A DNA stretch of 64,000 nucleotides from Verrucomicrobium sp. BvORR034 (lineage in GTDB: Bacteria; Verrucomicrobiota; Verrucomicrobiia; Verrucomicrobiales; Verrucomicrobiaceae). Location: positions 62,001-126,000 of the forward strand of contig NZ_BATQ01000049.1 in the NCBI RefSeq assembly GCF_000739635.1, in the 5' to 3' direction. Every line of letters begins with the position of its first letter. Within the stretch, counting starts at the first letter, position 1. Made by a program: the position numbers and the translations under genes. The notes beneath the pieces are model-generated. The model saw nothing but the letters and a program-made list of their open reading frames with translations, was not told where the DNA came from and did not search any database. Positions 1-64,000 of the stretch are shown here, piece after piece.

Positions 1-1
1 C

Positions 2-235
2 GACTACCAGGAGCAGTCCGGGCACATGTATCGCCGCGAGGGCATGGGGATCGCCCGTGAGGATGTGCCGGTGGAGAAGGATGAGCCCCTCAAGCTGGAA
101 CTCGCCGCCTTCGTGGATTGTGCCCGGCAGGGCGCGACGCCGGTGGTGAGCGGGCAGCAGGGAACAGAGGCGCTTAAGCTGGCGATTTTGATCACGCAGG
201 CCATTGAGAAGAACGAGCCGGTGCACTTGTCATGA
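2..235 (+). CDS. Gfo/Idh/MocA-family oxidoreductase, C-terminal end (5' truncated by window)
   Basis: The frame is open from base 2 and ends with TGA at 233-235. The residues resemble the C-terminal end of NAD(P)-dependent Gfo/Idh/MocA dehydrogenases, with the pattern LELAAFVDCARQG, then PVVSGQQGTEALKLAILI, which is the usual final helix of that family. The stop overlaps the lpxB start (ATGA), so the two genes are probably translationally coupled. Known family context: oxidoreductases of this type next to lipid A genes sometimes act on UDP-GlcNAc (GnnA-like), but the substrate cannot be told from 77 residues. Family assignment is moderately sure; function is inference. Confidence 0.7.
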   Translation, partial: DYQEQSGHMYRREGMGIAREDVPVEKDEPLKLELAAFVDCARQGATPVVSGQQGTEALKLAILITQAIEKNEPVHLS

Positions 236-1380
236 GAAAGCTTTTTCTCCTGGCGGGCGAGATCAGCGGGGACACGCACGGCTCCGGATTGATGCGCAGT
301 CTCCTCGAACTTTCGGGTGGGGAAGAGGTGCGGTTCTACGGCTACGGTGGCCCCCAGATGAAAGAGGTGGGCGGTGACGCCATGCTCGACTGGGTGGAGG
401 ATGCCGGTGTGGTGGGCCTCTGGGAGGTCCTCAAGGTTTACGGCTGGTTCAAGCAGAAGATGGCCGATGCCCTGGCCATTGTGGCCCGCGAGAAACCGGA
501 TGCGGTGATCCTGGTGGACTATCCCGGCTTCAATCTGCGTCTGGCAAAGTCTCTCCGCGACGCCGGCTACGACCGCCCGATCATCTACTACATCAGCCCG
601 CAGGTGTGGGCCTGGAAGAAGGGCCGCGTGAAGACGATGGCTCAACTGCTGGATCTGATGATCTGCATCTTCCCGTTTGAGAAGGAGCTATATGAGAAGA
701 GTGGTCTCAAGACGGAATTTGCCGGGCATCCCATGGTGGACCGCGTCAAATCCCTGACCAAAAACATCTCGCGTCAGCTGGACCTGGTGGGGTTCTTTCC
801 CGGAAGCCGCGCCAATGAAGTGCGGCGCCTTTTCCCGACCTTGATCCAGACGGCCCAACGCCTGCAATCGCAGCGGCCGGGGACACGGTTCGTGGTAAGT
901 GCAGCCAATGCCAGGCTGGCAGGTCTCATGCAGGAGCTGGCGGACGCTGTGGGCTTCCCGGAAGCGAAGGAGTGGATCGAGATCGGCACCGTGTATGATC
1001 TCATGCAACAGGTGCAGGTGGGCGTGGTGGCCAGTGGCACGGCGACACTGGAGTCTGCCTGTTTTGGCATGCCTTACATTCTGGTGTATCAAGTCAACCC
1101 GCTCACTTACGTGGTGGGCAGGGCGGTGATGCGTATCAAGTTCCTCGGCATCGTGAACATCCTGGCGGGACGTCAGGTGGTGAAGGAGATGGTGCAGGGC
1201 GACTTCCGCCCCGAGCCGCTGGCCGCAGGCGTGCTGGAACTGATGGACGAGGGCGAGGCCCGGAAAAGCCTGCTCCAGGACCTGCGGGAGACCGTGGGGC
1301 GACTGGGAGAGGGCGGTGCCTACCAAAGGGCTGCGCAGGCCGTCTGGGAGCAGGTGGCGCAGGCCCCAGTCAAAGCGTAA
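232..1380 (+). CDS. lpxB: Lipid-A-disaccharide synthase
   Basis: LpxB is a peripheral inner-membrane GT19 glycosyltransferase that joins UDP-2,3-diacylglucosamine to lipid X, forming the lipid A disaccharide. The 382-residue product has the family length. Visible hallmarks are the N-terminal LLAGEISGDTHG, VDYPGFNLRL near residues 98-107, YYISPQVWAWKKGR, the loop FFPGSRANEVRRL near 187-199, and the donor-binding ASGTATLE near 266. The ATG overlaps the stop of the upstream oxidoreductase by four bases. Its presence shows a Gram-negative envelope with lipid A. No frameshift or missing motif was seen. Confidence 0.96.
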   Translation: MRKLFLLAGEISGDTHGSGLMRSLLELSGGEEVRFYGYGGPQMKEVGGDAMLDWVEDAGVVGLWEVLKVYGWFKQKMADALAIVAREKPDAVILVDYPGFNLRLAKSLRDAGYDRPIIYYISPQVWAWKKGRVKTMAQLLDLMICIFPFEKELYEKSGLKTEFAGHPMVDRVKSLTKNISRQLDLVGFFPGSRANEVRRLFPTLIQTAQRLQSQRPGTRFVVSAANARLAGLMQELADAVGFPEAKEWIEIGTVYDLMQQVQVGVVASGTATLESACFGMPYILVYQVNPLTYVVGRAVMRIKFLGIVNILAGRQVVKEMVQGDFRPEPLAAGVLELMDEGEARKSLLQDLRETVGRLGEGGAYQRAAQAVWEQVAQAPVKA

Positions 1381-1416
1381 GATAAGAATGTCCTTGCAGC
1401 GAGCATCCTCGAATCC

Positions 1417-2205
1417 ATGAACCAGGAAGAATCAGATCCAGCCTCCCAGATCACCCCTTCAGGACGTCTGGTGCGTCTTTTTGTCAGCGGATTGCCCTGG
1501 GGGCTGGTGTTGATGGGGGCTTTGTCTTTCGTGTTTTACTTCAACAAGAAGAACAAGCCTGAGGTGCAGCCCTCGCAGTTTGCGGCCATTCTCCGGCGCG
1601 ACCTGAACACGCCTGATTTTGAGCGGTACCAGCGCATCTTGGGCAGGGATCTGGGGGAGCGTTCCCTGCGTCACGCCGAGAACCTGGAGGCGGCTGCCGC
1701 GTTCATGGAGTCCACCATGGGCCCGGACAACATGGGACACGGAGTGGTGAGACAGGAGTTCACGGCGGGAGACAAGACGATGGAAAACATCATGGTGCCG
1801 CTGATGGGCAAAGCCAAAGCGGAGGAGGCGGTGCTGGTGCTGGCACCGCTGGACACCACCGAGGCCAACGCTCCTGATGAAGCGGCCCCGCCTGCCGCCC
1901 TCCTCGGCATTGCTCACAGCTTCGCAGGTGATCCTCAGCCCCGCACGATTGTCTTTCTGGCCGCGCCCAATGGACTGTCCACCCGCGATGATGCGAACGG
2001 ATGCTGGCAGGCCGCGCACCACGTGACGATCAGCGACCTGAAGTTTACACAGATCATTGCGCTGACTTCAGGGAATCCACCGGAGCCGTTCCGGCTGCCG
2101 GACGTCTGGAAGGATGTGCCCTACACGAAAGTCACGGTAACGGCGAAAACGACCCTCCCGGACTTGAAGGAGATGGCGGCCGAGATCCGGAAGGCGGCCC
2201 AGTAG
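1417..2205 (+). CDS. Membrane-anchored protein with degenerate M28-peptidase-like domain
   Basis: This is a 262-residue protein. After a short cytoplasmic N-terminus there is one membrane helix at about residues 21-42, followed by a soluble domain likely outside the inner membrane. Residues about 120-185 follow the layout of M28 zinc aminopeptidases: a short strand (ENIMVPLMG), a hydrophobic strand VLVLAPLDT, an ALLGIAHSF helix, then RTIVFLAAP. The metal ligands normal for that family are absent; the usual HxD position reads LDT and no Asp-Glu pair follows. I infer a non-catalytic relative. It lies 36 bases after lpxB and may share its transcript. The family link is a pattern judgement by eye. 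Confidence 0.55.
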   Translation: MNQEESDPASQITPSGRLVRLFVSGLPWGLVLMGALSFVFYFNKKNKPEVQPSQFAAILRRDLNTPDFERYQRILGRDLGERSLRHAENLEAAAAFMESTMGPDNMGHGVVRQEFTAGDKTMENIMVPLMGKAKAEEAVLVLAPLDTTEANAPDEAAPPAALLGIAHSFAGDPQPRTIVFLAAPNGLSTRDDANGCWQAAHHVTISDLKFTQIIALTSGNPPEPFRLPDVWKDVPYTKVTVTAKTTLPDLKEMAAEIRKAAQ

Positions 2206-2235
2206 ACGGGCAGGGGGAGTTGAGGTTCGTGGAAC

Positions 2236-3183
2236 TTACTCTCGTCCGGGCCAGACCGGCTTGCGGTTCTCCAGGCAGCTGTTGAGCCAGGCCAGCATGC
2301 CGGCGAGGCTTTCGTGCTTCTTCTTCAGGGCGGCGAGGTGCAGCCAGTCCAGATGGGGGCGGGAGGTGCCCACGGAGAGCCGCTGAAATTTGAGCAGCGT
2401 CTGGAGGGACTCAAACTCTGATGCCGTCATGCGCCGGATCTCATCTGGGCCGGGCAGCTCGTCCAGCAGGGTGAGGTCGAGCCCGAAGCTGGTGACGCCC
2501 ACGCCATACTGGTGGCCCAGCACCCGCAGACTCTCTACGAGGGCTTCATCGCTCACCTTGTCCGCAATCCAGATCTCACCGTGGTTGGCCCAGCGGGTGG
2601 CGCTCATGGCCTGGAAGAAGTCGGCGTTGCAGGTGGCCAGCGTGGCCTCCAGTTTCAACTGAACGGCGGAAAGACGCACCGTGGTGACTCCGAGGTGCCG
2701 TTTGAGGCTGAGCATCGTCTCATCCAGACGAGGGGTGTCGTCGTTGTCCGTCTCAAAGTCCCAGTCCGTCACCACCACATCCGGCAGCTCCCAGTTGTTT
2801 CCCGGAGGCTCGGTGAGAAGATAGGGGTAACGGGCTCCGTTGACGCAGTGTCTTTCCACGATGGCTCGGAATCGGGCAAAGCGCATGCTCTGCAGATCCT
2901 GCACGTCATCGATCTGGCTGAACATGCCCAGATGCGGTGCTCCGGAACGCGACTCAGTTTTGCCAAGCCGCATGTAATACCCCTGCCCCTGATCCACCTT
3001 CGCGATCGGGGAGGCCGGATCATATGAGAGGATGGAGAAGTGGTAGCGCAGGGTGGCGTCGCTGTACTCATCCCCCAGACGGAACCGCACAAGACGGATC
3101 AACTCGGTGCCTTTGATGGCCTCCGCGGGATCTGAAGGAAGGATTTGCGGCAGGATCTCCCGCAGCTGTTCACGTAGGCTCAT
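2236..3183 (-). CDS. Conserved hypothetical protein with possible N-terminal winged helix
   Basis: The product is 315 residues from the ATG at 3183 (MSLREQLREIL). An upstream in-frame ATG at 3291 would add a 36-residue extension that looks like translated intergenic DNA. Residues 1-80 look like a helical DNA- or protein-binding domain: helices REQLREILPQIL and GTELIRLVRFRL, then SDATLRYHFSILSYD and a GQGYYMR strand, as in winged-helix folds. The rest is a mixed alpha/beta domain with repeated WELPDVVVTDWDFE-type acidic strands. No catalytic motif is recognisable. There is no signal peptide, so it is probably cytoplasmic. It converges on the gene ending at 2205. I do not know its function. Confidence 0.6.
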   Translation of the reverse strand: MSLREQLREILPQILPSDPAEAIKGTELIRLVRFRLGDEYSDATLRYHFSILSYDPASPIAKVDQGQGYYMRLGKTESRSGAPHLGMFSQIDDVQDLQSMRFARFRAIVERHCVNGARYPYLLTEPPGNNWELPDVVVTDWDFETDNDDTPRLDETMLSLKRHLGVTTVRLSAVQLKLEATLATCNADFFQAMSATRWANHGEIWIADKVSDEALVESLRVLGHQYGVGVTSFGLDLTLLDELPGPDEIRRMTASEFESLQTLLKFQRLSVGTSRPHLDWLHLAALKKKHESLAGMLAWLNSCLENRKPVWPGRE

Positions 3184-3312
3184 GGATTGGAACAAACTAT
3201 TGCCGAGAATGCTGACTGCGGGAGTTGAGTCAAGAACGAATCCAACGATGCAGTCAATCAACTCCCAGTAGTACAGGGAGTGGCACTGCAACTAACGCTC
3301 TGATGAGCGAGG

Positions 3313-4020
3313 TTATCGCTCCTCGGCATCAATTTTTACCATCCGGCTCAGAAGCCAGCTCACACCCACCATATCCTTGGTGGCGCGCCAGGCTCGGTTG
3401 GCAAAGGTGTACTTGCTCACTCCATGAATGCGGGGGCGGTGATTCACGGGCACTTCTGTGATCTTGTAACCTGAGTGCCGGATGAGCGCGGGGATGAAGC
3501 GGTGCATGCCGTTGAAGGGCAGCAGGGCGCGGCGGCACTCTCGACGCATGGCTTTGAGCGAGCATCCGGTATCGCGCACGCCATCACCGATGAAGCGGCT
3601 GCGCACGGCATTGGCAATGCGACTCTGGAGGCGCTTGAAGGCGGTGTCCTTCCGCTTGGCGCGGTAGCCACAGACGAGATCGTAGCTGCCTTCGTGCAGT
3701 TTGCTTACCAGGGCGGGGATGTCCGCAGGATCATTTTGGAGATCGCCGTCAATGAGGACGATCACCTCTCCGCGCGCTGCCATGATCCCGGCATACATGG
3801 CGGCACTCTGGCCGGAGTTCTTGCGGAAACAGATGAGGCGAACTTGGTCGGACTTCTGCACGTTCGCGGACGTCGCGTCGGTGCTCCCGTCATCCACAAA
3901 GACGAGTTCGTGTGGATGGCCTGCCAGAGCCCGGCTGAGCTGTTGCTGAAGTTCGGCGACGTTCTCCTCCTCGTTGTAGAGGGGAACGACGACGGAAATC
4001 TGCGGGTGGATGTCTGACAT
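3313..4020 (-). CDS. Family 2 glycosyltransferase, polyprenyl-phosphate sugar transferase type
   Basis: The 235-residue GT-A-fold enzyme starts with ISVVVPLYNEEENV and has the nucleotide/metal motif VLIDGDLQNDP near residues 90-100, followed by SYDLVCGYRAKRKD and DTGCSLKAMRRE, as in DPM1, ArnC and GtrB relatives. Such enzymes load a sugar from a nucleotide donor onto undecaprenyl or dolichyl phosphate at the cytoplasmic face. The usual C-terminal membrane helices of GtrB/ArnC are missing, so it resembles the short DPM1-like form. It is downstream of, and on the same strand as, a GT39-like membrane transferase (5170-4124) that could use the lipid-linked sugar. The sugar is unknown. Confidence 0.85.
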   Translation of the reverse strand: MSDIHPQISVVVPLYNEEENVAELQQQLSRALAGHPHELVFVDDGSTDATSANVQKSDQVRLICFRKNSGQSAAMYAGIMAARGEVIVLIDGDLQNDPADIPALVSKLHEGSYDLVCGYRAKRKDTAFKRLQSRIANAVRSRFIGDGVRDTGCSLKAMRRECRRALLPFNGMHRFIPALIRHSGYKITEVPVNHRPRIHGVSKYTFANRAWRATKDMVGVSWLLSRMVKIDAEER

Positions 4021-4083
4021 GGGCGGCTATCCCTGCCGTGCGGGAAGGCGGAGGCAAGCGAAAAGTTCGTTGCAGCCTGAACA

Positions 4084-4097
4084 TGACAAGCTTGTCA
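4084..4097. promoter_or_regulatory. 14-bp perfect palindrome between two glycosyltransferase genes
   Basis: The sequence TGACAAGCTTGTCA reads the same on both strands. It sits 64 bases upstream of the start at 4020 and 27 bases past the stop at 4124, the only gap of the two-gene pair. A regulator operator is one explanation; chance is another. No clear promoter boxes could be fixed around it. Confidence 0.3.
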
Positions 4098-4123
4098 GGT
4101 TGAACGAGAGGAACTCGATCCGA

Positions 4124-5170
4124 TCAGAAGGGCAGGATGAGCCATGTGCCCTTCACCAGCCAGCAGGACTGGGCAGCTGCGGCCAGCACGGTGAAGCTGC
4201 GAATTCCCACTTTCAGCCGGGGAGGGGCGGGCTCATAGGTGAGCGACAGGTGGGCCAGCAGCATGCACGCGGGGGCAAGCCAGGCTCCGCTGCCACTACA
4301 GGGCCATGGGAGGCTGCGCCAGATGAGCATGTCCAGCGTGAGCAGGGGCCACATGAAGGCATAAACAAAGGCCATGTGGTAGGTCATGCTGCGCCTCTGG
4401 GCGCTACGCACCAGCACCCAGCCGAAGGCGATGAGCAGAAGAGGGGTGCAGGCCACGAGCAGGTGCAGCAAAATGTCCACCCCATCGGAAGAGGGTGCCA
4501 TGGGCAAATGGTTGAGACCAGCCCATCCATTCCGCGAGTTTCCCAGATAGAACAGCATGATCGCCACCACGAGAAAGCCTCCGAGAACGGGGAGCACCGG
4601 CCACTTGGTCAGGGCCCGGCGGCCCCGCTGGGTGAGCGCCATGCTGGCGCAGCCCGCGACGCCGAGCATGGCGAAGCGCCAGTCCACCAAGGACAGGGCC
4701 AGCAGCCCGCAGCCCAGGATCCACCAGTACAGGTGCCAGGGATGGGTGCGATGCAGGGCGAGTCTGAGCGCCGCGAGCACGCCCACTGACCCGGCCAGCC
4801 CCAGGGTGGTGGGGGTCATGGTGGTGGCGGCGATATTGACGGCGGGAATCACCTGGAAGAGGAGCAGGGCCCAAGACGCTGTGGTGTTGTCGAAAAGGCC
4901 GCGAGCCAGTTCCCAGAGCAGCCACCCGGCGGCAAAGATGATCCAGGGTGAGAAGAACCGCACGCCGAAGGACCCCTCTCCAAAGGCGGTGGTGCTGATC
5001 TTCACCAGCCAGGGGAGCAGCGGGCCGAGCCCCTCATGCCATGTCAGAGGCTCGTGGGCGCAACGGAGCACGTATTCTTCCAGAGACGTGAGGCCGGACA
5101 TGGGCAGCAACAGACTCCGCGCCAGGGTCAGGATGACCATGGCAGGCAGGAGAAAACGTTGGCGGTTCAT
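4124..5170 (-). CDS. Polytopic membrane glycosyltransferase, GT39/ArnT-like
   Basis: This is a 348-residue integral membrane protein with about nine hydrophobic segments. The first loop, SLEEYVLRCAHEPLTWHEGLGPLLPWLVK, has the layout of the ArnT/PMT catalytic loop (acidic pair, then H.GP and a luminal helix), followed by GEGSFGVRFFSPW. That loop is where GT39-type enzymes bind polyprenyl-phosphate sugar donors on the periplasmic side. The chosen start, ATG at 5170 (MNRQRFLLPAM), places a membrane helix directly after the start; an in-frame ATG at 5236 adds a charged leader. It precedes the polyprenyl-phosphate glycosyltransferase at 4020-3313, its likely partner. The acceptor is unknown. Confidence 0.7.
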   Translation of the reverse strand: MNRQRFLLPAMVILTLARSLLLPMSGLTSLEEYVLRCAHEPLTWHEGLGPLLPWLVKISTTAFGEGSFGVRFFSPWIIFAAGWLLWELARGLFDNTTASWALLLFQVIPAVNIAATTMTPTTLGLAGSVGVLAALRLALHRTHPWHLYWWILGCGLLALSLVDWRFAMLGVAGCASMALTQRGRRALTKWPVLPVLGGFLVVAIMLFYLGNSRNGWAGLNHLPMAPSSDGVDILLHLLVACTPLLLIAFGWVLVRSAQRRSMTYHMAFVYAFMWPLLTLDMLIWRSLPWPCSGSGAWLAPACMLLAHLSLTYEPAPPRLKVGIRSFTVLAAAAQSCWLVKGTWLILPF

Positions 5171-5260
5171 GCGTTCACGTGCAGACTTTCTGGCAGGGCC
5201 TCTGTCTTTGAGTAAATGCTCACGGCTGGCTGTCAAAAGCCGCCTCCAACAAAAGTATCC

Positions 5261-6013
5261 ATGACCCCCCGATTCTTCTTTCTCGCGCCGTTAATTGCCA
5301 TCGTGACCTGCAGTCTGGGGGTGATGGCGCCCGTGGGCAACGCCCGTGCCCAGCAACCTGCCGCAGCGGACGGTGCCGACAAGGTGAAAGCAGGGGAGGA
5401 CATCCTGCGCCTCGTCCGCATGAGCCAAGCCCTCCAGGACCTGAAGAATCTCAAAGGCAAGCTGCGCAACAACGACACGGGTGAGGAAGTTCCGTTTGAT
5501 CTGACCATGGCTGACAATGTGATCCGCTTTTCTTTCACGGGCGGATCGAAGGAGATCATCAATCTGGACCTCAAGGAAAATGGCACCAAGCTGACCCGTA
5601 CCAACAGCTCGGGGAAGGTGGAGATGCCGGTTTCGCTCTACTCAGAGAAGGTGAAGGGCACCCATTTGAACTACGAAGACCTTTCCATGCGCTTCCTGTA
5701 CTGGCCCAAGCCGGAGCTGGTCGGGGCGGAGAAGGTGAGCTTTCAAACCTGCTGGGTGGTCCACGTCGTCAATCCTGACAACCGTGGACCCTACCGCCAA
5801 GTACGCATCTGGGTGGATCAGGAGAGTGGCGCGATGATGAAAATGCGGGCCTATGACCAACAGGGGAAACTGCAGAAGGAGTTTCTGGTCCGTAAAGGGC
5901 AGAAGTACAAAGACGCCTATATCTTGAAACAGATGCGGGTACAGTCGTATGACACGGACAAGAACAAGGTGAACGGCATCACGTACCTGGAGATTGAAGA
6001 TCCTGCGGGCTGA
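5261..6013 (+). CDS. Secreted outer-membrane lipoprotein-sorting-like protein (LolA-type fold)
   Basis: The 250-residue product from ATG 5261 has a clear signal peptide (hydrophobic core FFFLAPLIAIVTCSLGVMAP, cleavage probably after NARA). The in-frame ATG at 5216 would hide it and is not used here. The mature part has the unfinished beta-barrel pattern of COG2834 proteins: KLRNNDTGEEVPF, a central CWVVHVVNP, then VRIWVDQESGAMMKMRAYDQ and a final strand set ending VNGITYLEIED. These proteins carry lipids or lipoproteins in the periplasm. It diverges from the glycosyltransferase gene at 5170 and precedes the kinase gene by 68 bases. Family is fairly sure; cargo is unknown. Confidence 0.72.
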   Translation: MTPRFFFLAPLIAIVTCSLGVMAPVGNARAQQPAAADGADKVKAGEDILRLVRMSQALQDLKNLKGKLRNNDTGEEVPFDLTMADNVIRFSFTGGSKEIINLDLKENGTKLTRTNSSGKVEMPVSLYSEKVKGTHLNYEDLSMRFLYWPKPELVGAEKVSFQTCWVVHVVNPDNRGPYRQVRIWVDQESGAMMKMRAYDQQGKLQKEFLVRKGQKYKDAYILKQMRVQSYDTDKNKVNGITYLEIEDPAG

Positions 6014-6081
6014 GGGCAACTTGCCCCGTGGACCGGTGTTGAACAAACCGGCATACGGCTGCGTAATGTGACCAAGGAATC

Positions 6082-8649
6082 GTGAATCCATTTACTTCCA
6101 GCGATCGTAGCCGCCCTCGCATCCATGACCATGAGACCCTGCGTCTGATCGGACGCGGAGCCTATGGGGAGGTGTGGCTGGCGCGTGGGGTGACCGGGGC
6201 GCTGCGGGCAGTGAAGGTGGTCTGGCGGGCGGATTACGATTATCCCGAAGCCTTCGAGCGTGAGTTCGAGGCCATCAAACGCTACGAGCCTGTCTCGCGA
6301 CGGCACCCTGGCCTGGTTCCGATCCTTCAGGTCGGACGCAACGACCAGGAAGGCTTTTACTACTACGTCATGGAGCTGGCCGATGATGTGGAGCGGGGGA
6401 GGGACATCGATCCTGAGACCTACCGCTCCCTCACGCTGACGGCGCGCATGCACAAGACGAAGCGGCTCAAGGCGGCAGAGTGCCTGAAACTGGGGGAGAC
6501 GGTGGCGGACGCATTGCACTTCATGCATGAGCACGGGCTCATCCATCGCGACGTGAAACCGTCGAACTTGATTTTCATCGATGGAGTCTGCCGATTGGCA
6601 GACATCGGACTGGTGGCGCTGCTGGGGCAGCGCAGCTTTGTTGGTACAGAAGGCTTCGTGGCACCGGAAGGACCGGGGACCGCACAGTCAGACATTTTCT
6701 CGCTGGGGATGGTGTTGTACGAGGCTAGCACCGGCAAAGACCGGCTGGATTTCCCCGATCTGCCAAGTGCGGAAGAGACGGGTGAGGGCATGGAGCAGTG
6801 GCGGTTGCTTCATCGGGTGATCTGCCGGGCCTGCGCCCAGCACGCGACGGAACGATATGCCTCTGCCCAGGATATGGTGCTGGCGCTTCAGGGGCAGCGT
6901 GTGCCCGAACGCGGTGCCAGGCGCAAACAACTGATGATGGCGGGGGCAGCGCTGGCTCTTCTGTTGGTGGGGCTGGGGGCCTGGGTGGCACGACAGGAGC
7001 CAGTGAAGGCCTCCTTGCGCCGGGCGGAGCCGTTGCTGAATCTGCGCACCGATCCGCCGGGGGCGGAGGTGTACTCGAATGGGCTCAAGCTGGGGGTCAC
7101 GCCTTTGTCGCTGAACCCATCCGAAGGCGTGCCGGCGATCTATCAACTACGACTGGCGGGCTTTCGATTGCAAGAGGTGGAGCATCGGGCGGACAAGAAA
7201 GCGCCCACCACCTATGAGTTGAAACTCGAACCTTCCAAGCTGCCGCAACCGGGTGAGCGATGGGTGAACAGTCTGAGCATGGCCTTTTTGCCGCGTCAGG
7301 CGGGGCATGCCAGTGAGCGTCCGGTAGAGATGAAGGCCTTCGATGCCTTCCTTAAGGCCACTGGGCGCCCCTTTGAGGGCCGGGTGGTGCCGTATCTGCT
7401 GCGGGGAGAGAAAAATCCGATCTACATCGTGGTGGTGCCTCCCGGCGATATTGAGGCGTTCCGCTACTGGCTGGCGGACGCGGACCGTTCCAAGGGATTT
7501 CTCGCCAACGAACACCACTACGAGATCGAACCCCTGCCGTATGCGGAAGGCGGAGGGGCTCCGCCAGATCTGGATGGCGTGCCGGGTGTGGACAACAACC
7601 GGGACGAGCCGCGGGAGGGACTGGCGTTCTCCCTGCGAGTGGAGCGGCAGGGGTATGGCAGCGTGTTGGTGCGGACCAATCCGAGCGGGGTAAGGGTCTT
7701 TCAGCGCGACGAATTGCTGGGTATCACGCCGTTGGAACTGCCTCGTGTGCGAACGGGGGATGTCGAGTATGATCTCAAGGGTGAGGGGCTGACCGATTTT
7801 GTGCTGGAGGGGAACGTCAGTGAAAATGAGCTCCTCGAACTCTATGCCGACATGGAGGCGCGCCGCAACGTGACCTATGGGCGGGAGTGGCGAAACTCGA
7901 TGGGTCTGAAGTTCATCCCCCTCGGAGACATCTTGATGGCCGCCTTTGAAACGCGGCGGCGTGACTATACTGAATTTGTGAAAGCGACCAATGCGCGTCG
8001 ACCAGGCACGGCCCCCGAGCAGCAAAAGGGCGCGGCCTTTCCGGTCGTGGCGGTCGACCGGGCTGAAGCGCGCAGCTTTTGTGAATGGCTTACCCAGAAG
8101 GAGCGTGAACTCGGATTGATCGAAAAACGCGACCGCTATCGCCTCCCGACGGATGAAGAATGGAGCCGGGCGGTGGGACTGCCGCTGGAGCGCGGGCGTG
8201 ATCCCGCGGAGCGCAATAGCCGCATCCGGGGCGTCTATCCCTGGGGATATGACTGGCCGCCTCCGCGTGGGATCGACAACTTTGCCGACGAGGCAGGGGC
8301 TCGTCGCATGAACCTCACGGCGACGATTCCCAACTATGATGATCGCTATCCGGCGCTCGGCGTGGTGACGTCGCTGCCCATGAACAAGAAGGGTTTCACC
8401 GGGCTGGCCGGGAACGTCAGCGAATGGGTGGACACCGACTACGACAACGCCGCGGCAAAGCAGGCGGGGGCGACGCCGATGGGTACGGTGCGAGGAGGCA
8501 ACTGGCGTACTTCGAATCCTGATGAGCTGTTGTCTTCTGCAAGGATGGCGACTCCGGTCAATGCCCGGCGGGATACGATTGGTTTCCGGATGGTGCTGGC
8601 AAGGGATGTGCCGGTGGATGCGGGGAAGACGGCGGCGACTGAGAAGTAG
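6082..8649 (+). CDS. Membrane Ser/Thr protein kinase with PEGA repeats and FGE/SUMF1-like domain
   Basis: The 855-residue protein starts with GTG at 6082. Residues about 15-275 form a Hanks-type kinase: glycine loop IGRGAYGEVWLARG, ATP lysine in RAVKVVW, catalytic HRDVKPSNLIF, DIG in place of DFG (Asp kept) and APEG. A membrane helix lies at about 284-303. Outside it are a PEGA module (319-374, DPPGAEVY...GVTPLSL), a poorly conserved FGE-like segment (about 395-490), a second PEGA (530-590, NPSGVRVF...GITPLEL), and a full FGE/SUMF1-like domain (about 603-850) ending GNVSEWVDTD, RGGNWRTSN and GFRMVLARD. FGE-fold domains include formylglycine-generating enzymes and non-catalytic ligand binders; which applies is unclear. 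Such fusions are common in Verrucomicrobia and Planctomycetes. Confidence 0.9.
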   Translation: MNPFTSSDRSRPRIHDHETLRLIGRGAYGEVWLARGVTGALRAVKVVWRADYDYPEAFEREFEAIKRYEPVSRRHPGLVPILQVGRNDQEGFYYYVMELADDVERGRDIDPETYRSLTLTARMHKTKRLKAAECLKLGETVADALHFMHEHGLIHRDVKPSNLIFIDGVCRLADIGLVALLGQRSFVGTEGFVAPEGPGTAQSDIFSLGMVLYEASTGKDRLDFPDLPSAEETGEGMEQWRLLHRVICRACAQHATERYASAQDMVLALQGQRVPERGARRKQLMMAGAALALLLVGLGAWVARQEPVKASLRRAEPLLNLRTDPPGAEVYSNGLKLGVTPLSLNPSEGVPAIYQLRLAGFRLQEVEHRADKKAPTTYELKLEPSKLPQPGERWVNSLSMAFLPRQAGHASERPVEMKAFDAFLKATGRPFEGRVVPYLLRGEKNPIYIVVVPPGDIEAFRYWLADADRSKGFLANEHHYEIEPLPYAEGGGAPPDLDGVPGVDNNRDEPREGLAFSLRVERQGYGSVLVRTNPSGVRVFQRDELLGITPLELPRVRTGDVEYDLKGEGLTDFVLEGNVSENELLELYADMEARRNVTYGREWRNSMGLKFIPLGDILMAAFETRRRDYTEFVKATNARRPGTAPEQQKGAAFPVVAVDRAEARSFCEWLTQKERELGLIEKRDRYRLPTDEEWSRAVGLPLERGRDPAERNSRIRGVYPWGYDWPPPRGIDNFADEAGARRMNLTATIPNYDDRYPALGVVTSLPMNKKGFTGLAGNVSEWVDTDYDNAAAKQAGATPMGTVRGGNWRTSNPDELLSSARMATPVNARRDTIGFRMVLARDVPVDAGKTAATEK

Positions 8650-8664
8650 GGGGGGGCACGGGTG

Positions 8665-9032
8665 GGAAGCCTGTAGCTGCACTTGTGAAAGTGCGGAAAG
8701 GTGGCGCGGCCTTGTGGGCTGAGCGGAGGTACTGGGGGCGCGTTGCCTGACCGCGTTTTTACAAACGCAGCCACGACTGAGGGGGCATGTGAGGGAAGCT
8801 TGTAGCTGCACTTGTCAAAGTGCGGATGGGTTGCTCGGCCTTGTGGGCTGAGCGAAGGCTTTGGGTGGCGAGTGGCCTGACCGCGTTTTTACAAACGCAG
8901 CCACGACTGAATGGGGCCGTGCGGAGGAAGCTTGTAGCTGCACGTGCGGAAGGTCGGGGCGGCCTTGTGGGGCGAGCGGAAGCGCTGGGTGGCGAGTGGC
9001 CTGACCACGTTCTTACGAAGCGCAGCTACGAG
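8665..9032. repeat. Three tandem copies of a ~115-bp palindromic (REP/BIME-like) element
   Basis: This 441-base gene-free gap (8650-9090) holds three similar units: 8665-8780, 8794-8910 and 8926-9032 (the last lacks about 8 bases). Each opens with GTAGCTGCACTTGTSAAAGTG, where GCACTT/AAGTGC forms a small hairpin, and closes with GCGTTTTTACAAACGCAGC, where GCGTTT/AAACGC forms another. The two ends are imperfect inverted copies of each other. A central hairpin, GCTCGGCC-TTGTG-GGCTGAGC in unit 2, lies between. This matches the layout of paired REP palindromes mobilised by RAYT-type transposases; none is encoded here. The longest reading frames inside are not credible genes. Confidence 0.85.
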
Positions 9033-9090
9033 TGTTCCTGTGGCGGTGCGCCTAGGAGGTCTGTTGGCGCTACCGGCTCATGAGCCGAAA

Positions 9091-10239
9091 TCAAGGCGTG
9101 GCGCTGGCGACCTTTTTCTGAGGTGTTGTGCGCTTGGACTTCAGCACCACCGGGGTGGCGGGAGTGCCGCTGGCGGCAGAATAGATGACGGTGGCTCCGC
9201 TCTGGAGGCGGCGGGAAGCAAAGTTGCCTGAGCTTGATTCACTGCCAGGGACGGGGGCCTCGTCTTCGGAAGCGAGGGCAGGGGAGGCGGAGCCGTGGCT
9301 GGGAGCCGCGGCGACTGCTGGAGCGTGAGTATGGGCGGCCTGCGTTGGGATGGGCGTAGGAGCGACCACGGTGTCTTCTTCTGGGCTCAAGCGGCGCAGC
9401 ATGTTGCCAAAATTGAAGAGGGATCGCTTGGCGGGAGCGGCAGTGTTGGCAGCCAGTTCTGGAGCGGGGCTGGTGGGTGCAACCGCTGGGCTACCAGAAA
9501 CCGGAACTGCGGGCGCGGTGGCTGGTGTAGTCTGTTTCGATTGTGCCAGCATGGCCTCGGTACCCTCAGGCTTGCCGAGAGGTCCCTGCATGTTGGGATT
9601 CGGGCTCAGGAAAATTGGAGGGGCGTTCTCTGGAGTGGCGGGCAGAGGAGAAGGCATCGCAGCCGGGACATGGCCTGGGAGCTTGCCTTCCACCACGAGG
9701 ACATTGGAACCGATGCTGGTGCGGTCAAAGACGTCCACCACATCTCTGGATTTCATGCGAATGCAACCGTAGCTGACTGGCTTGCCGATGTTGCGCTCCT
9801 CCGCCGTGCCATGGATGTAGATGCAGCGTCCGTAGGCGTTCTTGTTCTGCGATTCCATCCCGCGCAGCCACATGATGCGGGTGACGATGGGATCACGGCC
9901 TGGGGCGTCAGGCTTGAGCACTTCCCCAGTGAGCTGGCGGCTCTTGAAAACGGATCCGGGCTTCACACCCTGGCCGATCTTGGCCACAATCTCATGCCGA
10001 CCGAGCGGGGTGCCATAGGCCCCGGGCTTGTCATTCAAACCAAACTTGGAAGTGGAAACCGGGTATTCCTTGAGACGCTGTCCACTGCTGGAGTAGAGCG
10101 CGAGCTTCTGTTCCTTCACGCTCACGACCACATTGGCGTTCCGGTCCACCTTGCTGGTCGTGCATTGACTCAGCAGAGTGGCTGTTCCTACGACCCAGAG
10201 TGAACGGGTCAGGTTGGAAGACAGGCGACGGAAGTTCAT
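9091..10239 (-). CDS. L,D-transpeptidase (YkuD domain) lipoprotein with long Pro/Ala-rich tail
   Basis: The 382-residue protein starts at ATG 10239; a GTG at 10260 is also in frame. A signal peptide ends in the lipobox LLSQC near residue 25, predicting a lipid-anchored envelope protein. The YkuD domain covers about residues 37-190 and contains IYIHGTAEERNIGKPVSYGC followed by IRM, the His and Cys catalytic motif that cross-links peptidoglycan peptides (3-3 bonds) or attaches proteins to the wall. The remaining 190 residues are low-complexity Pro/Ala/Ser, probably a spacer crossing the periplasm. It lies alone on its strand behind the palindromic repeats. Enzyme class is sure; which reaction is not. 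Confidence 0.92.
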   Translation of the reverse strand: MNFRRLSSNLTRSLWVVGTATLLSQCTTSKVDRNANVVVSVKEQKLALYSSSGQRLKEYPVSTSKFGLNDKPGAYGTPLGRHEIVAKIGQGVKPGSVFKSRQLTGEVLKPDAPGRDPIVTRIMWLRGMESQNKNAYGRCIYIHGTAEERNIGKPVSYGCIRMKSRDVVDVFDRTSIGSNVLVVEGKLPGHVPAAMPSPLPATPENAPPIFLSPNPNMQGPLGKPEGTEAMLAQSKQTTPATAPAVPVSGSPAVAPTSPAPELAANTAAPAKRSLFNFGNMLRRLSPEEDTVVAPTPIPTQAAHTHAPAVAAAPSHGSASPALASEDEAPVPGSESSSGNFASRRLQSGATVIYSAASGTPATPVVLKSKRTTPQKKVASATP

Positions 10240-10447
10240 GCGCGAGAGCCGGTGATTCACAACTGGAGGACGGTAAACTAGTTAAGCGATGTTAATGGAA
10301 TTGCAAGCCGGATGTCTGGTTTCCGACCCGCTCCACCGGAAGAGGTGGCGCGGATAAGTGGTCCGGGAGCAAAAGTTGCTCAATTTTTCCATCAATTTCG
10401 CACAACCGCTCCCGTGATTAAATACGATAGCGAAATTTGTGCCAACT

Positions 10448-11962
10448 TCAAGCCACAGCAGGATCTTGGGAAGGTTCCTCAGGGGGAGCCGGGGGGAACA
10501 GGGTGGGGAAACTCCACCATTTGCTCATGGAGCCGATCACGACGTAGAGGAACCCGAACTGGAACATGGCCAAGAAGGGGACCGACATCCACTGGCCTTT
10601 GATCAGGGCCATGATGACCAGGAAAGAGAAGTACCCGGCAAGGGCAAACTCGATCCAGAAGGTGACGGAGCGGGCGGCCTTGTACTTGCTGCGCTTGCGC
10701 ACCGGAGCGGTCTGCTGACCGTACTTGGGCGTGCGAACGAATTCGGACTGCTGGTTGAAGAGCGCCTCCAGGACGGCCTTGCCGTTGTTGATGGACATTC
10801 CGATGCCCAGTGCCAGCAGGAGAGGCAAATAGGGGAGGGCCTTGAGCCAGCCCCAGGGGCGCTGGGCACCTTGGGCAGTGAGGTAGAAAAGGATGACCGA
10901 AAGGCTGGCGAAGAAAAAGACGGGGAGGTCCAGGAAGACCGCTTTCTGCCAGGAGTTCTGGAAGACGAAGTTGGCGGGGTACATCAGGATGACCACCCCA
11001 AACATGAGCAGGTAGGCAAAGTTGGCTGCCAGGTGGGCCGTCGCTTCGAGTTTGACAGAGAGGGGTTCCTCACTGCGCCAGACGGTACCGAGGATCTTCT
11101 TGCACACCTGAATGCTTCCCTTTGTCCAACGGTGCTGCTGGCTCTTGAAGCCATCCATGTCTGGCGGGAGTTCGGCCGGGACGAGGATGTCCTTGAGATA
11201 GACAAAGCGCCAGCCCTTCATCTGGGCGCGATAGCTGAGGTCCATGTCCTCGGTGAGCGTGTCGTGCTCCCAGCCGCCAGCGTCGAGAATCGTGGATTTG
11301 CGCCAGATGCCTGCCGTTCCGTTGAAGTTGAGGAAGAATCCGCCGCGGCTGCGGGCCGTCTGCTCAAGCACCAAGTGGCCGTCGAGCATCATGGCCTGAA
11401 GGCGGGTCAACAGGCTGTCGCGCTTGTTGATGTGCCCCCAGCGTGCCTGCACCATCCCTACTTTCTTGTCGCTGAAGTGGTGGATCATCTTCTGCAACAG
11501 GTCAGAGGGCGGAAGAAAGTCGGCGTCGAAAATCAGGAGAAACTCGCCCTTCGCGGTGGGCATGGCCTCTTCCAACGCACCAGCCTTGAAGCCCGTCCGG
11601 TTGTCGCGGTGGCGGTATTCGACATCGAAGCCGCGTGCGCGGAGCCGGGAGGCGCCGTCTTCACAGACTTGGGTAGTGTCGTCGGTGGAGTCATCCAGGA
11701 TCTGGATTTGCAGTAGATCTTGCGGGTAGTCGATTTGGCTGACGGCATCCAGCAGCTGATCCACCACGTGCATCTCATTGAACAGCGGGAGCTGGATGGT
11801 GACGAGGGGAAGAGTCTCAAAGGTGCTGGTGACCTGGGGCTCAGCCTTGCGGTGACGCCAGTACAGCCAGAGGATGCGCAAACGATGGGCTCCGAAAATA
11901 CTCAATCCCAGGAACACGGCCACATAGCACACGAGCCAGAGGGTCACATTCCAATCGGTCAT
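10448..11962 (-). CDS. Processive family 2 glycosyltransferase, cellulose-synthase-like
   Basis: This is a 504-residue inner-membrane enzyme. It has one N-terminal membrane helix (residues 6-28), then a GT2 catalytic domain with VTIQLPLFNE, ILDDSTDDT, FDADFLPP, TEDMDLSYR and the acceptor/processivity motif QQHRWTKGS (a QxxRW variant), followed by four or five membrane helices. This order matches CslA-like beta-mannan or glucan synthases and many bacterial exopolysaccharide synthases. No PilZ domain or accessory export genes are nearby, so the polymer and its export route are unknown. It diverges from the secreted protein at 12260 across a 297-base gap in which I see no clear feature. Confidence 0.88.
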   Translation of the reverse strand: MTDWNVTLWLVCYVAVFLGLSIFGAHRLRILWLYWRHRKAEPQVTSTFETLPLVTIQLPLFNEMHVVDQLLDAVSQIDYPQDLLQIQILDDSTDDTTQVCEDGASRLRARGFDVEYRHRDNRTGFKAGALEEAMPTAKGEFLLIFDADFLPPSDLLQKMIHHFSDKKVGMVQARWGHINKRDSLLTRLQAMMLDGHLVLEQTARSRGGFFLNFNGTAGIWRKSTILDAGGWEHDTLTEDMDLSYRAQMKGWRFVYLKDILVPAELPPDMDGFKSQQHRWTKGSIQVCKKILGTVWRSEEPLSVKLEATAHLAANFAYLLMFGVVILMYPANFVFQNSWQKAVFLDLPVFFFASLSVILFYLTAQGAQRPWGWLKALPYLPLLLALGIGMSINNGKAVLEALFNQQSEFVRTPKYGQQTAPVRKRSKYKAARSVTFWIEFALAGYFSFLVIMALIKGQWMSVPFLAMFQFGFLYVVIGSMSKWWSFPTLFPPAPPEEPSQDPAVA

Positions 11963-12259
11963 ATAGAGATTTAGTCGTTGAGGCAGAGCACGAAAAACGG
12001 AAACGGAAGGATGTTAAGGGCTGGGGCGTCGTCAAGTGGCATTTCCGACGCAACAATAGCCCACTTGGAGGTGACTCCTTCTCCCTCCAGCAGGAACTGT
12101 GCGCACAATAGCCGACTTCTCGATTTTGGCCAAGACTTCGACAACACTTCGAGGCGATTCATGTCGAACCCCGCTATGCTTCCCACTGGCCGTCCGCCAT
12201 CCCCTTCCTGCCATGCAGAAAAATTGGCAATCCTGAAAAGTCCGCCTAGGATGCGCGGC

Positions 12260-13174
12260 ATGAGAACATGGTTTGAAGGCAACGTCAGTCAGCGCCTCGT
12301 AGGCGGTCTGCTGATGGCGTCCGTGGCGCTTGGTGGAATGGCACAGGCCCAGGAGAAGGAAAAGGCGAAGACGGGCAAGGGCAAGGAGGAGGCAGCTGGC
12401 AAACCAGCCAAAACCAAGGCCGTGGTTCCTGAGGATCTGGTCGGCAATGAGCACATCCGCGAGGAGTTTGGCGTCAACGAATTCACCACGCCTTCGATCC
12501 GGAAGATTTTTGACCAGCTGGACGCCTTGGGCACGCTGCCCTATGACCAGCTCAAACGCCCGATCAGTGACAAAGCCCCTTCGGATCGCGTGCTCATCGC
12601 TCTCGGGCTGGGGGTGCTGATTGGGGACGGCTTTCTGGTCGTGCAGTGCGAAAAGATCGAGGAGATGGACAATGTGGGCCGGGCCCTGCTGAAGTACGCC
12701 AAAGCGCTGGGTGCTGGCATGCGGATCAACAAGCACAGCCAGAGCCTGCTGGAGAACAGCATCAAGGGCGACTGGGACACGCTGCGCAAGGAGCTGGCGT
12801 CCACCCAAGCGGATGTGGAGGCGGAGATGGTACTTCTTCGTGATGCCGACGTGGCTCATCTGATCTCCCTCGGTGGATGGCTCAGGGCCTTTGAGATCAG
12901 CACGCAGGCGGTGGCCTCCAATTACAGCGAAGAAAAAAGCCGCAACTTGGGCCGGGCTGACATCGTGGAATATTTCCTGGCCAGCCTGGAGTCTCTGCAC
13001 CCCACCGTGCAGGAACAGCCCTACATCAAAGACCTGCACGACGGCCTGGCGGCGATGCTGCCGCTGCTGGATGTGCCGGAAGGAAAGGCCTTCACGCTCC
13101 CCGAGGTGAAGGATCTGCAAGAGAAAGCCAAGCTGCTTTCCCTCGTGGTGCAGGAGCAGTTGCCCAAAAAGTAG
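12260..13174 (+). CDS. Secreted hypothetical protein
   Basis: The product is 304 residues from ATG 12260, which has AGG nine bases upstream; an ATG at 12251 and a much longer open frame from 11978 are less likely. A signal peptide (LVGGLLMASVALGGMAQA, cut before QEKEKAK) is followed by a Lys-rich linker and a mostly helical domain: SIRKIFDQLDALGTLPYDQL, a Gly-rich helix VLIALGLGVLIGDGFLVVQ, then amphipathic helices to the end. No catalytic signature is visible. It is ten bases ahead of the CYTH gene and probably co-transcribed with it. Function unknown. Confidence 0.65.
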   Translation: MRTWFEGNVSQRLVGGLLMASVALGGMAQAQEKEKAKTGKGKEEAAGKPAKTKAVVPEDLVGNEHIREEFGVNEFTTPSIRKIFDQLDALGTLPYDQLKRPISDKAPSDRVLIALGLGVLIGDGFLVVQCEKIEEMDNVGRALLKYAKALGAGMRINKHSQSLLENSIKGDWDTLRKELASTQADVEAEMVLLRDADVAHLISLGGWLRAFEISTQAVASNYSEEKSRNLGRADIVEYFLASLESLHPTVQEQPYIKDLHDGLAAMLPLLDVPEGKAFTLPEVKDLQEKAKLLSLVVQEQLPKK

Positions 13175-13184
13175 GGGCTAGACC

Positions 13185-13706
13185 ATGGGAGTTGAGATCG
13201 AGCGAAAGTTCCTGGTTTGCTCCACCCTCTGGCGGTCGGGCCCCCCTGGGATAGCCTACAGGCAGGGGTACTTGTGTCGCGACAAAGAGCGCACGGTGAG
13301 AATCCGCCTGGCGGGCTCTCAAGCTTACCTGACCATCAAAGGTGCCCGCTCCGGACTCTCCCGGGCTGAGTTTGAGTACGCCGTGCCTCCAGCAGATGCG
13401 GAACTGATGCTGCAGATGTGTCTTCCTCCCCTCATTGAGAAGACCCGGTATCTCCGGGCTCATGGAGGGTTTGTGTGGGAGATCGATGAATTTCACGGGG
13501 ACAATGCCGGGCTGGTGGTGGCAGAGATTGAGCTGCCTTCTGAGGACACGCCTTTCGACAAGCCATCCTGGGCGGGGACGGAAGTTTCCCATGACCCACG
13601 GTACTTCAACTCGCGTCTGGCGGAGCATCCGTACTCTGAGTGGGGCGGGACTCGTCTGAGAGACATGGAGTTCGATGTGCGGTCGAATCCCGAATTGCTG
13701 CCGTGA
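13185..13706 (+). CDS. CYTH-domain phosphohydrolase (triphosphate tunnel enzyme)
   Basis: The 173-residue protein begins MGVEIERKFLV, the ExExK signature that gives CYTH proteins their metal and triphosphate site. Further family features are YRQGYLC with the RTVRIRLAG strand, AYLTIKGARSGLSRAEFEY, RYLRAHGGFVWEIDEF and VAEIELPSE. Known relatives hydrolyse inorganic triphosphate or thiamine triphosphate (YgiF/ygiF-like, NeuTTM-like). The stop overlaps the GTG start of the next gene by four bases, so coupled translation is likely. Family is sure; the exact substrate is not. Confidence 0.9.
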   Translation: MGVEIERKFLVCSTLWRSGPPGIAYRQGYLCRDKERTVRIRLAGSQAYLTIKGARSGLSRAEFEYAVPPADAELMLQMCLPPLIEKTRYLRAHGGFVWEIDEFHGDNAGLVVAEIELPSEDTPFDKPSWAGTEVSHDPRYFNSRLAEHPYSEWGGTRLRDMEFDVRSNPELLP

Positions 13707-14089
13707 GTGAGCTGACACGGCAGGAGGAGCGGATTGTACGCAATGCCCAACGGGCTGGCTTGCGGATGGGCCGACGGGAGGGGCATGTTCCGACCCGGGA
13801 GGAAATGCTGAAGCTGAAGGTGCAGGTGGCTCCGGCTTGGGCAAGGTGGTGCTCGGCGGTGCTGGCCTTGGCCTCGGCCGGTGGGAGCTGGTACACCTTC
13901 TCCTCGGAGCTGTACGGATGGGGCTTCCTGCTAGCGGCGCTCGCCCTGCTCTTCTTCTGCTTTGCCATCTTTGGCATCCGTCGGACGCTCTCAAAGATTC
14001 TGGATGGACTGGACGCCACTCACAGTGCCGACTTGTTCGGCATCATTGTAGAAGGCGTGTTCTCTGCGGTGGGGGCCCTTTTCGATTGA
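13703..14089 (+). CDS. Small membrane protein with two transmembrane helices
   Basis: The product is 128 residues from GTG 13703, overlapping the stop of the CYTH gene (GTGA). A charged N-terminal region (ELTRQEERIVRNAQRAG) precedes two hydrophobic segments at about residues 46-60 and 70-90, then a short amphipathic tail. The in-frame ATG at 13640 lies inside the CYTH gene and would add unrelated residues. No family is recognisable. Coupling to the CYTH phosphatase suggests a linked job, but nothing in the sequence defines it. Confidence 0.55.
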   Translation: MSELTRQEERIVRNAQRAGLRMGRREGHVPTREEMLKLKVQVAPAWARWCSAVLALASAGGSWYTFSSELYGWGFLLAALALLFFCFAIFGIRRTLSKILDGLDATHSADLFGIIVEGVFSAVGALFD

Positions 14090-14103
14090 TGAGCCGGAGG
14101 CCC

Positions 14104-14127
14104 GGAGGCGGGATATGATCCGCCTCC
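14104..14127. terminator. Hairpin between convergent genes, possible bidirectional terminator
   Basis: The arms GGAGGCGG (14104-14111) and CCGCCTCC (14120-14127) pair perfectly around an eight-base loop. The hairpin lies between the stops of the plus-strand small membrane protein and the minus-strand terC gene. No U-run follows on either strand, so it may be only a weak or factor-assisted terminator. Confidence 0.4.
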
Positions 14128-14140
14128 AGGGAAGGCTGGC

Positions 14141-14944
14141 TTAGGCTGCCTTGTTGGGAATTTCCGGGTGCTTGGCCCCGTGTCCCTTTTTGCGGGAGGC
14201 GCGGATGTTGAGTAGCTCCACCATGATCGAGAAGGCCATGGCGAAGTAGATGTAGTTCTTGAGGTGCAGGTCATGCGCCTTGGCAGGGGCGAGGCCTTCG
14301 ATCATGAGCATCACGCCGATGAGGATGAGGAAACTCAGCGCCAGCATCTTGATGGTGGGATGGCGGTTGATGAAGTTGCTCACGGCTCCGGCGAAGATCA
14401 TCATGAAGCCCACGGCTATCATTACGGCGATGACCATGACCATGATGGACTTGGCCATCCCGACGGCTGTGATCACGGAGTCGAGGGAGAACACGATGTC
14501 CAGCATCGCTATCTGGAAAAGGATCATGCCGAAAGCAGCACCCTTTGCCGCCTTCTTCTCCACGTCTCCCTCGGGGTCACCCTCGATCTTGGCGTGAATC
14601 TCGTGCGTGCTCTTGAAGAGGAGGAACAACCCGCCGCCAATGAGGATGAGGTCCTTGCCCGAAATACCATGGCCGAAGACGCTGAACAGCTGGTCCTTCA
14701 GTGACATGACCCAGGTGATGGAGAACAGCAGGAGAATGCGGGTGACCATCGCCAGGGCGAGACCAATGAAACGGGCGCGGGGCTGTTGCGCGGCAGGCAG
14801 CTTGTCCACCAGGATGCTGATGAAGACAATGTTATCAATGCCGAGCACAATCTCCAGCACGGTAAGCGTCAGGAGGGCGATCCATGCTTCGGGTTGCGAG
14901 ACCCAGGAGAAGTCGAAGAGGGGGAGGGCAGCCAGGAGTTCCAT
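14141..14944 (-). CDS. TerC-family integral membrane protein
   Basis: The 267-residue protein starts at ATG 14944 (MELLAALPLF); an upstream in-frame ATG at 14992 has no support. It has about seven to nine membrane helices and the TerC hallmarks: VLEIVLGIDNIVFISIL with acidic residues inside the first helix, IGGGLFLLFKSTHEIH, and a second DIVFSLDSVITAVG repeat. TerC/Alx/YceF-type proteins act in metal (Mn) export and metalation of secreted proteins. It is not linked to the terB-terA-terD genes near 61.5-64 kb, so it may serve metal homeostasis on its own. A Lys/Gly-rich C-terminus lies in the cytoplasm. Confidence 0.92.
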   Translation of the reverse strand: MELLAALPLFDFSWVSQPEAWIALLTLTVLEIVLGIDNIVFISILVDKLPAAQQPRARFIGLALAMVTRILLLFSITWVMSLKDQLFSVFGHGISGKDLILIGGGLFLLFKSTHEIHAKIEGDPEGDVEKKAAKGAAFGMILFQIAMLDIVFSLDSVITAVGMAKSIMVMVIAVMIAVGFMMIFAGAVSNFINRHPTIKMLALSFLILIGVMLMIEGLAPAKAHDLHLKNYIYFAMAFSIMVELLNIRASRKKGHGAKHPEIPNKAA

Positions 14945-15100
14945 GCGCGCGAGAGTAGGGAAGATGATGGAGACTGCAAACGACAAACTCAAAACTTACC
15001 CGGAGAAATCTTTGGATTGCCGAAACTGGGGGCAGATGTTGTGCCGGGGGGAGGTGAAGTTTCTCTGGAATCTCGAAATGGGATGCGGAAAGGTCTGGGC

Positions 15101-17281
15101 ATGCCCGCCCACACCTCCCACCCGCAGCATGCCCGGCTTCGTGGGCTGGTGGAGAGGGTGACTTATCACACGGAGGAGTCGGGTTACTGCGTGCTCAAGG
15201 TTCGTCCGGACCGGGGCAACGAGGTGGTGGCGGTGCTGGGGAAAACGCCCCGGGTGGTGGCTGGCGAGCGGATCGAGGCCACGGGGGAGTGGGTGCAGAG
15301 TGCGGATTACGGCCGGCAGTTCAAGGCCACCAGCATCCGCCTTTCCCGGCCCGACTCTTCGGATGGTCTGGTGCGCTATCTGGGCAGCGGGCTGATCGAT
15401 GGGATCGGGCCCAAGTATGCGCAAAGGGTGGTGGAGAAGTTTGGCAGTGAAGTCTTCGACATCATCGAGAACTTCTCCGCCCGGCTGGAGGAGGTGGAGG
15501 GCATCGGCAAAAAGCGCCGGCAGGAGATTCGCGATTCGTGGATGAAGCAGAAGTCCATCCACGACATCATGGTGTTCCTGCATGAGCGGGGCATCAGCAC
15601 GGCCCGGGCATTGCGCATCCACAAGACCTATGGCGAGGAGGCGGTGGAGGTCTTGCGACAGAATCCCTACCGACTCGCCATGGACATTCACGGGGTGGGA
15701 TTCAAGACGGCGGATGAGATTGCAGGGCAGATGGGGATTGCTCCGGAGGCACCGCAGAGGCTGCGGGCGGGACTGATGTTTGCGCTGGAAAAGGCGTCTG
15801 AGGCGGGGCACACCTGTCTGCCAGAAGCGGTGCTGAAGCAGCAGGCTGGCGAGATCCTGGGCGTGGATCCTGCGCTGGTGGAAAACGTCCTGAGCGAGAT
15901 GCTCCGGGAACCGGCCCTCGTTTCCGAGCAGGCGGAGGACGGCCTGCGCATCTTCCTCTCACCCCTGTACCGCGCCGAGCAATCCATTGCGAAACGGATG
16001 CTGGAACTGGCGTCCCGTCCGGCACGGTTCCCGGAAATAGAAATGGAAAAGGCCCTGGAGTGGGCGCAGGAAAAGACGGGACGGCAGCTTGCGCCCAGTC
16101 AGCGCCAGGCGGTGGAGCGGGCGCTCCGGGAGCGGGTGCTGATCCTGACCGGCGGACCGGGGGTGGGAAAGACGACCATTGTCAACACGGTGCTGACCGT
16201 TCTAGGAGCCAAAAAGGTGCAGATGGTGCTGGCGGCGCCGACGGGCCGGGCGGCCCAGCGTCTGGCAGAGAGCACGCGTCGCGAGGCGCGGACGGTGCAT
16301 CGATTGCTGGAGTTCCAAGGGGAGGGAGTCTGGGGGCGCAACGCTCTAAAGCCGCTGGATGGTGACTATTTTGTCGTGGATGAATGCTCGATGATGGACG
16401 CGCCGCTCATGGCGCAGTACCTGGCGGCCCTGCCCAAGGAGGCGCATCTGCTGCTGGTGGGGGATGCTGACCAGCTCCCCTCGGTGGGGCCGGGCGCGGT
16501 GCTGCATGGTCTGCTCGTCAGTGGAGCTATCCCCAGCGTGCGGCTCACGGAGATCTTCCGGCAGGCAGCGGAGAGTCGCATCATCACCGCGGCCCATGCC
16601 ATCAACCAGGGGCAGTTGCCGGACCTGAAGCCGGCGGCGGATGGGGACTTCTTTTTTCTCGAACGGGGGGAAGGGCAGGAGATTCAGGATACGATTGTCT
16701 CTCTGGTCCGTGACCGTTTGCCCGCCCGCTATGGATTCGATCCCGTGCGGGACATCCAGGTGCTGTGCCCCATGAACCGGAATCTGCTAGGCACGAGGTC
16801 CATGAATCTGGTGTTGCAGAAAGCCCTGAATCCCGGCAGCGAGATGGGGTTTGAGGTCGAGCGATTTGGCCAGGTCTATCGGGCGGGGGACAAGGTGATT
16901 CAGATCCGGAACAACTATGACAAAGAGGTGTTCAACGGTGATATCGGCCGCATTGCCAGCATCGAAAGTGAGCCGGTGAAAATCACGGTGCTATTCGACG
17001 GAGGGCGACAAGTAGCCTACGAGCCCGGCGAATTGGACGAGTTGCAGCTTGCCTATGCGATCACGATCCACAAGAGCCAGGGCAGCGAGTTTCCCTGTGT
17101 GGTCATCCCTTTCGCCATGGCGCATTTTGTCATGCTGGAGCGCAGCCTCATCTACACGGCGGTGACGCGGGGCAAGCAGCTCGTGGTCGTGGTGGGAGAG
17201 TCCAAGGCCCTGGGTATGGCCGCCCGGCAGGCCGGGGCACGGGAGAGGTGGACGGGACTGGGGGCAAGGCTGAAGGCTTGA
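15101..17281 (+). CDS. recD2: RecD2-family 5'-3' DNA helicase
   Basis: The enzyme is 726 residues from ATG 15101, which has AAAGG eight bases upstream. The open frame continues to 14786 and also has an ATG at 15083, but those extensions are antisense to terC or unlike the family. The N-terminal OB-like region is followed by helix-hairpin-helix segments (GSGLIDGIGPKYAQRVVEKF; VEGIGKKRRQEI; IHGVGFKTADEIA), which distinguish RecD2 from RecD of RecBCD. Superfamily 1B motor motifs are LTGGPGVGKTTI near 348-359, VVDECSMMD near 425, LVGDADQLPSVGPG, and YAITIHKSQGSEFP near 650. It acts in DNA repair and replication-fork maintenance without RecB or RecC. Confidence 0.93.
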   Translation: MPAHTSHPQHARLRGLVERVTYHTEESGYCVLKVRPDRGNEVVAVLGKTPRVVAGERIEATGEWVQSADYGRQFKATSIRLSRPDSSDGLVRYLGSGLIDGIGPKYAQRVVEKFGSEVFDIIENFSARLEEVEGIGKKRRQEIRDSWMKQKSIHDIMVFLHERGISTARALRIHKTYGEEAVEVLRQNPYRLAMDIHGVGFKTADEIAGQMGIAPEAPQRLRAGLMFALEKASEAGHTCLPEAVLKQQAGEILGVDPALVENVLSEMLREPALVSEQAEDGLRIFLSPLYRAEQSIAKRMLELASRPARFPEIEMEKALEWAQEKTGRQLAPSQRQAVERALRERVLILTGGPGVGKTTIVNTVLTVLGAKKVQMVLAAPTGRAAQRLAESTRREARTVHRLLEFQGEGVWGRNALKPLDGDYFVVDECSMMDAPLMAQYLAALPKEAHLLLVGDADQLPSVGPGAVLHGLLVSGAIPSVRLTEIFRQAAESRIITAAHAINQGQLPDLKPAADGDFFFLERGEGQEIQDTIVSLVRDRLPARYGFDPVRDIQVLCPMNRNLLGTRSMNLVLQKALNPGSEMGFEVERFGQVYRAGDKVIQIRNNYDKEVFNGDIGRIASIESEPVKITVLFDGGRQVAYEPGELDELQLAYAITIHKSQGSEFPCVVIPFAMAHFVMLERSLIYTAVTRGKQLVVVVGESKALGMAARQAGARERWTGLGARLKA

Positions 17282-17301
17282 CCAGCGTCACGAAGTTTCC
17301 C

Positions 17302-17336
17302 TTGCGAAATCGCGTCGTAAAACGTAGTTTTACGGC
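17302..17336 (+). promoter_or_regulatory. Promoter and palindromic operator of the toxin-antitoxin module
   Basis: A perfect inverted repeat, CGTAAAAC-GTA-GTTTTACG (17316-17334), ends two bases before the antitoxin ATG. TTGCGA (17302-17307) and TAGTTT (17325-17330) are spaced 17 bases apart and could be the -35 and -10 boxes. That would place the transcription start at or next to the ATG and the operator over the -10 box. No Shine-Dalgarno sequence fits between operator and ATG, so leaderless translation is possible. The operator is clear; the boxes are a weaker call. Confidence 0.65.
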
Positions 17337-17564
17337 ATGGTCAAGACGATTACCAAAATCGGAAATTCACAGGGCCTCATTTTCGATGCTGCCCTGATGG
17401 ACATGGCTCATTTTCAAGTTGGGGACAAGGTGAACGTGGAAGTGCATGAAGGCGGGACGGTTACGCTTACGCCGCTGCGCAAATCCATCCGTACCGAAGA
17501 TGCTGCAGCAGCTGCAAAGCGGATCATTTCACGGAACTCTGAAGTGTTCAGGCGGCTGTCATGA
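17337..17564 (+). CDS. AbrB/MazE-type antitoxin (SpoVT-AbrB swapped-hairpin domain)
   Basis: The product is 75 residues. The N-terminal half, VKTITKIGNSQGLIFDAALM then FQVGDKVNVEVHEGGTVTLTP, is the standard swapped-hairpin AbrB/MazE DNA-binding fold. The C-terminal tail (EDAAAAAKRIISRNSEVFRRLS) is helical and would wrap the toxin. As in other type II modules it probably binds the palindrome at 17316-17334 and represses its own operon. The stop overlaps the toxin start (ATGA). Doc toxins usually pair with Phd-fold antitoxins; an AbrB-type partner is less usual. Confidence 0.88.
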   Translation: MVKTITKIGNSQGLIFDAALMDMAHFQVGDKVNVEVHEGGTVTLTPLRKSIRTEDAAAAAKRIISRNSEVFRRLS

Positions 17565-17968
17565 TCGCTTGGACCTTTCTGACCGTTGAATCGGTAAAAG
17601 CCATTCATCAGGAAGTTCTGGCTGCTCATGGCGGATCTCCCGGACTTCGAGATGAAGCCTTGCTGGAATCCGCTGTGGCGGCACCCCAGGCGTCCATGAT
17701 GGGGCAACCCATGTTCACGGATGCGATGGAAATCGCTGCAGCTTATTTATACTACCTGTGTTGCAATCATGCCTTCATTGATGGCAACAAGCGGGTGGCG
17801 CTCGCCTCCTGTTTGGTTTTCCTCGAACAAAACGGATTGCTTCCAGACGACGCAATCACCAGCCATGCTATTGATGCATGGGAATCCATGGTGCTTGATG
17901 TGGCGTCTGGAGGCTTGAGCCGCGAAGACACCACGAAACGTCTTCAAGAATTGTTGGTACAGGAATAG
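17561..17968 (+). CDS. doc: Doc-type (Fic-fold) toxin
   Basis: This is a 135-residue death-on-curing family protein. The active motif HAFIDGNKRVA near residues 69-79 is the Doc form of the Fic motif (HxFxxGNKR). Further family features are LTVESVKAIHQEVLAAHGG, GLRDEALLESAVAAPQ and an AAAYLYYLCCNHAF helix. Known Doc proteins phosphorylate elongation factor Tu and stop translation; the antitoxin tail blocks this. It is translated with the upstream antitoxin through a four-base overlap. All key residues are present, so the toxin looks intact. Confidence 0.92.
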   Translation: MIAWTFLTVESVKAIHQEVLAAHGGSPGLRDEALLESAVAAPQASMMGQPMFTDAMEIAAAYLYYLCCNHAFIDGNKRVALASCLVFLEQNGLLPDDAITSHAIDAWESMVLDVASGGLSREDTTKRLQELLVQE

Positions 17969-17982
17969 TCGCTCAGCGCTGG

Positions 17983-18306
17983 CTACGCCCCGATGGCGAA
18001 CCAGCTCAATTCGACGGCATAGACCCGGGTGTCTTCCCAGGTGTGCAGGTTCACGGAAAAACCTGAAGGGGTGATGTCGCTGACTTTCAGGCTGAGCCGG
18101 CCGCTGTAGGCGTGGTCCATGTCAAATCCGGTGAGGCTTGCGTGCACCACCGGTGGATTCGCAAAGGATTCGGCGAAAGGTATCTCAACGGTGAAGACAC
18201 GAGCGGTTCCCGGATCGGGCGCCGCTGCGAGGTTCCAGCCTTCGCTCAGAACTCCCAGGCCAAGGGTTGCAGAGAAAGTTTTCCAAGGCTGGACAAGTGT
18301 TTCCAT
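17983..18306 (-). CDS. H-type lectin domain protein
   Basis: The product is 107 residues from ATG 18306 (METLVQPW); an earlier in-frame ATG at 18366 adds a Ser/Pro/His-rich stretch without a signal peptide. The pattern VEIPFAESFANPPVVHASLT, then GFDMD, LKVSDITPSGFSVNLHTWED, then TRVYAVELSWFAIG matches the H-type lectin fold known from discoidin and snail agglutinin, a six-stranded sandwich that trimerises and binds GalNAc or Gal. The final SWFAIG strand is typical. No secretion signal is visible, so its location is unclear. It converges with the toxin gene. Family is assigned by pattern. Confidence 0.72.
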   Translation of the reverse strand: METLVQPWKTFSATLGLGVLSEGWNLAAAPDPGTARVFTVEIPFAESFANPPVVHASLTGFDMDHAYSGRLSLKVSDITPSGFSVNLHTWEDTRVYAVELSWFAIGA

Positions 18307-18471
18307 GAAGCGTGATCGATAGAATGAGTGGTGAGTCGGGCTGGCGGGAGAGCTCAGCCCGAGCACTGAACAAGCAAGATGCGGACCTGTACGTCAGAAG
18401 AATACAGATAGTTTGAACCCGCGGCGACAGGTTCTGCCCGGCTCTGTGACCTGCGTCACGAGGGGCTGGCG

Positions 18472-18879
18472 CTACTTCTGGAGCGGCTTGCCCGCTTCTT
18501 CCCACCCCATGATGCCTTCGTTGAGATGGTAGATGGATTGGAAACCGAGTTTTTCAAAGATCTTCATCGAGGCCTTGCTGCGGCCGCCAGCCTGGCAGTG
18601 GACCAAATAGGATTTGGACTTGTCCAGGGTGCTGAGCTGTTTTTCAAAATCAGCGTTCTTGATATCGATGTTCTTCGCCCCGGCGATGTGACCTTCGTCA
18701 AATTCATCTTTGGTCCGCACGTCGATGACTGTGACTTTTCCTTCACGGATGAGCTTTTCTGCCTCTGCGGGATCGACGTCCAATGGTTGTGACGGCACAG
18801 ACTTGGGATCGGCGCCCCGGCTCGGGAGACCCAAGGCGAGTGTGCAGACCAGTATGGCGAGAGCGGTGCGACGGTGCAT
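18472..18879 (-). CDS. Secreted rhodanese-domain sulfurtransferase
   Basis: The 135-residue protein has a signal peptide (TALAILVCTLALGLPSRGA) and one rhodanese domain. The pattern is VTVIDVRTKDEFDEGHIAGA, then KNIDI, YLVHCQAGGRSKASM (active-site Cys in the HCQAGGRS loop), then LNEGIMGWEEAGKPLQK. The loop is complete, so it can carry a persulfide. It probably works in the periplasm on thiosulfate or protein thiols. Contrast the inactive-looking rhodanese at 58936-59853. No operon partner is evident. Confidence 0.9.
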   Translation of the reverse strand: MHRRTALAILVCTLALGLPSRGADPKSVPSQPLDVDPAEAEKLIREGKVTVIDVRTKDEFDEGHIAGAKNIDIKNADFEKQLSTLDKSKSYLVHCQAGGRSKASMKIFEKLGFQSIYHLNEGIMGWEEAGKPLQK

Positions 18880-18937
18880 GCAGACATCCTACGACAGGAT
18901 GTGCCCCGTGCAATTGCCAGGAAAGTTCAAGATCGGC

Positions 18938-19330
18938 TCAGGCGACAGCCTCGGGCTTGAGCGAGGTCTCGATGCAATGGAGGAGATTGTCGAACTTGAT
19001 GGGCTTGGCCACCATGTAGTGTCCGTTGCGATAGACCACGCCGGCTTCACCTGTCTCGCTGTTGGAGATGAGCGCTGTGATCATGATGACCGGTACGTGA
19101 GAGAGGTATGGGTCCTGATGCAGGAGGGAGCTGACGTCGCCGCCATCCATCCCCGGCATGATGTAGTCCAGCAGGATCAGCTCGGGTGAAAATGCTCTGG
19201 CCGTCGCGAGAGCCCGGGCAGGGTGGTTTTCAATCCAGACTTCAAATAGGCCGGTGTCTTCGAGGTTCAGTTTCAACGACTGGGCCAGTGGCATGTCATC
19301 GTCAACGATCAGAATGCGCTTGGTGTTCAT
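18938..19330 (-). CDS. Single-domain response regulator
   Basis: The 130-residue receiver domain starts RILIVDDDMPLAQSL (acidic pocket DDD). The phosphoacceptor Asp is in LILLDYIMPGMDG, Thr in VIMITAL, and Lys in MVAKPIKFDN. There is no output domain, so it passes a signal by binding a partner or relaying phosphate. It is the first of two such genes on this strand next to the chemosensory island. The cognate kinase is unknown; the histidine kinases at 34.0-37.9 kb are candidates only by proximity. Confidence 0.9.
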   Translation of the reverse strand: MNTKRILIVDDDMPLAQSLKLNLEDTGLFEVWIENHPARALATARAFSPELILLDYIMPGMDGGDVSSLLHQDPYLSHVPVIMITALISNSETGEAGVVYRNGHYMVAKPIKFDNLLHCIETSLKPEAVA

Positions 19331-19426
19331 AACGGGAAAAGGTGCTGGGTCTTGGATGGGCTGATGGATGTCGGGTAATGAAAAAGCTAAACGTATTAGA
19401 CTGGCTAAATGAGTGGAGCGTTCGAG

Positions 19427-19855
19427 CTAGCGATTGAAGTCCCCTGGAAGTTTGGCCTTGCTCAACCAAAACTCTGCGAGGGCTTTGATGGCGGAGAAAA
19501 ACTCGTCCAGATCGGCAGATTTGGTGAGGTAGCAGTTCCCTTGGAGACGATAGACTTCGTTGATGTCATCCGGCGCGTGGGAGTTGGAAACGACGATTAC
19601 GGGAATGAAGGAAAGCAGAGGGTCGGACTTGATCTCTTGCAGTACTTCCCGGCCGTGTTTGCGGGGAAGATTTAAATCCAGAAGGATCAGGTTTGGGGTG
19701 GGCATTTCGGAAAAGCCGCATTCCCTACGAAGGAATTGCGTGGCCATTTCGCCGTCGGATACAATCTGGAGATCATATTTGAATCCGGTTTCCTGCAACG
19801 CTTCTTGTGTCAGCCGGGCTTCAGCCGGATTGTCTTCAACCAGTAGTACCAACAT
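19427..19855 (-). CDS. Single-domain response regulator, Rcp1-like
   Basis: The product is a 142-residue receiver. The pattern LLVEDNPAEARLTQEALQET, LILLDLNLPRKHGREVLQEI (phosphoacceptor Asp), VIVVSNS, then NCYLTKSADLDEFF matches the Rcp1-like group (partners of phytochrome-type and PAS histidine kinases such as those with RR-HK architecture). It lies 96 bases upstream of the other single-domain regulator and may be co-transcribed. It has no DNA-binding domain. The neighbouring receiver-kinase fusions make a phosphorelay plausible but unproven. Confidence 0.88.
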   Translation of the reverse strand: MLVLLVEDNPAEARLTQEALQETGFKYDLQIVSDGEMATQFLRRECGFSEMPTPNLILLDLNLPRKHGREVLQEIKSDPLLSFIPVIVVSNSHAPDDINEVYRLQGNCYLTKSADLDEFFSAIKALAEFWLSKAKLPGDFNR

Positions 19856-20177
19856 GGCGAACGAGCAGGTTGCAGTACAAAAATAATCTGATGAAAGTAT
19901 TGGCTATGTAATGCAAAACTTCAATTCAATTAGGTGGTTATTTTTTCCATATAAATTAAATACATCGAATTCGTGGTGTGGATCATGCTAAGCTGTTCAT
20001 CCTGGATGCACTGAGAACCCTGTCCAAACTGGTTCTGAAAACATTCCTTGCCAGACGGGGAAGGGATCGTTTTAAATGATGACGTGTGGGAAAATCTGGC
20101 GATTTGAGCGTTCCGAACTGAGGGGCGGCAAATAACGAGGGCCGACCACCGCGTATTGAGGATGGACGCAATCCCGC
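19856..20177. other. Intergenic region between divergent signalling genes
   Basis: This gap of 322 bases separates the minus-strand response regulator from the plus-strand cheW. Bases 19875-19980 are strikingly AT-rich compared with the rest of the window and are the likely site of promoters for both directions. I found no convincing -35/-10 pair, RNA gene, repeat or small coding frame. Confidence 0.5.
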
Positions 20178-20663
20178 ATGAGTCTCACCTCCCAGCTTGT
20201 GGTGTTTTCTCTCGACGGATCCCGTTATGGATTGCCTTTGGAAAATGTGGAGAGAGTGGTGAGAGCCGTGGAAGTCACCCCCATTCCCGAGCTCCCTGAA
20301 GTGGTTGTTGGTGCAGTGGATGTGGCAGGTGCAATGAGGCCAGTGATCAGTTTGCGCCAAAAATTCCGCAAGGATAGCGCCAGCGTCAGGAGCGTGCGGG
20401 TGTCGGATCATTTTGTTCTGGCGCACTCCAGCCACCGTGCACTGGTGTTGCTGGTGGATGATGTGGAGGAAGTGACCGACGTGGCTGTGGAGATGATTTT
20501 GAAGGCAGATGAGATGATCGATGGCAAAGGGGCGGTGCAAGGGTTTGTGAAACTGGAGAGTGGTTTGATCGTCATCTGCGATCTGGAAAGGTGCCTGACC
20601 CCGGATCAAGAACTGGCATTGGACAGGACTGCCGCTGGAGGGAGAGGGGCCTATGACGCGTAG
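20178..20663 (+). CDS. cheW: CheW-like coupling protein (first copy)
   Basis: The 161-residue product is a single CheW domain: QLVVFSLDGSRYGLPLENVE, then RVVRAVEVTPIPELPEVVVG, AVDVAGAMRPVISLRQKF, HRALVLLVDDVEEVTDV and FVKLESGLIVICDLERCL. Such proteins link chemoreceptors to CheA at the inner membrane. It is the first gene of a five-gene plus-strand operon and its end overlaps cheR by 11 bases. A second, more divergent CheW follows cheR, an arrangement known from Wsp-type alternative-function systems where one CheW may bind receptor and the other CheA. Confidence 0.9.
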   Translation: MSLTSQLVVFSLDGSRYGLPLENVERVVRAVEVTPIPELPEVVVGAVDVAGAMRPVISLRQKFRKDSASVRSVRVSDHFVLAHSSHRALVLLVDDVEEVTDVAVEMILKADEMIDGKGAVQGFVKLESGLIVICDLERCLTPDQELALDRTAAGGRGAYDA

Positions 20664-22164
20664 TCTGGCAAAGAACGTGGACTGGGCGCGACTTAGCGCA
20701 CTGGTGGCAGACCGGCTGGGGCTTTCATACCCTGAGACGCGGTGGCCCGATCTTGAACGTGGACTGGGGCGTGCTGCATCGGAATTGGGGCTGGATCATG
20801 CGGGAGTTCTTGCTGAGCGGGTGCTCTCGGAGCCCACCGCAAAGAAGGAGCTGCAACTGCTGGCGAATCATCTCACCATCGGTGAGACCTATTTCTTCCG
20901 TGATGCCCGAACGTTTCAATACCTGGCGGAAAAGGTGTTGCCTGCGATCATTCGGGAGCGGCGGGGCAGTGAGCAGCGTCTGAGGCTGTGGAGCGCGGGT
21001 TGTTGTACGGGAGAGGAGGCGTATTCCCTGGCTATTTTGATCACACAGTTGCTGCCTGACTTGAAGAAATGGCAGGTCACCGTCCTGGCCACCGACGTGA
21101 ATGCCAAGTTCCTAAAGCACGCGATCAGCGGTGTGTATGGAGAGTGGTCCTTTCGTGAAGTGGCCGCGGCAGTGAAACAGAAATATTTCACTCCGGTGGG
21201 ACCGGGCCGCTATCAGATCCTTCCTGAATTGCAGGACCTGGTGAGCTTTGCCCATCTTAATCTGGTGGAAGACATCTATCCCTCCATCGCCACAGATACC
21301 AACGCGATGGACGTGGTGTTGTGTCGGAATGTCCTGATGTACTTTACTCCGTTGCAAATCAGCAAAGTGATTGAGCGGGTCAGGCATTGTCTCGTGGTGG
21401 GAGGCACTCTATGCGTGAGTCCAACGGAGGCATCGGCGGTGAATTTTCCAGGTTGGATACATCGTTCCCATGGGGGGCTGTCCTTCTATGAGAAGCCGAG
21501 TGAGGAGGATCATCACGAAGCATCGCGGGAGAGCGCCACGACGGAACTCTGGCACGGGCATGCGTATGAGGCGATGCAACCTGAATCCCCACGGCCCGTC
21601 AGCCCTCCCGTGCTGACGTCGTCCAAGGGACACTCTACCCCGTCTCATGAGGAGCCCGCGCCGCTCAGCTTCGAGGCAGCGCTTGCCCACTTCCAGGCGG
21701 GACGATATGTCAGCGCGACGGATATGCTGCTGGCACTGGCAGAGCCAGCGAAGAAACAGGCGGAGATCTTTGGGCTGCTGGCGAGGTCGCTGGGGAATCA
21801 GGGCCGGCTGACGGAAGCCCTGGAGTGGTGTGACCTTTGGATTGCCTCGGACAAGATGAACCGGGCCAGTCACTATCTGCGTGCCATGGTGCTCATGGAG
21901 AGTGGGGATCATGTTCAGGCGCGGGTCTCCTTTCGCAAGGCTCTGTATCTGGATCCAGACTTCGTTCTTGCCCACTTTGCCATGGGGCATCTGGCTCTAG
22001 GAGCCCACCGACATCGGGACGCCACGCGGCATTTTATCCAGGCAACGCGTTTGTTGCGTGAACTGCCCCATGATCAGTTGCTGCCGGAGTCGGACGGCCT
22101 TACGGCCGGTCGGCTCATGGAGACGATTGCCTCACTGGTGCCTGAAGAATCGCTTCACTCATGA
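20653..22164 (+). CDS. cheR: CheR methyltransferase with C-terminal TPR repeats (WspC-like)
   Basis: This is a 503-residue cytoplasmic enzyme that methylates receptor glutamates using S-adenosylmethionine. The start has GGGAGAGGGG close upstream and overlaps cheW. The N-terminal helical part carries LTIGETYFFRD, the Rossmann core LRLWSAGCCTGEEAYSLAI, and MDVVLCRNVLMYF, all standard for CheR. After a linker with Pro/Ser/Glu, residues about 335-480 form tetratricopeptide repeats (AALAHFQAGRYVSATDMLL, ASHYLRAMVLMESGDHVQA, VLAHFAMGHLALGAHRHRD). TPR-bearing CheR proteins typify WspC/FrzF-like systems that control surface behaviour rather than flagella. The stop overlaps the next cheW (ATGA). Confidence 0.93.
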   Translation: MTRSLAKNVDWARLSALVADRLGLSYPETRWPDLERGLGRAASELGLDHAGVLAERVLSEPTAKKELQLLANHLTIGETYFFRDARTFQYLAEKVLPAIIRERRGSEQRLRLWSAGCCTGEEAYSLAILITQLLPDLKKWQVTVLATDVNAKFLKHAISGVYGEWSFREVAAAVKQKYFTPVGPGRYQILPELQDLVSFAHLNLVEDIYPSIATDTNAMDVVLCRNVLMYFTPLQISKVIERVRHCLVVGGTLCVSPTEASAVNFPGWIHRSHGGLSFYEKPSEEDHHEASRESATTELWHGHAYEAMQPESPRPVSPPVLTSSKGHSTPSHEEPAPLSFEAALAHFQAGRYVSATDMLLALAEPAKKQAEIFGLLARSLGNQGRLTEALEWCDLWIASDKMNRASHYLRAMVLMESGDHVQARVSFRKALYLDPDFVLAHFAMGHLALGAHRHRDATRHFIQATRLLRELPHDQLLPESDGLTAGRLMETIASLVPEESLHS

Positions 22165-22715
22165 ATGCTGCCATCCATCAAGACGATGACCTTCAGGCTG
22201 CTGAGGCTGACCGGGTGACGCTCCGGGCCAGGGCGCAGGAGTTGGCCCGGGTGCCGGAATCACCGGTGGCACCGGACACCTTGCTGCATGTGCTGGAATT
22301 TGCCCTGGCATCCGAGCGCTATGCGGTGGAGGCGAAATTTGTACGTGAGGTATATCCCCTCAAGGATCTGTCTCCCCTGCCTTGCGCCCCCTCGTTTGTC
22401 GCTGGCGTGGTGAACGTGCGGGGGCGGATCCTCCCGGTGCTGGATCTGCGCCGATTTTTCGATCTGCCGGGCCGCGGCATCACAGACCTGCATCGTGTGA
22501 TCCTGGTGCAGGGCAATGATCTGGAGTTTGGGCTTCTTGCCGATGTGGTCACCGGCATGGTGACACTACCGGTGGGTAAGCTTCAGACGACCCTGCCTGC
22601 GATGCCCGGCATTCAGGCCCAGTTCCTCAAAGGCGTGACTGCAGACTGTCTCATCGTCATTGATCTGGCCCGGGTCATGGCGGATCCCGGCATCGTGATC
22701 CATGAGGAAATGTAA
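22161..22715 (+). CDS. cheW: CheW-like coupling protein (second copy)
   Basis: The 184-residue product has an extended N-terminus (about 40 residues rich in Ala, Asp and Arg) before a CheW domain: LLHVLEFALASERYAVEAKF, VREVYPLKDLSPLPCAPSFV, AGVVNVRGRILPVLDLRRFF, LEFGLLADVVTGMV and LKGVTADCLIVIDLARVM. The ATGA overlap with cheR implies coupled translation. It differs clearly from the first CheW in sequence, so the two are not a recent duplication and probably contact different partners in the array. cheB follows after 29 bases. Confidence 0.9.
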   Translation: MNAAIHQDDDLQAAEADRVTLRARAQELARVPESPVAPDTLLHVLEFALASERYAVEAKFVREVYPLKDLSPLPCAPSFVAGVVNVRGRILPVLDLRRFFDLPGRGITDLHRVILVQGNDLEFGLLADVVTGMVTLPVGKLQTTLPAMPGIQAQFLKGVTADCLIVIDLARVMADPGIVIHEEM

Positions 22716-22744
22716 GTTGCCAGGTTTTCATCCACTCACTGCAT

Positions 22745-23827
22745 ATGACTGAGGACGACATCCGGGTGCTCGTGGTGGACGATTCCGCCGTGGCCACCCT
22801 GGTGCTGGTTCACATCCTGCAGACGGATCCGAGAATCAAAGTGGTGGGGACGGTGAAGGATGGAAAGGCCGCAGTGGAGTTTGTCCGTATGCATCGTCCC
22901 GATCTAGTTCTCATGGACTTTCACATGCCGAGGATGGACGGAAGCGAGGCGACAAAGTCCATCATGCAGACGCAGCCTGTCCCGGTGGTCATTTGCTCCG
23001 GTGTGTCTGACCCACGAGAGATGCTGACCACGTTCCGCGTTTTGGAATCCGGGGCGGTTGCCTGTGTCGCGAAACCTGTGGGGACGGGCACGGCTGACGA
23101 CGGCCGGAAGATCGCCAACTTGCTCCAGACCGTGAAGCTGATGTCAGAGGTGAAAGTGGTGCGCCATTGGCCGGCCCCCACGATGGGGTTGGCACCTGTG
23201 CTGCCGGTGAATTCCATCCTTGCGGAGGCGGGCAAGCATCGGTTCAAGGCTGTCGGCATAGGGGCCTCCACAGGAGGACCAGCGGTTATCAAGGCGATCG
23301 TCTCTGCCTTGCCGCAAAACTATCCCATCCCCGTGCTGGTGGTACAGCATATCACGCCTGGATTCGCCGCAGGGATGGCCGAGTGGCTGGGCAAGGAGAG
23401 CCGGATGCGGGTGCAACTGGCGGTGGATGGGCAACTGGCTCAACCGGGAAACGTGTATGTGGCGCCCGACAGCAGGCATCTGGCCCTGACAGGCGGGGGG
23501 CTTCTGAGTGTGAATGAACGTCCCCCTGAGAACGGTCTGCGGCCCTCAGTATCTCACCTGTTCCGGTCACTGGCAGAGGTGTGCGGCAGCGACGCCATCG
23601 GCGTGTTGCTCACCGGTATGGGGAAGGATGGCGCGGCTGAACTGCGCCAGATGCGGGAACTGGGAGCGGTGACCCTAGTGCAGGACAAGGAGACGTGCGT
23701 GGTGAACGGGATGCCCGGCGAGGCCATGACGCTGGGGGCGGCCATGTACGTACTGTCCCCCGAGGGAATCGCCGCGGCGCTCGTGGCGCTGGCAAACCAG
23801 ACAGGCAAGAGGGAGGTAACAACATGA
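22745..23827 (+). CDS. cheB: CheB methylesterase response regulator
   Basis: CheB removes receptor methyl groups (or deamidates glutamine) when phosphorylated by CheA. The 360-residue protein has an N-terminal receiver (VLVVDDSAVATLVLVHIL, Asp in LVLMDFHMPRMDG, Lys in CVAKPVG) and a C-terminal esterase domain from about residue 160. The catalytic triad is visible: Ser in GIGASTGGPAVIKAIV, His in VVQHITPGFAAGMAEWL and Asp in VLLTGMGKDGA. With cheR it gives the system sensory adaptation. The stop overlaps the following kinase gene (ATGA), tying that kinase to the chemosensory operon. Confidence 0.95.
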   Translation: MTEDDIRVLVVDDSAVATLVLVHILQTDPRIKVVGTVKDGKAAVEFVRMHRPDLVLMDFHMPRMDGSEATKSIMQTQPVPVVICSGVSDPREMLTTFRVLESGAVACVAKPVGTGTADDGRKIANLLQTVKLMSEVKVVRHWPAPTMGLAPVLPVNSILAEAGKHRFKAVGIGASTGGPAVIKAIVSALPQNYPIPVLVVQHITPGFAAGMAEWLGKESRMRVQLAVDGQLAQPGNVYVAPDSRHLALTGGGLLSVNERPPENGLRPSVSHLFRSLAEVCGSDAIGVLLTGMGKDGAAELRQMRELGAVTLVQDKETCVVNGMPGEAMTLGAAMYVLSPEGIAAALVALANQTGKREVTT

Positions 23828-25098
23828 ACCCCGGCAGTGAAATGAAACCGGAACAAGTGGAAATCCTGGTGGCGGAGGACAGTCCGACGCAGGCCTGCAG
23901 GCTGGAGCACATCCTCAAGCAACAGGGCTACTCCGTCACGACCAAGTCCAACGGCAGGCTGGCCCTGGAGTCGGCCCGGTCCCGGCCACCCACACTGGTG
24001 ATCAGCGATGTCATCATGCCGGAGATGGATGGCTATGAATTCTGCCGCAGGCTGAAGGAGACTCCGGAGTTGAAACAGGTGCCGGTGATCCTGGTGACGG
24101 CACTGTCTGACCTGGAGGATGTCATCATGGGATTGAAGTGTCATGCCGACAACTTCATCCTGAAGCCCTATGACGAGGCTTACCTGCTGGGGCGGGTGAG
24201 GGAGGTGCTGGCGGCCGGGCCGGCCGAGCCCGCGGATCTGGACAGCCCTGGAGTGGATTTCGTGGTGGCGGGGAGCAGGCATAAAATTTCCGCGAACCGG
24301 ACGCAGATTCTGAATCTCCTGCTTTCCACCTATGATGCGGCGATCCACCGGAACCGGGAGTTGACGAGGGCCCAGGAGGATCTGCAACGGCTGAATGCCC
24401 GCCTGGAGGCGGCGAACAAAGAACTGGAAACCTTCTCGTACTCCGTCTCCCACGATCTGCGGGCGCCGCTGCGGCATGTGCGCGGCTTTGTAGGGTTGCT
24501 GGCGAAGCGTTGCAGCGAAGGGCTGGATGCTCAAGGGAAGGAGTATCTGGAACTGATTCAGCAGGCGACAGACAAGATGGGGCGCCTGATCGATGATCTG
24601 CTTTCCTTCTCCCGGACGGCGCACGCGGAGTTAAATCTGGAGGAGGTGGATGTAGGGAAGTTGGTAACGGAAGTGCGGAGGGAAATGGAGGCAGAAACCG
24701 CCGGGCGGTACATTGAGTGGCATCAGGGGCTCCTGCCGGTGTTGAGGGCGGATCCGGGGCTGTTGCGGCAGGTGTTTGTGAATCTGATTTCCAACGCCAT
24801 AAAGTACACCCGCCTCAAGGAGCGTGCGGTCATTGAGATTGGCACGGCAGACGGGGGCGGCGGCGATGATGTGATCTATATCCGAGACAATGGTTCAGGG
24901 TTTGACGCGAGCCAGACGCACCGGCTCTTTGGTGTGTTCCAGCGTCTTCACCGGGATGATGAGTTTGAGGGAACGGGCATTGGCCTGGCGACGGTGCAGC
25001 GGATCATCAATCGCCACGGCGGAAGGATCTGGGCAGATGGGGCCTTGAATCGGGGCGCCACGTTTCATTTCACCTTGGGGGCGCAGCCGGGGCGGTGA
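23824..25098 (+). CDS. Receiver-histidine kinase fusion, output of the chemosensory system
   Basis: The product is 424 residues from ATG 23824, which overlaps the cheB stop. Residues 10-130 are a receiver (ILVAEDSPTQACRLEHIL, Asp in LVISDVIMPEMDG, Lys in FILKPYD). A linker with FVVAGSRHKISANRTQILNL, then LLSTYDAAIHRNREL leads to a HisKA domain (FSYSVSHDLRAPLRHVRGFV) and a HATPase domain (NLISNAIKYTR, DNGSGF, GTGIGLATVQRII). There is no sensor or membrane segment, so its input is presumably phosphorylation of the receiver by CheA. The linker closely matches that of the receiver-PP2C protein at 25236-26690. The downstream target is unknown; the single-domain regulators at 18.9-19.9 kb are possible. 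Confidence 0.9.
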   Translation: MNPGSEMKPEQVEILVAEDSPTQACRLEHILKQQGYSVTTKSNGRLALESARSRPPTLVISDVIMPEMDGYEFCRRLKETPELKQVPVILVTALSDLEDVIMGLKCHADNFILKPYDEAYLLGRVREVLAAGPAEPADLDSPGVDFVVAGSRHKISANRTQILNLLLSTYDAAIHRNRELTRAQEDLQRLNARLEAANKELETFSYSVSHDLRAPLRHVRGFVGLLAKRCSEGLDAQGKEYLELIQQATDKMGRLIDDLLSFSRTAHAELNLEEVDVGKLVTEVRREMEAETAGRYIEWHQGLLPVLRADPGLLRQVFVNLISNAIKYTRLKERAVIEIGTADGGGGDDVIYIRDNGSGFDASQTHRLFGVFQRLHRDDEFEGTGIGLATVQRIINRHGGRIWADGALNRGATFHFTLGAQPGR

Positions 25099-25122
25099 GC
25101 CGGGGGAGAGCGATGCGTTCTG

Positions 25123-25220
25123 GCACCCTTTCAGGGTGCAAATTTTTCTTGTATCTTCCAGGGGCAGGGCTCGTCTAACTCGCCCGGCCCCTGGCTACCG
25201 TCTGGGATGCCTTCGGCATG
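25123..25220. repeat. Cluster of three palindromes in the gap between convergent operons
   Basis: Three stem-loops are packed in this gap: GCACCCT-TTC-AGGGTGC (25123-25139); a longer one with arms CCAGGGGC (25158-25165) and GCCCCTGG (25187-25194); and ATGCC-TTC-GGCAT (25207-25219). The repeated TTC loops and the order suggest a dispersed palindromic repeat family rather than chance. The first stem is followed by AAATTTTTCTT, so on the plus strand it could also end the cheW-to-kinase transcript. The family is different from the array at 8665-9032. Confidence 0.6.
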
Positions 25221-25235
25221 GGCAGCGTGGAGCAG

Positions 25236-26690
25236 CTATGGGCGTGACGCGCCTCCAATGCCCGCCAATTCTTCTTCGACTGCGGTGCCCGGACTGGCAG
25301 CCGGAGCTGCGGTGTGAAGATGGAGCACGTCCACGCCCACGAGGCACATGTCGTCTTCAAAATTGCCGGAGGCGGAGAAACTCTTGAGCTCGGCGATGAC
25401 GGTGTCGAAGAGGTCGGGGGTACGCAGTTTCACATGCCGGGCCACGAGCCGGGCCAGTTGCTCCTGCTCGAAGTAGGAACCATCCGGTGCCTCTATTTCA
25501 TAGAGCCCGTCTGTGAACAGCATGATGAGGTCTCCGGCGTCGAGGTCGCATTTCAGGCTGGGATAGGTGATGGTCTCCATGAGGCCCAGCACCGGGCAGG
25601 GCTTCTGACCCGGTAGTTCCAGAGGAGAGACGGCGTGGGTGATGCGGTTTACATGATAGGGTGCGGGATGGCCGGCATTGCTCCATTGCAGACGGGAGTT
25701 GGCCACATCCACCACGAGGTAGAACGCGGTGGCGAAAAGCGGGGTGACGGTCTGATGAAGGATGGAGCAGAGGGAACGGTTCACCTCCGTAAGGAATTTG
25801 CCTGGGTCGGATGCGGCAGCCCCCATCTCCTCCACCAGCCCGCGAATGATGGCGGTGACGAGGGCGGCACGAACCCCATGACCCATCACATCGCAAATGA
25901 AGACGCCAGCCTGATGGTCAGAGAGGCGGAGGATGTCAAAGAAGTCCCCTCCGAGCTCCGTGGTGGTGGCGTAGCGGTGGCAGAACTGAATGGCACTTTG
26001 TTCTGGAGAGGCTGAGGCTGGAAAGACGGGATAGTGGCGGGGTAGAAAAGACGACTGCAACTCGCGAGCCATCTCAAGATCTGCCTCCATTTCAGCATTC
26101 TTTTCGCGCAGCTGACCGGCCTGTTGCTCAAGCTTGTTTTTGGCGCTGCTGAGTTCGAGGTTTTTCTGGACGGCTGTTTCGTAGGTGGAGAGGAGAAGGT
26201 CGATGGAGTGCATTCGCCTGGCATTGAGCTCGTACTTGTGGCCGGCAAAGAAGATCTCTCTGACCTGCGATCCTTCGGATGCCCTGCGCAGTTCCAGGTT
26301 GGCCAGCACATACTGGATGCGTGAGAGCAGGAACTCCTCCTCGTAAGGCTTGACGATGAAGTTGTCCGCGCCGCATTCCAGTCCCCGGAGGATGTCCTTG
26401 GGATCGGAGAGCGAGGTCAGCAGGATGACCGGAAGGCCGATGAGCGCGGGATCATCCTTGATGTGGCGGCAGAGCTCGTACCCGTCCATCTCCGGCATGT
26501 TGATGTCTGTAATGACCAGAGTGGGCTGGTTCTGGCCGATGATCTGCAGGGCTTCACGTCCATTGCGCGCATTGATCACCCGGCAGCCCTGGCGCTCGAG
26601 GATGTACTGGACGCGCAACGCCTGGGTGGGGCTGTCCTCGACACTGAGGACCACCACATTTTTCATGCTGATTTCTTCGAGGGCGCTCAT
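25236..26690 (-). CDS. Receiver-PP2C (SpoIIE/RsbU-type) phosphatase
   Basis: The 484-residue protein (alternative start ATG 26666, MKNVVVLSVED) has an N-terminal receiver (Asp in LVITDINMPEMDG, Lys in FIVKPYE). Next is the linker FAGHKYELNARRMHSIDLLL, then STYETAVQKNLEL, a coiled coil, and a PP2C/SpoIIE phosphatase domain starting ARELQSSFLPRHYP, with metal-binding ELGGDFFDILRL, FICDVMGHGVRAALVTAII and DLIMLFTDGLYEIE. Such phosphatases usually act on anti-sigma-factor antagonists in partner-switching cascades. No STAS or RsbW partner is in this window. It ends the minus-strand operon, six bases after cheA, and shares its front half layout with the kinase at 23824-25098. Confidence 0.93.
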   Translation of the reverse strand: MSALEEISMKNVVVLSVEDSPTQALRVQYILERQGCRVINARNGREALQIIGQNQPTLVITDINMPEMDGYELCRHIKDDPALIGLPVILLTSLSDPKDILRGLECGADNFIVKPYEEEFLLSRIQYVLANLELRRASEGSQVREIFFAGHKYELNARRMHSIDLLLSTYETAVQKNLELSSAKNKLEQQAGQLREKNAEMEADLEMARELQSSFLPRHYPVFPASASPEQSAIQFCHRYATTTELGGDFFDILRLSDHQAGVFICDVMGHGVRAALVTAIIRGLVEEMGAAASDPGKFLTEVNRSLCSILHQTVTPLFATAFYLVVDVANSRLQWSNAGHPAPYHVNRITHAVSPLELPGQKPCPVLGLMETITYPSLKCDLDAGDLIMLFTDGLYEIEAPDGSYFEQEQLARLVARHVKLRTPDLFDTVIAELKSFSASGNFEDDMCLVGVDVLHLHTAAPAASPGTAVEEELAGIGGASRP

Positions 26691-26696
26691 GACGAT

Positions 26697-29087
26697 TTAG
26701 AGGAGTTTGCGAATGACATCCAACAGGTTCGACTGGTCAAAGTTGCCCTTCACCACGTAGGCGTTCGCCCCCACATCCACACCCCGCTCGTGATCCTCAC
26801 GGGAACCAAGGGCAGTGACGAGGACAACGGGCAGGTCTGCCAGCTTCTTGTCGGCGCGGATTTTGGCGGTCAGATCGAAGCCATCCATGCGAGGCATCTG
26901 GACATCGGAGACGAGCAGGTCGAATTCATGCGTCTTGAGGGCGGTATAAGCTTCGACGCCGTCCACGGCGATGGACACGTCGTATCCGGCGGACTGGAGG
27001 ATGTTCTTCAGAAGCATGCGGGAGGTCACGGAATCATCGGTGACAAGGATCTTGCGCGCGGGAGCCCCGATCCGACGGGATTTCATGGCCGCATGCCGCT
27101 TGCGCACCGGGGAGGGGGAGCGGGCGGCGGACTGAAGCAGGTCGGAGGTGTTGAGAATGATGGCCGGGGCGCCGGAGGGTAGCACGGTGGCGCCCGCCAC
27201 ATTCCGCACCCGGGAAATGGGCTTGCGCAGCCGTTTGACCAGCACCTCCTGCTCATTCAGGATGCCATCCACCGTGAACGCGACGCGCCGGTCGCCGTCG
27301 CCGAGGACCACGGAAACAACAAATTCGCTGGGGAAGGGATGCTCCCGTGGGGGGAGCTCCAGCACCGACTCCATGGACACAAGGGGCAGGCGATGCTCGT
27401 CCACCAGCACCGTTTCACGGTTCTCCACCGTCTGGATGTCAGAGCGCCGGTGGCGGTTCACCCTATCCACACTGGCGGTAGGTACGACAAACACGTGACC
27501 GGCGACCTCAACAAGAATACCTTTGAAGGTGGCGAGGGTCACGGGGACGGTGATGGTAAAGCAGGTGCCGGAGCCCATCGTGCTGGTGATGGCGATCCTG
27601 CCGCCCAGCTTCTCGACTTTCTCCTGAACAATGGCCATGCCCAGGCCGCGGCCGGAGATTTCCGTGATGATGGCACTGGTGGAAAGTCCGGACTTGAAGA
27701 CCAGTTCATGGGCCATCGTATCGTCGGACAGCGTGGCTTGCTCGCTGGTCAGATATCCGGCTGACACCGCGGCCGCCTTGATGCGGGCCGTGTCAAGGCC
27801 GCCACCGTCATCCTGCACACGAATCTCCACCTTGTTGCCATCTTGCGGGGTGACGGTGATTTCCAGACGGCCGCCCGGCCGCTTTCCCCGATCACGACGG
27901 ACTTGTTTGTCCTCAATTCCGTGATCCATGGCATTGCGCACGAGATGCAGCAGCGGATCCTTGAGCTCCTGCAGCACACGTTTGTCCATCTCCACCTCCC
28001 GACCACGGATGACAAGCTCGGCCTCCTTGCCGAGGTCGCGGGAAAGATCCCTCACCACCTTGGGAAAGAAGTCCAGCAGGGTCGCGCAGGGGAGCATGAC
28101 GAGGCGCTTGGTGTCATCGAGCAATTGTTCCACCAGAGCGCTGATGGAACGCTCGTCCTGGGCGGCGGCAGCGCTGGAGAGGGTGAGCTGCCTTTCCATG
28201 AGGCGGAGGTGCTCCGCAGTCCATTGGATGAATTCCTGGCACCGGTCGAGGGCTGCGCGATGGTCTTCGCCTGGGGCGGGGCGGACTAGGCGGTGCACTT
28301 TGGACCAGCGCTTTTGCCAGGTGACCATGTGGTCGGACAGCACGCGCAGGGACTCGGAATGCTGGTGGCTGGCGAGCTTGGCCGCCACCATCTCTTCCAC
28401 CTGGCGGAGGAGCGCATCCAAACGGCTGACGGGAATGCGGACAGTCTCTGTGGTGTAGGCGATGTCCGGCTCGTTCTGCTGGGGAGGTGGGGTTCGGTCT
28501 GCCAACCCAGCAGGCAAAGTGGGAAGGGGTTGGGCGGCGCTGGTTGAGGACTGCGGCACGTCCGGGGCAGGAGCTTCCTGAAGCCTACCTGGAGAGGGCG
28601 CTGAATCGGGTGGTGCAGGGCGCAGCAGTGACTGGATGCGCCGCACGGTTCCGGAGATGTTGTGCACGGGCACAGCTCCTGCGGCCGGGAGCGCCGCTTG
28701 CAGCAGCCGGGTGATGAGGTCAACCGCACCGTTCACCACATCGAAGCTTTCCTGGCTGATGTGCACTGTTGGCTTTTGCTTCCAGTGGGAGAAGACGCTC
28801 TCCAGCGCCTGGCAGAGTGTCTGGATGCTGCTGTGATCCACGGCTCCGGCGGCTCCTTTGAGACTGTGCGCCTCCCTGAAGATGGTTTCGAAGATTGGCT
28901 TGCGAGTTTCTGGATCTGTTGACTTCTCCGCTGCGAGGAGGCCGGATGTCAGCGCCTGGATGTGTTCCCCCGCCTCCACGGCGAAGGCCTCGCGGAGTTT
29001 GTCGAGGAACTCGTCGTCGGTCATGAAACGGTGAAGCTGACGTCGGGAGATGAGAGGAGACACGCCCACGGCTGTCTCAAACCCCAT
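26697..29087 (-). CDS. cheA: CheA histidine kinase with C-terminal receiver
   Basis: The product is 796 residues as drawn; ATG 29087 overlaps the receptor gene by 11 bases, and ATG 29024 (MTDDEFLDKL) is the alternative start. Domains in order are an HPt domain with phosphorylated His in FREAHSLKGAAGAVD, a Pro-rich linker, a dimerisation region, a HATPase (HLVRNAMDHGIED, VQDDGGGLD, SGRGLGMAIVQ), a CheW-like regulatory domain (ATFKGILVEVAGHVFVVPTA), and a receiver (ILVTDDSVTSRMLLKNIL, Asp in LLVSDVQMPRMDG). Fused receivers are typical of non-flagellar CheA proteins (WspE, FrzE) and may act as phosphate sink or output. It lies between its receptor and the PP2C output. Confidence 0.95.
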   Translation of the reverse strand: MGFETAVGVSPLISRRQLHRFMTDDEFLDKLREAFAVEAGEHIQALTSGLLAAEKSTDPETRKPIFETIFREAHSLKGAAGAVDHSSIQTLCQALESVFSHWKQKPTVHISQESFDVVNGAVDLITRLLQAALPAAGAVPVHNISGTVRRIQSLLRPAPPDSAPSPGRLQEAPAPDVPQSSTSAAQPLPTLPAGLADRTPPPQQNEPDIAYTTETVRIPVSRLDALLRQVEEMVAAKLASHQHSESLRVLSDHMVTWQKRWSKVHRLVRPAPGEDHRAALDRCQEFIQWTAEHLRLMERQLTLSSAAAAQDERSISALVEQLLDDTKRLVMLPCATLLDFFPKVVRDLSRDLGKEAELVIRGREVEMDKRVLQELKDPLLHLVRNAMDHGIEDKQVRRDRGKRPGGRLEITVTPQDGNKVEIRVQDDGGGLDTARIKAAAVSAGYLTSEQATLSDDTMAHELVFKSGLSTSAIITEISGRGLGMAIVQEKVEKLGGRIAITSTMGSGTCFTITVPVTLATFKGILVEVAGHVFVVPTASVDRVNRHRRSDIQTVENRETVLVDEHRLPLVSMESVLELPPREHPFPSEFVVSVVLGDGDRRVAFTVDGILNEQEVLVKRLRKPISRVRNVAGATVLPSGAPAIILNTSDLLQSAARSPSPVRKRHAAMKSRRIGAPARKILVTDDSVTSRMLLKNILQSAGYDVSIAVDGVEAYTALKTHEFDLLVSDVQMPRMDGFDLTAKIRADKKLADLPVVLVTALGSREDHERGVDVGANAYVVKGNFDQSNLLDVIRKLL

Positions 29088-30759
29088 TTGAGGCGGGTCC
29101 TGTCACAGTCTTGGGAACGGCCAGGGCGGCAGCAGCAGACTGGCTCGCCATGTGTTGCAGTTTCTCGCCCATTTCATTGAGGCGACGGGCCGCGGCTTCC
29201 AGGTGGCGTGCGCTCTCCACATTCTGACCGCTGGCCTGTTTGACGCTTTCCATGGCGGTGGCCACGTGGTCCATGCCCACCAGCTGTTGCTGGGTGGAGG
29301 CGGAGATCTGCTCGGCGGCTTGCGCTGCTTGTTTGACGCTCTCGGTGAGGGCCACGATGGAGTCGCCGGCCTGCGTGGATTGTTGCACGCCGGCGTCCAC
29401 GGCCTTGGTGCCCATCTCTGTCGCCATCACGGCGGCACTGGTCGCGTTCTGGATGTCCTTCAAGATGGCGCGCACCTGGGTGGTGGCCTGGCGGGACTGT
29501 TCGGCCAGGCTGCGCACCTCCTGGGCGACGACGGCGAAGCCGCGTCCCTGCTCACCAGCCTTGGCGGCCTCAATGGCGGCATTCACTGCCAGCAGATTGG
29601 ACTGGGCGGCAAGGTCCTCCACGGCAGTGACGATCTGGCCGATGTCCTGGGTTTGATCGCTGAGTCGTACCATGCTCTCTGCAATGGCCTCCATCTGCTG
29701 GCGGATGCGGTTCATGCCCTCCACACTGGCGCCGGCGGCCTTGCGACCGAGTTCAGAGATCTGGGCGGACTTTTGAGATGACTCTACGACATTGCGCGCC
29801 TTCTCACTGGAAAGGTGCACCGTTTGGCGCACCTCCTCCACGGTGGCAGTTGTTTCCGTGATGGCAGTTGCGGTTTGCGAGGCGGTGGCGGAGGCCTGGG
29901 TGGTGAAGTTCAGGATCTCCCGGGCGGAATAGCCCAGCACATCCACACTCTCGGTGATCTGGCTGGTCTGCGTATGCATGGCCTCATTGGCGGAGACCAG
30001 GGCGAACCGCTTTTCATCGATCTCTTTCAAAGCAGTCTTCAGTTCACTGCTCTGCCGGTCGATGGCGGTGAGCATCTGGTTGAAGACATCGGTAAACTTG
30101 CCCAGCTCATCGCCACCGAAGCGTTCCGCACGCACGCTGTAGTCTTTCTTGTCCGCCACCTGCTGGGCAGCGCTGGCGAGCGCGAGGATGGGCCGGGAGA
30201 TGATGCGCTGGAAGATGGATGCGAGAAAGGCCGTGAGCAGCAGGGAAGCTACCAAGACCACGACCCCAATCTCCACGTAGCGGCGGAGATGGGCGTTGAT
30301 GCGCTGGGTGTCTGCGACCAAGCAGATAGTGCCGATGCGTTTGCCCCCCAGGGTGACCGGACGGGGCAGGATGATGCGGTTCCCGGTAAATACCGTTTTT
30401 TCGTCTGTGGGAGCGGTGGCGGAGGGCGGCTCGCCCCGCTCGCGCAGGAAGGTGGCGAAGAGCTTGCCGTCTTCGCCATAGAGGGCTGCGGAGACGATGT
30501 CCGGCTCCGCGCTCAGGGCGCTGAGGATCTCTTCGGCTTCGCCCTTGGTGTCCGTTGCCTCGGAGAGGGAAAGTGTGGCGGTGCTGTTGGCCGCCAGTAC
30601 ATCCGCCAGGATGGTAAGGGTGCGCGTCTGGTCCGCCCGATAGGTGGCGCGCTCATAGGTCACGTAGGCGAGGCTCGCGAGGAGGAGCGATGCCGTGCTC
30701 GACAGCAGCACACCCAGCATGAGCTTGCGTTTGATGGGCACTTCTCGAAAACGAATCAT
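29077..30759 (-). CDS. Methyl-accepting chemotaxis protein with CHASE8-type periplasmic domain
   Basis: This is a 560-residue inner-membrane receptor; the start is preceded by AAGGAA. A first membrane helix lies at about residues 13-33. A periplasmic domain (about 34-165) with LADVLAANSTATLSLSEATD, AEEILSALSAEPDIVSAALY and GEDGKLFATF matches the CHASE8 pattern of YfiN-type cyclases. A second helix (about 166-187) and HAMP follow (ISRPILALASAAQQVADKKD). The signalling domain has the tip EDLAAQSNLLAVNAAIEAAK, then AGEQGRGFAVVAQEVRSLAE. It lies 18 bases after the yfiR gene, suggesting that the periplasmic YfiR protein controls it. No typical small-molecule binding pocket can be named. Confidence 0.92.
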   Translation of the reverse strand: MIRFREVPIKRKLMLGVLLSSTASLLLASLAYVTYERATYRADQTRTLTILADVLAANSTATLSLSEATDTKGEAEEILSALSAEPDIVSAALYGEDGKLFATFLRERGEPPSATAPTDEKTVFTGNRIILPRPVTLGGKRIGTICLVADTQRINAHLRRYVEIGVVVLVASLLLTAFLASIFQRIISRPILALASAAQQVADKKDYSVRAERFGGDELGKFTDVFNQMLTAIDRQSSELKTALKEIDEKRFALVSANEAMHTQTSQITESVDVLGYSAREILNFTTQASATASQTATAITETTATVEEVRQTVHLSSEKARNVVESSQKSAQISELGRKAAGASVEGMNRIRQQMEAIAESMVRLSDQTQDIGQIVTAVEDLAAQSNLLAVNAAIEAAKAGEQGRGFAVVAQEVRSLAEQSRQATTQVRAILKDIQNATSAAVMATEMGTKAVDAGVQQSTQAGDSIVALTESVKQAAQAAEQISASTQQQLVGMDHVATAMESVKQASGQNVESARHLEAAARRLNEMGEKLQHMASQSAAAALAVPKTVTGPASNGV

Positions 30760-30777
30760 GGTGAGTTCCTTCCTGGG

Positions 30778-31386
30778 TCAGCCTCCACGGTGAATCTTTC
30801 CCAGCCGAACGAGCTTGGGACTGACCTCCAGACCGGCACGCTGGGCCGAGGCCACATTGATCTCGAAACCGACCTTGCCGCCCTGGAGGGTGAAGTTGAT
30901 GACGCCGCCCTGGTCACAAAATTGATCGCTCTCCCCCACGGTCAGGACGCCAGACCCTTGCAGGGCCGCGAGAATCTCCCCCAGACGACCGATCTCCGAA
31001 CGGCTGACGAAGATGAACTGGCAGCCGCGCAGGTCATCGACCCGGCGCCCGGTCCGGACCACAATCTTGCGGCCGTTGGATGTTTCTCCCCGGGTCGCGG
31101 ATTGCAGGGCACCGCCAAAAGGATCGTCTCCGAGCACGCCGATCATCAACGGGGCATTGGCGTCCGGGAAGGAACGCGCCGGCCATTTGACGAACTGGGA
31201 GAAGTTGAAGAGGAACACGGCCTTCACCTCATATTCCTTGGACTGGGCCTTTGCGGCAGGGGCCGGAAGGAGGATGGCGAGGAGTAGTGCGAGGAAAATA
31301 CACAGAGGCGGCCGGGGGGCGCGGCAGTCCCGGGGCCGGAGGTGAAACCCGGGATGGTGGGGCGCGTTGCTAGCCATGGTATTCAT
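30778..31386 (-). CDS. yfiR: YfiR-family (DUF4154) periplasmic protein
   Basis: The product is 202 residues from ATG 31386 (or 31377); the longer frame from 31533 overlaps the receptor gene upstream. A signal sequence (LCIFLALLLAILLPAPAAKA) precedes the family core: YEVKAVFLFNFSQFVKWPAR, LMIGVLGDDPFGGAL, CQFIFVSRSEIGRL, VLTVGESDQFCDQGGVINF, KVGFEINVASAQRAGLEVSP and KLVRLGK. In Pseudomonas, YfiR holds the CHASE8-bearing cyclase YfiN inactive from the periplasm. Here the next gene encodes a CHASE8-bearing chemoreceptor and the previous one a TonB receptor, so YfiR probably passes an envelope signal to the receptor. The partner is inferred. Confidence 0.88.
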   Translation of the reverse strand: MNTMASNAPHHPGFHLRPRDCRAPRPPLCIFLALLLAILLPAPAAKAQSKEYEVKAVFLFNFSQFVKWPARSFPDANAPLMIGVLGDDPFGGALQSATRGETSNGRKIVVRTGRRVDDLRGCQFIFVSRSEIGRLGEILAALQGSGVLTVGESDQFCDQGGVINFTLQGGKVGFEINVASAQRAGLEVSPKLVRLGKIHRGG

Positions 31387-31453
31387 GGAGGGAGTGCAGC
31401 GAGTGGGACGGAAATAGGTTGATGGAAACAACAGTGAGTGGCTCGGGCGATTG

Positions 31454-33718
31454 TCAAAAGCTGATCCGGAGGCCAAGCACCCCACCGAAGGTCTCCTGCG
31501 GCTGGGCATAGGGGAGGAAGGCGGTGGTGGCATTCTGGTTGTTGGTCAGATTGCGGATGCTGGCATAGACTTCGACATGGTCCGTCGGCTTGTAGAGCAG
31601 ATGAAGATTGAGCTCCCACGGTGTGTTCATCTCGTCTGCCAGATACCCGGCCTGCAGATTCCTGGGAGTGGAGCGGGCGACGAGACTCGGGGTGATGAAG
31701 AACTTGTCGGTCACCGCCCAGGTGGCACCCAGGCGGAAATTGTGGGCAGAGATGCCATTGAGCCCGCTGAATTCGCCTGCGGTCTCCGCTTCGAAGGTGG
31801 TGTAGGAGTAGGAGAACCAGGTGCTGAGGCTACGGGCGAGTTTGACACGACCGTAGAGGTCCACGCCCGCGTTGTGGCTCGTGCCGCTGTTCACCGTGCG
31901 GGTGAGGGTGCGGGTCTGGGTGCCGGCGACATCAAGGAACACCAGGTCCTGGAGGATGTTGGGCTCAGAGCCGACATCGGAGACGAGGATGAGGTTGCTC
32001 TGCTCCCCGTAGTACATGCTCAACCCGAGATCCACCTTGTCCTTCACATAGGTGAAGCTGAGCTCGTGGGTCTTGGACGTCTCCGGCTGCAGCTCAGGGT
32101 TCGAGGTGTTAAGCACGTCTCCGCGATCATAGGTGGCGAAGCCGAAGTATGGTGCCGGGGAGATGTACGCCCAGGAGTAGGTGTACTTGGCGGTGAGTTC
32201 GTCCGTCACCTTGTAGATGATCGCGCCACGCGGAGTGTAGGAGGGATCCTCGATGCGCGTGTCCTTGTCCACGCGGCCGCCGGCGATGACTTTCAGGGAG
32301 GGGGTGATCTCCCAGCCCACTTCGAGATAGGCCCCATAACGCTCAAAGTCCACCTCCACCACCCGGGGGATTTCCTGGCGGGACTCGGGATTGCCGGCCT
32401 CAGTGTAGTAAACAAAGCTCCCGCCCTGCTGAACGATGCTGCCATCACTGCCGCGGTTTGCTCCCCCTGGCACCGTGGACTTGGGGATGATGTCGTAGTT
32501 CGTATAAATGCCGCCCAGCAGTGCTGAAACGGTGGGGGAGAACTCGATGCGCAGCGTCTCCTCAATACTGAGGCTGGTACCGTTCGCGTACTTGTAGTCG
32601 TTGAAGAACCAGTGGTTCTGATCCTGGGGGAAGATGTACCGGCTGTGGGGGTCCACTTCGTACCAGTTGTAGGTGATGGCGGAATCCAGCGTCACTTTGT
32701 CTGACATGTGCCACACGTGCTTGGCTTCTGTGACCCACGAGCGATCCTGCCATCGTGCCTCAGGCAGGAACCCGAGAACGGCAGGACCGTACCCCTCGGA
32801 ACTGCTGCGCTCGGACTCTCGATACCAGCTTTGAATGGTGAAATCACCGTACTCAAACTTGGCAAAGGCATTCAAGCCATAGTCCATGCGATCCAGGCTG
32901 GTGCCATGGCCCTTGGTCTTCGCGATGTTCCGGAATTCCTTCCACCAGTCGGGATATTCGCGGTCCAACCGGCTGAGTTCTGAGTCGTGATACTGGACAT
33001 AGCCGGTCAGAGAGATGTTTTCCTCGGCATCGAAGACCTTGCCGAAGGAGCCCCAGGCTTCGCGTTCTGCATTGAAGCCGCCTTCAATCGCCCCCTGGAT
33101 GGCAAAGCGACCGTCTGCAGGCGGGTTCTTGGTTTTGACATTGATCACCGCGCTGATGGCATCCTGCCCGTACAAGGTTGAGCCGGGACCGTAGATCACT
33201 TCAATCTGCTCGGCACCACGAACGCTGAAATCGGAGCGCAGGGGGAAGTATTCACCGCCCGGCGGGTTCACCCTCATGCCATTGACCAACACCACGATCT
33301 TGTTGTTGCCGGTGATGCCGCGAACAGAAACCTGGGTGCCGATCTCTGTGAACAGATATTCCGAGACATCCATGCCGGGAAGATCCCGCACCACATCACT
33401 GAGCTGGGTGTAACCTCGCAGGTTGATGTCGGTGCTGTCGATGACGATGACAGTCCCGGGAGCATCCGTGGCTTTTTCAGCCTTTTTTGAGGCGGTGGTG
33501 ACGGTGGCCACCTGCACCTTCATCAGTTCTTCAAGGCTCAGCTCCTTGAGTTGCTGAGTCTGTGCGGGTGGGTTGATCTGTGCCGCGCCTTCGGGAGCCT
33601 GGGCGGTGAGGTCGGGGGCGTAGAGAAGGAGCGCGAAGGCTCCGGCGATGCCTGGGCGGCAGACAGCCTTGGGGACGGCTGCCGCGCCACTCCGGGCCAG
33701 AGCATGGTAAGAGTTCAT
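31454..33718 (-). CDS. TonB-dependent outer-membrane receptor
   Basis: The 754-residue protein has an N-terminal signal region (IAGAFALLLYAPDLTAQA), then KELSLEELMKVQVATVTTAS, a form of the TonB-box region seen in receptors paired with YfiR. A plug domain follows (VIVIDSTDINLRGYTQLSDV, VSVRGITGNNKIVVLVNGMR, IEVIYGPGSTLYG, AISAVINVKTK). The rest is a beta-barrel of about 22 strands ending in ETFGGVLGLRISF with terminal Phe. It would import or sense an extracellular ligand using TonB energy; siderophore, vitamin or sugar cannot be told apart. As first gene of the five-gene operon it is the likely outer-membrane input to YfiR and the chemoreceptor. Confidence 0.93.
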   Translation of the reverse strand: MNSYHALARSGAAAVPKAVCRPGIAGAFALLLYAPDLTAQAPEGAAQINPPAQTQQLKELSLEELMKVQVATVTTASKKAEKATDAPGTVIVIDSTDINLRGYTQLSDVVRDLPGMDVSEYLFTEIGTQVSVRGITGNNKIVVLVNGMRVNPPGGEYFPLRSDFSVRGAEQIEVIYGPGSTLYGQDAISAVINVKTKNPPADGRFAIQGAIEGGFNAEREAWGSFGKVFDAEENISLTGYVQYHDSELSRLDREYPDWWKEFRNIAKTKGHGTSLDRMDYGLNAFAKFEYGDFTIQSWYRESERSSSEGYGPAVLGFLPEARWQDRSWVTEAKHVWHMSDKVTLDSAITYNWYEVDPHSRYIFPQDQNHWFFNDYKYANGTSLSIEETLRIEFSPTVSALLGGIYTNYDIIPKSTVPGGANRGSDGSIVQQGGSFVYYTEAGNPESRQEIPRVVEVDFERYGAYLEVGWEITPSLKVIAGGRVDKDTRIEDPSYTPRGAIIYKVTDELTAKYTYSWAYISPAPYFGFATYDRGDVLNTSNPELQPETSKTHELSFTYVKDKVDLGLSMYYGEQSNLILVSDVGSEPNILQDLVFLDVAGTQTRTLTRTVNSGTSHNAGVDLYGRVKLARSLSTWFSYSYTTFEAETAGEFSGLNGISAHNFRLGATWAVTDKFFITPSLVARSTPRNLQAGYLADEMNTPWELNLHLLYKPTDHVEVYASIRNLTNNQNATTAFLPYAQPQETFGGVLGLRISF

Positions 33719-34014
33719 GGCTGGGTTGGGATGGATGATGCACTGACAAATCCTTGTGCGTGCGCGCTATTGCCGGAGCATGGGCCATGGCCATGTCATC
33801 AATCCCGGCCTGGGAGGCAGCAGCAAAAAGGCGCGTGGCGGTGCCAGCTTGCATTCACCATGAAGACAGCGCCATGTTGTGGCAGTATGCGCATGCTCAT
33901 GGGCTGAACTTTCTGCGACCATTGTTTGCTTGCTGCATTAATGGATAGCGGAAATGACATAAGTTGGGAAGCTCAAAAGTTTAGGCATGTAAAAAAGCAA
34001 CCTCTCTCTGTGAC
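33719..34014. other. Intergenic region upstream of the TonB-receptor operon
   Basis: This stretch of 296 bases carries no credible gene. It must contain the promoter of the minus-strand receptor-to-phosphatase operon and the 3' end of the upstream kinase transcript. I could not place promoter boxes with confidence and saw no T-tract terminator behind the kinase stop at 34015. Confidence 0.45.
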
Positions 34015-35340
34015 TCACGATGCCACGCCTTCAGCCGGAGTATCCACAGTGGGTAGGATCTTGGAGATGTTAGTGAAGTCTGCTTTGAGCATGATTCGCA
34101 CTCTCACCCCGGGCCCTTCTTCAAGATTCTTCACCTGAAGGTGGCCGCGATGCAGCTCGACGATGCGTTTGGCCACGGGAAGACCCAGACCAGTGCCTTC
34201 ACCAGTGGGCTTGGTGGTAAAAAAAGGTTCGAAGATGCGACGCAGTATCTCCGGCGGGATGCCGGGCCCATGGTCGATCACTTCCAACAACACCACCTGA
34301 TCTCCGGGACGCAGCAGGTCCATCTCACGCAGGCCTTCGTTGCGATGCATGGTGATCAGCTCGCCATGCATGGTGCGGACCTGAACGACGCCGCCATTCG
34401 GCATGGCCTGTGCAGCATTGATGATCACATTGATGATGACCTGAACCAGCTTGGATCGATCCGCCCGAATCTCAGGCACATTTTCGGTAAGTTCCGTCAC
34501 GACCTGCACTTTCCGGCGGGTAAGTTCATGCTGTACCATGTGAATGGCGTCAGTCACCAGATCATTCATGGAGCAGGGCCGCATCTGCAACGTCTCTGAG
34601 CGGGAGAAGTCGAGCATCTCGTGGATTATGCGTTCAGCACGAGAGATCGCGTCTTGCATGTAGTCGATCATGGTGCAGGCGGGTTCCGGCAACGTGGTGC
34701 GACGTCGCTGGAAGTAGTCCACACCCATCTGAATAGTGGCGAGCGGGTTCTTCACTTCATGGGCAACGCTGGCGGCCAGACGGCCCAGAGAGTCGAGCTT
34801 TTCCGCCTGAATGAGCTGCATCTGGGCTGTCTCCAGTTCCAGCTTGGCAGCGCGGAGGCGCTCGTTGAGTTCAGCCATCTCCCGGCGGTGGCGCTGGCGC
34901 TCCACGGCGTAGAGAATGGAGCGCATGAGCAGATCACCGTTGATCGAGTCTTTGGGGAGATAGTCCTGGGCACCTTGCTGCACAAAGGTGAGTGCCAACT
35001 CGTGATCCGTGGTGCCGCTGAGAATGGTGATGGCCGTGAGTGGGGCCAGCTCCCTTACCCGGTGATAGGTCTCTGGGCCGTGGCCGTCGGGGAGATTGAG
35101 ATCCAGCAGAATGACGTGGAACGGGTCGTCACCCGCCTCCTCCAGCCTGGCGCTGGCATCGCTCAAAGAACGGGCGTGGATCAACTGAGGCGTTTTTTCG
35201 AAAGGCGCGTCTTTAAGATGCTCCTGGAGCAGAAGGAAATCGGAGTCATTGTCCTCGATGCAGAGGATGCGGATGGGAAGGCGGGCCAGATCCACGGCCT
35301 TGAGCTGGGCACCCTCCAGCAGCGTTTCTTCGGCATTCAT
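34015..35340 (-). CDS. Receiver-histidine kinase fusion
   Basis: The product is 441 residues. The N-terminal receiver (ILCIEDNDSDFLLLQEHLKD, Asp in VILLDLNLPDGHG, Thr position SGT, Lys in DYLPKDS) is followed by a coiled coil and a kinase core: GRLAASVAHEVKNPLATIQM (His phosphoacceptor), NVIINAAQAMPNGG, DHGPGIPPEILRRIFEPFFT and GTGLGLPVAKRIV. There are no membrane segments. Receivers of the LLDLNLPD type are common in phosphorelays with Rcp1-like regulators. It is on the same strand as, and upstream of, the TonB receptor operon but 296 bases away, so a shared transcript is uncertain. Confidence 0.9.
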   Translation of the reverse strand: MNAEETLLEGAQLKAVDLARLPIRILCIEDNDSDFLLLQEHLKDAPFEKTPQLIHARSLSDASARLEEAGDDPFHVILLDLNLPDGHGPETYHRVRELAPLTAITILSGTTDHELALTFVQQGAQDYLPKDSINGDLLMRSILYAVERQRHRREMAELNERLRAAKLELETAQMQLIQAEKLDSLGRLAASVAHEVKNPLATIQMGVDYFQRRRTTLPEPACTMIDYMQDAISRAERIIHEMLDFSRSETLQMRPCSMNDLVTDAIHMVQHELTRRKVQVVTELTENVPEIRADRSKLVQVIINVIINAAQAMPNGGVVQVRTMHGELITMHRNEGLREMDLLRPGDQVVLLEVIDHGPGIPPEILRRIFEPFFTTKPTGEGTGLGLPVAKRIVELHRGHLQVKNLEEGPGVRVRIMLKADFTNISKILPTVDTPAEGVAS

Positions 35341-35656
35341 GTGAGCACGTAGGGGAAGTCCTGAAACAGCGGGAGACGCGCAACAAACAGCGCCCTAAAC
35401 AGCACGTGGAGACGGGCCGGGAGTGGGGTGGAGAAGGGGCTCTGGCCCCTCAGGTGGAGATCAGCCGGTATTCGGGATTGTTATCGGCGGATTTTTACCA
35501 TTAATGACAGAGTTATTCAAAAATGCAATTTAATAAGTAAATGGCAGATCGAAGGGTCGGGAATTGTCCTAAAAGACGCGTTTCCTCGCCATCTTAATGG
35601 CGACGTCGTTGTAAATGTCATAATCCGCGCGATGCGTTTATAGAACTTATTGGGAT
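35341..35656. other. Intergenic region between two histidine kinase genes
   Basis: These 316 bases hold no credible gene. Two perfect stem-loops are visible: AGGGGC-TCTG-GCCCCT (35435-35450) and TCGCCAT-CTTA-ATGGCGA (35586-35603). The second lies just beyond the stop of the PAS kinase at 35657 and may end its transcript, although no T-run follows. Bases 35480-35560 are AT-rich and could hold the promoter of the downstream kinase gene. Confidence 0.45.
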
Positions 35657-37885
35657 CTAGCTGGGAAGACTGAAGAAGAAGGTGGCCCCTTTTCCAGGAG
35701 ACGAGTCCACCCAGATCTGGCCATGATGACGCTCCACGATGCGCTTGCAGAGAGCCAGTCCAATGCCGGTGCCTGGATACTGCTCCCGGGCGTGCAGGCG
35801 CTGGAAAATGACAAAGATGCGGTCAAAGAACTTGGGCTCAATGCCGATGCCATTGTCGCGGATGGAGATGACCCACTCGCCCCGACAGGGCTGAGCACTG
35901 ATGTGAATGTGCGGCGTCTGCTCGCTGCGGAACTTGATGGAGTTACCGACAAGGTTCTGGAACACCTGGCGCAGCTGGAGCTCATCTGCATTTACGGTGG
36001 GTAGCGTGTCTGCGGTGATGACCGCGGAAGACTCTTTGATGGAGACTTCCAGATCGCCCAGAACAGACTGGATGAGCTGGCCGCAGGAGACGGGGCCCAA
36101 CTCCCGCCCCCGGGTGCCGACGCGTGAATAAGAGAGCAGGTCCTGGATGAGGTTGCGCATGCGGGCGGCGCCATCCACCGCCGTGGCGATGAACTGGCCC
36201 GCCTCCTCATTGAGCTCGCCCTTGTACCTGCGTTCCAGGAGTTGCAGGTAGCTGGTGATCATGCGCAGGGGTTCCTGAAGATCGTGGGAGGCGATGTAGG
36301 CGAACTGCTCCAGCTCCTGGTTGGAGCGCCGCAGATCTTCCTCGAACCGCTTGCGCTTCGTGATGTCGTGCATGATGGCGGTGCAGATGACCCGGTTTCC
36401 GGTGTGGGTCTCGCTCACCGACATGATGAGTGGAACGATGCTGCCGTCCTTGCGGCGTCCGAGGAGCTCCCGGCTCTGGCCCACCCGTTCGGCATCGGGC
36501 GCGGCAGACGCATCCGAGCTCGAGTGGGCGGGGGAGAGCAGGTGGGGCGCAGGGACGATGACGCTGATGTTGCGGCCGATGATTTCGCCGCGCTGGTAGC
36601 CGAAGATCTGGGCTGCAGCCGGATTGATGGACTGAATGAGCCCCTTGTCGTCCATCGTGACAATGGCCTCCACCGCTGTTTCGAGGATGGAGCTGAGACG
36701 CGCCTCGCGGTCGCGGAGTTCCAGTTCTGCTCGCTTGCGGTCAGTGATGTCCGTGGCGATACCACCGAGGGCGATGACCTGGCCGTCCGTGTCCAGAACC
36801 GGGAACTTCACGCTCACATAGGTATGGGCCTCGCCGGCATGGGGGGCGATTTCTTCCACGACCATGGCCTGTCCTGTGGCGAGCACCTTCGCGTCATTGT
36901 CGCGAAAGGCCCGGGCAAACTCCGGGGGGAAGATGTCGTAGTCGCTTTTGCCCGCCATCTGCTCTCTGGTCAGATGAAACAGCTCTTCAAAACGCCGGTT
37001 CACCATCTGGTAATTCCCGTCCCGGTCCTTCAGGAAGACCACTGCGGTGGTGTTGTCGAGAATGGCTTGAAGGCGGGCTTCCAGTTCCAGTTGAGCCCGG
37101 ACCGCCTTGCGTTTGGCAGTGAGATCACTGGCGATGCCCAGATAGCCAGTGGGCTGGCCGGAGTCATCCCTCATGATCGTGACGGTGAGCATCACGGGCA
37201 GCCGGCTGCCGTCCTTGCGGAGGTACGTCCATTCGTTCTCGTCTGGAGGCCCGAGGAGAGCCTTGGCGACAAAGGTGTGGAAACCAACCTCCACGGGGTA
37301 GCCGAGCTCCTGTGTCAGGGAAGCAGCCCTGCGGGCGATCTCCTGTGGATCATGGAAAATGGAGGGGCTGGTTTTTCCGATGACCTCTGCGGCTTTGTAG
37401 CCCAGGAGTTGCTCTGCTCCGACGTTAAACCCCTGGATGATGCCGTCAATTCGACACGAGATGATGGCAAGATTGGCCCCGTCCAGCATGGCGCGTTGCA
37501 GGGCGCTCTTGGCGCGGAGTTCATCTTCAAGCTGTTTGAAGCGGGTGGTGTCACGAGCTGCGGCGAAGATGATTTGCCGGTCCATGTCCGGTTGGGCGCG
37601 CCATTCCAGCCAGCGGTAGGAGCCGTCCTTGCACCGATAGCGGTTTTCAAAGGCGATGGTGTTGGCTCCGGTATTGATGCGAGCGGCCTCTGCCTCGGTA
37701 CGGGCAAAATCATCCGGGTGGATGAAGGCACGGTAGGGCTGGGCCATGAGCTCCTCCGTGGAGTAGCCGAGCGTGTTTTCCCAGGCGGGATTCAGCCGCT
37801 TGAAGTAGCCGTCAAACCCGGCGATGCACATCAGATCCAGCGAGTGATCGAAGAAGCTTTTCAGGTCGGCTTCGTCACTGTTCAT
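35657..37885 (-). CDS. Soluble multi-PAS histidine kinase
   Basis: The product is 742 residues from ATG 37885, which has GGGGAGA close upstream; the open frame runs further 5' without support. Four PAS domains follow one another: [83 protein letters not shown] motifs are visible after them. The kinase core has [20 protein letters not shown] (His), [29 protein letters not shown] and [18 protein letters not shown]. There are no membrane helices, so it senses a cytoplasmic signal such as redox, light or small ligands. This type usually phosphorylates Rcp1-like single-domain regulators, as at 19427-19855. Confidence 0.92.
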
Positions 37886-38016
37886 GGTGCTTATCTCCCC
37901 GGAATTTGTTCCACGTCCGCTAATATTAGCGAAACGCTTTGCCGCTTGGCAAGAACGTAGTTGGGTATTGGCGAACAGCCACAACCCGCCTGGCGATGGG
38001 GTCGGAGGCATCTGAC

Positions 38017-38032
38017 TACCACTTTGGTGGTA
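38017..38032. promoter_or_regulatory. Dyad upstream of the PAS histidine kinase
   Basis: The arms TACCAC and GTGGTA pair around TTTG. The site lies about 130 bases upstream of the kinase start at 37885 and past the ilv terminator on the same strand. Its symmetry is of the kind bound by GntR-type repressors, but no such regulator gene is nearby, so this is only a candidate operator. Confidence 0.3.
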
Positions 38033-38047
38033 TGGTGACGCCCGGGC

Positions 38048-38084
38048 AAAAAAATGCCCCGCGTGCGCAGGGCAGGCGGGGCAT
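38048..38084 (-). terminator. Rho-independent terminator of the ilvB-ilvN transcript
   Basis: On the minus strand the arms ATGCCCCGC and GCGGGGCAT form a nine-pair stem with a 13-base loop, followed directly by a run of seven T. It starts 42 bases past the ilvN stop codon at 38126, which fits the end of the acetolactate synthase operon. Confidence 0.88.
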
Positions 38085-38125
38085 AGTGGATGGGGAGGAG
38101 AAATTCGATGGCGATGCCAGCTGGC

Positions 38126-38671
38126 CTAGGTCTCGGCCACGCCACGTGCCATCACGACCTTGCCGGTACGCACGGTCTCGATGATTTCGAAGCGGCCCAG
38201 CAGGTTCACGGCGGCGTCCACCTTGTCGCTGTTGCCGGTGATCATGATGACCATGGACTGCTCCTGCAGGTCCACCGTCTTGCCGTTGAAGTGCTCGATG
38301 ATCTGGAGGATCTCCGTGCGGTGCTCGGCCGTGGCCAGGATCTTGATGAGCACCAGCTCCTTCACCACCGAATCCTTGTCGGTGTGTTCATAGCAGTGGA
38401 TCACATCGATGAGCTTGTTGCACTGCATGATGATCTGGTGCAGGCCCTCGGGATGGCCGCTGACACCCACGGTCATGCGGGAGTAGCGGGGGTCACGCCC
38501 CTGGGAAACCACGAGCGAGTCGATATTGAAACCACGGCGGCTGAACACCTGGCAGATGTGGCCGAGCACCCCGGGCTTGTTGGACACATACATGCTGAGG
38601 GTGTGCACGTTCACGATGTCGGGCTGGGGGGCCGGTTTGCGGTCGGAAGTGATGATGTTGCGGTCGGACAT
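38126..38671 (-). CDS. ilvN: Acetolactate synthase small (regulatory) subunit
   Basis: The 181-residue protein contains an N-terminal ACT domain: HTLSMYVSNKPGVLGHICQV, FSRRGFNIDSLVVSQ, then SRMTVGVSGH, followed by the C-terminal domain with KLIDVIHCYEHTDKDSVVKE, LVLIKILA and MITGNSDKVDAAVNLLGRF. It activates the large subunit and gives valine feedback inhibition in isoleucine, leucine and valine synthesis. In most genomes ilvN follows ilvB closely; here 461 bases, including a four-helix-bundle gene, separate them. A strong terminator follows. Confidence 0.95.
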   Translation of the reverse strand: MSDRNIITSDRKPAPQPDIVNVHTLSMYVSNKPGVLGHICQVFSRRGFNIDSLVVSQGRDPRYSRMTVGVSGHPEGLHQIIMQCNKLIDVIHCYEHTDKDSVVKELVLIKILATAEHRTEILQIIEHFNGKTVDLQEQSMVIMITGNSDKVDAAVNLLGRFEIIETVRTGKVVMARGVAET

Positions 38672-38680
38672 GGGTGAAAG

Positions 38681-38712
38681 AGTAAAAAGTTAAGAGTGAA
38701 AAGTGATAAGTG
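38681..38712. repeat. A-rich repeat flanking the four-helix-bundle gene, ilvN side
   Basis: The plus strand reads AGTAAAAAGT, then AGAGTGAAAAGTGATAAGTG. The same words, AGTAAAAAGT and GTGAAAAGTG, occur in opposite orientation on the other side of the gene at 39096-39130, so the two flanks are inverted relatives. They bound a stretch of about 450 bases between ilvB and ilvN. Confidence 0.65.
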
Positions 38713-38717
38713 GGGAG

Positions 38718-39080
38718 CTAGCTGCTGAATCTCGAGATGATCGTGTTGAGCATGCGTTCGATCTCGGAGCCAAGGGCGGCTAGCGGGTTGTGATTCTGAT
38801 CAGACAAGAAGCCGAGGTCTCGGCAAAGTTCGAGCTGGGTTTGGGTTTCAAAAAGTGATCCGCGGGAGTATTGAAGGAACCGCACGTAGTCTGAGTTTGA
38901 GCCGCGTCCATTTCCCTCAGCAATGTTTGAGGGGATGGAGACGGCTGCTCGCCGAAGTTGTTGTGTGAGTCCAAACTGCTCCTCCTTTGGGAAATTGCGG
39001 GACACCAGGTAGATCTCCCGCACCAGTGCCATCGACTTTTGCCAAACCACCAGATCTCGATAACTCTTGATCTCACCCAT
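38718..39080 (-). CDS. Four-helix-bundle protein of the S23 (23S rRNA intervening sequence) family
   Basis: The product is 120 residues from ATG 39080 with GGAG nine bases upstream; ATG 39089 and GTG 39098 are also in frame, the latter inside the flanking repeat. The pattern KSYRDLVVWQKSMALVREIY, FPKEEQFGLTQQLRRAAVSI, PSNIAEGNGRGSNSDYVRFL, then SLFETQTQLELCRDLGFL is typical of S23/Avd-like bundles found in rRNA intervening sequences and elsewhere in scattered genomic sites. They form pentamers and some bind nucleic acids; the role is not established. It sits inside the ilvB-ilvN operon with inverted A/T-rich flanks, which suggests insertion. Confidence 0.9.
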   Translation of the reverse strand: MGEIKSYRDLVVWQKSMALVREIYLVSRNFPKEEQFGLTQQLRRAAVSIPSNIAEGNGRGSNSDYVRFLQYSRGSLFETQTQLELCRDLGFLSDQNHNPLAALGSEIERMLNTIISRFSS

Positions 39081-39095
39081 GACAGCCATCTCCGG

Positions 39096-39130
39096 CACTT
39101 TTCACTTTTTACTTGCCACTTTTTACTGAG
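39096..39130. repeat. T-rich repeat flanking the four-helix-bundle gene, ilvB side
   Basis: The plus strand reads CACTTTTCACTTTTTACTTG, then CCACTTTTTACTGAG. It is the inverted relative of 38681-38712 and lies just after the ilvB stop codon at 39133. Together the two could be ends of a small inserted unit, or sequence words acquired with the gene. Confidence 0.65.
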
Positions 39131-39132
39131 TT

Positions 39133-40860
39133 CTAGGTCGAACCCACGGGCTTCTCCATCTTGTGCTTCGGAGGCTCGATCAACATGTCTTCCAGGGCCG
39201 CACCGGCGGGGATCATGGGGAACACGTTTTCGGTCTTGATGCACTCGGCTTCGATGAGGCAGGGGCCTTCGTTGTAGTCGAGGGCCTGCTGGAGGACGCG
39301 CTCCACATCGGCGGGGCGGCGGATGTGGAAGCCCTTGATGCCATAAGCCTCGGCGAGCTTCACGAAGTCAGGGTTGCCGATGAGATCCACGCCGCTTTCG
39401 CGGTTGTCGAAGAACAACTCCTGCCACTGGCGCACCATGCCGAGGTAGTGGTTGTTGAGCACGATGATCTTGATGGGGAGCTTGAGGATGGCGGCGGTGG
39501 CCAGTTCAAACAGGGTCATCTGGAAGCCGCCGTCTCCGCTGATGGAAACCACGATGTCATTCGGGCAGCCGAGCTGGGCGCCGATGGCTGCGGGGAAGCC
39601 GAAGCCCATGGTGCCGGCACCGCCGGAGCTGAGCCACTTGAAGCTTTCGTCGTTCTTGTAGAACTGGGCAGCCCACATCTGGTGCTGGCCCACGTCGGTG
39701 GAAACGATGGCCTTGCCCTTGGTCAGCTGGTAGAGCTCGTCGATCACCTGCTGCATGCGCAGGCCGCCCTGCTTCTTGTAGTTGAGCGGGTATTTCTTCT
39801 TGTAGCCGTCCAGCGTCTCATTCCACGTGGTGGTGTCGATCGGGCTGAGGAGCGGGAGCAGTTCCTTCAGGGCGGCCTTGGCGTCGCCCTTCACGAACAC
39901 ATCCGCCTTGATCATCTTGTTGGCTTCGGCCTCATCAATATCGAAGTGAACGATGTTGGCATTGCGGGCGAAGGCGCTCGGCTTGCCGATGATGCGGTCG
40001 TCAAAGCGTGAGCCGATGTTGATGATGCAGTCACACTCGCAGATGGCCTTGTTGGCGTAGGCGGTGCCGTGCATGCCCAGCATGCCCAGGCTCAGACGGT
40101 GAGTTTCAGGAAACACACCCTTGCCCAGCAGCGTGTTGGTCACCGGGCAGTTGAGGGTCTCGGCCAGGGCCATGAGCTCCTTGTCGGCGCGGGCGATCAT
40201 CGCGCCGTGGCCGGCGAGGATGAGCGGGCGCTTGGCCTGCATGATGAGCTTGGCGGCCTCCTGCACAGACCTCTTGTCGATCTTGAGGGACTCATCAGGA
40301 TTGTAGCCGGGGAGGTCGATCTCAGCATTGAGGTCACCGGTGAAGGGGCCCTGGCTGATGTCCTTGGGAATGTCGATGAGCACGGGGCCGGGGCGGCCGG
40401 TGGTGGCGATGTGATGGGCCTCACGAGCGATGCGCGGGAGGTCATTCGTGTTCTTCACCAGGTAGTTGTGTTTGCACACAGGTGTGGTGATGTTGAAAAT
40501 GTCCGCTTCCTGGAAGGCGTCCTTGCCCAGCATCCACGACACGGTCTGGCCGCAAACGATGATCATGGGCACGGAGTCCATCTGGGCGGTCATGATCCCC
40601 GTCACGGTGTTGCCAGCGCCGGGGCCGGAGGTCACCAGCACCACAGCGGGCTTGCCTGTAGCGCGGGCATAACCGTCAGCCATGTGCACGGCACCCTGCT
40701 CGTGACGCACCAGGACGAACTTAATGTTCGACTTCACGGTTTCCAGAGCGTCGAAGATCGGCAGTGCGGCCCCGCCGGAATACCCGAACACGTACTCGAT
40801 CCCCAATTGGTCGAGTGTCTTGATGAGCGCTTGTGCGCCGTCCAATTTTTCGGTGGTCAT
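39133..40860 (-). CDS. ilvB: Acetolactate synthase large (catalytic) subunit
   Basis: This is a 575-residue thiamine-diphosphate enzyme that joins pyruvate to pyruvate or 2-ketobutyrate, the first shared step to branched-chain amino acids. The start at ATG 40860 has AGGAG upstream; an open frame reaches 41061 through the leader. Visible features are [16 protein letters not shown], the catalytic Glu in [59 protein letters not shown], and the ThDP motif [15 protein letters not shown] ending [16 protein letters not shown]. It is the first gene of an operon with ilvN. A perfect stem-loop stands in its leader. Confidence 0.97.
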
Positions 40861-40878
40861 GAGTTGGTCTCCTGAAAA

Positions 40879-40906
40879 GTGCGAATTTAGGGGGTTAAAT
40901 TCGCAC
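40879..40906 (-). promoter_or_regulatory. Perfect 11-bp-arm stem-loop in the ilvB leader
   Basis: On the minus strand GTGCGAATTTA and TAAATTCGCAC pair without mismatch around the loop ACCCCC, followed by TTTTC and then the ilvB ribosome site AGGAG. It ends 18 bases before the start codon. It could be an operator for an amino-acid regulator or an RNA hairpin controlling access to the ribosome site. No leader peptide rich in Ile, Val or Leu was seen. Confidence 0.6.
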
Positions 40907-40995
40907 GAAAGGTTCAATCGGCAATCGAAAATTGCAGTTTTTTGGTCAAAGTGGCATTTTTTCAAACTGTGATGGCCTAAAAATTGGCGAATTGA

Positions 40996-41015
40996 CTCTC
41001 GATTTGCGTCGAGAG
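40996..41015. promoter_or_regulatory. Dyad in the divergent ilvB/polX promoter region
   Basis: The arms CTCTCGA and TCGAGAG pair around TTTGCG. The site is 87 bases upstream of the polX ATG and 135 bases upstream of ilvB, so it could bind a regulator of either gene. No promoter boxes could be fixed near it. Confidence 0.35.
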
Positions 41016-41102
41016 CATGGCGCGGACGTATGAACATGAAGCGGTTTGCTCTGCGGCGCACATTTCGTTGCGTCGGCCGAGTTCATCGCCACTCTTCGCA
41101 CT

Positions 41103-42860
41103 ATGACTGCTGAAGTGATGGCCACCGTTTTGCGAAACATCGCGCTCCTGCTCGACCTTAAAGGGGAGAACCCCTTCAAGACCCGGGCGTACAACACGGG
41201 AGCAGAGATCGTGGAGACCTTTAGCGGTGACATTGTGGCCCGCGCCGCCGCCAATGATCTCAAGGGGGTGAAGGGGCTGGGCGATGCCCTGCAGCAGAAG
41301 CTGAATGAACTGGCCAGCACGGGGAAGCTGGAGTTCTATGAAAGGCTGCGCGCGGAATTTCCAGAGGGGATTCTGGAACTCTATGATGTGCAGGGGCTGG
41401 GGGCCAAGAAGATCAAATTGCTCTGGGAGCAACTCCAGGTGGGCACGCTGACGGACCTCAAGGCGGCCTGTGAAAGCGGTGCCGTGGCCAAGCTGGCGGG
41501 CTTTGGGGAGAAGACGGCGGCGAAGATCCTGGAGTCCCTGGCGTTCCGTGAAAGCCATGCGGACGAGTTCCGCCTGGAACAGGTGGCCCCCACGGTGGAA
41601 GTGATCCTGGAGATGCTGCGCGAGCATCCCAATGTGTCGCGTGCCGGGGTGGCGGGCAGCTACCGCCGGGCCAAGGAGACGGTGCATGACCTGGACTTCC
41701 TCGTTGCCACCAAGAAGCCTGGCCCGGTGATGGAGGACTTTGTGAAGATGCCGATGGTGGCCAAGATCCTGGCGCAAGGGGAGACGAAATCGAGCGTGCT
41801 GCTGCAGAGCGGTGTGCAGTGCGACCTACGCGCGGTGACCAGTGCAGAATACGCCTGCGCCATGGTTTACTTTACCGGGAGCAAGGAACACAACGTGGCC
41901 TTGCGCCAGCGGGCTCTGGCACGTGGTCTGTCGCTGAATGAATACGCGCTGACCCCCACGGAGCCGGGCGGGGAGAGTCCCGAATGCTACGATGAGGCCG
42001 ATGTGTACCGGGCCCTGGGCCTGGATTTCGTGGAGCCAGAGCTGCGGGAGAATACTGGAGAGATCAAGGCCGCAGAGGAAGGCGACCTCCCCAGGCTGGT
42101 GGAGATCTCGAACCTGCGCGGGGTGTTTCACAACCACACCACGGCGAGCGATGGCGTGAACTCGCTGGAGGAGATGGCAGCAGAGGCGCAGGAGCTGGGC
42201 CTGCAGTACCTCGGCATCGCCGATCACAGCAAGGCCTCCTTCCAGGCCAACGGATTGGATGAAAAACGGCTGCGCGCGCAGATTGCGGAGATCCGGCGGC
42301 TGAACGCCACGTATGAGGGGTTCAGGCTGTTTGCCGGAAGTGAGGTGGACATTCTGAAGGATGGATCACTGGACTTTCCGGATGATCTGATGGCGGAGCT
42401 GGACTACGTGGTGGCTTCTGTGCACAACGTCTTCACCCTTCCGGAGGCGGAGATGACCAAGCGTATCATCCGTGCCATTGAGAATCCGCACGTGACGATG
42501 CTGGGCCACCTGACGGGACGTCTGCTTTTGCAGCGCCCCTCTTATGCGGTGAATGTGCCGGCCATTATTGATGCGGCGGCAGCCACTGGCACCATCATCG
42601 AACTCAATGCCAACCCCTGGCGGCTCGACATGGACTGGCGCTGGTGGAAGCTGGCCAAGGAAAAAGGCGTGAAGTGCTCCATCAACCCCGACGCCCACTC
42701 GACCCGCGGACTCCACGATGTGTTCTACGGCGTGCGGCTGGCGCGCAAAGGCTGGCTGACCCGGTCAGATGTGGTGAACTGCCTCCCGCTGGGGCAGATC
42801 GAGGAAATACTGAGGGGGAAGAAAGAGGGAAAAGGTTTAAGGGAAGAGGGACAAGGGTAG
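41103..42860 (+). CDS. polX: Bacterial/archaeal-type DNA polymerase X with PHP domain
   Basis: The product is 585 residues from ATG 41103 (MTAEVMATVLRNIALLL). N-terminal helix-hairpin-helix units (KGVKGLGDALQQKL, YDVQGLGAKKIKLLWEQL) lead to a family X nucleotidyltransferase domain: AGSYRRAKETVHDLDFLVA supplies two catalytic Asp and VQCDLRAV the third. From about residue 340 is a PHP domain with complete metal ligands: VFHNHTTASDG, LGIADHS, AGSEVDI, VVASVHN, GHLTGR, ELNANPWRLDMD and INPDAHS. Known homologues fill short gaps in base-excision repair and have 3'-5' exonuclease and AP-endonuclease activity through the PHP domain. All key residues appear intact. Confidence 0.94.
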   Translation: MTAEVMATVLRNIALLLDLKGENPFKTRAYNTGAEIVETFSGDIVARAAANDLKGVKGLGDALQQKLNELASTGKLEFYERLRAEFPEGILELYDVQGLGAKKIKLLWEQLQVGTLTDLKAACESGAVAKLAGFGEKTAAKILESLAFRESHADEFRLEQVAPTVEVILEMLREHPNVSRAGVAGSYRRAKETVHDLDFLVATKKPGPVMEDFVKMPMVAKILAQGETKSSVLLQSGVQCDLRAVTSAEYACAMVYFTGSKEHNVALRQRALARGLSLNEYALTPTEPGGESPECYDEADVYRALGLDFVEPELRENTGEIKAAEEGDLPRLVEISNLRGVFHNHTTASDGVNSLEEMAAEAQELGLQYLGIADHSKASFQANGLDEKRLRAQIAEIRRLNATYEGFRLFAGSEVDILKDGSLDFPDDLMAELDYVVASVHNVFTLPEAEMTKRIIRAIENPHVTMLGHLTGRLLLQRPSYAVNVPAIIDAAAATGTIIELNANPWRLDMDWRWWKLAKEKGVKCSINPDAHSTRGLHDVFYGVRLARKGWLTRSDVVNCLPLGQIEEILRGKKEGKGLREEGQG

Positions 42861-42893
42861 TGGGAGATGCCTGAACTCGTGCTCTAACCACAT

Positions 42894-43325
42894 ATGTCCA
42901 AAAAGTATGTCACCGTTGAACTGGGCGGGAATCCGCGCATCTGGGCAAACTTGAGAAATCGTAGTTGCGCCATCATGAGCCGTAGCCCCCGACAAGGGGT
43001 GTTCGTGCTGGGGAACAGCCTTACGGAATACGTGACAGAAAGACTGGATCAGCTGGTTTCTGGCGTGGGGGCGGGCGTCGATCTGCCGCGCGATCCTGCA
43101 GAGCCCGATCTGGTCCACGTACTGGGCCTGGAGAATCCTATGCGGACTCTGCACTGGTACCCGGAGGCAACCAGTGAGAAGTACGTGGTCCTGGACTGGA
43201 GTGCCGGGGCCGATGGCACAGATGGTTTCCTGCAACTCGTGGAGAAGATGCTGGTGGAGCAATGGCCGGAGATGCTCCGGGAAGGCCTGAACCAGATTGA
43301 GCAGGCCGCCACGGAGCTGGGGTAG
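42894..43325 (+). CDS. Hypothetical protein
   Basis: The 143-residue product follows polX by 33 bases on the same strand. It starts SKKYVTVELGGNPRIWANLR and has mixed strands and helices (GVFVLGNSLTEYVTERLDQL; KYVVLDWSAGADGTDGFLQL), ending in an amphipathic helix. There is no signal peptide, membrane segment or recognised motif. Base composition matches its neighbours, and the frame is open without overlapping a better candidate, so I take it as a real gene of unknown function. Confidence 0.5.
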   Translation: MSKKYVTVELGGNPRIWANLRNRSCAIMSRSPRQGVFVLGNSLTEYVTERLDQLVSGVGAGVDLPRDPAEPDLVHVLGLENPMRTLHWYPEATSEKYVVLDWSAGADGTDGFLQLVEKMLVEQWPEMLREGLNQIEQAATELG

Positions 43326-43340
43326 GTGCCTGGTACGGGT

Positions 43341-44909
43341 CTATTTCACCTCGGGTTTCACATTGCCATACGTCCACGCCCGGCCAAAGGGCGGTGCCGG
43401 GAGGCGCTCAGGCATCTTGTCAGGTGTCATCTGCTTTGCGAGCTCGATGCCTGCGGTGGCCATCTGGGTGCCAGCGGTGACTTCCAGATTGCTGTAGTAG
43501 GTGAGGCGGGTTTCATAGCCGCCTCCGTTGGGGCCGAAGGCTTCCTCAGTTGGGACGTAGCCGGTGCAGCCGTTGGCCAGCTCCACGGGGAAGGTCATGG
43601 GGAAGCCAGTTTCTTTTTTGATGCGCAGCCCGTTGGCAACGAAGTACTCCGCGGGATTGCTCACACAGACAAGCGGTCCCACCTGGAGGGCCTGCACCTC
43701 CACCTCGCACTCGGGCTCCTTTTGCACGAGGGCGTCGAGCATGACGATCTCCTTGGCGAACATCCAGGCGGTGGTGTCCCCTTTGGGCTTGGGCTGTTGC
43801 ACGAGGTCCGTGCTTTCCTTGACCCGCTCGGGGGAGGGGATGCGGCGTTTGATCTTCCAGACCTTCTGTTTGGCGTCGAGCCGGGCTTCAGTGGTCTTGG
43901 GCATGGAGAAGATGACCTTAGCTGCCTCCGCACCCACGCGGCCACCCACCAGACGGCTCCATTCCTCGGGGCCGGGGCGCTGGAACTTGCTGAAGTTGTC
44001 CACCTGGGTGACATCGCCACAGGCTCCCTGGAGGAAGACCACCGGCACCCGGGTATGCAGAGCGCCCTGGATGGTCTGCTCCAGATCATAGATCCAGTTC
44101 GCGGAAATACCGCCAGGGTTGGTGGTGGCATGGCAGGAGAAGTTGACCATCACGCCAAGGAGATTGCCCGTCATGTCCCATGCGGCCACCACGCCCACAT
44201 CGGGATCGATCGGGCCGGCGTAGTCCACATTGTCGGGGTTGCCTGAGCCCGGATGGCTCCAGGCTTCTCCGTTCTTCATTTTGACACGGCGGTTGAAGGC
44301 GACCTTGTCCTCAGTCCCAACGCCGAACCCAAGCTGGGCGGGCACCTTGTTCTTGTCCGCCCAGACCACGCCGTCCACGATGGCCTTGATGACGGTCTGC
44401 AAATAACCGGGGTCGGCGCAGGAGGATTCCTCGTACGCGAGTTTTTTGACCAGATCGCTGGCGAAGTCGAGTTCCCCCGGTTGGATCATCCCGACGGGTC
44501 CTGAGGAGTGGGAGTGCGAGGCGCCGATCATGACCGCGTCACCCGGGATGCCGCATTTCTTGGTGATCTGCTCCCGGGCGGCCAGGACCACGCTGCGGGG
44601 CACGATGAGGGCATCCAGTCCGACGAGGGCGACCCGCTTGGTGCCGTCGTCAAACACGCCGATGCGGACCTTGCAGGGATCGTGGAACGTGGTGTGGAAG
44701 GACTTGCCGTAGCCGCCGGGCTGCTCCATGCCGATGGCTGGAGTGATGTCCCGCTCGGCGAAGCCGGCCTTCACCTTAGAGAGTGCTTCCGGTGAAGGCT
44801 TCGTTCCTGCGGCGGCAACACTGGGCGCGGCGGCAGAGGCGTTCCAGATCAACGCGCTGGTGGACAAGCCGGCGACAAGCGTGAGGCACAGGGCATGGAG
44901 TGGCTTCAT
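43341..44909 (-). CDS. Secreted neutral/alkaline ceramidase-like protein
   Basis: The 522-residue protein has a signal peptide (HALCLTLVAGLSTSALIWNA). The pattern VKAGFAERDITPAIGMEQPG, VALVGLDALIVPRSVV, VMIGASHSHSSGPVG (zinc-site His pair), GVMVNFSCHATT and FLQGACGDVTQVDNFSKFQ is that of neutral ceramidase-type proteins, many of which in Planctomycetes and Verrucomicrobia are annotated as neutral/alkaline non-lysosomal ceramidase. Family members cleave N-acyl bonds, but these bacterial relatives are mostly untested. It points toward the hypothetical gene at 43325 and is divergent from the deiminase-fold gene at 45043. Confidence 0.82.
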   Translation of the reverse strand: MKPLHALCLTLVAGLSTSALIWNASAAAPSVAAAGTKPSPEALSKVKAGFAERDITPAIGMEQPGGYGKSFHTTFHDPCKVRIGVFDDGTKRVALVGLDALIVPRSVVLAAREQITKKCGIPGDAVMIGASHSHSSGPVGMIQPGELDFASDLVKKLAYEESSCADPGYLQTVIKAIVDGVVWADKNKVPAQLGFGVGTEDKVAFNRRVKMKNGEAWSHPGSGNPDNVDYAGPIDPDVGVVAAWDMTGNLLGVMVNFSCHATTNPGGISANWIYDLEQTIQGALHTRVPVVFLQGACGDVTQVDNFSKFQRPGPEEWSRLVGGRVGAEAAKVIFSMPKTTEARLDAKQKVWKIKRRIPSPERVKESTDLVQQPKPKGDTTAWMFAKEIVMLDALVQKEPECEVEVQALQVGPLVCVSNPAEYFVANGLRIKKETGFPMTFPVELANGCTGYVPTEEAFGPNGGGYETRLTYYSNLEVTAGTQMATAGIELAKQMTPDKMPERLPAPPFGRAWTYGNVKPEVK

Positions 44910-45042
44910 GGGAATCGCTTACGGGAGCAGCCGGGGCAAATGTTCCAAGCAGAGGACAATATGCGGGGTTGTGGTGACATTTGCGCGGGCCGGGCCGGGC
45001 AATCTGGTGGGCGGGGGATGACTGGCATGGTACACTGGTTTC

Positions 45043-45858
45043 ATGAACCGGGTGTTGCTCTGCCCGCCGGACTTCTATGGGGTGCGGTACTCCATCAACC
45101 CCTGGATGGACCTCTCCCAGAGTGTCGATCACGCGCAGGCAGTGCGGCAGTGGGAGGCCTTGAAGGCGCTCCTGATGGATCTGGGATGTAGGGTGGAGGT
45201 GATGCGTCCGCAGCCGGAGTGGCCCGATCTCGTCTTTACTGCCAATGCGGCGCTGATCCACCGGCGGCGTTGTGTGCTCAGCAGATTCATGCATAGAGAG
45301 CGACAGGGCGAGACCCGTTGGTACCGCCAGTGGCTGGGTGGGGAGGGGTACGAGATGACGACCCTGAACGGAGATGTCTGCTTTGAAGGGGAGGGGGATG
45401 CATTGTTTTGCGGGAAGCGACTCTATTGTGGACACGGATTTCGAACTGACCCGGGAGCACCCGCGATGCTTGGACAGCTGCTGGGGTGTGACGTGGTGGG
45501 GCTGCGGCTCGTGAATCCGCACTACTACCACCTCGATACCTGCTTTTGTCCTCTGGCGGAGAGGTTGGCGCTCTGGTACCCGGACGCCTTCGATGCCGGG
45601 AGTCAGAAAAAGCTCAGGGATGCCATTCCTCAGCTCATTGAGGCTTCTGCCGACGAAGCGGCGCGGTTTGCCTGCAATGCGATTGTTCTGGGGCGGGAGG
45701 TGGTGCTGCCAGACGGGTGCCCTGAGGTGGTGCAAACGCTGGGGGGATGCGGGTATCTGCCTCATGCGGTGCCGATGAGTGAATTCATCAGGGCGGGCGG
45801 GGCCTGCAAATGCCTCGTGCTGGTGCTGGAGCACGACCGTGACGGTGGGGCAGTTTGA
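45043..45858 (+). CDS. Arginine deiminase/amidinotransferase-fold hydrolase (DDAH-like)
   Basis: The 271-residue protein has the pentein pattern of dimethylargininase and related guanidine-modifying enzymes: PWMDLSQSVDHAQAVRQWEA, LVFTANAALIHRRRCVLSRF (FxAN substrate motif), CFEGEGDAL, GKRLYCGHGFRTD, NPHYYHLDTCFCPL (catalytic His) and GGACKCLVLVLE (catalytic Cys near the C-terminus). Such enzymes act on arginine, methylarginine or citrulline-type substrates in the cytoplasm. It lies beside the YbaK gene and the lysine operon, which hints at amino-acid catabolism. The exact substrate cannot be given from sequence. Confidence 0.85.
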   Translation: MNRVLLCPPDFYGVRYSINPWMDLSQSVDHAQAVRQWEALKALLMDLGCRVEVMRPQPEWPDLVFTANAALIHRRRCVLSRFMHRERQGETRWYRQWLGGEGYEMTTLNGDVCFEGEGDALFCGKRLYCGHGFRTDPGAPAMLGQLLGCDVVGLRLVNPHYYHLDTCFCPLAERLALWYPDAFDAGSQKKLRDAIPQLIEASADEAARFACNAIVLGREVVLPDGCPEVVQTLGGCGYLPHAVPMSEFIRAGGACKCLVLVLEHDRDGGAV

Positions 45859-46006
45859 CCTCGCCAGTGCGATGCCCAACTGGTAGGATTGAGGTCGATC
45901 AAGTAGTGCGAGGGCTCTGCCCAAGACGCCGCCCTGCCGACTGACCCAGAGGCAGACTGGGCCGGAAAACAATCGAATCGTTGTCGATGAATGAAGGGAG
46001 GTGCGT

Positions 46007-46468
46007 ATGATTGCGAAGAAGCTCAAAACGTTCCTGGATCAACGGAACGTGAAGTATGTGGTCGTCGCCCATTCACCCGCCTACACCGCCCAGGAAATAG
46101 CGGCCTCCGTGCATGTGCCGGGGCAGTTCCTTGCCAAGACGGTGATGGTGGAAATAGATGGGGCGCTGGCCATGGCGGTGCTGCCTGCGAATCAACGGGT
46201 GCTGATCGAAGACCTGCGTGACATCACGGAGACGGAGGATGTGCATCTGGCCCATGAAAGTGAATTCCGGGAGGCTTTTCCGGACTGTGAACCGGGGGCC
46301 ATGCCGCCGTTCGGCAACCTGTATGACATGTCTGTGTATGTCTCGCCAGCTCTGGCGGAACGGCACGAGATCGTCTTCAGCGCCGGATCCCACCATGAAG
46401 TGATCAAGATGGCGTGGCGTGACTATGAACAACTGGTGAAGCCGCATGTCGTGAACTTCACGATGTAG
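46007..46468 (+). CDS. YbaK/ProX-type aminoacyl-tRNA deacylase
   Basis: The product is 153 residues from ATG 46007, with GGGAGG five bases upstream; an in-frame GTG at 46001 lies within that ribosome site. The pattern KLKTFLDQRNVKYVVVAHSP, YTAQEIAASVHVPGQFLAKT, VMVEIDGALAMAVLPANQ, then GAMPPFGNLYDMSVYVSP and IVFSAGSHHEVIKMAWRDYE matches the YbaK domain, including the conserved Lys in FLAKT and the GxxPPFG loop. These enzymes clear mischarged tRNAs (Cys- or Ala-tRNA-Pro) in trans. It converges with the lysine-catabolism operon. Confidence 0.88.
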   Translation: MIAKKLKTFLDQRNVKYVVVAHSPAYTAQEIAASVHVPGQFLAKTVMVEIDGALAMAVLPANQRVLIEDLRDITETEDVHLAHESEFREAFPDCEPGAMPPFGNLYDMSVYVSPALAERHEIVFSAGSHHEVIKMAWRDYEQLVKPHVVNFTM

Positions 46469-46484
46469 GCGAGAGCAATCCGAG

Positions 46485-46518
46485 GCCGGCCGTCCTGGCA
46501 AGTGTCAGGGCGGTCGGT
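46485..46518. terminator. Long hairpin between convergent genes
   Basis: Bases 46485-46497 (GCCGGCCGTCCTG) pair with 46506-46518 (CAGGGCGGTCGGT) in 13 pairs, three of them G-U, around an eight-base loop. It lies between the YbaK stop at 46468 and the opposing stop at 46530. It has no T-run, so it is a possible rather than certain bidirectional terminator. Confidence 0.45.
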
Positions 46519-46529
46519 CGATACAGGGT

Positions 46530-47918
46530 TCAAGTTGCTGACATCATCTTCCGCGGGTCCACCGCCGCGATGATGGCGCTGACGGACTTTTGATTGAACC
46601 CCTTGAATCCGCCCTTCCGCTGGAGGTTCTCCAGGTGGCTGCCGATGGCCCCTTCGGCGAGGAAGCGGGAGGCTTGATCGGAATCGATGGAGCCGGCATC
46701 GAGCAGGGCTTGCACGCGCTCTGGCCGGACCTGCCAGCGTTCGCCCTCTGTGAAGGCCTGTTTGAGAAAGGGGAGGTCAGAGAATGGCATCATGGTGTTG
46801 ATGCCCTCAGTGGCCAGTTGTTCGCGGAGCAGGGCGTGGTCAAAGCGGCACTCCAGATGATGCATGCCCGATTCGAGGAAACTTTCTCCATGCAATCCGG
46901 TCCAGAGTCCGATGGTGCCCAGCTTGGGCTGGGGCGGCAGAGTCTGGCGGGAGAAGTCGATTTCCGTGTCCTCGGGACGCAGGTCCACGTCGCAGAAAGA
47001 GACGATCCCTTCCACCGGCTGTTCGAGGATCTGTGCACCCCAGCCCGCCTGTTCTCCAGCGTAGTAGCGCTCCCGCCGCTCGAAGCCCAGTTTCTCCATC
47101 ACGTGCATCAGATTCACAAACTGGCTCCGCGAACTGCGGAAGGTGTGGTGATCATGATTGGCCCATCCCAAGCCAAGGCGATCCTGCCGGATCTTCTGTA
47201 TTTGCGCGGCGCGATTGCGGCGCTGCCAGTACTCCCTTTCTCCAGCAAAAACCAGATGGCAGGCCAGATCTCTGCCCACCATGGACACGATCTCGTCCAG
47301 CAAGGCAAAGGTGAGTTGGTAGCCGTCTTCGGCACTGGCAAAGCGGCGTTGACGGATCTTCCACAGCTCCATCGCCTGAAGCAGGGCGGCGATCGCAGCT
47401 TCGGCAGGATGAGGATCGGGCAGGAAACCGCGATACCCGCGGCGTTCCACCGCATAGAAGCAGGTGCCGTGTTCATCGGAAATCAGCGCCCGACGGAATC
47501 GGCTGAGTGGCGGGCCTTCAATCTCCCGGGAAATACCATGCACTGCCATGAAATCCGGGAGGCTTTCGGCATGGATGGCAAGAGCGTTGGGGTATCGGTC
47601 ATGCCCTTCTTCCAGAATAATGCGGGGCAGCATGGCCTCCGGGTGATGCCAGGCGGCATGCTCCGGAGGAGTCTCTGCGGTCGTATCGGGCACGAAACCG
47701 AGCGTGGTCAAGACGGGGCCGTGGTTCTCGGAAAGCACAATGTAGTCCACCCAGTCCAGCAGCAGGGTGCCGGTGTCTGAGCTCATGCGGTCGGCCAGCA
47801 GGCGGGCAAAGGCGTTGTGCGTGAGGAAGAGCTCCATCTGGGCCAGCAGGAAGTCTTCGGCCTCCTGGCACACGGGCCAGTCAAAGCGGTTTTCGCGGTT
47901 GGGGGGCAGTGCGCTCAT
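46530..47918 (-). CDS. Two-part VOC-like protein, candidate DUF1338-type 2-oxoadipate oxygenase
   Basis: The product is 462 residues with no signal peptide. The C-terminal half, from NHDHHTFRSSRSQF near residue 253, through VMEKLGFERRERYY, to GMHHLECRFDHALL, resembles a metal-binding vicinal-oxygen-chelate domain of the DUF1338 type. DUF1338 enzymes (HglS) turn 2-oxoadipate into 2-hydroxyglutarate with Fe(II) and oxygen. The N-terminal half (DWVDYIVLSENHGPVLTTLG and later strands) looks like a related module without clear ligands. The sequence does not align by eye with Pseudomonas HglS, so the function rests mainly on the operon: it starts three bases after an ALDH7-like gene and downstream of lysine 6-aminotransferase. 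Confidence 0.55.
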   Translation of the reverse strand: MSALPPNRENRFDWPVCQEAEDFLLAQMELFLTHNAFARLLADRMSSDTGTLLLDWVDYIVLSENHGPVLTTLGFVPDTTAETPPEHAAWHHPEAMLPRIILEEGHDRYPNALAIHAESLPDFMAVHGISREIEGPPLSRFRRALISDEHGTCFYAVERRGYRGFLPDPHPAEAAIAALLQAMELWKIRQRRFASAEDGYQLTFALLDEIVSMVGRDLACHLVFAGEREYWQRRNRAAQIQKIRQDRLGLGWANHDHHTFRSSRSQFVNLMHVMEKLGFERRERYYAGEQAGWGAQILEQPVEGIVSFCDVDLRPEDTEIDFSRQTLPPQPKLGTIGLWTGLHGESFLESGMHHLECRFDHALLREQLATEGINTMMPFSDLPFLKQAFTEGERWQVRPERVQALLDAGSIDSDQASRFLAEGAIGSHLENLQRKGGFKGFNQKSVSAIIAAVDPRKMMSAT

Positions 47919-47921
47919 GGG

Positions 47922-49439
47922 TCAGGATTCTCCGAAGTGGATGCCCTGCGCGAGAGGCAGGGTGGTGCCGTAGTTGATGGTGTTGGTCTGGCGGCGCATG
48001 TAGTTCTTCCAGGCATCGCTGCCGCTCTCCCGGCCGCCGCCGGTGTCCTTCTCCCCGCCAAAAGCGCCACCGATCTCTGCACCGCTGGTGCCGTTGTTCA
48101 CATTGGCCAGTCCGCAGTCGCTCCCGGCCGGGCCGAGAAAGGTTTCGGCTTCGAGGAAATCACGGGTGAAGACGGCAGAGCTCAGGCCCTGCGGCACGTC
48201 GTTCTGCCAGGCGATGGCCTCGGCATAGTGGCGGTAGGGGATGAGGTAGAGGAGGGGGCCAAAAGTCTCTGTGCGGAGCAGGGGAAGATCCGGACCACAC
48301 TCCATGACACAGGGGGTGACGTAGCAGCCGCCGGGCTGGTCCAGAGGCTTGCCGCCATGAAGCACCGTGCCACCCTGGTGTTTGGCCCGCTCCACGGCGT
48401 CGAGGTAGTGCAAGGCAGCATCCCGGTTGACCAGTGGGCCCATGACGGTGCTGCGGTCGAGCGGACTGCCGATGCGCAGGGAGCTGTAGGCATCCAGCAA
48501 CCGATGGCGGAAGGTGCTCATGACGCTCTCGTGAACATAGACGCGGCGGGTGGAGGTGCAGCGCTGGCCGGCGGTGCCGATCGCTCCAAACACCACCGCG
48601 CGCAGGGCGAGTTCCAGACTGGCAGAGGGGGTGATGATGACGGCGTTGTTTCCTCCAAGCTCCAGCAGGGTGCGACCCAGCCGGGCGTGCACCGTGCGGG
48701 CGAGGCGACGGCCCATGGCACAAGAGCCGGTGGCGGAGATGAGCGGAAGGCGTCGGTCCCGGGCCATGCACCGGCCGATGGGACGGGCGGTGCCGCATAC
48801 CAGCGTGAAGAGCGCGGGCGACATACCGGTCTGACGGCATACCTGCTCCGCCAGCCGCGTAACGGCGATGGCAGAGAGCGGAGTGAGGCTGGAGGGCTTC
48901 CACACCACAGGATCCCCGCACACGCAGGCCAGCGCGGCATTCCAGGCCCACACGGCCACGGGGAAGTTGAAGGCAGTGATGACGCCCACAGGGCCGAGCG
49001 GGTGCCACTGCTCCATGAGTCGATGTTGCGGACGCTCGGAAGCGATGGTCAACCCGTGAAGCTGACGGGAGAGCCCCACGGCGAAGTCGCAGACATCGAT
49101 CATTTCCTGAACCTCACCCTCGGCTTCGTCCAGGATCTTCCCGGTCTCCCACGTCACGAGTTCGGCAAGCCGGCTTTTGTTCTCCCGCAGGAGCAGGCCA
49201 AAACGGCGCACCAGTTCACCGCGCAGCGGTGCCGGGGTTGTTCGCCAGCGGAGAAAAGCTTCCTGGGCCCGCGAGACGGCGTCGTCATAGTTTGCCGCGG
49301 AACCTTCCCGGACGTGCCCGATCAGTTCTCCATCCACTGGGGTGACCACGTCTTCCACCGGCCCCGCCCCATGCCAGGTGCCATCAAAGACACCCGCATT
49401 CATCTTGCCCAGACCCAGGGCTGACATGGCGGCGTGCAT
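47922..49439 (-). CDS. ALDH7-type aldehyde dehydrogenase, probable 2-aminoadipate semialdehyde dehydrogenase
   Basis: The 505-residue protein (a later in-frame ATG at 49424 is possible) shows the antiquitin/AmaB pattern: GPVGVITAFNFPVAVWAWNA, VWKPSSLTPLSAIAV, ISATGSCAMGRRLA, LLELGGNNAVII with the general-base Glu, the catalytic Cys in GTAGQRCTSTRRVYVHE, and AEIGGAFGGEKDTGGGRESG. The ELGGNN form is typical of ALDH7. It would oxidise 2-aminoadipate-6-semialdehyde (in equilibrium with piperideine-6-carboxylate) to 2-aminoadipate using NAD(P)+. It sits between lysine 6-aminotransferase (gap 19 bases) and the VOC-like gene (gap 3 bases), which supports that role. Confidence 0.88.
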   Translation of the reverse strand: MHAAMSALGLGKMNAGVFDGTWHGAGPVEDVVTPVDGELIGHVREGSAANYDDAVSRAQEAFLRWRTTPAPLRGELVRRFGLLLRENKSRLAELVTWETGKILDEAEGEVQEMIDVCDFAVGLSRQLHGLTIASERPQHRLMEQWHPLGPVGVITAFNFPVAVWAWNAALACVCGDPVVWKPSSLTPLSAIAVTRLAEQVCRQTGMSPALFTLVCGTARPIGRCMARDRRLPLISATGSCAMGRRLARTVHARLGRTLLELGGNNAVIITPSASLELALRAVVFGAIGTAGQRCTSTRRVYVHESVMSTFRHRLLDAYSSLRIGSPLDRSTVMGPLVNRDAALHYLDAVERAKHQGGTVLHGGKPLDQPGGCYVTPCVMECGPDLPLLRTETFGPLLYLIPYRHYAEAIAWQNDVPQGLSSAVFTRDFLEAETFLGPAGSDCGLANVNNGTSGAEIGGAFGGEKDTGGGRESGSDAWKNYMRRQTNTINYGTTLPLAQGIHFGES

Positions 49440-49458
49440 GATGAAGCAGGGTGGGGGA

Positions 49459-50803
49459 TCAGACGATCAAAGAGGCGTTCATGCGCCGGCACTGGCGCTC
49501 CAGAAGCTCGATGATGTGCGGAACGATTTCCATTGGGAGGTCCAATGCAGGGCGGAAGCGGATGGAGCGGTCTCCGCAGCGTAAGGCGAGCACGCCTACC
49601 TCAAAGAGGCCCCGGTGAAACTCGTCCCTCAGTTCCCGGGTGGGCAGGTCAAACGCGATCATGAGACCGCGTCCGCGTACGGCGGAGATCAGGGCCTCAC
49701 GCCCGGCAAGCTTCTCCAGCTCGGCAGTGAGCAGCTTCCCGGCGCGGCGGGCGTTGTCGAGCAGCCGGTGATTTTTCAATGAGTCGCAGGAAATAAGTCG
49801 CCCGCACCATGTCCACCAGACTGCCGCCCCAGGTGGAGTTGATCCTGCCGGACAGCCGGAAAACATTGTCTGGCACCTGATCGAGTCGCGGCCCTGCCAT
49901 CACGCCGCAGGCTTGCGCCTTTTTGCCAAAGGCGAGCAGGTCCGGCACCACCAGGAAGTGTTCGGCGCACCACATACGGCCCGTGGTGCCTCCGCCTGTC
50001 TGCACTTCATCAAAGATCAACAGCACCTCATACTCGTCGCAGAGGCGACGGAGGGTGCGCAGCCACTCACCGCGAAAGTGGCGGTCACCGCCCTCACCTT
50101 GAATGGGTTCAATGATGATGGCGGCGATATCGATGCCCTGCCAGTCCAGCAGGGTGCGGAGCTGCGACTCGATGCGCTGTTCGGCGGCTTCTGCCCGGGC
50201 GTTGCGCAGCTCCGGCGGCAGGCTGTAATCCAGCGCAGGGGCTGGCAGTCGTGGCCAGTTGAACTTGGCAAAGTAGTCGGTCTTGACGGGGTCCGTGTTC
50301 GTGAGACTCAGAGTGTAGCCGCTGCGTCCGTGAAAGGCTTTTTCAAAATGAACGATGGCGGTGCCACGCTCGCCATGACCGGCGGCGAGGTTGAGGCGGA
50401 CCTTCCAGTCCATGGCAGCTTTCAGAGCATTCTCCACCGCCAGGGCGCCGCCCTCGATAAAGAAGTAGCGCTCCAGGGGAGGGAGTCCCGCCAAATCATG
50501 GAAGGCTCGGACAAAGTTCGCATACAGCAAGGTGTACACGTCCGAGTTGGCCGTCTTCACCCGGCTGGCAGTGAGAAGGTCGTGCTGGAATGCATCCACC
50601 TCCATGTCAGGGTGATTGAATCCCACCGGGAGGGAACCAAAGCACCCATACAGATCCAGCAAGGATCTGCCGCTGGCCTGATCTACCACCCAGCAACCGT
50701 GGCTCTTGTCGAGGTCCAAGACCACGCCGAAACCGTCCAACAGGACGTGTTCGCCCAGCTCGCGGAGAGCCTCCGCGGGCTTGTGAAGCCTACGCGCACT
50801 CAT
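49459..50803 (-). pseudogene. lat: Lysine 6-aminotransferase, frameshifted
   Basis: Starting at ATG 50803 (MSARRLHKP), the frame encodes a class III PLP aminotransferase: LDLYGCFGSLPVGFNHP, FIEGGALAVENALKAAMDWK, FEKAFHGRSGYTLSLTNTDP, AIIIEPIQGEGGDRHF, LIFDEVQTGGGTTG and NSTWGGSLVDMVRA match lysine epsilon-aminotransferase (Lat). At the A5 tract (T5 on the plus strand, 49772-49776) the frame breaks after YFLRLIEK; the tail NHRLLDNARRAGKLLTAELE, to the stop at 49459, continues in the next frame. Removing one A restores a 447-residue protein, close to the 449 of mycobacterial Lat. It may be a real mutation, a phase variant or a sequencing error. Confidence 0.85.
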
Positions 50804-50858
50804 AACACCCGCATTATACCGGAACGGTCCTGCGGGGGCAAGCCCGGCAAGTGACGGG

Positions 50859-52244
50859 CTACTCGCGACGGAGCTTGGCGAGGACGGCGGGGTCAGCGCC
50901 GATCGAGCTGGGAGCGGTGGAGGCGGCGTCCCATCTTGAATCTGTCTCACTGGAGACGAGCTTCTGGAACTCGGTGAAGGTGGAGGCAGTGAACGTGGCC
51001 TTGTCCACTCTCAGGCTGCCGATGTCATAGACATTGGTGCCGCCTGCCCAGGTCGTGTTCGCCCAGATCACGATGTTTGGTTTGCGGGCACCGGTGATCA
51101 CGGATGACTGGAATCGGACGGAGGCCCCGGGGGTGGCGGTGACGTTCAGCCCCTCGAAGGTGCAACGGTCTGCTTCAAACTTGCCCCGGGAACCGAGCCG
51201 TATTTCCTTGATCCCGTCCCCCGTGCGGAGGAGGTGCAGATTCTTCACACGGAGATTCGCGGTCTTGCCCTCCGGCAGACGACCGCCGTCGAAGCTGAAG
51301 GCAGAGCTGGCGCGGCTCTCCACCACGGCGTTTTCCAATGAGTGATCGAGTCCGATGAAAAAGACATCATGCCCGATGCAGTCTTTGATGAAAACGTTGC
51401 GGTAGTGCGTCACGCTTTCGCCCACGTCGCAGAGGCCGGTGGAGTTCCCCATGCTGACAAAGCCGTCAATCTCGCACTGGGCGTCCTCATGCGCGCTGAA
51501 GCCGTCATCGCCGCACTCGATGGCGGCGATGTTCTCGAACCGCAGGCTGCGCTGGGCACCGTGAACGTTGAATCCGTCGTTCCACACATGGGTGCTGGTC
51601 ACATTCCGGACTGTCACGTGCGCGCCCTTTCCGGCGAAGATCACGCCGTTGCTGCGGGCGGGATAGCGGATGTTGGCGGTGTCGAGGTCCTGTCCCTCCG
51701 GCAGTTTCAGGTAGAAGGCGTTCTCCTCCGCGACATAGGTCCATTGGTCGGGTTTGAGGTCCTCGGGCTTCTTCAAAGCGGCGCTGGGACCTTTGGAGGT
51801 GCGGCCCATGTGATTCATCTTGCCGTCCCAGAGGAAGAACCACCGTCCGACTACGGCGGGGTTCATGGAGGGGATGATCTTGATCTTGCGATACAGGCCC
51901 TGACCGAGTGACTCCCACTCCGCAGCACGCACGGGTTCGCTGCCATCCAGAACGGCGCCATGGCCGTCCACGGTGATGGGTTTGTCCGGCTCTCCCATCT
52001 TCAGGGAGAGGTCCAGACTCTCGTGATAGAGACCCGGGGCGAGGTTCAGCGTGTCCCCGGGTTGTGCCAGGCGCACACCGCGAGCGATGGTCTTCACCGG
52101 TTGGGTGATGCCATCATGGGTGTCCAGCCCGGTCTGGGGATTGACCTGCAGCTGACGTCCGCCCGAGGGAGACTCAGCGTGCAGCAGGCTGGCACCGAGG
52201 GCCGGGAGAAGGAAAAGGGGCAGGAGGCGGGCAATCCGGGGCAT
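50859..52244 (-). CDS. Secreted right-handed beta-helix repeat protein
   Basis: The 461-residue protein has a signal peptide (IARLLPLFLLPALGASLLHA). The pattern DTHDGITQPVKTIARGVRLA, then PGDTLNLAPGLYHESLDL, is the entry motif of secreted parallel beta-helix (pectate-lyase-like, DUF1565-type) proteins. Later turns such as VTVRNVTSTHVWNDGFNVHG, IECGDDGFSAHEDAQCEIDG, NVFIKDCIGHDVFF and LRVKNLHLLRTGDGIKEI are helix rungs. No Asp-based catalytic set can be assigned. It probably binds or cleaves a polysaccharide outside the cell. It is divergent from the GH-A glycosidase gene at 52377, with 132 bases between. Confidence 0.82.
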   Translation of the reverse strand: MPRIARLLPLFLLPALGASLLHAESPSGGRQLQVNPQTGLDTHDGITQPVKTIARGVRLAQPGDTLNLAPGLYHESLDLSLKMGEPDKPITVDGHGAVLDGSEPVRAAEWESLGQGLYRKIKIIPSMNPAVVGRWFFLWDGKMNHMGRTSKGPSAALKKPEDLKPDQWTYVAEENAFYLKLPEGQDLDTANIRYPARSNGVIFAGKGAHVTVRNVTSTHVWNDGFNVHGAQRSLRFENIAAIECGDDGFSAHEDAQCEIDGFVSMGNSTGLCDVGESVTHYRNVFIKDCIGHDVFFIGLDHSLENAVVESRASSAFSFDGGRLPEGKTANLRVKNLHLLRTGDGIKEIRLGSRGKFEADRCTFEGLNVTATPGASVRFQSSVITGARKPNIVIWANTTWAGGTNVYDIGSLRVDKATFTASTFTEFQKLVSSETDSRWDAASTAPSSIGADPAVLAKLRRE

Positions 52245-52376
52245 GGCGAATTCCCATCTAAGGCCGTGGGGGGATCATTCTTTCGCGCCAATCTCGTTCT
52301 GGGCCGCTGTCATTTGACTTGCGGGCTCCGGAGGGCCGTGGTGAGATGCCCGCGCCCTCTCAATCGGACCACTGCC

Positions 52377-54527
52377 ATGCACCGCTCTCTCGCCACGTTT
52401 CTTGTCTGGACCACCCTGTGTTCTGGTGCCGCCTACAGCGCCAGCTTCAAGTTTGTCAATGAAGGCCTGGAGATCGACGCGGGCAACCTGGGGAGGTTGA
52501 CTCTGGAATACCCCCAGCTGCTGGATGCTGGAAACCAGCCCCTTCACAAGGTGGTGGAAACAACCATCAGCGGCAAGACGGTGAAGCTCCGTTATGCGGG
52601 CGGTGGCGTGGCCGAGGTGACGCTGGGCAATGACGGAAAGCTCTCCTGCAAGGTGACCCAGATCCCGGCAGACGTGAAGAACATCGGCACGTCCCTGCAG
52701 CTGCCGATTGCTTACAACCAGGGTGGTTCATGGAAAATGGGAGACAAGTCCGGAGAGTTTCCCAAATCCAAGCCAGCCAGTCCGCATCTCTACCAGGGGC
52801 ATGCGCCAGAGCTGGCGCTGAAGAACTACGAAGGCCGCACGCTTACCGTGCAGGTGCCGGACAACAGCTTCCTGCAACTGTCTGACAACCGTGAATGGAA
52901 CTGGTCGATCTTCCACTGGCACAGCTTCACGCCTTATGACGTGAACAAGCCGGAGTTCGTGTACGGCATTGTCGAAGCGGGAGCGGTGGCTGTGGCCAAA
53001 CCGCTGGTGGACAGCTTTGGCCAGTCCACCCGTGAGGAGTGGGCGGACAAAGTGAAGAGCCTGGAAGAGCTGAAGGCGGATGTGGCGGCCGAGAAGAAGT
53101 ACTACGACAGTCTGAATCCGCCGGCGACGGACGAGTACGGCGGTCTGCCCGGGAGCAAGGAAAAGCTAGGGCTCAAGGCGACTGGCTATTTCCGGGTGGA
53201 GAAGAAGGGTGACCGCTGGATTCTGGTGAACCCGCTGGGAAATGCGTTTTTCCACCTTGGGCTCTGTGTTGTGAACCCCAATGATGATTACACCCTGGTG
53301 AAGGGGCGGGAGACGGCCTACGAGTGGCTGCCCAAGCCGGAGGGCGAGTATGCCTCCGTCTTTCGTCCGGGAAGCAATGGGACCATTCTTTCCTATCACC
53401 TCGTCAATCAGGTGAGGAAGTATGGCGAGCCCTACAGCGATGAATCCTATACTGCCAGGATGATCGGCCGTATGAAGCGGTGGGGCTTCAACTCCATTGG
53501 TGCCTTTTCTAACGGCGGCGAGAAGGCCCGGGCCACAGCAAAATTCCCCACGGTGGCGCATCTGCCCATCAATGTGTGGGAGGGAGTGCCGCGGATCTCC
53601 GGTATTCACGAGACGTTTGACCCGTTCGATGAAAAAACGCGCGCGATGATCGAGGCGAACATGGCCCGTGAGCTGCCGGCCAAAGCGAAAGATCCGCTGA
53701 TCATCGGATACTTCATCGTGAATGAGCCGATTTACGAGCAGATCCCCCACGTGGTGCCCTCGTTGAAGGGCAGCGAGCATGCCTGCAAACGTGAACTGGT
53801 GAAGTGGCTTCAGAACAAGTACCAGTCCATAGGGGCATTTAACAAGGCATGGGAAGCCAATGTTGCCTCGTTTGATGCACTGCTGGAGGTGGGACTGACG
53901 GTGACCGCCGCTGCGGCCAAGGCGGATGCGGAAGCCTTTGCCACCCATTTCCTGGACGAATACTTGAAGCTGGTGAAGACCTCTTTTCGCAAGCATGACC
54001 CGAACCACCTGCTCATCGGCAGCCGGCTCCAACCGGGGACGATCAGTCACGAGTGGATCTGCCGTGCCATGGGGCCGCATCTGGATGTGATGTCCTATAA
54101 CTACTACACCTACGGCGTGGACAAGGACCACCTGCGCAAAGTGTACGAGTGGACTGGCGGACTGCCCATGATGCTGAGTGAATTCTTCTGGTCCTCTCCC
54201 AAGGACAGCGGTCTGGATGGCGGTCGCGAGGTGGGCAGCCAGCAGGAGCGCGGCCTGATGTACCGCAACTATGTGGAGCAGAGTGCTTCGCTGGGATTTG
54301 TGATTGGAACGGAGTGGTTCACCCTGGTGGATCAGTCAGTGACAGGGCGCTGGTTCTCCGGTTTCGATGGGGAGCGTTCCAACTCCGGCATCATCTCCGT
54401 GACGGACCGCCCTTGGAAGCCTCTACTGGAGGAGATGATGAAAACGAACTATGACATCTACCGGGTGTGGTTCGGAGAGCGGGAGCCGTTTTCGTATTCC
54501 ATTCCAGGAAAGCGGCTGGTGAAGTGA
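52377..54527 (+). CDS. Secreted clan GH-A glycoside hydrolase (beta-galactosidase/agarase-like)
   Basis: The product is 716 residues from ATG 52377; a longer open frame to 51960 is antisense to the neighbour. A signal peptide (LATFLVWTTLCSGAAYSA) and a beta-sandwich region (residues about 20-230) precede a TIM barrel: GYFRVEKKGDRWILVNPLGN, MKRWGFNSIGAFSNG, the acid/base in LIIGYFIVNEPIYEQI, MSYNYYTYGVD and the nucleophile in GGLPMMLSEFFWSS. This order is that of GH42/GH50-like enzymes of clan GH-A. Substrate is not certain; agarose- or galactan-type glycans are candidates. Neighbouring sulfatase and SGNH genes fit breakdown of sulfated or acetylated polysaccharides. Confidence 0.8.
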   Translation: MHRSLATFLVWTTLCSGAAYSASFKFVNEGLEIDAGNLGRLTLEYPQLLDAGNQPLHKVVETTISGKTVKLRYAGGGVAEVTLGNDGKLSCKVTQIPADVKNIGTSLQLPIAYNQGGSWKMGDKSGEFPKSKPASPHLYQGHAPELALKNYEGRTLTVQVPDNSFLQLSDNREWNWSIFHWHSFTPYDVNKPEFVYGIVEAGAVAVAKPLVDSFGQSTREEWADKVKSLEELKADVAAEKKYYDSLNPPATDEYGGLPGSKEKLGLKATGYFRVEKKGDRWILVNPLGNAFFHLGLCVVNPNDDYTLVKGRETAYEWLPKPEGEYASVFRPGSNGTILSYHLVNQVRKYGEPYSDESYTARMIGRMKRWGFNSIGAFSNGGEKARATAKFPTVAHLPINVWEGVPRISGIHETFDPFDEKTRAMIEANMARELPAKAKDPLIIGYFIVNEPIYEQIPHVVPSLKGSEHACKRELVKWLQNKYQSIGAFNKAWEANVASFDALLEVGLTVTAAAAKADAEAFATHFLDEYLKLVKTSFRKHDPNHLLIGSRLQPGTISHEWICRAMGPHLDVMSYNYYTYGVDKDHLRKVYEWTGGLPMMLSEFFWSSPKDSGLDGGREVGSQQERGLMYRNYVEQSASLGFVIGTEWFTLVDQSVTGRWFSGFDGERSNSGIISVTDRPWKPLLEEMMKTNYDIYRVWFGEREPFSYSIPGKRLVK

Positions 54528-54929
54528 GTGCCGGGATTTGAACTGGAGTTCTTCCTCGATGAGGATGTGGCCCCATTCAGACGCCTCAGCTAGTGCCTGC
54601 CAAGGAACCTGGGGGCGAAATGCGGTCTGGTGCTCTCTCAAAATGGCCTCGCGAGGTGCAACCCAACATTCGTGCAATATCGCATTGGAGCGAGGTGGAG
54701 GTGTTGATGGCGGTGGGGAGAAAGCAGATGCTGTCGGTTTCCCTAAATTTGCTATCGACATTCCTACTCAATTTTTGTAAAGTATAAGTGGTGTGATTGC
54801 CGGAGAGGTAAATTGAAAGGACATTGCGGTAGCATTGATCCTGGAAAAACAACGCGGACAGGAGGGAGACCTCCAAGTCGCGACCTCCGGCAACCACACC
54901 CTTTCTGTTTTTTGGATGGGGGAGAGCAA
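54528..54929. other. Gene-free stretch downstream of the glycoside hydrolase
   Basis: The gap between the stops at 54527 and 54997 has no gene I can support. Two short minus-strand frames (54423-54761 and 54586-54897) show odd composition and no family pattern; they may be remnants or chance. Bases 54730-54850 are AT-rich relative to the surroundings. No repeat or RNA fold stood out other than the terminator that follows. Confidence 0.45.
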
Positions 54930-54964
54930 AAAGAATCCGCCACCAGAGAAGTTCCGGTGGCGAA
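54930..54964 (-). terminator. Rho-independent terminator of the double SGNH hydrolase gene
   Basis: On the minus strand CGCCACC and GGTGGCG pair in a seven-base stem with an 11-base loop, followed by GATTC and TTTTT. It starts 32 bases past the stop at 54997. Confidence 0.7.
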
Positions 54965-54996
54965 TGCGAGGTGATTAGGACGAGTTGATGATTGCC

Positions 54997-56949
54997 TCAG
55001 GGAGCAAAGAACTTTTGCATGAGGCGGCCCAAGATTTGGCTTCCGCGAGCATTGGCGTGGACCACGTCACGCTTGAAGGAGTCTGTGGCATAGCCGCTGG
55101 ACTTGATGTATTCCCACCAGGGGGCGGTCATATCAAAAAAACCGCACTTCTCCTCCTGGGCAAGCTTCTGTAGATTGGCGCGGTAGGGGTAGGCTTTCGC
55201 GTCCGGTTTCAGGGTGTAGTTCTGCAGCATGACGCTGGTGTTGGACCCGAAGGTAGGGGTGAGAAGCAGGACTTCCAGGTTGGGCAGCTTGGCACGGCTC
55301 TGGTGAATGACGGAGCGGATGGCTTCAATGTCATCGCGCTGGCTGATACCGCCGATGATGAGCAGATCCGGAGTATGCTGGATGACGTAGCTCTCCACGC
55401 GATTTTCATCTTTGTACCACCAGCAACCGGTGGAACCCCGGAGGCTGAGCACTTTCTTGATGTTGCTCTTGGGATAGTCCCGCTGCATGAGCAGTTCGAA
55501 GTTGGAAGCTGAGGTGTCACCGATGATGCTGTCACCGAGCAATACCATGGTGAAGGCTGGGCCGTTGGCGAGCTTTTCCCGGGTCCTCTCCAGATTCGTC
55601 CAGCGATCTTCCGGGGCTGTCCATGTGACTGGCTTCATCGAGGCATAGATGTTGTCGATGCGCTTCAGCGGGTCGATTCCAGCGTTGGGATCTTCCACGG
55701 TGCCGTCCACCAGGAACCAGCCCAATCGGGTGTAGATGTCCTTGCTGCCCTCCGGCTTTTCGGCGGCGATGCGGATCTTGATTTCGTGCTCTTTGGAGGG
55801 ATCAAGGTTTTGCACCAGAGGGGTGGCGTGGGGGCGGGCGTAGGTGAGGCAGTATTTGTCGAAGTTCACTTTCTTCTGCCAGTCGCCTCCGTTGAGGGAG
55901 AACTCCAGGTTCCCCGTGTCCGGGCCGATGATGTCGTAGATGCCCACTTGGGATCCTTTGAATTTGAAAGAGATGGTGGAGCCTGGTTTGTTGCTCACAG
56001 CCAGATGGGGGAGCTGGCTGGCGGAACTCAGCTGCCAGCCGAGCCAGCCTTCGTCCAGAGTGGTCCAGTCATAGGAAACTAACTTCGCCTTCTCCATGGC
56101 CTTGGGCGAGAGTGCGGCGGGCACTTTGCTGTTCACGGCGGTGGCGGGGGCCGGCGTGGCGAAGACCTGGTTGAAGAAGGGCTTCAACGCTTCGAGATAG
56201 AAGGCATATCCGGCATCCGTGGGATGCACGTTGTCCTTGGCGAAAGCCTCCATGGACATGCGACCGCTGAGGATCTCTTCTGCGCCCCGTTTGGCCATCA
56301 CGACGCTGGGGATGCCGTAGTGGGCAGCCACCTTCTCATGGTACTGCATGGTGGGCGGCAGTTTGCCCGCCTTGAGGTCGTCGAGATGTCCCTTGACCAG
56401 AGTGTACACAAACAGGATGTCGGGCTTGGAAGGTGTATTCAAACGAAGCTGACGGACGATGCCCTCCATGCTGGCGATGACCTCAGGTTCTGGAGCGCCT
56501 CCGTCGTTGACGGCAAACTCCACAATGACGAGATGAGGGCGCTGGTAGCCGACATCATTCCAGCAGCGGAAGGCTCCCAACCATGAGCCCGTGCCGCCGA
56601 TGGCGGCATTGTAGGGCGTGAACCGGGTGTCGGGATGCTGCTTCTTCAGCCATGAGTGCAGGAGTTCGCGGTAACAAAATTCAGGTTTGCTTGATCCTGC
56701 CCCGGCGGTGATGGAGCCGCCGAAGTAGGAGACGCGAACTTCCTCCTTGTTGGCGACCATGCGGGCAAAGTTGGGCAGACCGTCGCGCATCGTAAAAGCG
56801 GGGATGCTGGCAAGGGCAGCCAGTTCCGCCTGACTGGCGGGCGCAGATGCTGGAGCGGGTGTGGCGGGTGCCTGGGCCCGGAGGCTGGCGGCGCAGAGAG
56901 GGAGCAGAGCGGCGCAGGCAAGAGTGATCGGGAGAGGCGAATGGGACAT
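54997..56949 (-). CDS. Secreted protein with two SGNH hydrolase domains and a CE2-like insert
   Basis: The 650-residue protein has a signal peptide (LACAALLPLCAASLRA). The first SGNH domain (about 65-255) has VSYFGGSITAGAGSS (nucleophile Ser in GGSITAG), AAIGGTGSWLGAFR, VIVEFAVNDGG and DNVHPTDAGYAFY (Asp/His pair). A beta-rich module follows (about 285-410; ISFKFKGSQVGIYDIIGPDT, HEIKIRIAAEKPEG), like the jelly-roll part of CE2 esterases. A second SGNH domain (about 445-648) has FTMVLLGDSIIGDTSA, LIIGGISQRDD and a final DVVHANARGSQIL. Such enzymes remove acetyl or other acyl groups from glycans. Two SGNH units in one chain could attack different positions. Confidence 0.85.
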   Translation of the reverse strand: MSHSPLPITLACAALLPLCAASLRAQAPATPAPASAPASQAELAALASIPAFTMRDGLPNFARMVANKEEVRVSYFGGSITAGAGSSKPEFCYRELLHSWLKKQHPDTRFTPYNAAIGGTGSWLGAFRCWNDVGYQRPHLVIVEFAVNDGGAPEPEVIASMEGIVRQLRLNTPSKPDILFVYTLVKGHLDDLKAGKLPPTMQYHEKVAAHYGIPSVVMAKRGAEEILSGRMSMEAFAKDNVHPTDAGYAFYLEALKPFFNQVFATPAPATAVNSKVPAALSPKAMEKAKLVSYDWTTLDEGWLGWQLSSASQLPHLAVSNKPGSTISFKFKGSQVGIYDIIGPDTGNLEFSLNGGDWQKKVNFDKYCLTYARPHATPLVQNLDPSKEHEIKIRIAAEKPEGSKDIYTRLGWFLVDGTVEDPNAGIDPLKRIDNIYASMKPVTWTAPEDRWTNLERTREKLANGPAFTMVLLGDSIIGDTSASNFELLMQRDYPKSNIKKVLSLRGSTGCWWYKDENRVESYVIQHTPDLLIIGGISQRDDIEAIRSVIHQSRAKLPNLEVLLLTPTFGSNTSVMLQNYTLKPDAKAYPYRANLQKLAQEEKCGFFDMTAPWWEYIKSSGYATDSFKRDVVHANARGSQILGRLMQKFFAP

Positions 56950-56987
56950 GGGACGCTTGGTGGAGAAAGAGAGGGCTGGGCCTGATC

Positions 56988-57024
56988 AAAAAGTGGGGCT
57001 TCAGTTTCCTGAAGCCCCACTTTT
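56988..57024 (-). terminator. Strong rho-independent terminator of the ThuA gene pair
   Basis: The arms AAAAGTGGGGCTTCAG (56989-57004) and CTGAAGCCCCACTTTT (57009-57024) pair perfectly over 16 bases around a four-base loop, with a run of T following on the minus strand. It begins 32 bases after the stop at 57056. Because T also follows the plus-strand stem, it may work in both directions. Confidence 0.9.
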
Positions 57025-57055
57025 CACATTTGACCAATGACTTTTCACTCAGCAG

Positions 57056-57874
57056 CTATTTCTGCTGCGACTCGTATCCCGGAAGAGGCTTGCCTTTGTC
57101 ATCGAGCTTGCCGCAGGCCCAGAGGAGGCCGCGGGCGACGAGGTCCAGGAAGACGGGATCTTCCATGGTGGCATTGCCGTGACCCAGTGTGGTGCCGAAG
57201 ACGTTGCCCTTGCCGTAGGTATTCACCCAGATGACGGCGTGGTCTTTCTTGGTCTCTTCACCATAGGCCTGGGCCAGGGGCACGAAGTTCTCCCAGAGCT
57301 TTTCGTTCTTGTAGAGCTCATCCGCCTTGTTGAGCCACTCTTTGGGGAAGCCCTGCATGACAGGGTGCTCCGCATTCACCGTCTTCACCAGGAGGTCCCG
57401 GTTCTTCTCATGGCTCATGCTGGTCTGGCCCAGCGCTTTGCGCCATTCGTCCGTCTTTGCCGCGCGGTAGCTGTGAGTGGAGCAGTGCAGCATGACGGCG
57501 GGCACGCCGTCGAAGTGGGGCTTGGCGATGCGCTCAACAAAGGCCACATCATCCACGGCGCCGAAGCACTCGTTGTGCAGGACGAGGTCATATCCTTTGG
57601 CCCAGTCATCTTTTTCATAGATGCTCACCTTGTGGTTGCGGGCGTCCTTGGCTTTGGGGTCGGGACCTTCGTGCACGATGGTGAACTCCACATTGGCGCG
57701 GGAACTCAGGCCCTCGGCCAGGATGCGCTTCTGGTTCTCGTAGTCATGGCAGCAACCGCCGGTCACCATGAGCACACGCAGGGGCTTGGGTTTTTCCTTG
57801 GGGGCCTCTGCCGCCCAGATGCCAAGGCCAGTGGCCGCAGCCACCAGCACGGGAAGAAACAAACGTCGTTTCAT
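57056..57874 (-). CDS. Secreted ThuA-domain protein (second of a tandem pair)
   Basis: This is a 272-residue protein with a signal peptide (LFLPVLVAAATGLGIWA). The ThuA-like pattern is PLRVLMVTGGCCHDYENQKR, VEFTIVHEGPDPKAKD, YDLVLHNECFGAVDDVAFVE, VPAVMLHCSTHSYR, MQGFPKEWLNKADELYKNEK and VFGTTLGHGNATMEDP, a class-I glutamine-amidotransferase-like fold named after the trehalose-utilisation protein ThuA. Catalytic details are unproven for the family. It lies 33 bases after the paralogue at 58771-57908 and is clearly related (shared VTGGCCHDY and TTLGHGN), so the pair arose by tandem duplication. They probably act on periplasmic sugar derivatives. Confidence 0.85.
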   Translation of the reverse strand: MKRRLFLPVLVAAATGLGIWAAEAPKEKPKPLRVLMVTGGCCHDYENQKRILAEGLSSRANVEFTIVHEGPDPKAKDARNHKVSIYEKDDWAKGYDLVLHNECFGAVDDVAFVERIAKPHFDGVPAVMLHCSTHSYRAAKTDEWRKALGQTSMSHEKNRDLLVKTVNAEHPVMQGFPKEWLNKADELYKNEKLWENFVPLAQAYGEETKKDHAVIWVNTYGKGNVFGTTLGHGNATMEDPVFLDLVARGLLWACGKLDDKGKPLPGYESQQK

Positions 57875-57907
57875 AGATCTGAAAACTTGAAACCGAGAAC
57901 TTCAAAC

Positions 57908-58771
57908 TTACTTCTGCTTGGCTTCGTAGCCGGCGACGGGCTTGCCGTCGTCACCCAGCTTGCCGGCGGACCAAAGCACACCACGGGTCACGAGATCGAG
58001 GTAGCGGGCATCGCCCACGGTCTCATTGTTGTGGCCGATAGTCGTGCTGAAGGTGCGGGTCTTCTTTGGGCCGTATTCATTGGTCCAGGCCACGACGGTC
58101 TCCACATCCTTGGTGGTGCCATCCTTGTTCTTCACCGTCTGCTTGCCGGAGGCGAGAGGGTGGGCGGTGAGGATCTTGATGTTGTTGTAGAGCTCTTCCT
58201 TGATCGTGGTCCAGTCGCCGAGGCCCTTGGTGATGGGGTGGTCCTTGTCCGTGAAAGTGATGGCGATGGGCTCCTGCGGGCCGTGGCCGTTGGACTGGAG
58301 GCCGATGAGGTCAAACCAGAGGGCATCCGGGGAGCCGGACTGAACGGGATCGCGGAAATTGCCCACGCGATAGCTGTGCATGGCGCAATGGAGGTTCACG
58401 GCAGGGACGCCATCCTTGTGGGCATTGAGGATGTTGTCCACATACGGCTGCTGTTTCACGTCCGCCGAGCATTCGTCGTGAATGACCACGTCGTAGTTCT
58501 GGGCCCAGTCGGCCTTGTTGTAGATGTCGAAGCTGGCCTTGGTGCTTTTGTCATCGGTGTGGGCGAACTCGACCTCGATGTTGGCCCGGGCGCTGAGGCC
58601 CTCGGCGAGGATCAGGCGCTGTTTGGCGTAGTCGTGGCAGCAGCCACCAGTGACGAGGAGCACGCGCAGGGGCTTGGGCTTGGCGGACTCGGCACCGGTC
58701 AAGAAGGGGGCGAGCCCGACCGAAAGGGCAAGGGCGGCGACGGAGGTGAAGTAGAAGAGACGGCGTTTCAT
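57908..58771 (-). CDS. Secreted ThuA-domain protein (first of a tandem pair)
   Basis: The product is 287 residues from ATG 58771 (MKRRLFYFTSV), which gives a clean signal peptide (ALALSVGLAPFLTGA); an upstream ATG at 58924 adds 51 unsupported residues. The pattern PLRVLLVTGGCCHDYAKQRL, IEVEFAHTDDKS, YDVVIHDECSADVKQQPYVD, VPAVNLHCAMHSYR and TFSTTIGHNNETVGDARYLD parallels the downstream copy. An insert (LQSNGHGPQEPIAITF) distinguishes it. Family as for its paralogue; ligand unknown. Both end in the same GKPVAGYEAKQK or GKPLPGYESQQK tail, which argues for recent shared ancestry. Confidence 0.86.
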   Translation of the reverse strand: MKRRLFYFTSVAALALSVGLAPFLTGAESAKPKPLRVLLVTGGCCHDYAKQRLILAEGLSARANIEVEFAHTDDKSTKASFDIYNKADWAQNYDVVIHDECSADVKQQPYVDNILNAHKDGVPAVNLHCAMHSYRVGNFRDPVQSGSPDALWFDLIGLQSNGHGPQEPIAITFTDKDHPITKGLGDWTTIKEELYNNIKILTAHPLASGKQTVKNKDGTTKDVETVVAWTNEYGPKKTRTFSTTIGHNNETVGDARYLDLVTRGVLWSAGKLGDDGKPVAGYEAKQK

Positions 58772-58935
58772 GAGTGGGTGAAGCAAAGCGGAAATGCTGG
58801 CGGGAATTGCCCGCGCAGGCAAACTAAACGCGTGGAGGGGGCGAAAATTTGCGCCAAGGTTCACCCGCTTTTGCCCGGCCATGGGGGGCGCGGGGTGCGA
58901 AGTGATACTACCCCGGTTCCTCACTCCTCCCTCCC

Positions 58936-59853
58936 ATGCCCCAGTTGATCCAGACTCCCGCCGAACTCGACGCCCTGCGCGAAACGCACCCTGAACTTGC
59001 CTTGCTCGATGTCCGGCTGGCGGAAGATTACCAGGAGGGGCATCTGCCCGGGGCGATCAATCAGTGTGTGTTTGAGGTGGTGTTTTTGCCCGATTTGGCC
59101 GGCAAAGCCCTGCGCCGCGATCAGCCGGTGTGTGTGTATGGTGTGGCACCTGAGAGCCGGGAATCCGCCACTGCGGCGGCCAAGCTGGAGCGGGCCGGGT
59201 ACGCGCAGGTTTATGACTTTCGTGGTGGGCTGGAGGCCTGGCGGGCGGAAGGGCGGCCTCTGGAGGCTCCTGCGGTGGCGTCCGGTGGACTGGCTGTCCG
59301 CGATGGCCGGTTCTCGCTGGATCTGGGTGAAAGCAAGGTGGTCTGGGTGGGGCGAAACTTGATCAACCATCACTGGGGGCATGTGGCCATCAGCGAGGGA
59401 TACGTCAATTTTGAGGGCGGGGTGCCCGTGTCCGGGGCGGTGACGGTGGACCTGCGGGAAATCACCTGCGCGGATCTGGCGGGTGGACCCTTGCACGATG
59501 TGCTCATCCACCACCTGGAGAGCGACGACTTTTTTGATGTGGAAAACTACCCGGAGGCGGTGTTTGCCTTTGAAAATGCGGAGGTTTGCTCTGAGGCGCC
59601 CGGCTGCCAGAATCTCAAGCTGCATGGAACGCTGACGTTGCGCGGGGAGACGCATCCCCTCACCATCGGGGCCGCGGCGGGTTTCACTCCGGAGGGGAAG
59701 GCGGCCTTGCAGGCGTCACTGCCACTGGACCGGACGGAGTGGGGTGTGCTCTACGGTTCCGGGCGTTATTTCCGCAGACTCGCCGGACATCTGGTGAATG
59801 ACGTCATCGAGCTGCAATTGCGCATCCTCACGGCCGGTGCGGTCATGAAATAA
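58936..59853 (+). CDS. Rhodanese-like domain (active Cys lost) fused to YceI domain
   Basis: The product is 305 residues. Residues 1-115 are rhodanese-like: LALLDVRLAEDYQEGHLPGA, then VCVYGVAPESRESATAAAKL and VYDFRGGLEAWRAEGRPLE. The active loop, normally CxxxxR, reads GVAPESR, so the catalytic Cys is missing and the domain is probably a binding module. Residues about 125-300 form a YceI-type lipocalin-like barrel (FSLDLGESKVVWVGRNL, VNFEGGVPVSGAVTVDLREI, HHLESDDFFDVENYPEAVF, LHGTLTLRGETHPLTI). YceI proteins bind isoprenoid or other lipids and are mostly periplasmic, yet no signal peptide is present here. It converges with the sulfatase gene. Confidence 0.85.
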   Translation: MPQLIQTPAELDALRETHPELALLDVRLAEDYQEGHLPGAINQCVFEVVFLPDLAGKALRRDQPVCVYGVAPESRESATAAAKLERAGYAQVYDFRGGLEAWRAEGRPLEAPAVASGGLAVRDGRFSLDLGESKVVWVGRNLINHHWGHVAISEGYVNFEGGVPVSGAVTVDLREITCADLAGGPLHDVLIHHLESDDFFDVENYPEAVFAFENAEVCSEAPGCQNLKLHGTLTLRGETHPLTIGAAAGFTPEGKAALQASLPLDRTEWGVLYGSGRYFRRLAGHLVNDVIELQLRILTAGAVMK

Positions 59854-59863
59854 GTGGAGGCTG

Positions 59864-61354
59864 CTACCTGATGAGCACATCGAGAGGGAAGTCGTCGTCC
59901 GGTTCGATGGCTTCATTTTCCCACACCGGCTTGCCGTTGTCATTGGTCAGCACGCGATTCGCGCTGCCCGGGGCGGCGTGGGCATTGTTCTTGGGCAGCC
60001 ACCGTGCGAGCTCTTGTTTGACGGCGGCCCGGCTGGGGTCACGGGCCAGGTTGGTCCACTCATTGGGGTCAGTTGTTTCATCGTACAGCTCCTCGCTGCC
60101 ATCAGCATAGCGGATGTAGCGCCATTGCTCTGTGCGGATGGTGTGATTGTTCTGGTTGTGCGTGGTGATGGCGGGAAACTCCCGGGGTGTCCGGGCGTCC
60201 TTGAGTTGTGGCGCGAGGCTGTGACCTTCCAGGTCGGGCCGGGCGGGCAGTCCTGCCAGCTCCAGCAGGGTGGGAAAGGTGTCGAGCAGTTCCGCCGGCC
60301 GGGCGCAGCGCTGGCCGCTGGTGATGCCCGGCCCGGCCCAGATGAAGGGCACGCGGGTGCTGCGCTCCCAGAGGGTGTTCTTTCCTGTAATCCCTTTTTC
60401 CCCGAGGTGCCAGCCGTGATCACCCCACACCACAACGATGGTGTTGTCCAGCTGACCAGACACCTGGAGCGCCTCCAGCACGCGGCCGACCTGGCTGTCC
60501 ATGAAGCTGATGGATGCCAGATAGGCCCGAACCAGGGGCCGCCATTCCTCAAGGTCCTGCAAAGTCTTCAATCGAGGTTCTGGAAGTTTCCAGTGAAGGA
60601 ATCCGGCGAACCGCGGCAAATCGTCGCGGTCGTCAGATTTTACCAGCGGCAATTTCACTTCTGCTGCAGGGTAGAGGTCAAACCACGCCTGTGAGGCGAA
60701 GCAGGGCACATGAGGCAGACGGAACCCGGCTGAGATAAACCATGGGCGGTCACTCGGCACCGTTTTGAGCTTCTCAATGGCCGCATCTGCGATCTTCCAG
60801 TCGGCCTGATCTTCATCCCGTTCGGGAAACACGCCCCAGTCCATCGCCGGATGACGTCCAGCAATTGGGAGCTTGGCGATCGGTCGGTCCGGTTTGGGGA
60901 TGCCTGGGGCGGGGCCGAATTCGGTGAATTCACCGGTGCGGTCTTTGGGCTTGATGGAGCCGTCGTGGTAGATCTTTCCGCAGGAGTAAGCGTAGTAGCC
61001 CGCCTTCATGAAGGCCTGTGGCAGGGTGACGTGATACTTGAGCGACTCCACCTGCCGGAACCCAGGCTGCAGGCCGTAAACTCCCGTGGTGCCGGGTCGA
61101 AGTCCGGTGAGAAGACTGGTGCGTGAAGGATTGCACAACGGGGCCTGACAGTGGGCATTGGTGAAATTGGTCCCTCTTGCAGCCAGCGCGTCCAGATGGG
61201 GAGTCTTGACCTGCGGATGCCCGCCCAGACACCCCAGCCAGTCGTTCTGATCGTCGATGGCGATCATGAGCACGTTGGGAGGCGGGGCACTGTGCACCGA
61301 CTGGGGCAGGACAAAAGCCAGGATGGCGAAGGCGGAGCAGAGAAAGGAACGCAT
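59864..61354 (-). CDS. Secreted type I sulfatase, iduronate-2-sulfatase-like
   Basis: This is a 496-residue protein with a signal peptide (FLCSAFAILAFVLPQSVHS). The alkaline-phosphatase-fold pattern is NVLMIAIDDQNDWLGCLGGH (metal Asp pair), AHCQAPLCNPSRTSLLTGL, where CxPSR marks the cysteine converted to formylglycine, SCGKIYHDGS, VVVWGDHGWHLGEKG and NTLWERSTRVPFIWAGP. The motif order matches the iduronate-2-sulfatase group (S1_7-like). It would remove sulfate from exported polysaccharides. The cysteine form needs a formylglycine-generating enzyme; the FGE-like domain at 6082-8649 lies in the same window but is membrane-attached and unlikely to be that enzyme. Confidence 0.92.
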   Translation of the reverse strand: MRSFLCSAFAILAFVLPQSVHSAPPPNVLMIAIDDQNDWLGCLGGHPQVKTPHLDALAARGTNFTNAHCQAPLCNPSRTSLLTGLRPGTTGVYGLQPGFRQVESLKYHVTLPQAFMKAGYYAYSCGKIYHDGSIKPKDRTGEFTEFGPAPGIPKPDRPIAKLPIAGRHPAMDWGVFPERDEDQADWKIADAAIEKLKTVPSDRPWFISAGFRLPHVPCFASQAWFDLYPAAEVKLPLVKSDDRDDLPRFAGFLHWKLPEPRLKTLQDLEEWRPLVRAYLASISFMDSQVGRVLEALQVSGQLDNTIVVVWGDHGWHLGEKGITGKNTLWERSTRVPFIWAGPGITSGQRCARPAELLDTFPTLLELAGLPARPDLEGHSLAPQLKDARTPREFPAITTHNQNNHTIRTEQWRYIRYADGSEELYDETTDPNEWTNLARDPSRAAVKQELARWLPKNNAHAAPGSANRVLTNDNGKPVWENEAIEPDDDFPLDVLIR

Positions 61355-61480
61355 GTGGGCCAGCTTGAATACTTAAATTAAAAAATTATGCGGAGCCCTG
61401 GTTTGGGCGCATGAGATTTTGAGAGGCAGAGCGGTCAACTCATCTCGCAGGACGATTCTGTTAAAAAATTTGTCAAAATG

Positions 61481-61509
61481 TTGCTCGACAGCTTTGTAAC
61501 TTGTATGAT
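61481..61509 (+). promoter_or_regulatory. Sigma-70-type promoter of the terB operon
   Basis: TTGCTC (61481-61486) and TATGAT (61504-61509) are separated by exactly 17 bases in an AT-rich stretch. Initiation would fall near 61516, only about eight bases before the terB ATG at 61524, and no Shine-Dalgarno sequence is visible there, so the leader would be very short. Confidence 0.65.
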
Positions 61510-61523
61510 GAAGTCATACACAC

Positions 61524-61979
61524 ATGAGCTTCTGGGACAATCTTAAAGACAAAGTGGCCGGGATGAACGCATCCCTGCAGACGAACATCAGCAAGTTCAA
61601 AAATGCCGAGTTTGCGAGCGGGACCATGGCCATGTGCGCCATGATCGCGGCTGCAGACGGCACGATCAGTGGTCAGGAGAAGGGCAAGATCGCCACTCTG
61701 ATCACGAACAACGAGATGCTCAAGATTTTCCCGGCCGCCGAATTGAAGCAGAAGTTTGATCACTTCTGCGACAAGATGACTGCCGACTACGACTTTGGCA
61801 AAGTCGAGGCCATCCAGGCGATCGCCAAGCTCAAGAGCAAGCCTGATCAGGCCCGCGCGGTGATTCAAATTGGCATCATCATTGGCGGTGCGGACGGCAA
61901 CTTTGATTCTGACGAGAAAAAGGCTGTCAAAGAAGCCTGTTCTGCTGTCGGCATCAGCCCAGCAGATTTCGATCTCTAG
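61524..61979 (+). CDS. terB: TerB-family tellurite-resistance/stress protein
   Basis: The 151-residue cytoplasmic helical protein is close to the classical TerB pattern: MSFWDNLKDKVAGMN, then ISKFKNAEFASGTMAMCAMI and AAADGTISGQEKGKI (acidic metal-binding helix), MLKIFPAAELKQKFDHFCDK, AIAKLKSKPDQARAVIQIGI and GGADGNFDSDEKKAVKEACS (second metal site). TerB sits at the membrane with TerC in other bacteria and binds divalent metal. Here it leads an operon followed by TerA-like and TerD proteins. The start is fixed by the family N-terminus and by the promoter just upstream. Confidence 0.93.
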   Translation: MSFWDNLKDKVAGMNASLQTNISKFKNAEFASGTMAMCAMIAAADGTISGQEKGKIATLITNNEMLKIFPAAELKQKFDHFCDKMTADYDFGKVEAIQAIAKLKSKPDQARAVIQIGIIIGGADGNFDSDEKKAVKEACSAVGISPADFDL

Positions 61980-62062
61980 ATCGGATCAGGCAAGTTTCTT
62001 TCGGGGAGGTCCTTGTGACCTCCTTCAGTTGACCCTCCACGCAACGGACTTTACCAGTTCCG

Positions 62063-63370
62063 ATGACTCCCCTTGCGCGCGGCCAAAAATCCACCCTTTC
62101 CAGCCTAGGCGTTGGAATTTCAGGGTTGAAAGTTCAGGTGACCCTGCGTGTCCCGGCACCTTCGACGGTTGATTTGAGCTGTTTTGGACTTGATTCCCAG
62201 GGGCGTCTTTCAGACGAGCGCTACTTCGTATTCTACAATCAGCCAGCATCGCCTTGTGGCTCCATCCGGGCCAAAGGGGCAGCTGGCAGCGTGGATCAAA
62301 CGTTTGAGTTGAATCTTGCGGGTCTGCCCGCCGGGATCAAAAGGCTGGTATTCACCGCCGCGATTGATGGCGCTGCCACCATGAAGGACATTTCCACCGG
62401 GTATGTCCAGGTGGGGGATTTCAGCAGGACGGCTGCGGAATTTCGCCTCCAGCCCACGGACTACGCAGGGGAAAAAGCCCTGATGCTGATCGAGCTCTAC
62501 TGGAAGGATGAGTGGCGACTCGCTGCAACTGGCCAGGGTTTCAATGGGGGCCTGGCTGCCCTGCTCAAGCACTTTGGTGGTGAGGTGGCGGAGGAGAAAC
62601 AGAAACCTGCCGCTGTCGCGCCTGTTTCAATGGCCGCGCCCGTGCCTCCACCTTTGCCGGCGAAAGTGTCCCTGTCCAAAATCACGTTGACCAAACCCGG
62701 GCAGACCCATCGCGTCTCGTTGGAAAAGGGCGCTGGAGCCCCCGCCAAGCTGATCGTCAAGGCGAGCTGGACGGACAATGGCGATGACTCCGACAGCAAT
62801 GATGACCTGGACCTGCGGGTGGGCATGCTGCTGCCTGACGGGCGCATGAAGTTCATCCAGGCACCCGATTTCGCGGGTAGTTTTGACGCCATGCCATTCG
62901 CCCGCCATCTGGGTGATGTGACGGTGGCTTCACTCAATGCCCCCGCCACCGAGACCGTAGAAGTGAATCCGGCAATTGCCCAGCGCATGGGCGGCAGGGT
63001 GGGCATGGTGTTCAGCGTTTATTCCGCCGTGTCCAACGGCGCAGTTTCCGTGGCGTCTCTCCGCCCCATTATGAAGATGGAATACGGAAACCAGGTGGTG
63101 GAATGCGCCTTTGACTTCATGAAAATTGCTGCGTCGAAGGATGACACGGTGTACAGCTACGTCATCGGTTTGGCCGTGATAGACGCCGAGGGTATTACCC
63201 TTGAACCTTCCGGCCTCACTTCTCTGCCTGGCAGCGAGAATACTCCCTGGCTTCAGTGGACGCCACAGGGTGGGTTGAATGCCACGATGGACGGCCCCGC
63301 GGTCTTCAAAGGCAGCCTTGCCGGCAAGGCGGCGTCGTTCAACAAAAACAATCCGCGACGGTACATCTGA
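62063..63370 (+). CDS. TerA-like protein with two TerD-type domains
   Basis: The product is 435 residues. The N-terminal domain (about 1-175) shows the TerD-like pattern LARGQKSTLSSLGVG, LSCFGLDSQGRLSDERYFVF, then YNQPASPCGSIRAKG, FELNLAGLPAGIKRLVFTAA and WRLAATGQGFNGGLAALLKH. After a Pro/Ala linker (175-200) comes a second module with ASWTDNGDDSDSNDDLDLRV, an acidic calcium-type DLDL loop, and GVLLPDG-like strands as in TerA. TerD-type domains bind calcium and assemble with TerB and TerC in stress or phage-resistance complexes. It lies 83 bases after terB and 75 before terD. TerA is the best match by layout. Confidence 0.82.
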   Translation: MTPLARGQKSTLSSLGVGISGLKVQVTLRVPAPSTVDLSCFGLDSQGRLSDERYFVFYNQPASPCGSIRAKGAAGSVDQTFELNLAGLPAGIKRLVFTAAIDGAATMKDISTGYVQVGDFSRTAAEFRLQPTDYAGEKALMLIELYWKDEWRLAATGQGFNGGLAALLKHFGGEVAEEKQKPAAVAPVSMAAPVPPPLPAKVSLSKITLTKPGQTHRVSLEKGAGAPAKLIVKASWTDNGDDSDSNDDLDLRVGMLLPDGRMKFIQAPDFAGSFDAMPFARHLGDVTVASLNAPATETVEVNPAIAQRMGGRVGMVFSVYSAVSNGAVSVASLRPIMKMEYGNQVVECAFDFMKIAASKDDTVYSYVIGLAVIDAEGITLEPSGLTSLPGSENTPWLQWTPQGGLNATMDGPAVFKGSLAGKAASFNKNNPRRYI

Positions 63371-63445
63371 TTTTGAACCGATCATCGTGTTATCGGTCCT
63401 ACAGTTTCCTCAAAAAGAAGACCAAACCATACATCCATACAAACC

Positions 63446-64000
63446 ATGGCAATCTCACTTAGCAAAGGCGGCAACGTATCCCTCTCCAAGACGGCTCCTG
63501 GTCTGACAAACATCCTGATCGGCCTTGGCTGGGATGCCCGCTCCACGGACGGTGCTGGTTTTGACCTTGACGCAAGCGCATTCCTCCTCACTCCGGATGG
63601 CAAGGTGCGCAGCGATGCCGATTTCATCTTCTTCAACCAGAAGGAATCCGCGGACGGTTCGGTCAAACATCTGGGCGACAACACCACGGGTGCTGGCGAC
63701 GGCGATGACGAAGTGGTCAAGGTCAACCTTGCTGGCGTTCCCGCAGACGTGGACAAGGTCGCTGTTTCCGTGACCATTCATGATGCCGAAGCCCGCAAAC
63801 AGAACTTCGGCATGGTGAGCCAGGCCTTCGTTCGCGTCGTCAATGAAGCCGACGGCACGGAGATCGTGCGTTATGATCTGAGCGAAGACTTCAGCGTTGA
63901 GACCGCACTGGTCTTCGGTGAAGTGTACCGTCACAGCGGCGAGTGGAAATTCCGCGCTGTGGGTCAGGGCTTCCAGGGTGGCCTTGGGGCCATGGCCAAG
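63446..64000 (+). CDS. terD: TerD-family protein (3' end beyond window)
   Basis: The frame is open from ATG 63446 to the window end (185 codons, no stop). It matches TerD closely: [40 protein letters not shown] (calcium-binding DLD), [71 protein letters not shown] and [17 protein letters not shown]. TerD proteins are usually about 192 residues, so only a few residues are likely missing. It is the third gene of the terB operon; further ter genes probably follow. Confidence 0.95.

Follow-up and report, generated by a model that had tools for sequence, protein, structure and literature searches.

Gene content of the locus

The window analyzed here is a stretch of 64,000 nucleotides from Verrucomicrobium sp. 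BvORR034 (assembly GCF_000739635.1, contig NZ_BATQ01000049.1, positions 62,001 to 126,000 of the forward strand), and all coordinates below are relative to its first letter. Five genes lie on its minus strand, coding in order for a TonB-dependent receptor, YfiR, a CHASE8 chemoreceptor, a CheA with a receiver and a receiver-PP2C protein; the gaps between them, which we recomputed as 67, 18, −11 and 6 bases, agree to the base, as do order and strand, with an earlier sequence-only reading of this DNA. The receptor (31454–33718) consists of a plug (Pfam, 4.6e-18) and a barrel (5.6e-28), has the colicin I receptor and BtuB as nearest solved relatives by sequence, and is the proposed outer-membrane input of the system. 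YfiR (DUF4154, Pfam 1.7e-43; 30778–31386), predicted to be periplasmic and with a signal-peptide-like N-terminus, matches solved YfiR chains at 1e-7. Its open frame extends to 31533, and the start at 31386 yields a product of 202 amino acids, the length called for YfiR at the related locus L117. The chemoreceptor (29077–30759) combines a CHASE8 domain (residues 41–148, 30316–30639; Pfam 3.1e-12, 47.1 bits for a cut-off of 27) with HAMP (1.8e-7) and MCP signalling (1.1e-33) domains. In CheA (26697–29087), Pfam detects the Hpt, HATPase_c, CheW and C-terminal receiver domains, the dimerisation domain falling below the cut-off. The last gene of the series (25236–26690) codes for a receiver-PP2C response regulator of the SpoIIE type (Pfam), which keeps the motifs GGD, D.xGHG, TDG and DD in an alignment of three proteins.

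Converging with these genes, another five genes of the system occupy positions 20178–25098 on the plus strand. They code for a CheW (20178–20663, Pfam), a CheR with TPR repeats (20653–22164; Pfam CheR 6.4e-44, TPR_2 6.3e-11), a second CheW (22161–22715; 1.5e-28), a CheB with a receiver (22745–23827, Pfam) and a receiver-histidine kinase (23824–25098, Pfam), the start of the latter being predicted from the sequence within a frame open from 23695. Two single-domain receivers of uncertain membership (18938–19330 and 19427–19855, minus strand; Pfam Response_reg 7.4e-17 and 4e-16) lie beside this half. The sequence-only reading had designated the PP2C protein alone as the output and had missed the receiver-kinase, the genes for adaptation and the two single receivers.

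A predicted ACF-like pathway

Judging from their domains, the genes of both strands together make up a complete ACF-like chemosensory pathway. The Wsp gene set comprises two CheW, a CheR-TPR, a CheB, a CheA with a receiver and multidomain response regulators, and the window shares this composition with Wsp and other ACF pathways, its multidomain regulators being the receiver-PP2C and receiver-kinase proteins identified by Pfam. Wsp differs by its output, the diguanylate cyclase WspR, whereas the window has PP2C and kinase outputs and a CHASE8 receptor that we propose to be gated by YfiR. The fusion of CheR to TPR repeats found in the window is typical of ACF clusters, according to PMC3447774, and phosphatase outputs of ACF pathways have already been published. 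STAS proteins, the possible targets of the PP2C regulator, are encoded at nine places in the genome and none on the window's own contig. An RsbRST-like cluster was also seen, for which no link to the PP2C regulator was established.

Such a gene set could also serve ordinary motility taxis, the CHASE8 chemoreceptor steering a flagellum or pili. FliP is present in the window's genome, and we retain this reading at low weight because the two single receivers nearby could act like CheY. We lowered it because FliP is absent from four of five searched genomes with the system, one of which is a metagenome-assembled genome 95% complete and three of which have no completeness given. The receiver-PP2C and receiver-kinase regulators of the cluster, together with the ACF-typical CheR-TPR, also argue against motility taxis, which we consider very improbable.

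Pairing of YfiR with CHASE8 sensors

The 8.58-Mb genome contains a single CHASE8 place and a single DUF4154 place, and the two adjoin. Across 387 genomes of the phylum, YfiR lies directly upstream of CHASE8, on the same strand, at 58 of 82 CHASE8 places. We considered and rejected a chance adjacency, given that each domain has one place in the genome and given the survey results. The two checks that the sequence-only reading had set for itself gave results in its favor, since the periplasmic domain of the chemoreceptor matches the CHASE8 model and the adjacency of yfiR and the chemoreceptor gene is conserved in relatives. CHASE8-MCP proteins accompanied by a receptor, YfiR and Che genes were found at six loci (the window, L117, L115, L119, L120 and L123), all of which fall into a single set of 13 rows in a tree of 149 (SH-aLRT 96); no PP2C gene is labelled on the contig of L123 and no CheR in L115. 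The outputs of the sensors were labelled by in-house phmmer and HMM sets, which left 17 of 54 and 18 of 79 YfiR-paired sensors unlabelled in the two surveys, and the counts of kinases are therefore lower bounds.

At the level of residues, the YfiR patch V160/F162/L183 is kept in the window. The phenylalanine of the YfiN motif AAVVF is present in 141 of 149 YfiR-paired CHASE8 proteins, but in the window this motif is replaced by ATLSL (chemoreceptor residues 61–65, 30565–30579, minus strand), with leucine in place of phenylalanine in the 149-protein alignment. Covariation between YfiR and CHASE8, computed on 142 filtered pairs, was not significant, the top z of 5.8 comparing with a mean of 5.4 and a maximum of 8.6 in 200 shuffled pairings. 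In the block expected from Malone 2012, eight pairs exceeded a z of 3 for 2.5 expected, a count matched by 274 of 13,952 blocks of the same size, while the mean of this block was reached by 1,524 of the 13,952.

A TonB-dependent receptor associated with YfiR

In the two phyla surveyed, 75 of 96 YfiR-CHASE8 pairs have a TonB receptor within 4 kb, compared with 5 of 31 CHASE8 genes without YfiR; the association therefore follows YfiR rather than CHASE8. The former count excludes pairs whose upstream sequence measures 3.3 kb or less, repeated sensor sequences, the window itself and L037 (the same place as L115), as well as 15 pairs from the receptor scan, because in these the receptor is present by design. 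In a separate count, of 69 of 94, receptors shorter than 600 amino acids were left out.

Just before the TonB box of the window receptor, residues 57–68 (LKELSLEELMKV; 33515–33550, minus strand) form a segment that, on motif counts and modelling, we propose to be a YfiR-docking helix. The motif occurs in 8 of 10 YfiR-adjacent receptors and in none of 38 further receptors from these genomes, in a comparison where the motif was defined after its members had been seen and the receptors counted are mutually related. The segment is missing from the receptors L132 and L133, which belong to this subfamily and whose loci do not include YfiR, and the YfiR-linked member L128 has a weak variant only. AlphaFold models of the L117 homologue suggest that this segment becomes ordered with YfiR: the pLDDT of residues 21–30 rises from 35 in the receptor modelled by itself to 70 when YfiR is part of the chain, in a single pair of runs that includes no unrelated-protein control, and the pTM falls from 0.82 to 0.68 when YfiR is added. 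The suggestion of the sequence-only reading that YfiR gates the array in response to an outer-membrane receptor gains from the co-occurrence, the receptor-specific segment and this modelling contrast, and the contact itself stays a putative one.

The receptor could instead be merely co-regulated, the YfiR-chemoreceptor pathway controlling its expression or sharing its regulon while receiving no input from it. Two-component and other regulators often adjoin transport genes under their control, and for 21 of the 96 YfiR-CHASE8 pairs the surrounding 4 kb contain no receptor. We nevertheless find co-regulation improbable given that the association tracks YfiR and that the segment is specific to YfiR-linked receptors.

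Alternatively, YfiR could be the binding protein for the substrate imported by the receptor, loaded YfiR signalling to the CHASE8 chemoreceptor with no need for receptor-YfiR contact. This would agree with receptors neighbouring YfiR at the frequency given above, with the resemblance of YfiR to a lobe of periplasmic binding proteins noted in PMC4655355, and with the weak binding of vitamin B6 and L-Trp in the pocket that takes F57 of YfiB, noted in PMC4887326. The known affinities for small molecules are in the ten-millimolar range, however, and a substrate-binding YfiR leaves unexplained the YfiR-linked segment, its absence in L132 and L133 and its ordering with YfiR in the models. We thus regard this possibility as unlikely.

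Comparison with known systems

FecA-FecR exemplifies signalling by a TonB receptor, whose N-terminal STN domain signals via FecR to a sigma factor. Our proposal resembles it in that an N-terminal receptor element preceding the TonB box would signal to a periplasmic partner. It differs by the parts involved, a short segment, YfiR and a CHASE8 sensor taking the places of the STN domain, FecR and the sigma factor; in the window receptor, Pfam searches at E values up to 1 return Plug and barrel models only, and no STN domain.

With YfiBNR (P. aeruginosa and E. coli; HmsCDE in Yersinia), the window shares a DUF4154 protein (1.7e-43) adjoining an inner-membrane sensor with a CHASE8/PAS-like periplasmic domain (3.1e-12) and HAMP (1.8e-7), as well as the YfiR patch residues and, among paired sensors other than that of the window, the frequent phenylalanine of AAVVF. 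YfiBNR has a GGDEF diguanylate cyclase output, whereas Pfam finds no GGDEF in the window chemoreceptor, which carries an MCP signalling domain. The lipoprotein YfiB likewise has no counterpart nearby, the TonB receptor standing in its place. A whole-genome search with E. coli YfiB returned two OmpA-like matches only, on other contigs and in frames of 405 and 522 amino acids, which we rejected as generic.

The earlier view, in which a chemoreceptor under the control of YfiR takes the place of the cyclase, fits this anatomy, with gating the presumed part, and Malone 2012 (PMC3375315) had already described in general form a YfiN-like sensor whose output is a chemoreceptor. The available part of that paper describes divergent Yfi modules that, like the window, have a YfiR-PAS core; their outputs are kinase, GGDEF/EAL or MCP domains and most have no YfiB. 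It also reports that nearly all more distant yfiN-yfiR operons are without yfiB. The word TonB is absent from the same text, and what the window adds to these modules is a complete Che cluster and a receptor as partner, with the segment at its N-terminus. We found no link between TonB receptors and YfiR-CHASE8 in the literature.

Proposed mechanism

We propose, with a probability of about 0.6, that the locus codes for an ACF-kind, Wsp-like pathway with a YfiN-like chemoreceptor, in which the TonB receptor replaces YfiB, captures YfiR and thereby frees the chemoreceptor. Periplasmic YfiR would bind CHASE8 at the AAVVF-like motif and hold the chemoreceptor in one signalling state. The TonB-dependent receptor, with its short helix just before the TonB box, would substitute for the lipoprotein and capture YfiR by that helix, depending on bound ligand or TonB engagement. 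Loss of YfiR from CHASE8 would shift the HAMP domain and the MCP tip and alter the activity of CheA, phosphate would pass to the receiver-PP2C and receiver-kinase regulators, and CheR-TPR and CheB would adapt the array. In this scheme all contacts between proteins are inferred, as are the ligand, the target of the PP2C regulator and the sign of the signal, and our results support the sequence-only reading as a whole in part.

Implications

More broadly, we tentatively suggest, at somewhat short of even odds, that a large class of TonB receptors has YfiR-CHASE8 as its general partner in signalling. A helix preceding the TonB box would dock YfiR, and the occupancy of the receptor or the pull of TonB would be sensed by the kinase, cyclase, phosphodiesterase or chemoreceptor that CHASE8 carries as its output. 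If this is true, YfiBNR would be the particular instance where a lipoprotein fills the role of the receptor, and TonB receptors would have a signalling route besides FecA-FecR and receptor-linked two-component systems. For the more distant yfiN-yfiR operons, nearly all of which lack yfiB in Malone 2012, the outer-membrane input could come from a TonB receptor that carries its own docking segment. Chemosensory arrays would likewise gain an input driven by uptake receptors, also in bacteria where the flagellar gene FliP was not found. The receptor-YfiR-sensor gene chains of several bacterial groups may represent a little-noticed means of reporting uptake-receptor activity.

Organization of the gene cluster

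Pfam searches bore out the domains that a sequence-only reading had named in five minus-strand genes of the window (25236–33718), which encode a TonB receptor, YfiR (DUF4154), a chemoreceptor, CheA-REC and REC-PP2C and lie at the claimed positions, with recomputed gaps of 67, 18, −11 and 6 bases. The periplasmic domain of the chemoreceptor (residues 41–148) is CHASE8, as had been supposed from its pattern, with a match above the Pfam cut-off (3.1e-12), and is followed by HAMP and then an MCP signalling domain. The five-gene system is real, but its extent had been understated. A plus-strand set coding for CheW, CheR-TPR, CheW, CheB and a receiver-kinase converges on the minus-strand genes and ends 137 bases from the last of them, and the genes of the two halves make up a chemosensory pathway that includes methylation enzymes as well as two multidomain response regulators. 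Two minus-strand genes for single-domain receivers (18938–19330 and 19427–19855) lie just past the plus-strand set. The genome (8.58 Mb, 200 contigs) contains two more CheA-REC clusters (loci L297 and L298), and the window receptor shares 95% identity with a receptor of Verrucomicrobium sp. BvORR106.

The receptor gene is preceded on its own strand by two histidine kinase genes (34015–35340 and 35657–38011), and L117, a locus of a relative, also has two kinase genes labelled ahead of its receptor. Further along, a minus-strand gene for a 126-residue 23S_rRNA_IVP (four-helix-bundle) protein (38718–39098; Pfam 1.8e-41) sits between genes that we take to code for the large (39133–41061) and small (38126–38671) subunits of acetolactate synthase.

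The CheR-TPR and multidomain response regulators are common to the window and to ACF pathways, whose marks, in the text available from PMC3447774, include both, receiver-phosphatases among the regulators. FliP is present in the window's genome and was not found in four of the five system-carrying genomes searched, a set that excludes that of L117; in genomes G393 and G394 no MCPs were found beyond the two within this cluster. The single receivers close by would allow a motility role for the pathway in the window strain, but such a role is unlikely. On another contig of this genome (G000:C102), two consecutive STAS genes are followed by HATPase-like and phosphatase-like genes (L299, 4289–7124), a set that looks RsbRST-like by eye and is a possible, though unlinked, target area for the PP2C output.

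Chemoreceptor output in YfiR-CHASE8 modules

The single CHASE8 place and the single YfiR place of the window's genome adjoin each other. Across the phylum, CHASE8 occurs in 49 of 387 genomes (82 places) and YfiR in 42 of 387 (70 places), and 58 of the 82 CHASE8 places are immediately preceded by YfiR in the same orientation, an adjacency that exceeds chance. Our own profile searches of the output domains, which covered the open frames obtained at 81 of the 82 places, labelled mainly histidine kinases; the window and L037 alone received a chemoreceptor label, which none of 91 CHASE8 proteins from Pseudomonadota did. DUF4154 also matched within open frames of 681 to 1077 residues (G086:C7, G235:C80, G320:C70 and G320:C392), which may be fusions of YfiR with larger proteins, perhaps sensors. 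The portion of Malone 2012 available (PMC3375315) already puts forward the YfiR-PAS unit as a modular core and describes replacement of the YfiN output by MCP domains, by kinases and by GGDEF/EAL pairs. As a variant of this published module, the chemoreceptor output is rare.

The window receptor is a member of a distinct subfamily: it shares 55, 50 and 47% identity with three YfiR-linked receptors, and the next matches stand at about 25%. We therefore aligned these four receptors and used the alignment to scan genomes of 84,980 species, which yielded 29 loci. The adjacency of yfiR and mcp seen in the window is kept in relatives, since CHASE8-MCP, receptor and YfiR occur together in L117, L119, L120, L123 and L115, the last being the same place as L037 (genome G276) and counted once. 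L115 reads Hpt, CheW-CheW, receptor, YfiR, CHASE8-MCP, second MCP, CheA-REC, CheB and REC-PP2C, with gaps of −32 to +30 bases and no CheR labelled anywhere in the 20 kb of the locus. L119, taken with L294, adds REC-kinase and REC-PP2C, and L120, with L293, has CheW, CheR, CheW, further MCPs, CheA-REC, CheB and REC-kinase on the opposite strand. No PP2C gene is labelled on the 27-kb contig of L123. Tandem TonB receptor and YfiR copies precede a single CHASE8-MCP in L119 (1959–7594) and L123 (6885–12750), where several receptors may feed one array.

By record or survey, four of the six loci (L115, L117, L119 and L120) are from Verrucomicrobiota, to which the window also belongs; the record of L123 names only an uncultured bacterium. 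In a 149-row CHASE8 tree, all six CHASE8-MCPs fall inside one 13-row set (SH-aLRT 96), and the MCP form requires 3 changes against a shuffled mean of 5.9, with none of 500 shuffles as low; the form may have a single origin. In 11 loci (L118, L121, L122, L124–L128, L130, L131 and L134), among them records of Lentisphaerota, Planctomycetota and Armatimonadota, members of this receptor subfamily are next to YfiR and a CHASE8 kinase. The receptor-YfiR-chemoreceptor gene set is conserved in a mostly Verrucomicrobiota group.

Probable contact between YfiR and CHASE8

The accessible text of Malone 2012 (PMC3375315) proposes contact of YfiR residues 160, 162 and 183 with the YfiN motif AAVVF; in the YfiR of the window these positions are V, F and L. 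The F of the motif is kept in 141 of 149 YfiR-paired CHASE8 proteins and in 23 of 42 matches without a YfiR partner, ten of which have a gap at this place and some of which are HAMP-only or cut by contig ends; a fairer comparison is 141/147 versus 23/32 (p = 1.5e-4, relatedness ignored). This residue is L in the window and L117, Y in L119, and F in L115, L120 and L123. Five CHASE8 kinase-receiver proteins whose loci show neither YfiR nor a labelled TonB receptor (L102, L104, L106, L110 and L111) have an alignment gap there and are perhaps a YfiR-independent branch. Among 142 filtered pairs, the top covarying positions are YfiR S238, which corresponds to P. aeruginosa H177 in the YfiB-binding surface (PMC4887326, available text), and CHASE8 T60 beside the motif; shuffled pairings exceed this pair, so that covariation gives no support at this depth. 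By homology, a YfiR-CHASE8 contact is likely.

A proposed TonB receptor partner for YfiR

YfiR-linked receptors carry a segment resembling LxxLSLEELMxxxV directly ahead of the TonB box. This motif, composed after members had been seen, matched 8 of 10 YfiR-adjacent and 0 of 38 other receptors of eight genomes (50 loci, two of which gave no frame; shuffled rate 4%), and, over the full set of YfiR-linked receptors, 69 of 94 (shuffled rate 6%); many of those missed have what look like variants. The one YfiR-free receptor of the scan that matches (L141) does so elsewhere in the protein. Receptors of the window's subfamily from Gemmatimonadota (L132 and L133; 39% identical over most of their length) have no segment, and their loci of about 20 kb contain neither YfiR nor CHASE8; CHASE8 is missing throughout the L133 genome as well. 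The receptor of L129, which lies on a contig of only 3.7 kb and may or may not be YfiR-linked, also has no segment, and that of L128, where YfiR is present, has a weak variant only.

In AlphaFold models of the L117 receptor alone (pTM 0.82), mean pLDDT was 32, 35 and 61 for residues 11–20, 21–30 and 31–40, the last being the TonB box region; with YfiR, the sole partner run, in the chain (pTM 0.68), these values became 59, 70 and 33. From this contrast, the segment is predicted to become ordered only when the chain includes YfiR, and the region of the TonB box to be loosened. An N-terminal stretch is likewise implicated in YfiB, whose activating region embraces YfiR according to the available portions of PMC4887326 and PMC4655355. 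By eye, FTPEQVAAM near the N-terminus of E. coli YfiB (L113, 3626–4108) resembles LSLEELM of the receptors, a possible convergence on YfiR binding.

In the Verrucomicrobiota survey, 36 of 47 YfiR-CHASE8 pairs for which over 3.3 kb of sequence was present upstream have a TonB receptor no more than 4 kb away, as do 39 of 49 such pairs in Pseudomonadota (90 places from a survey of 398 genomes); for CHASE8 genes without YfiR the counts are 3 of 23 and 2 of 8, respectively (Fisher p = 9e-10, pooled counts, relatedness ignored). The word TonB is absent from the text of Malone 2012 as available (PMC3375315), and no title or abstract on a receptor-YfiR link was found in a search that left most subscription papers outside; the link may be in print elsewhere. 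The partnership with a TonB receptor, found in two surveyed phyla, is the part of this system worth following.
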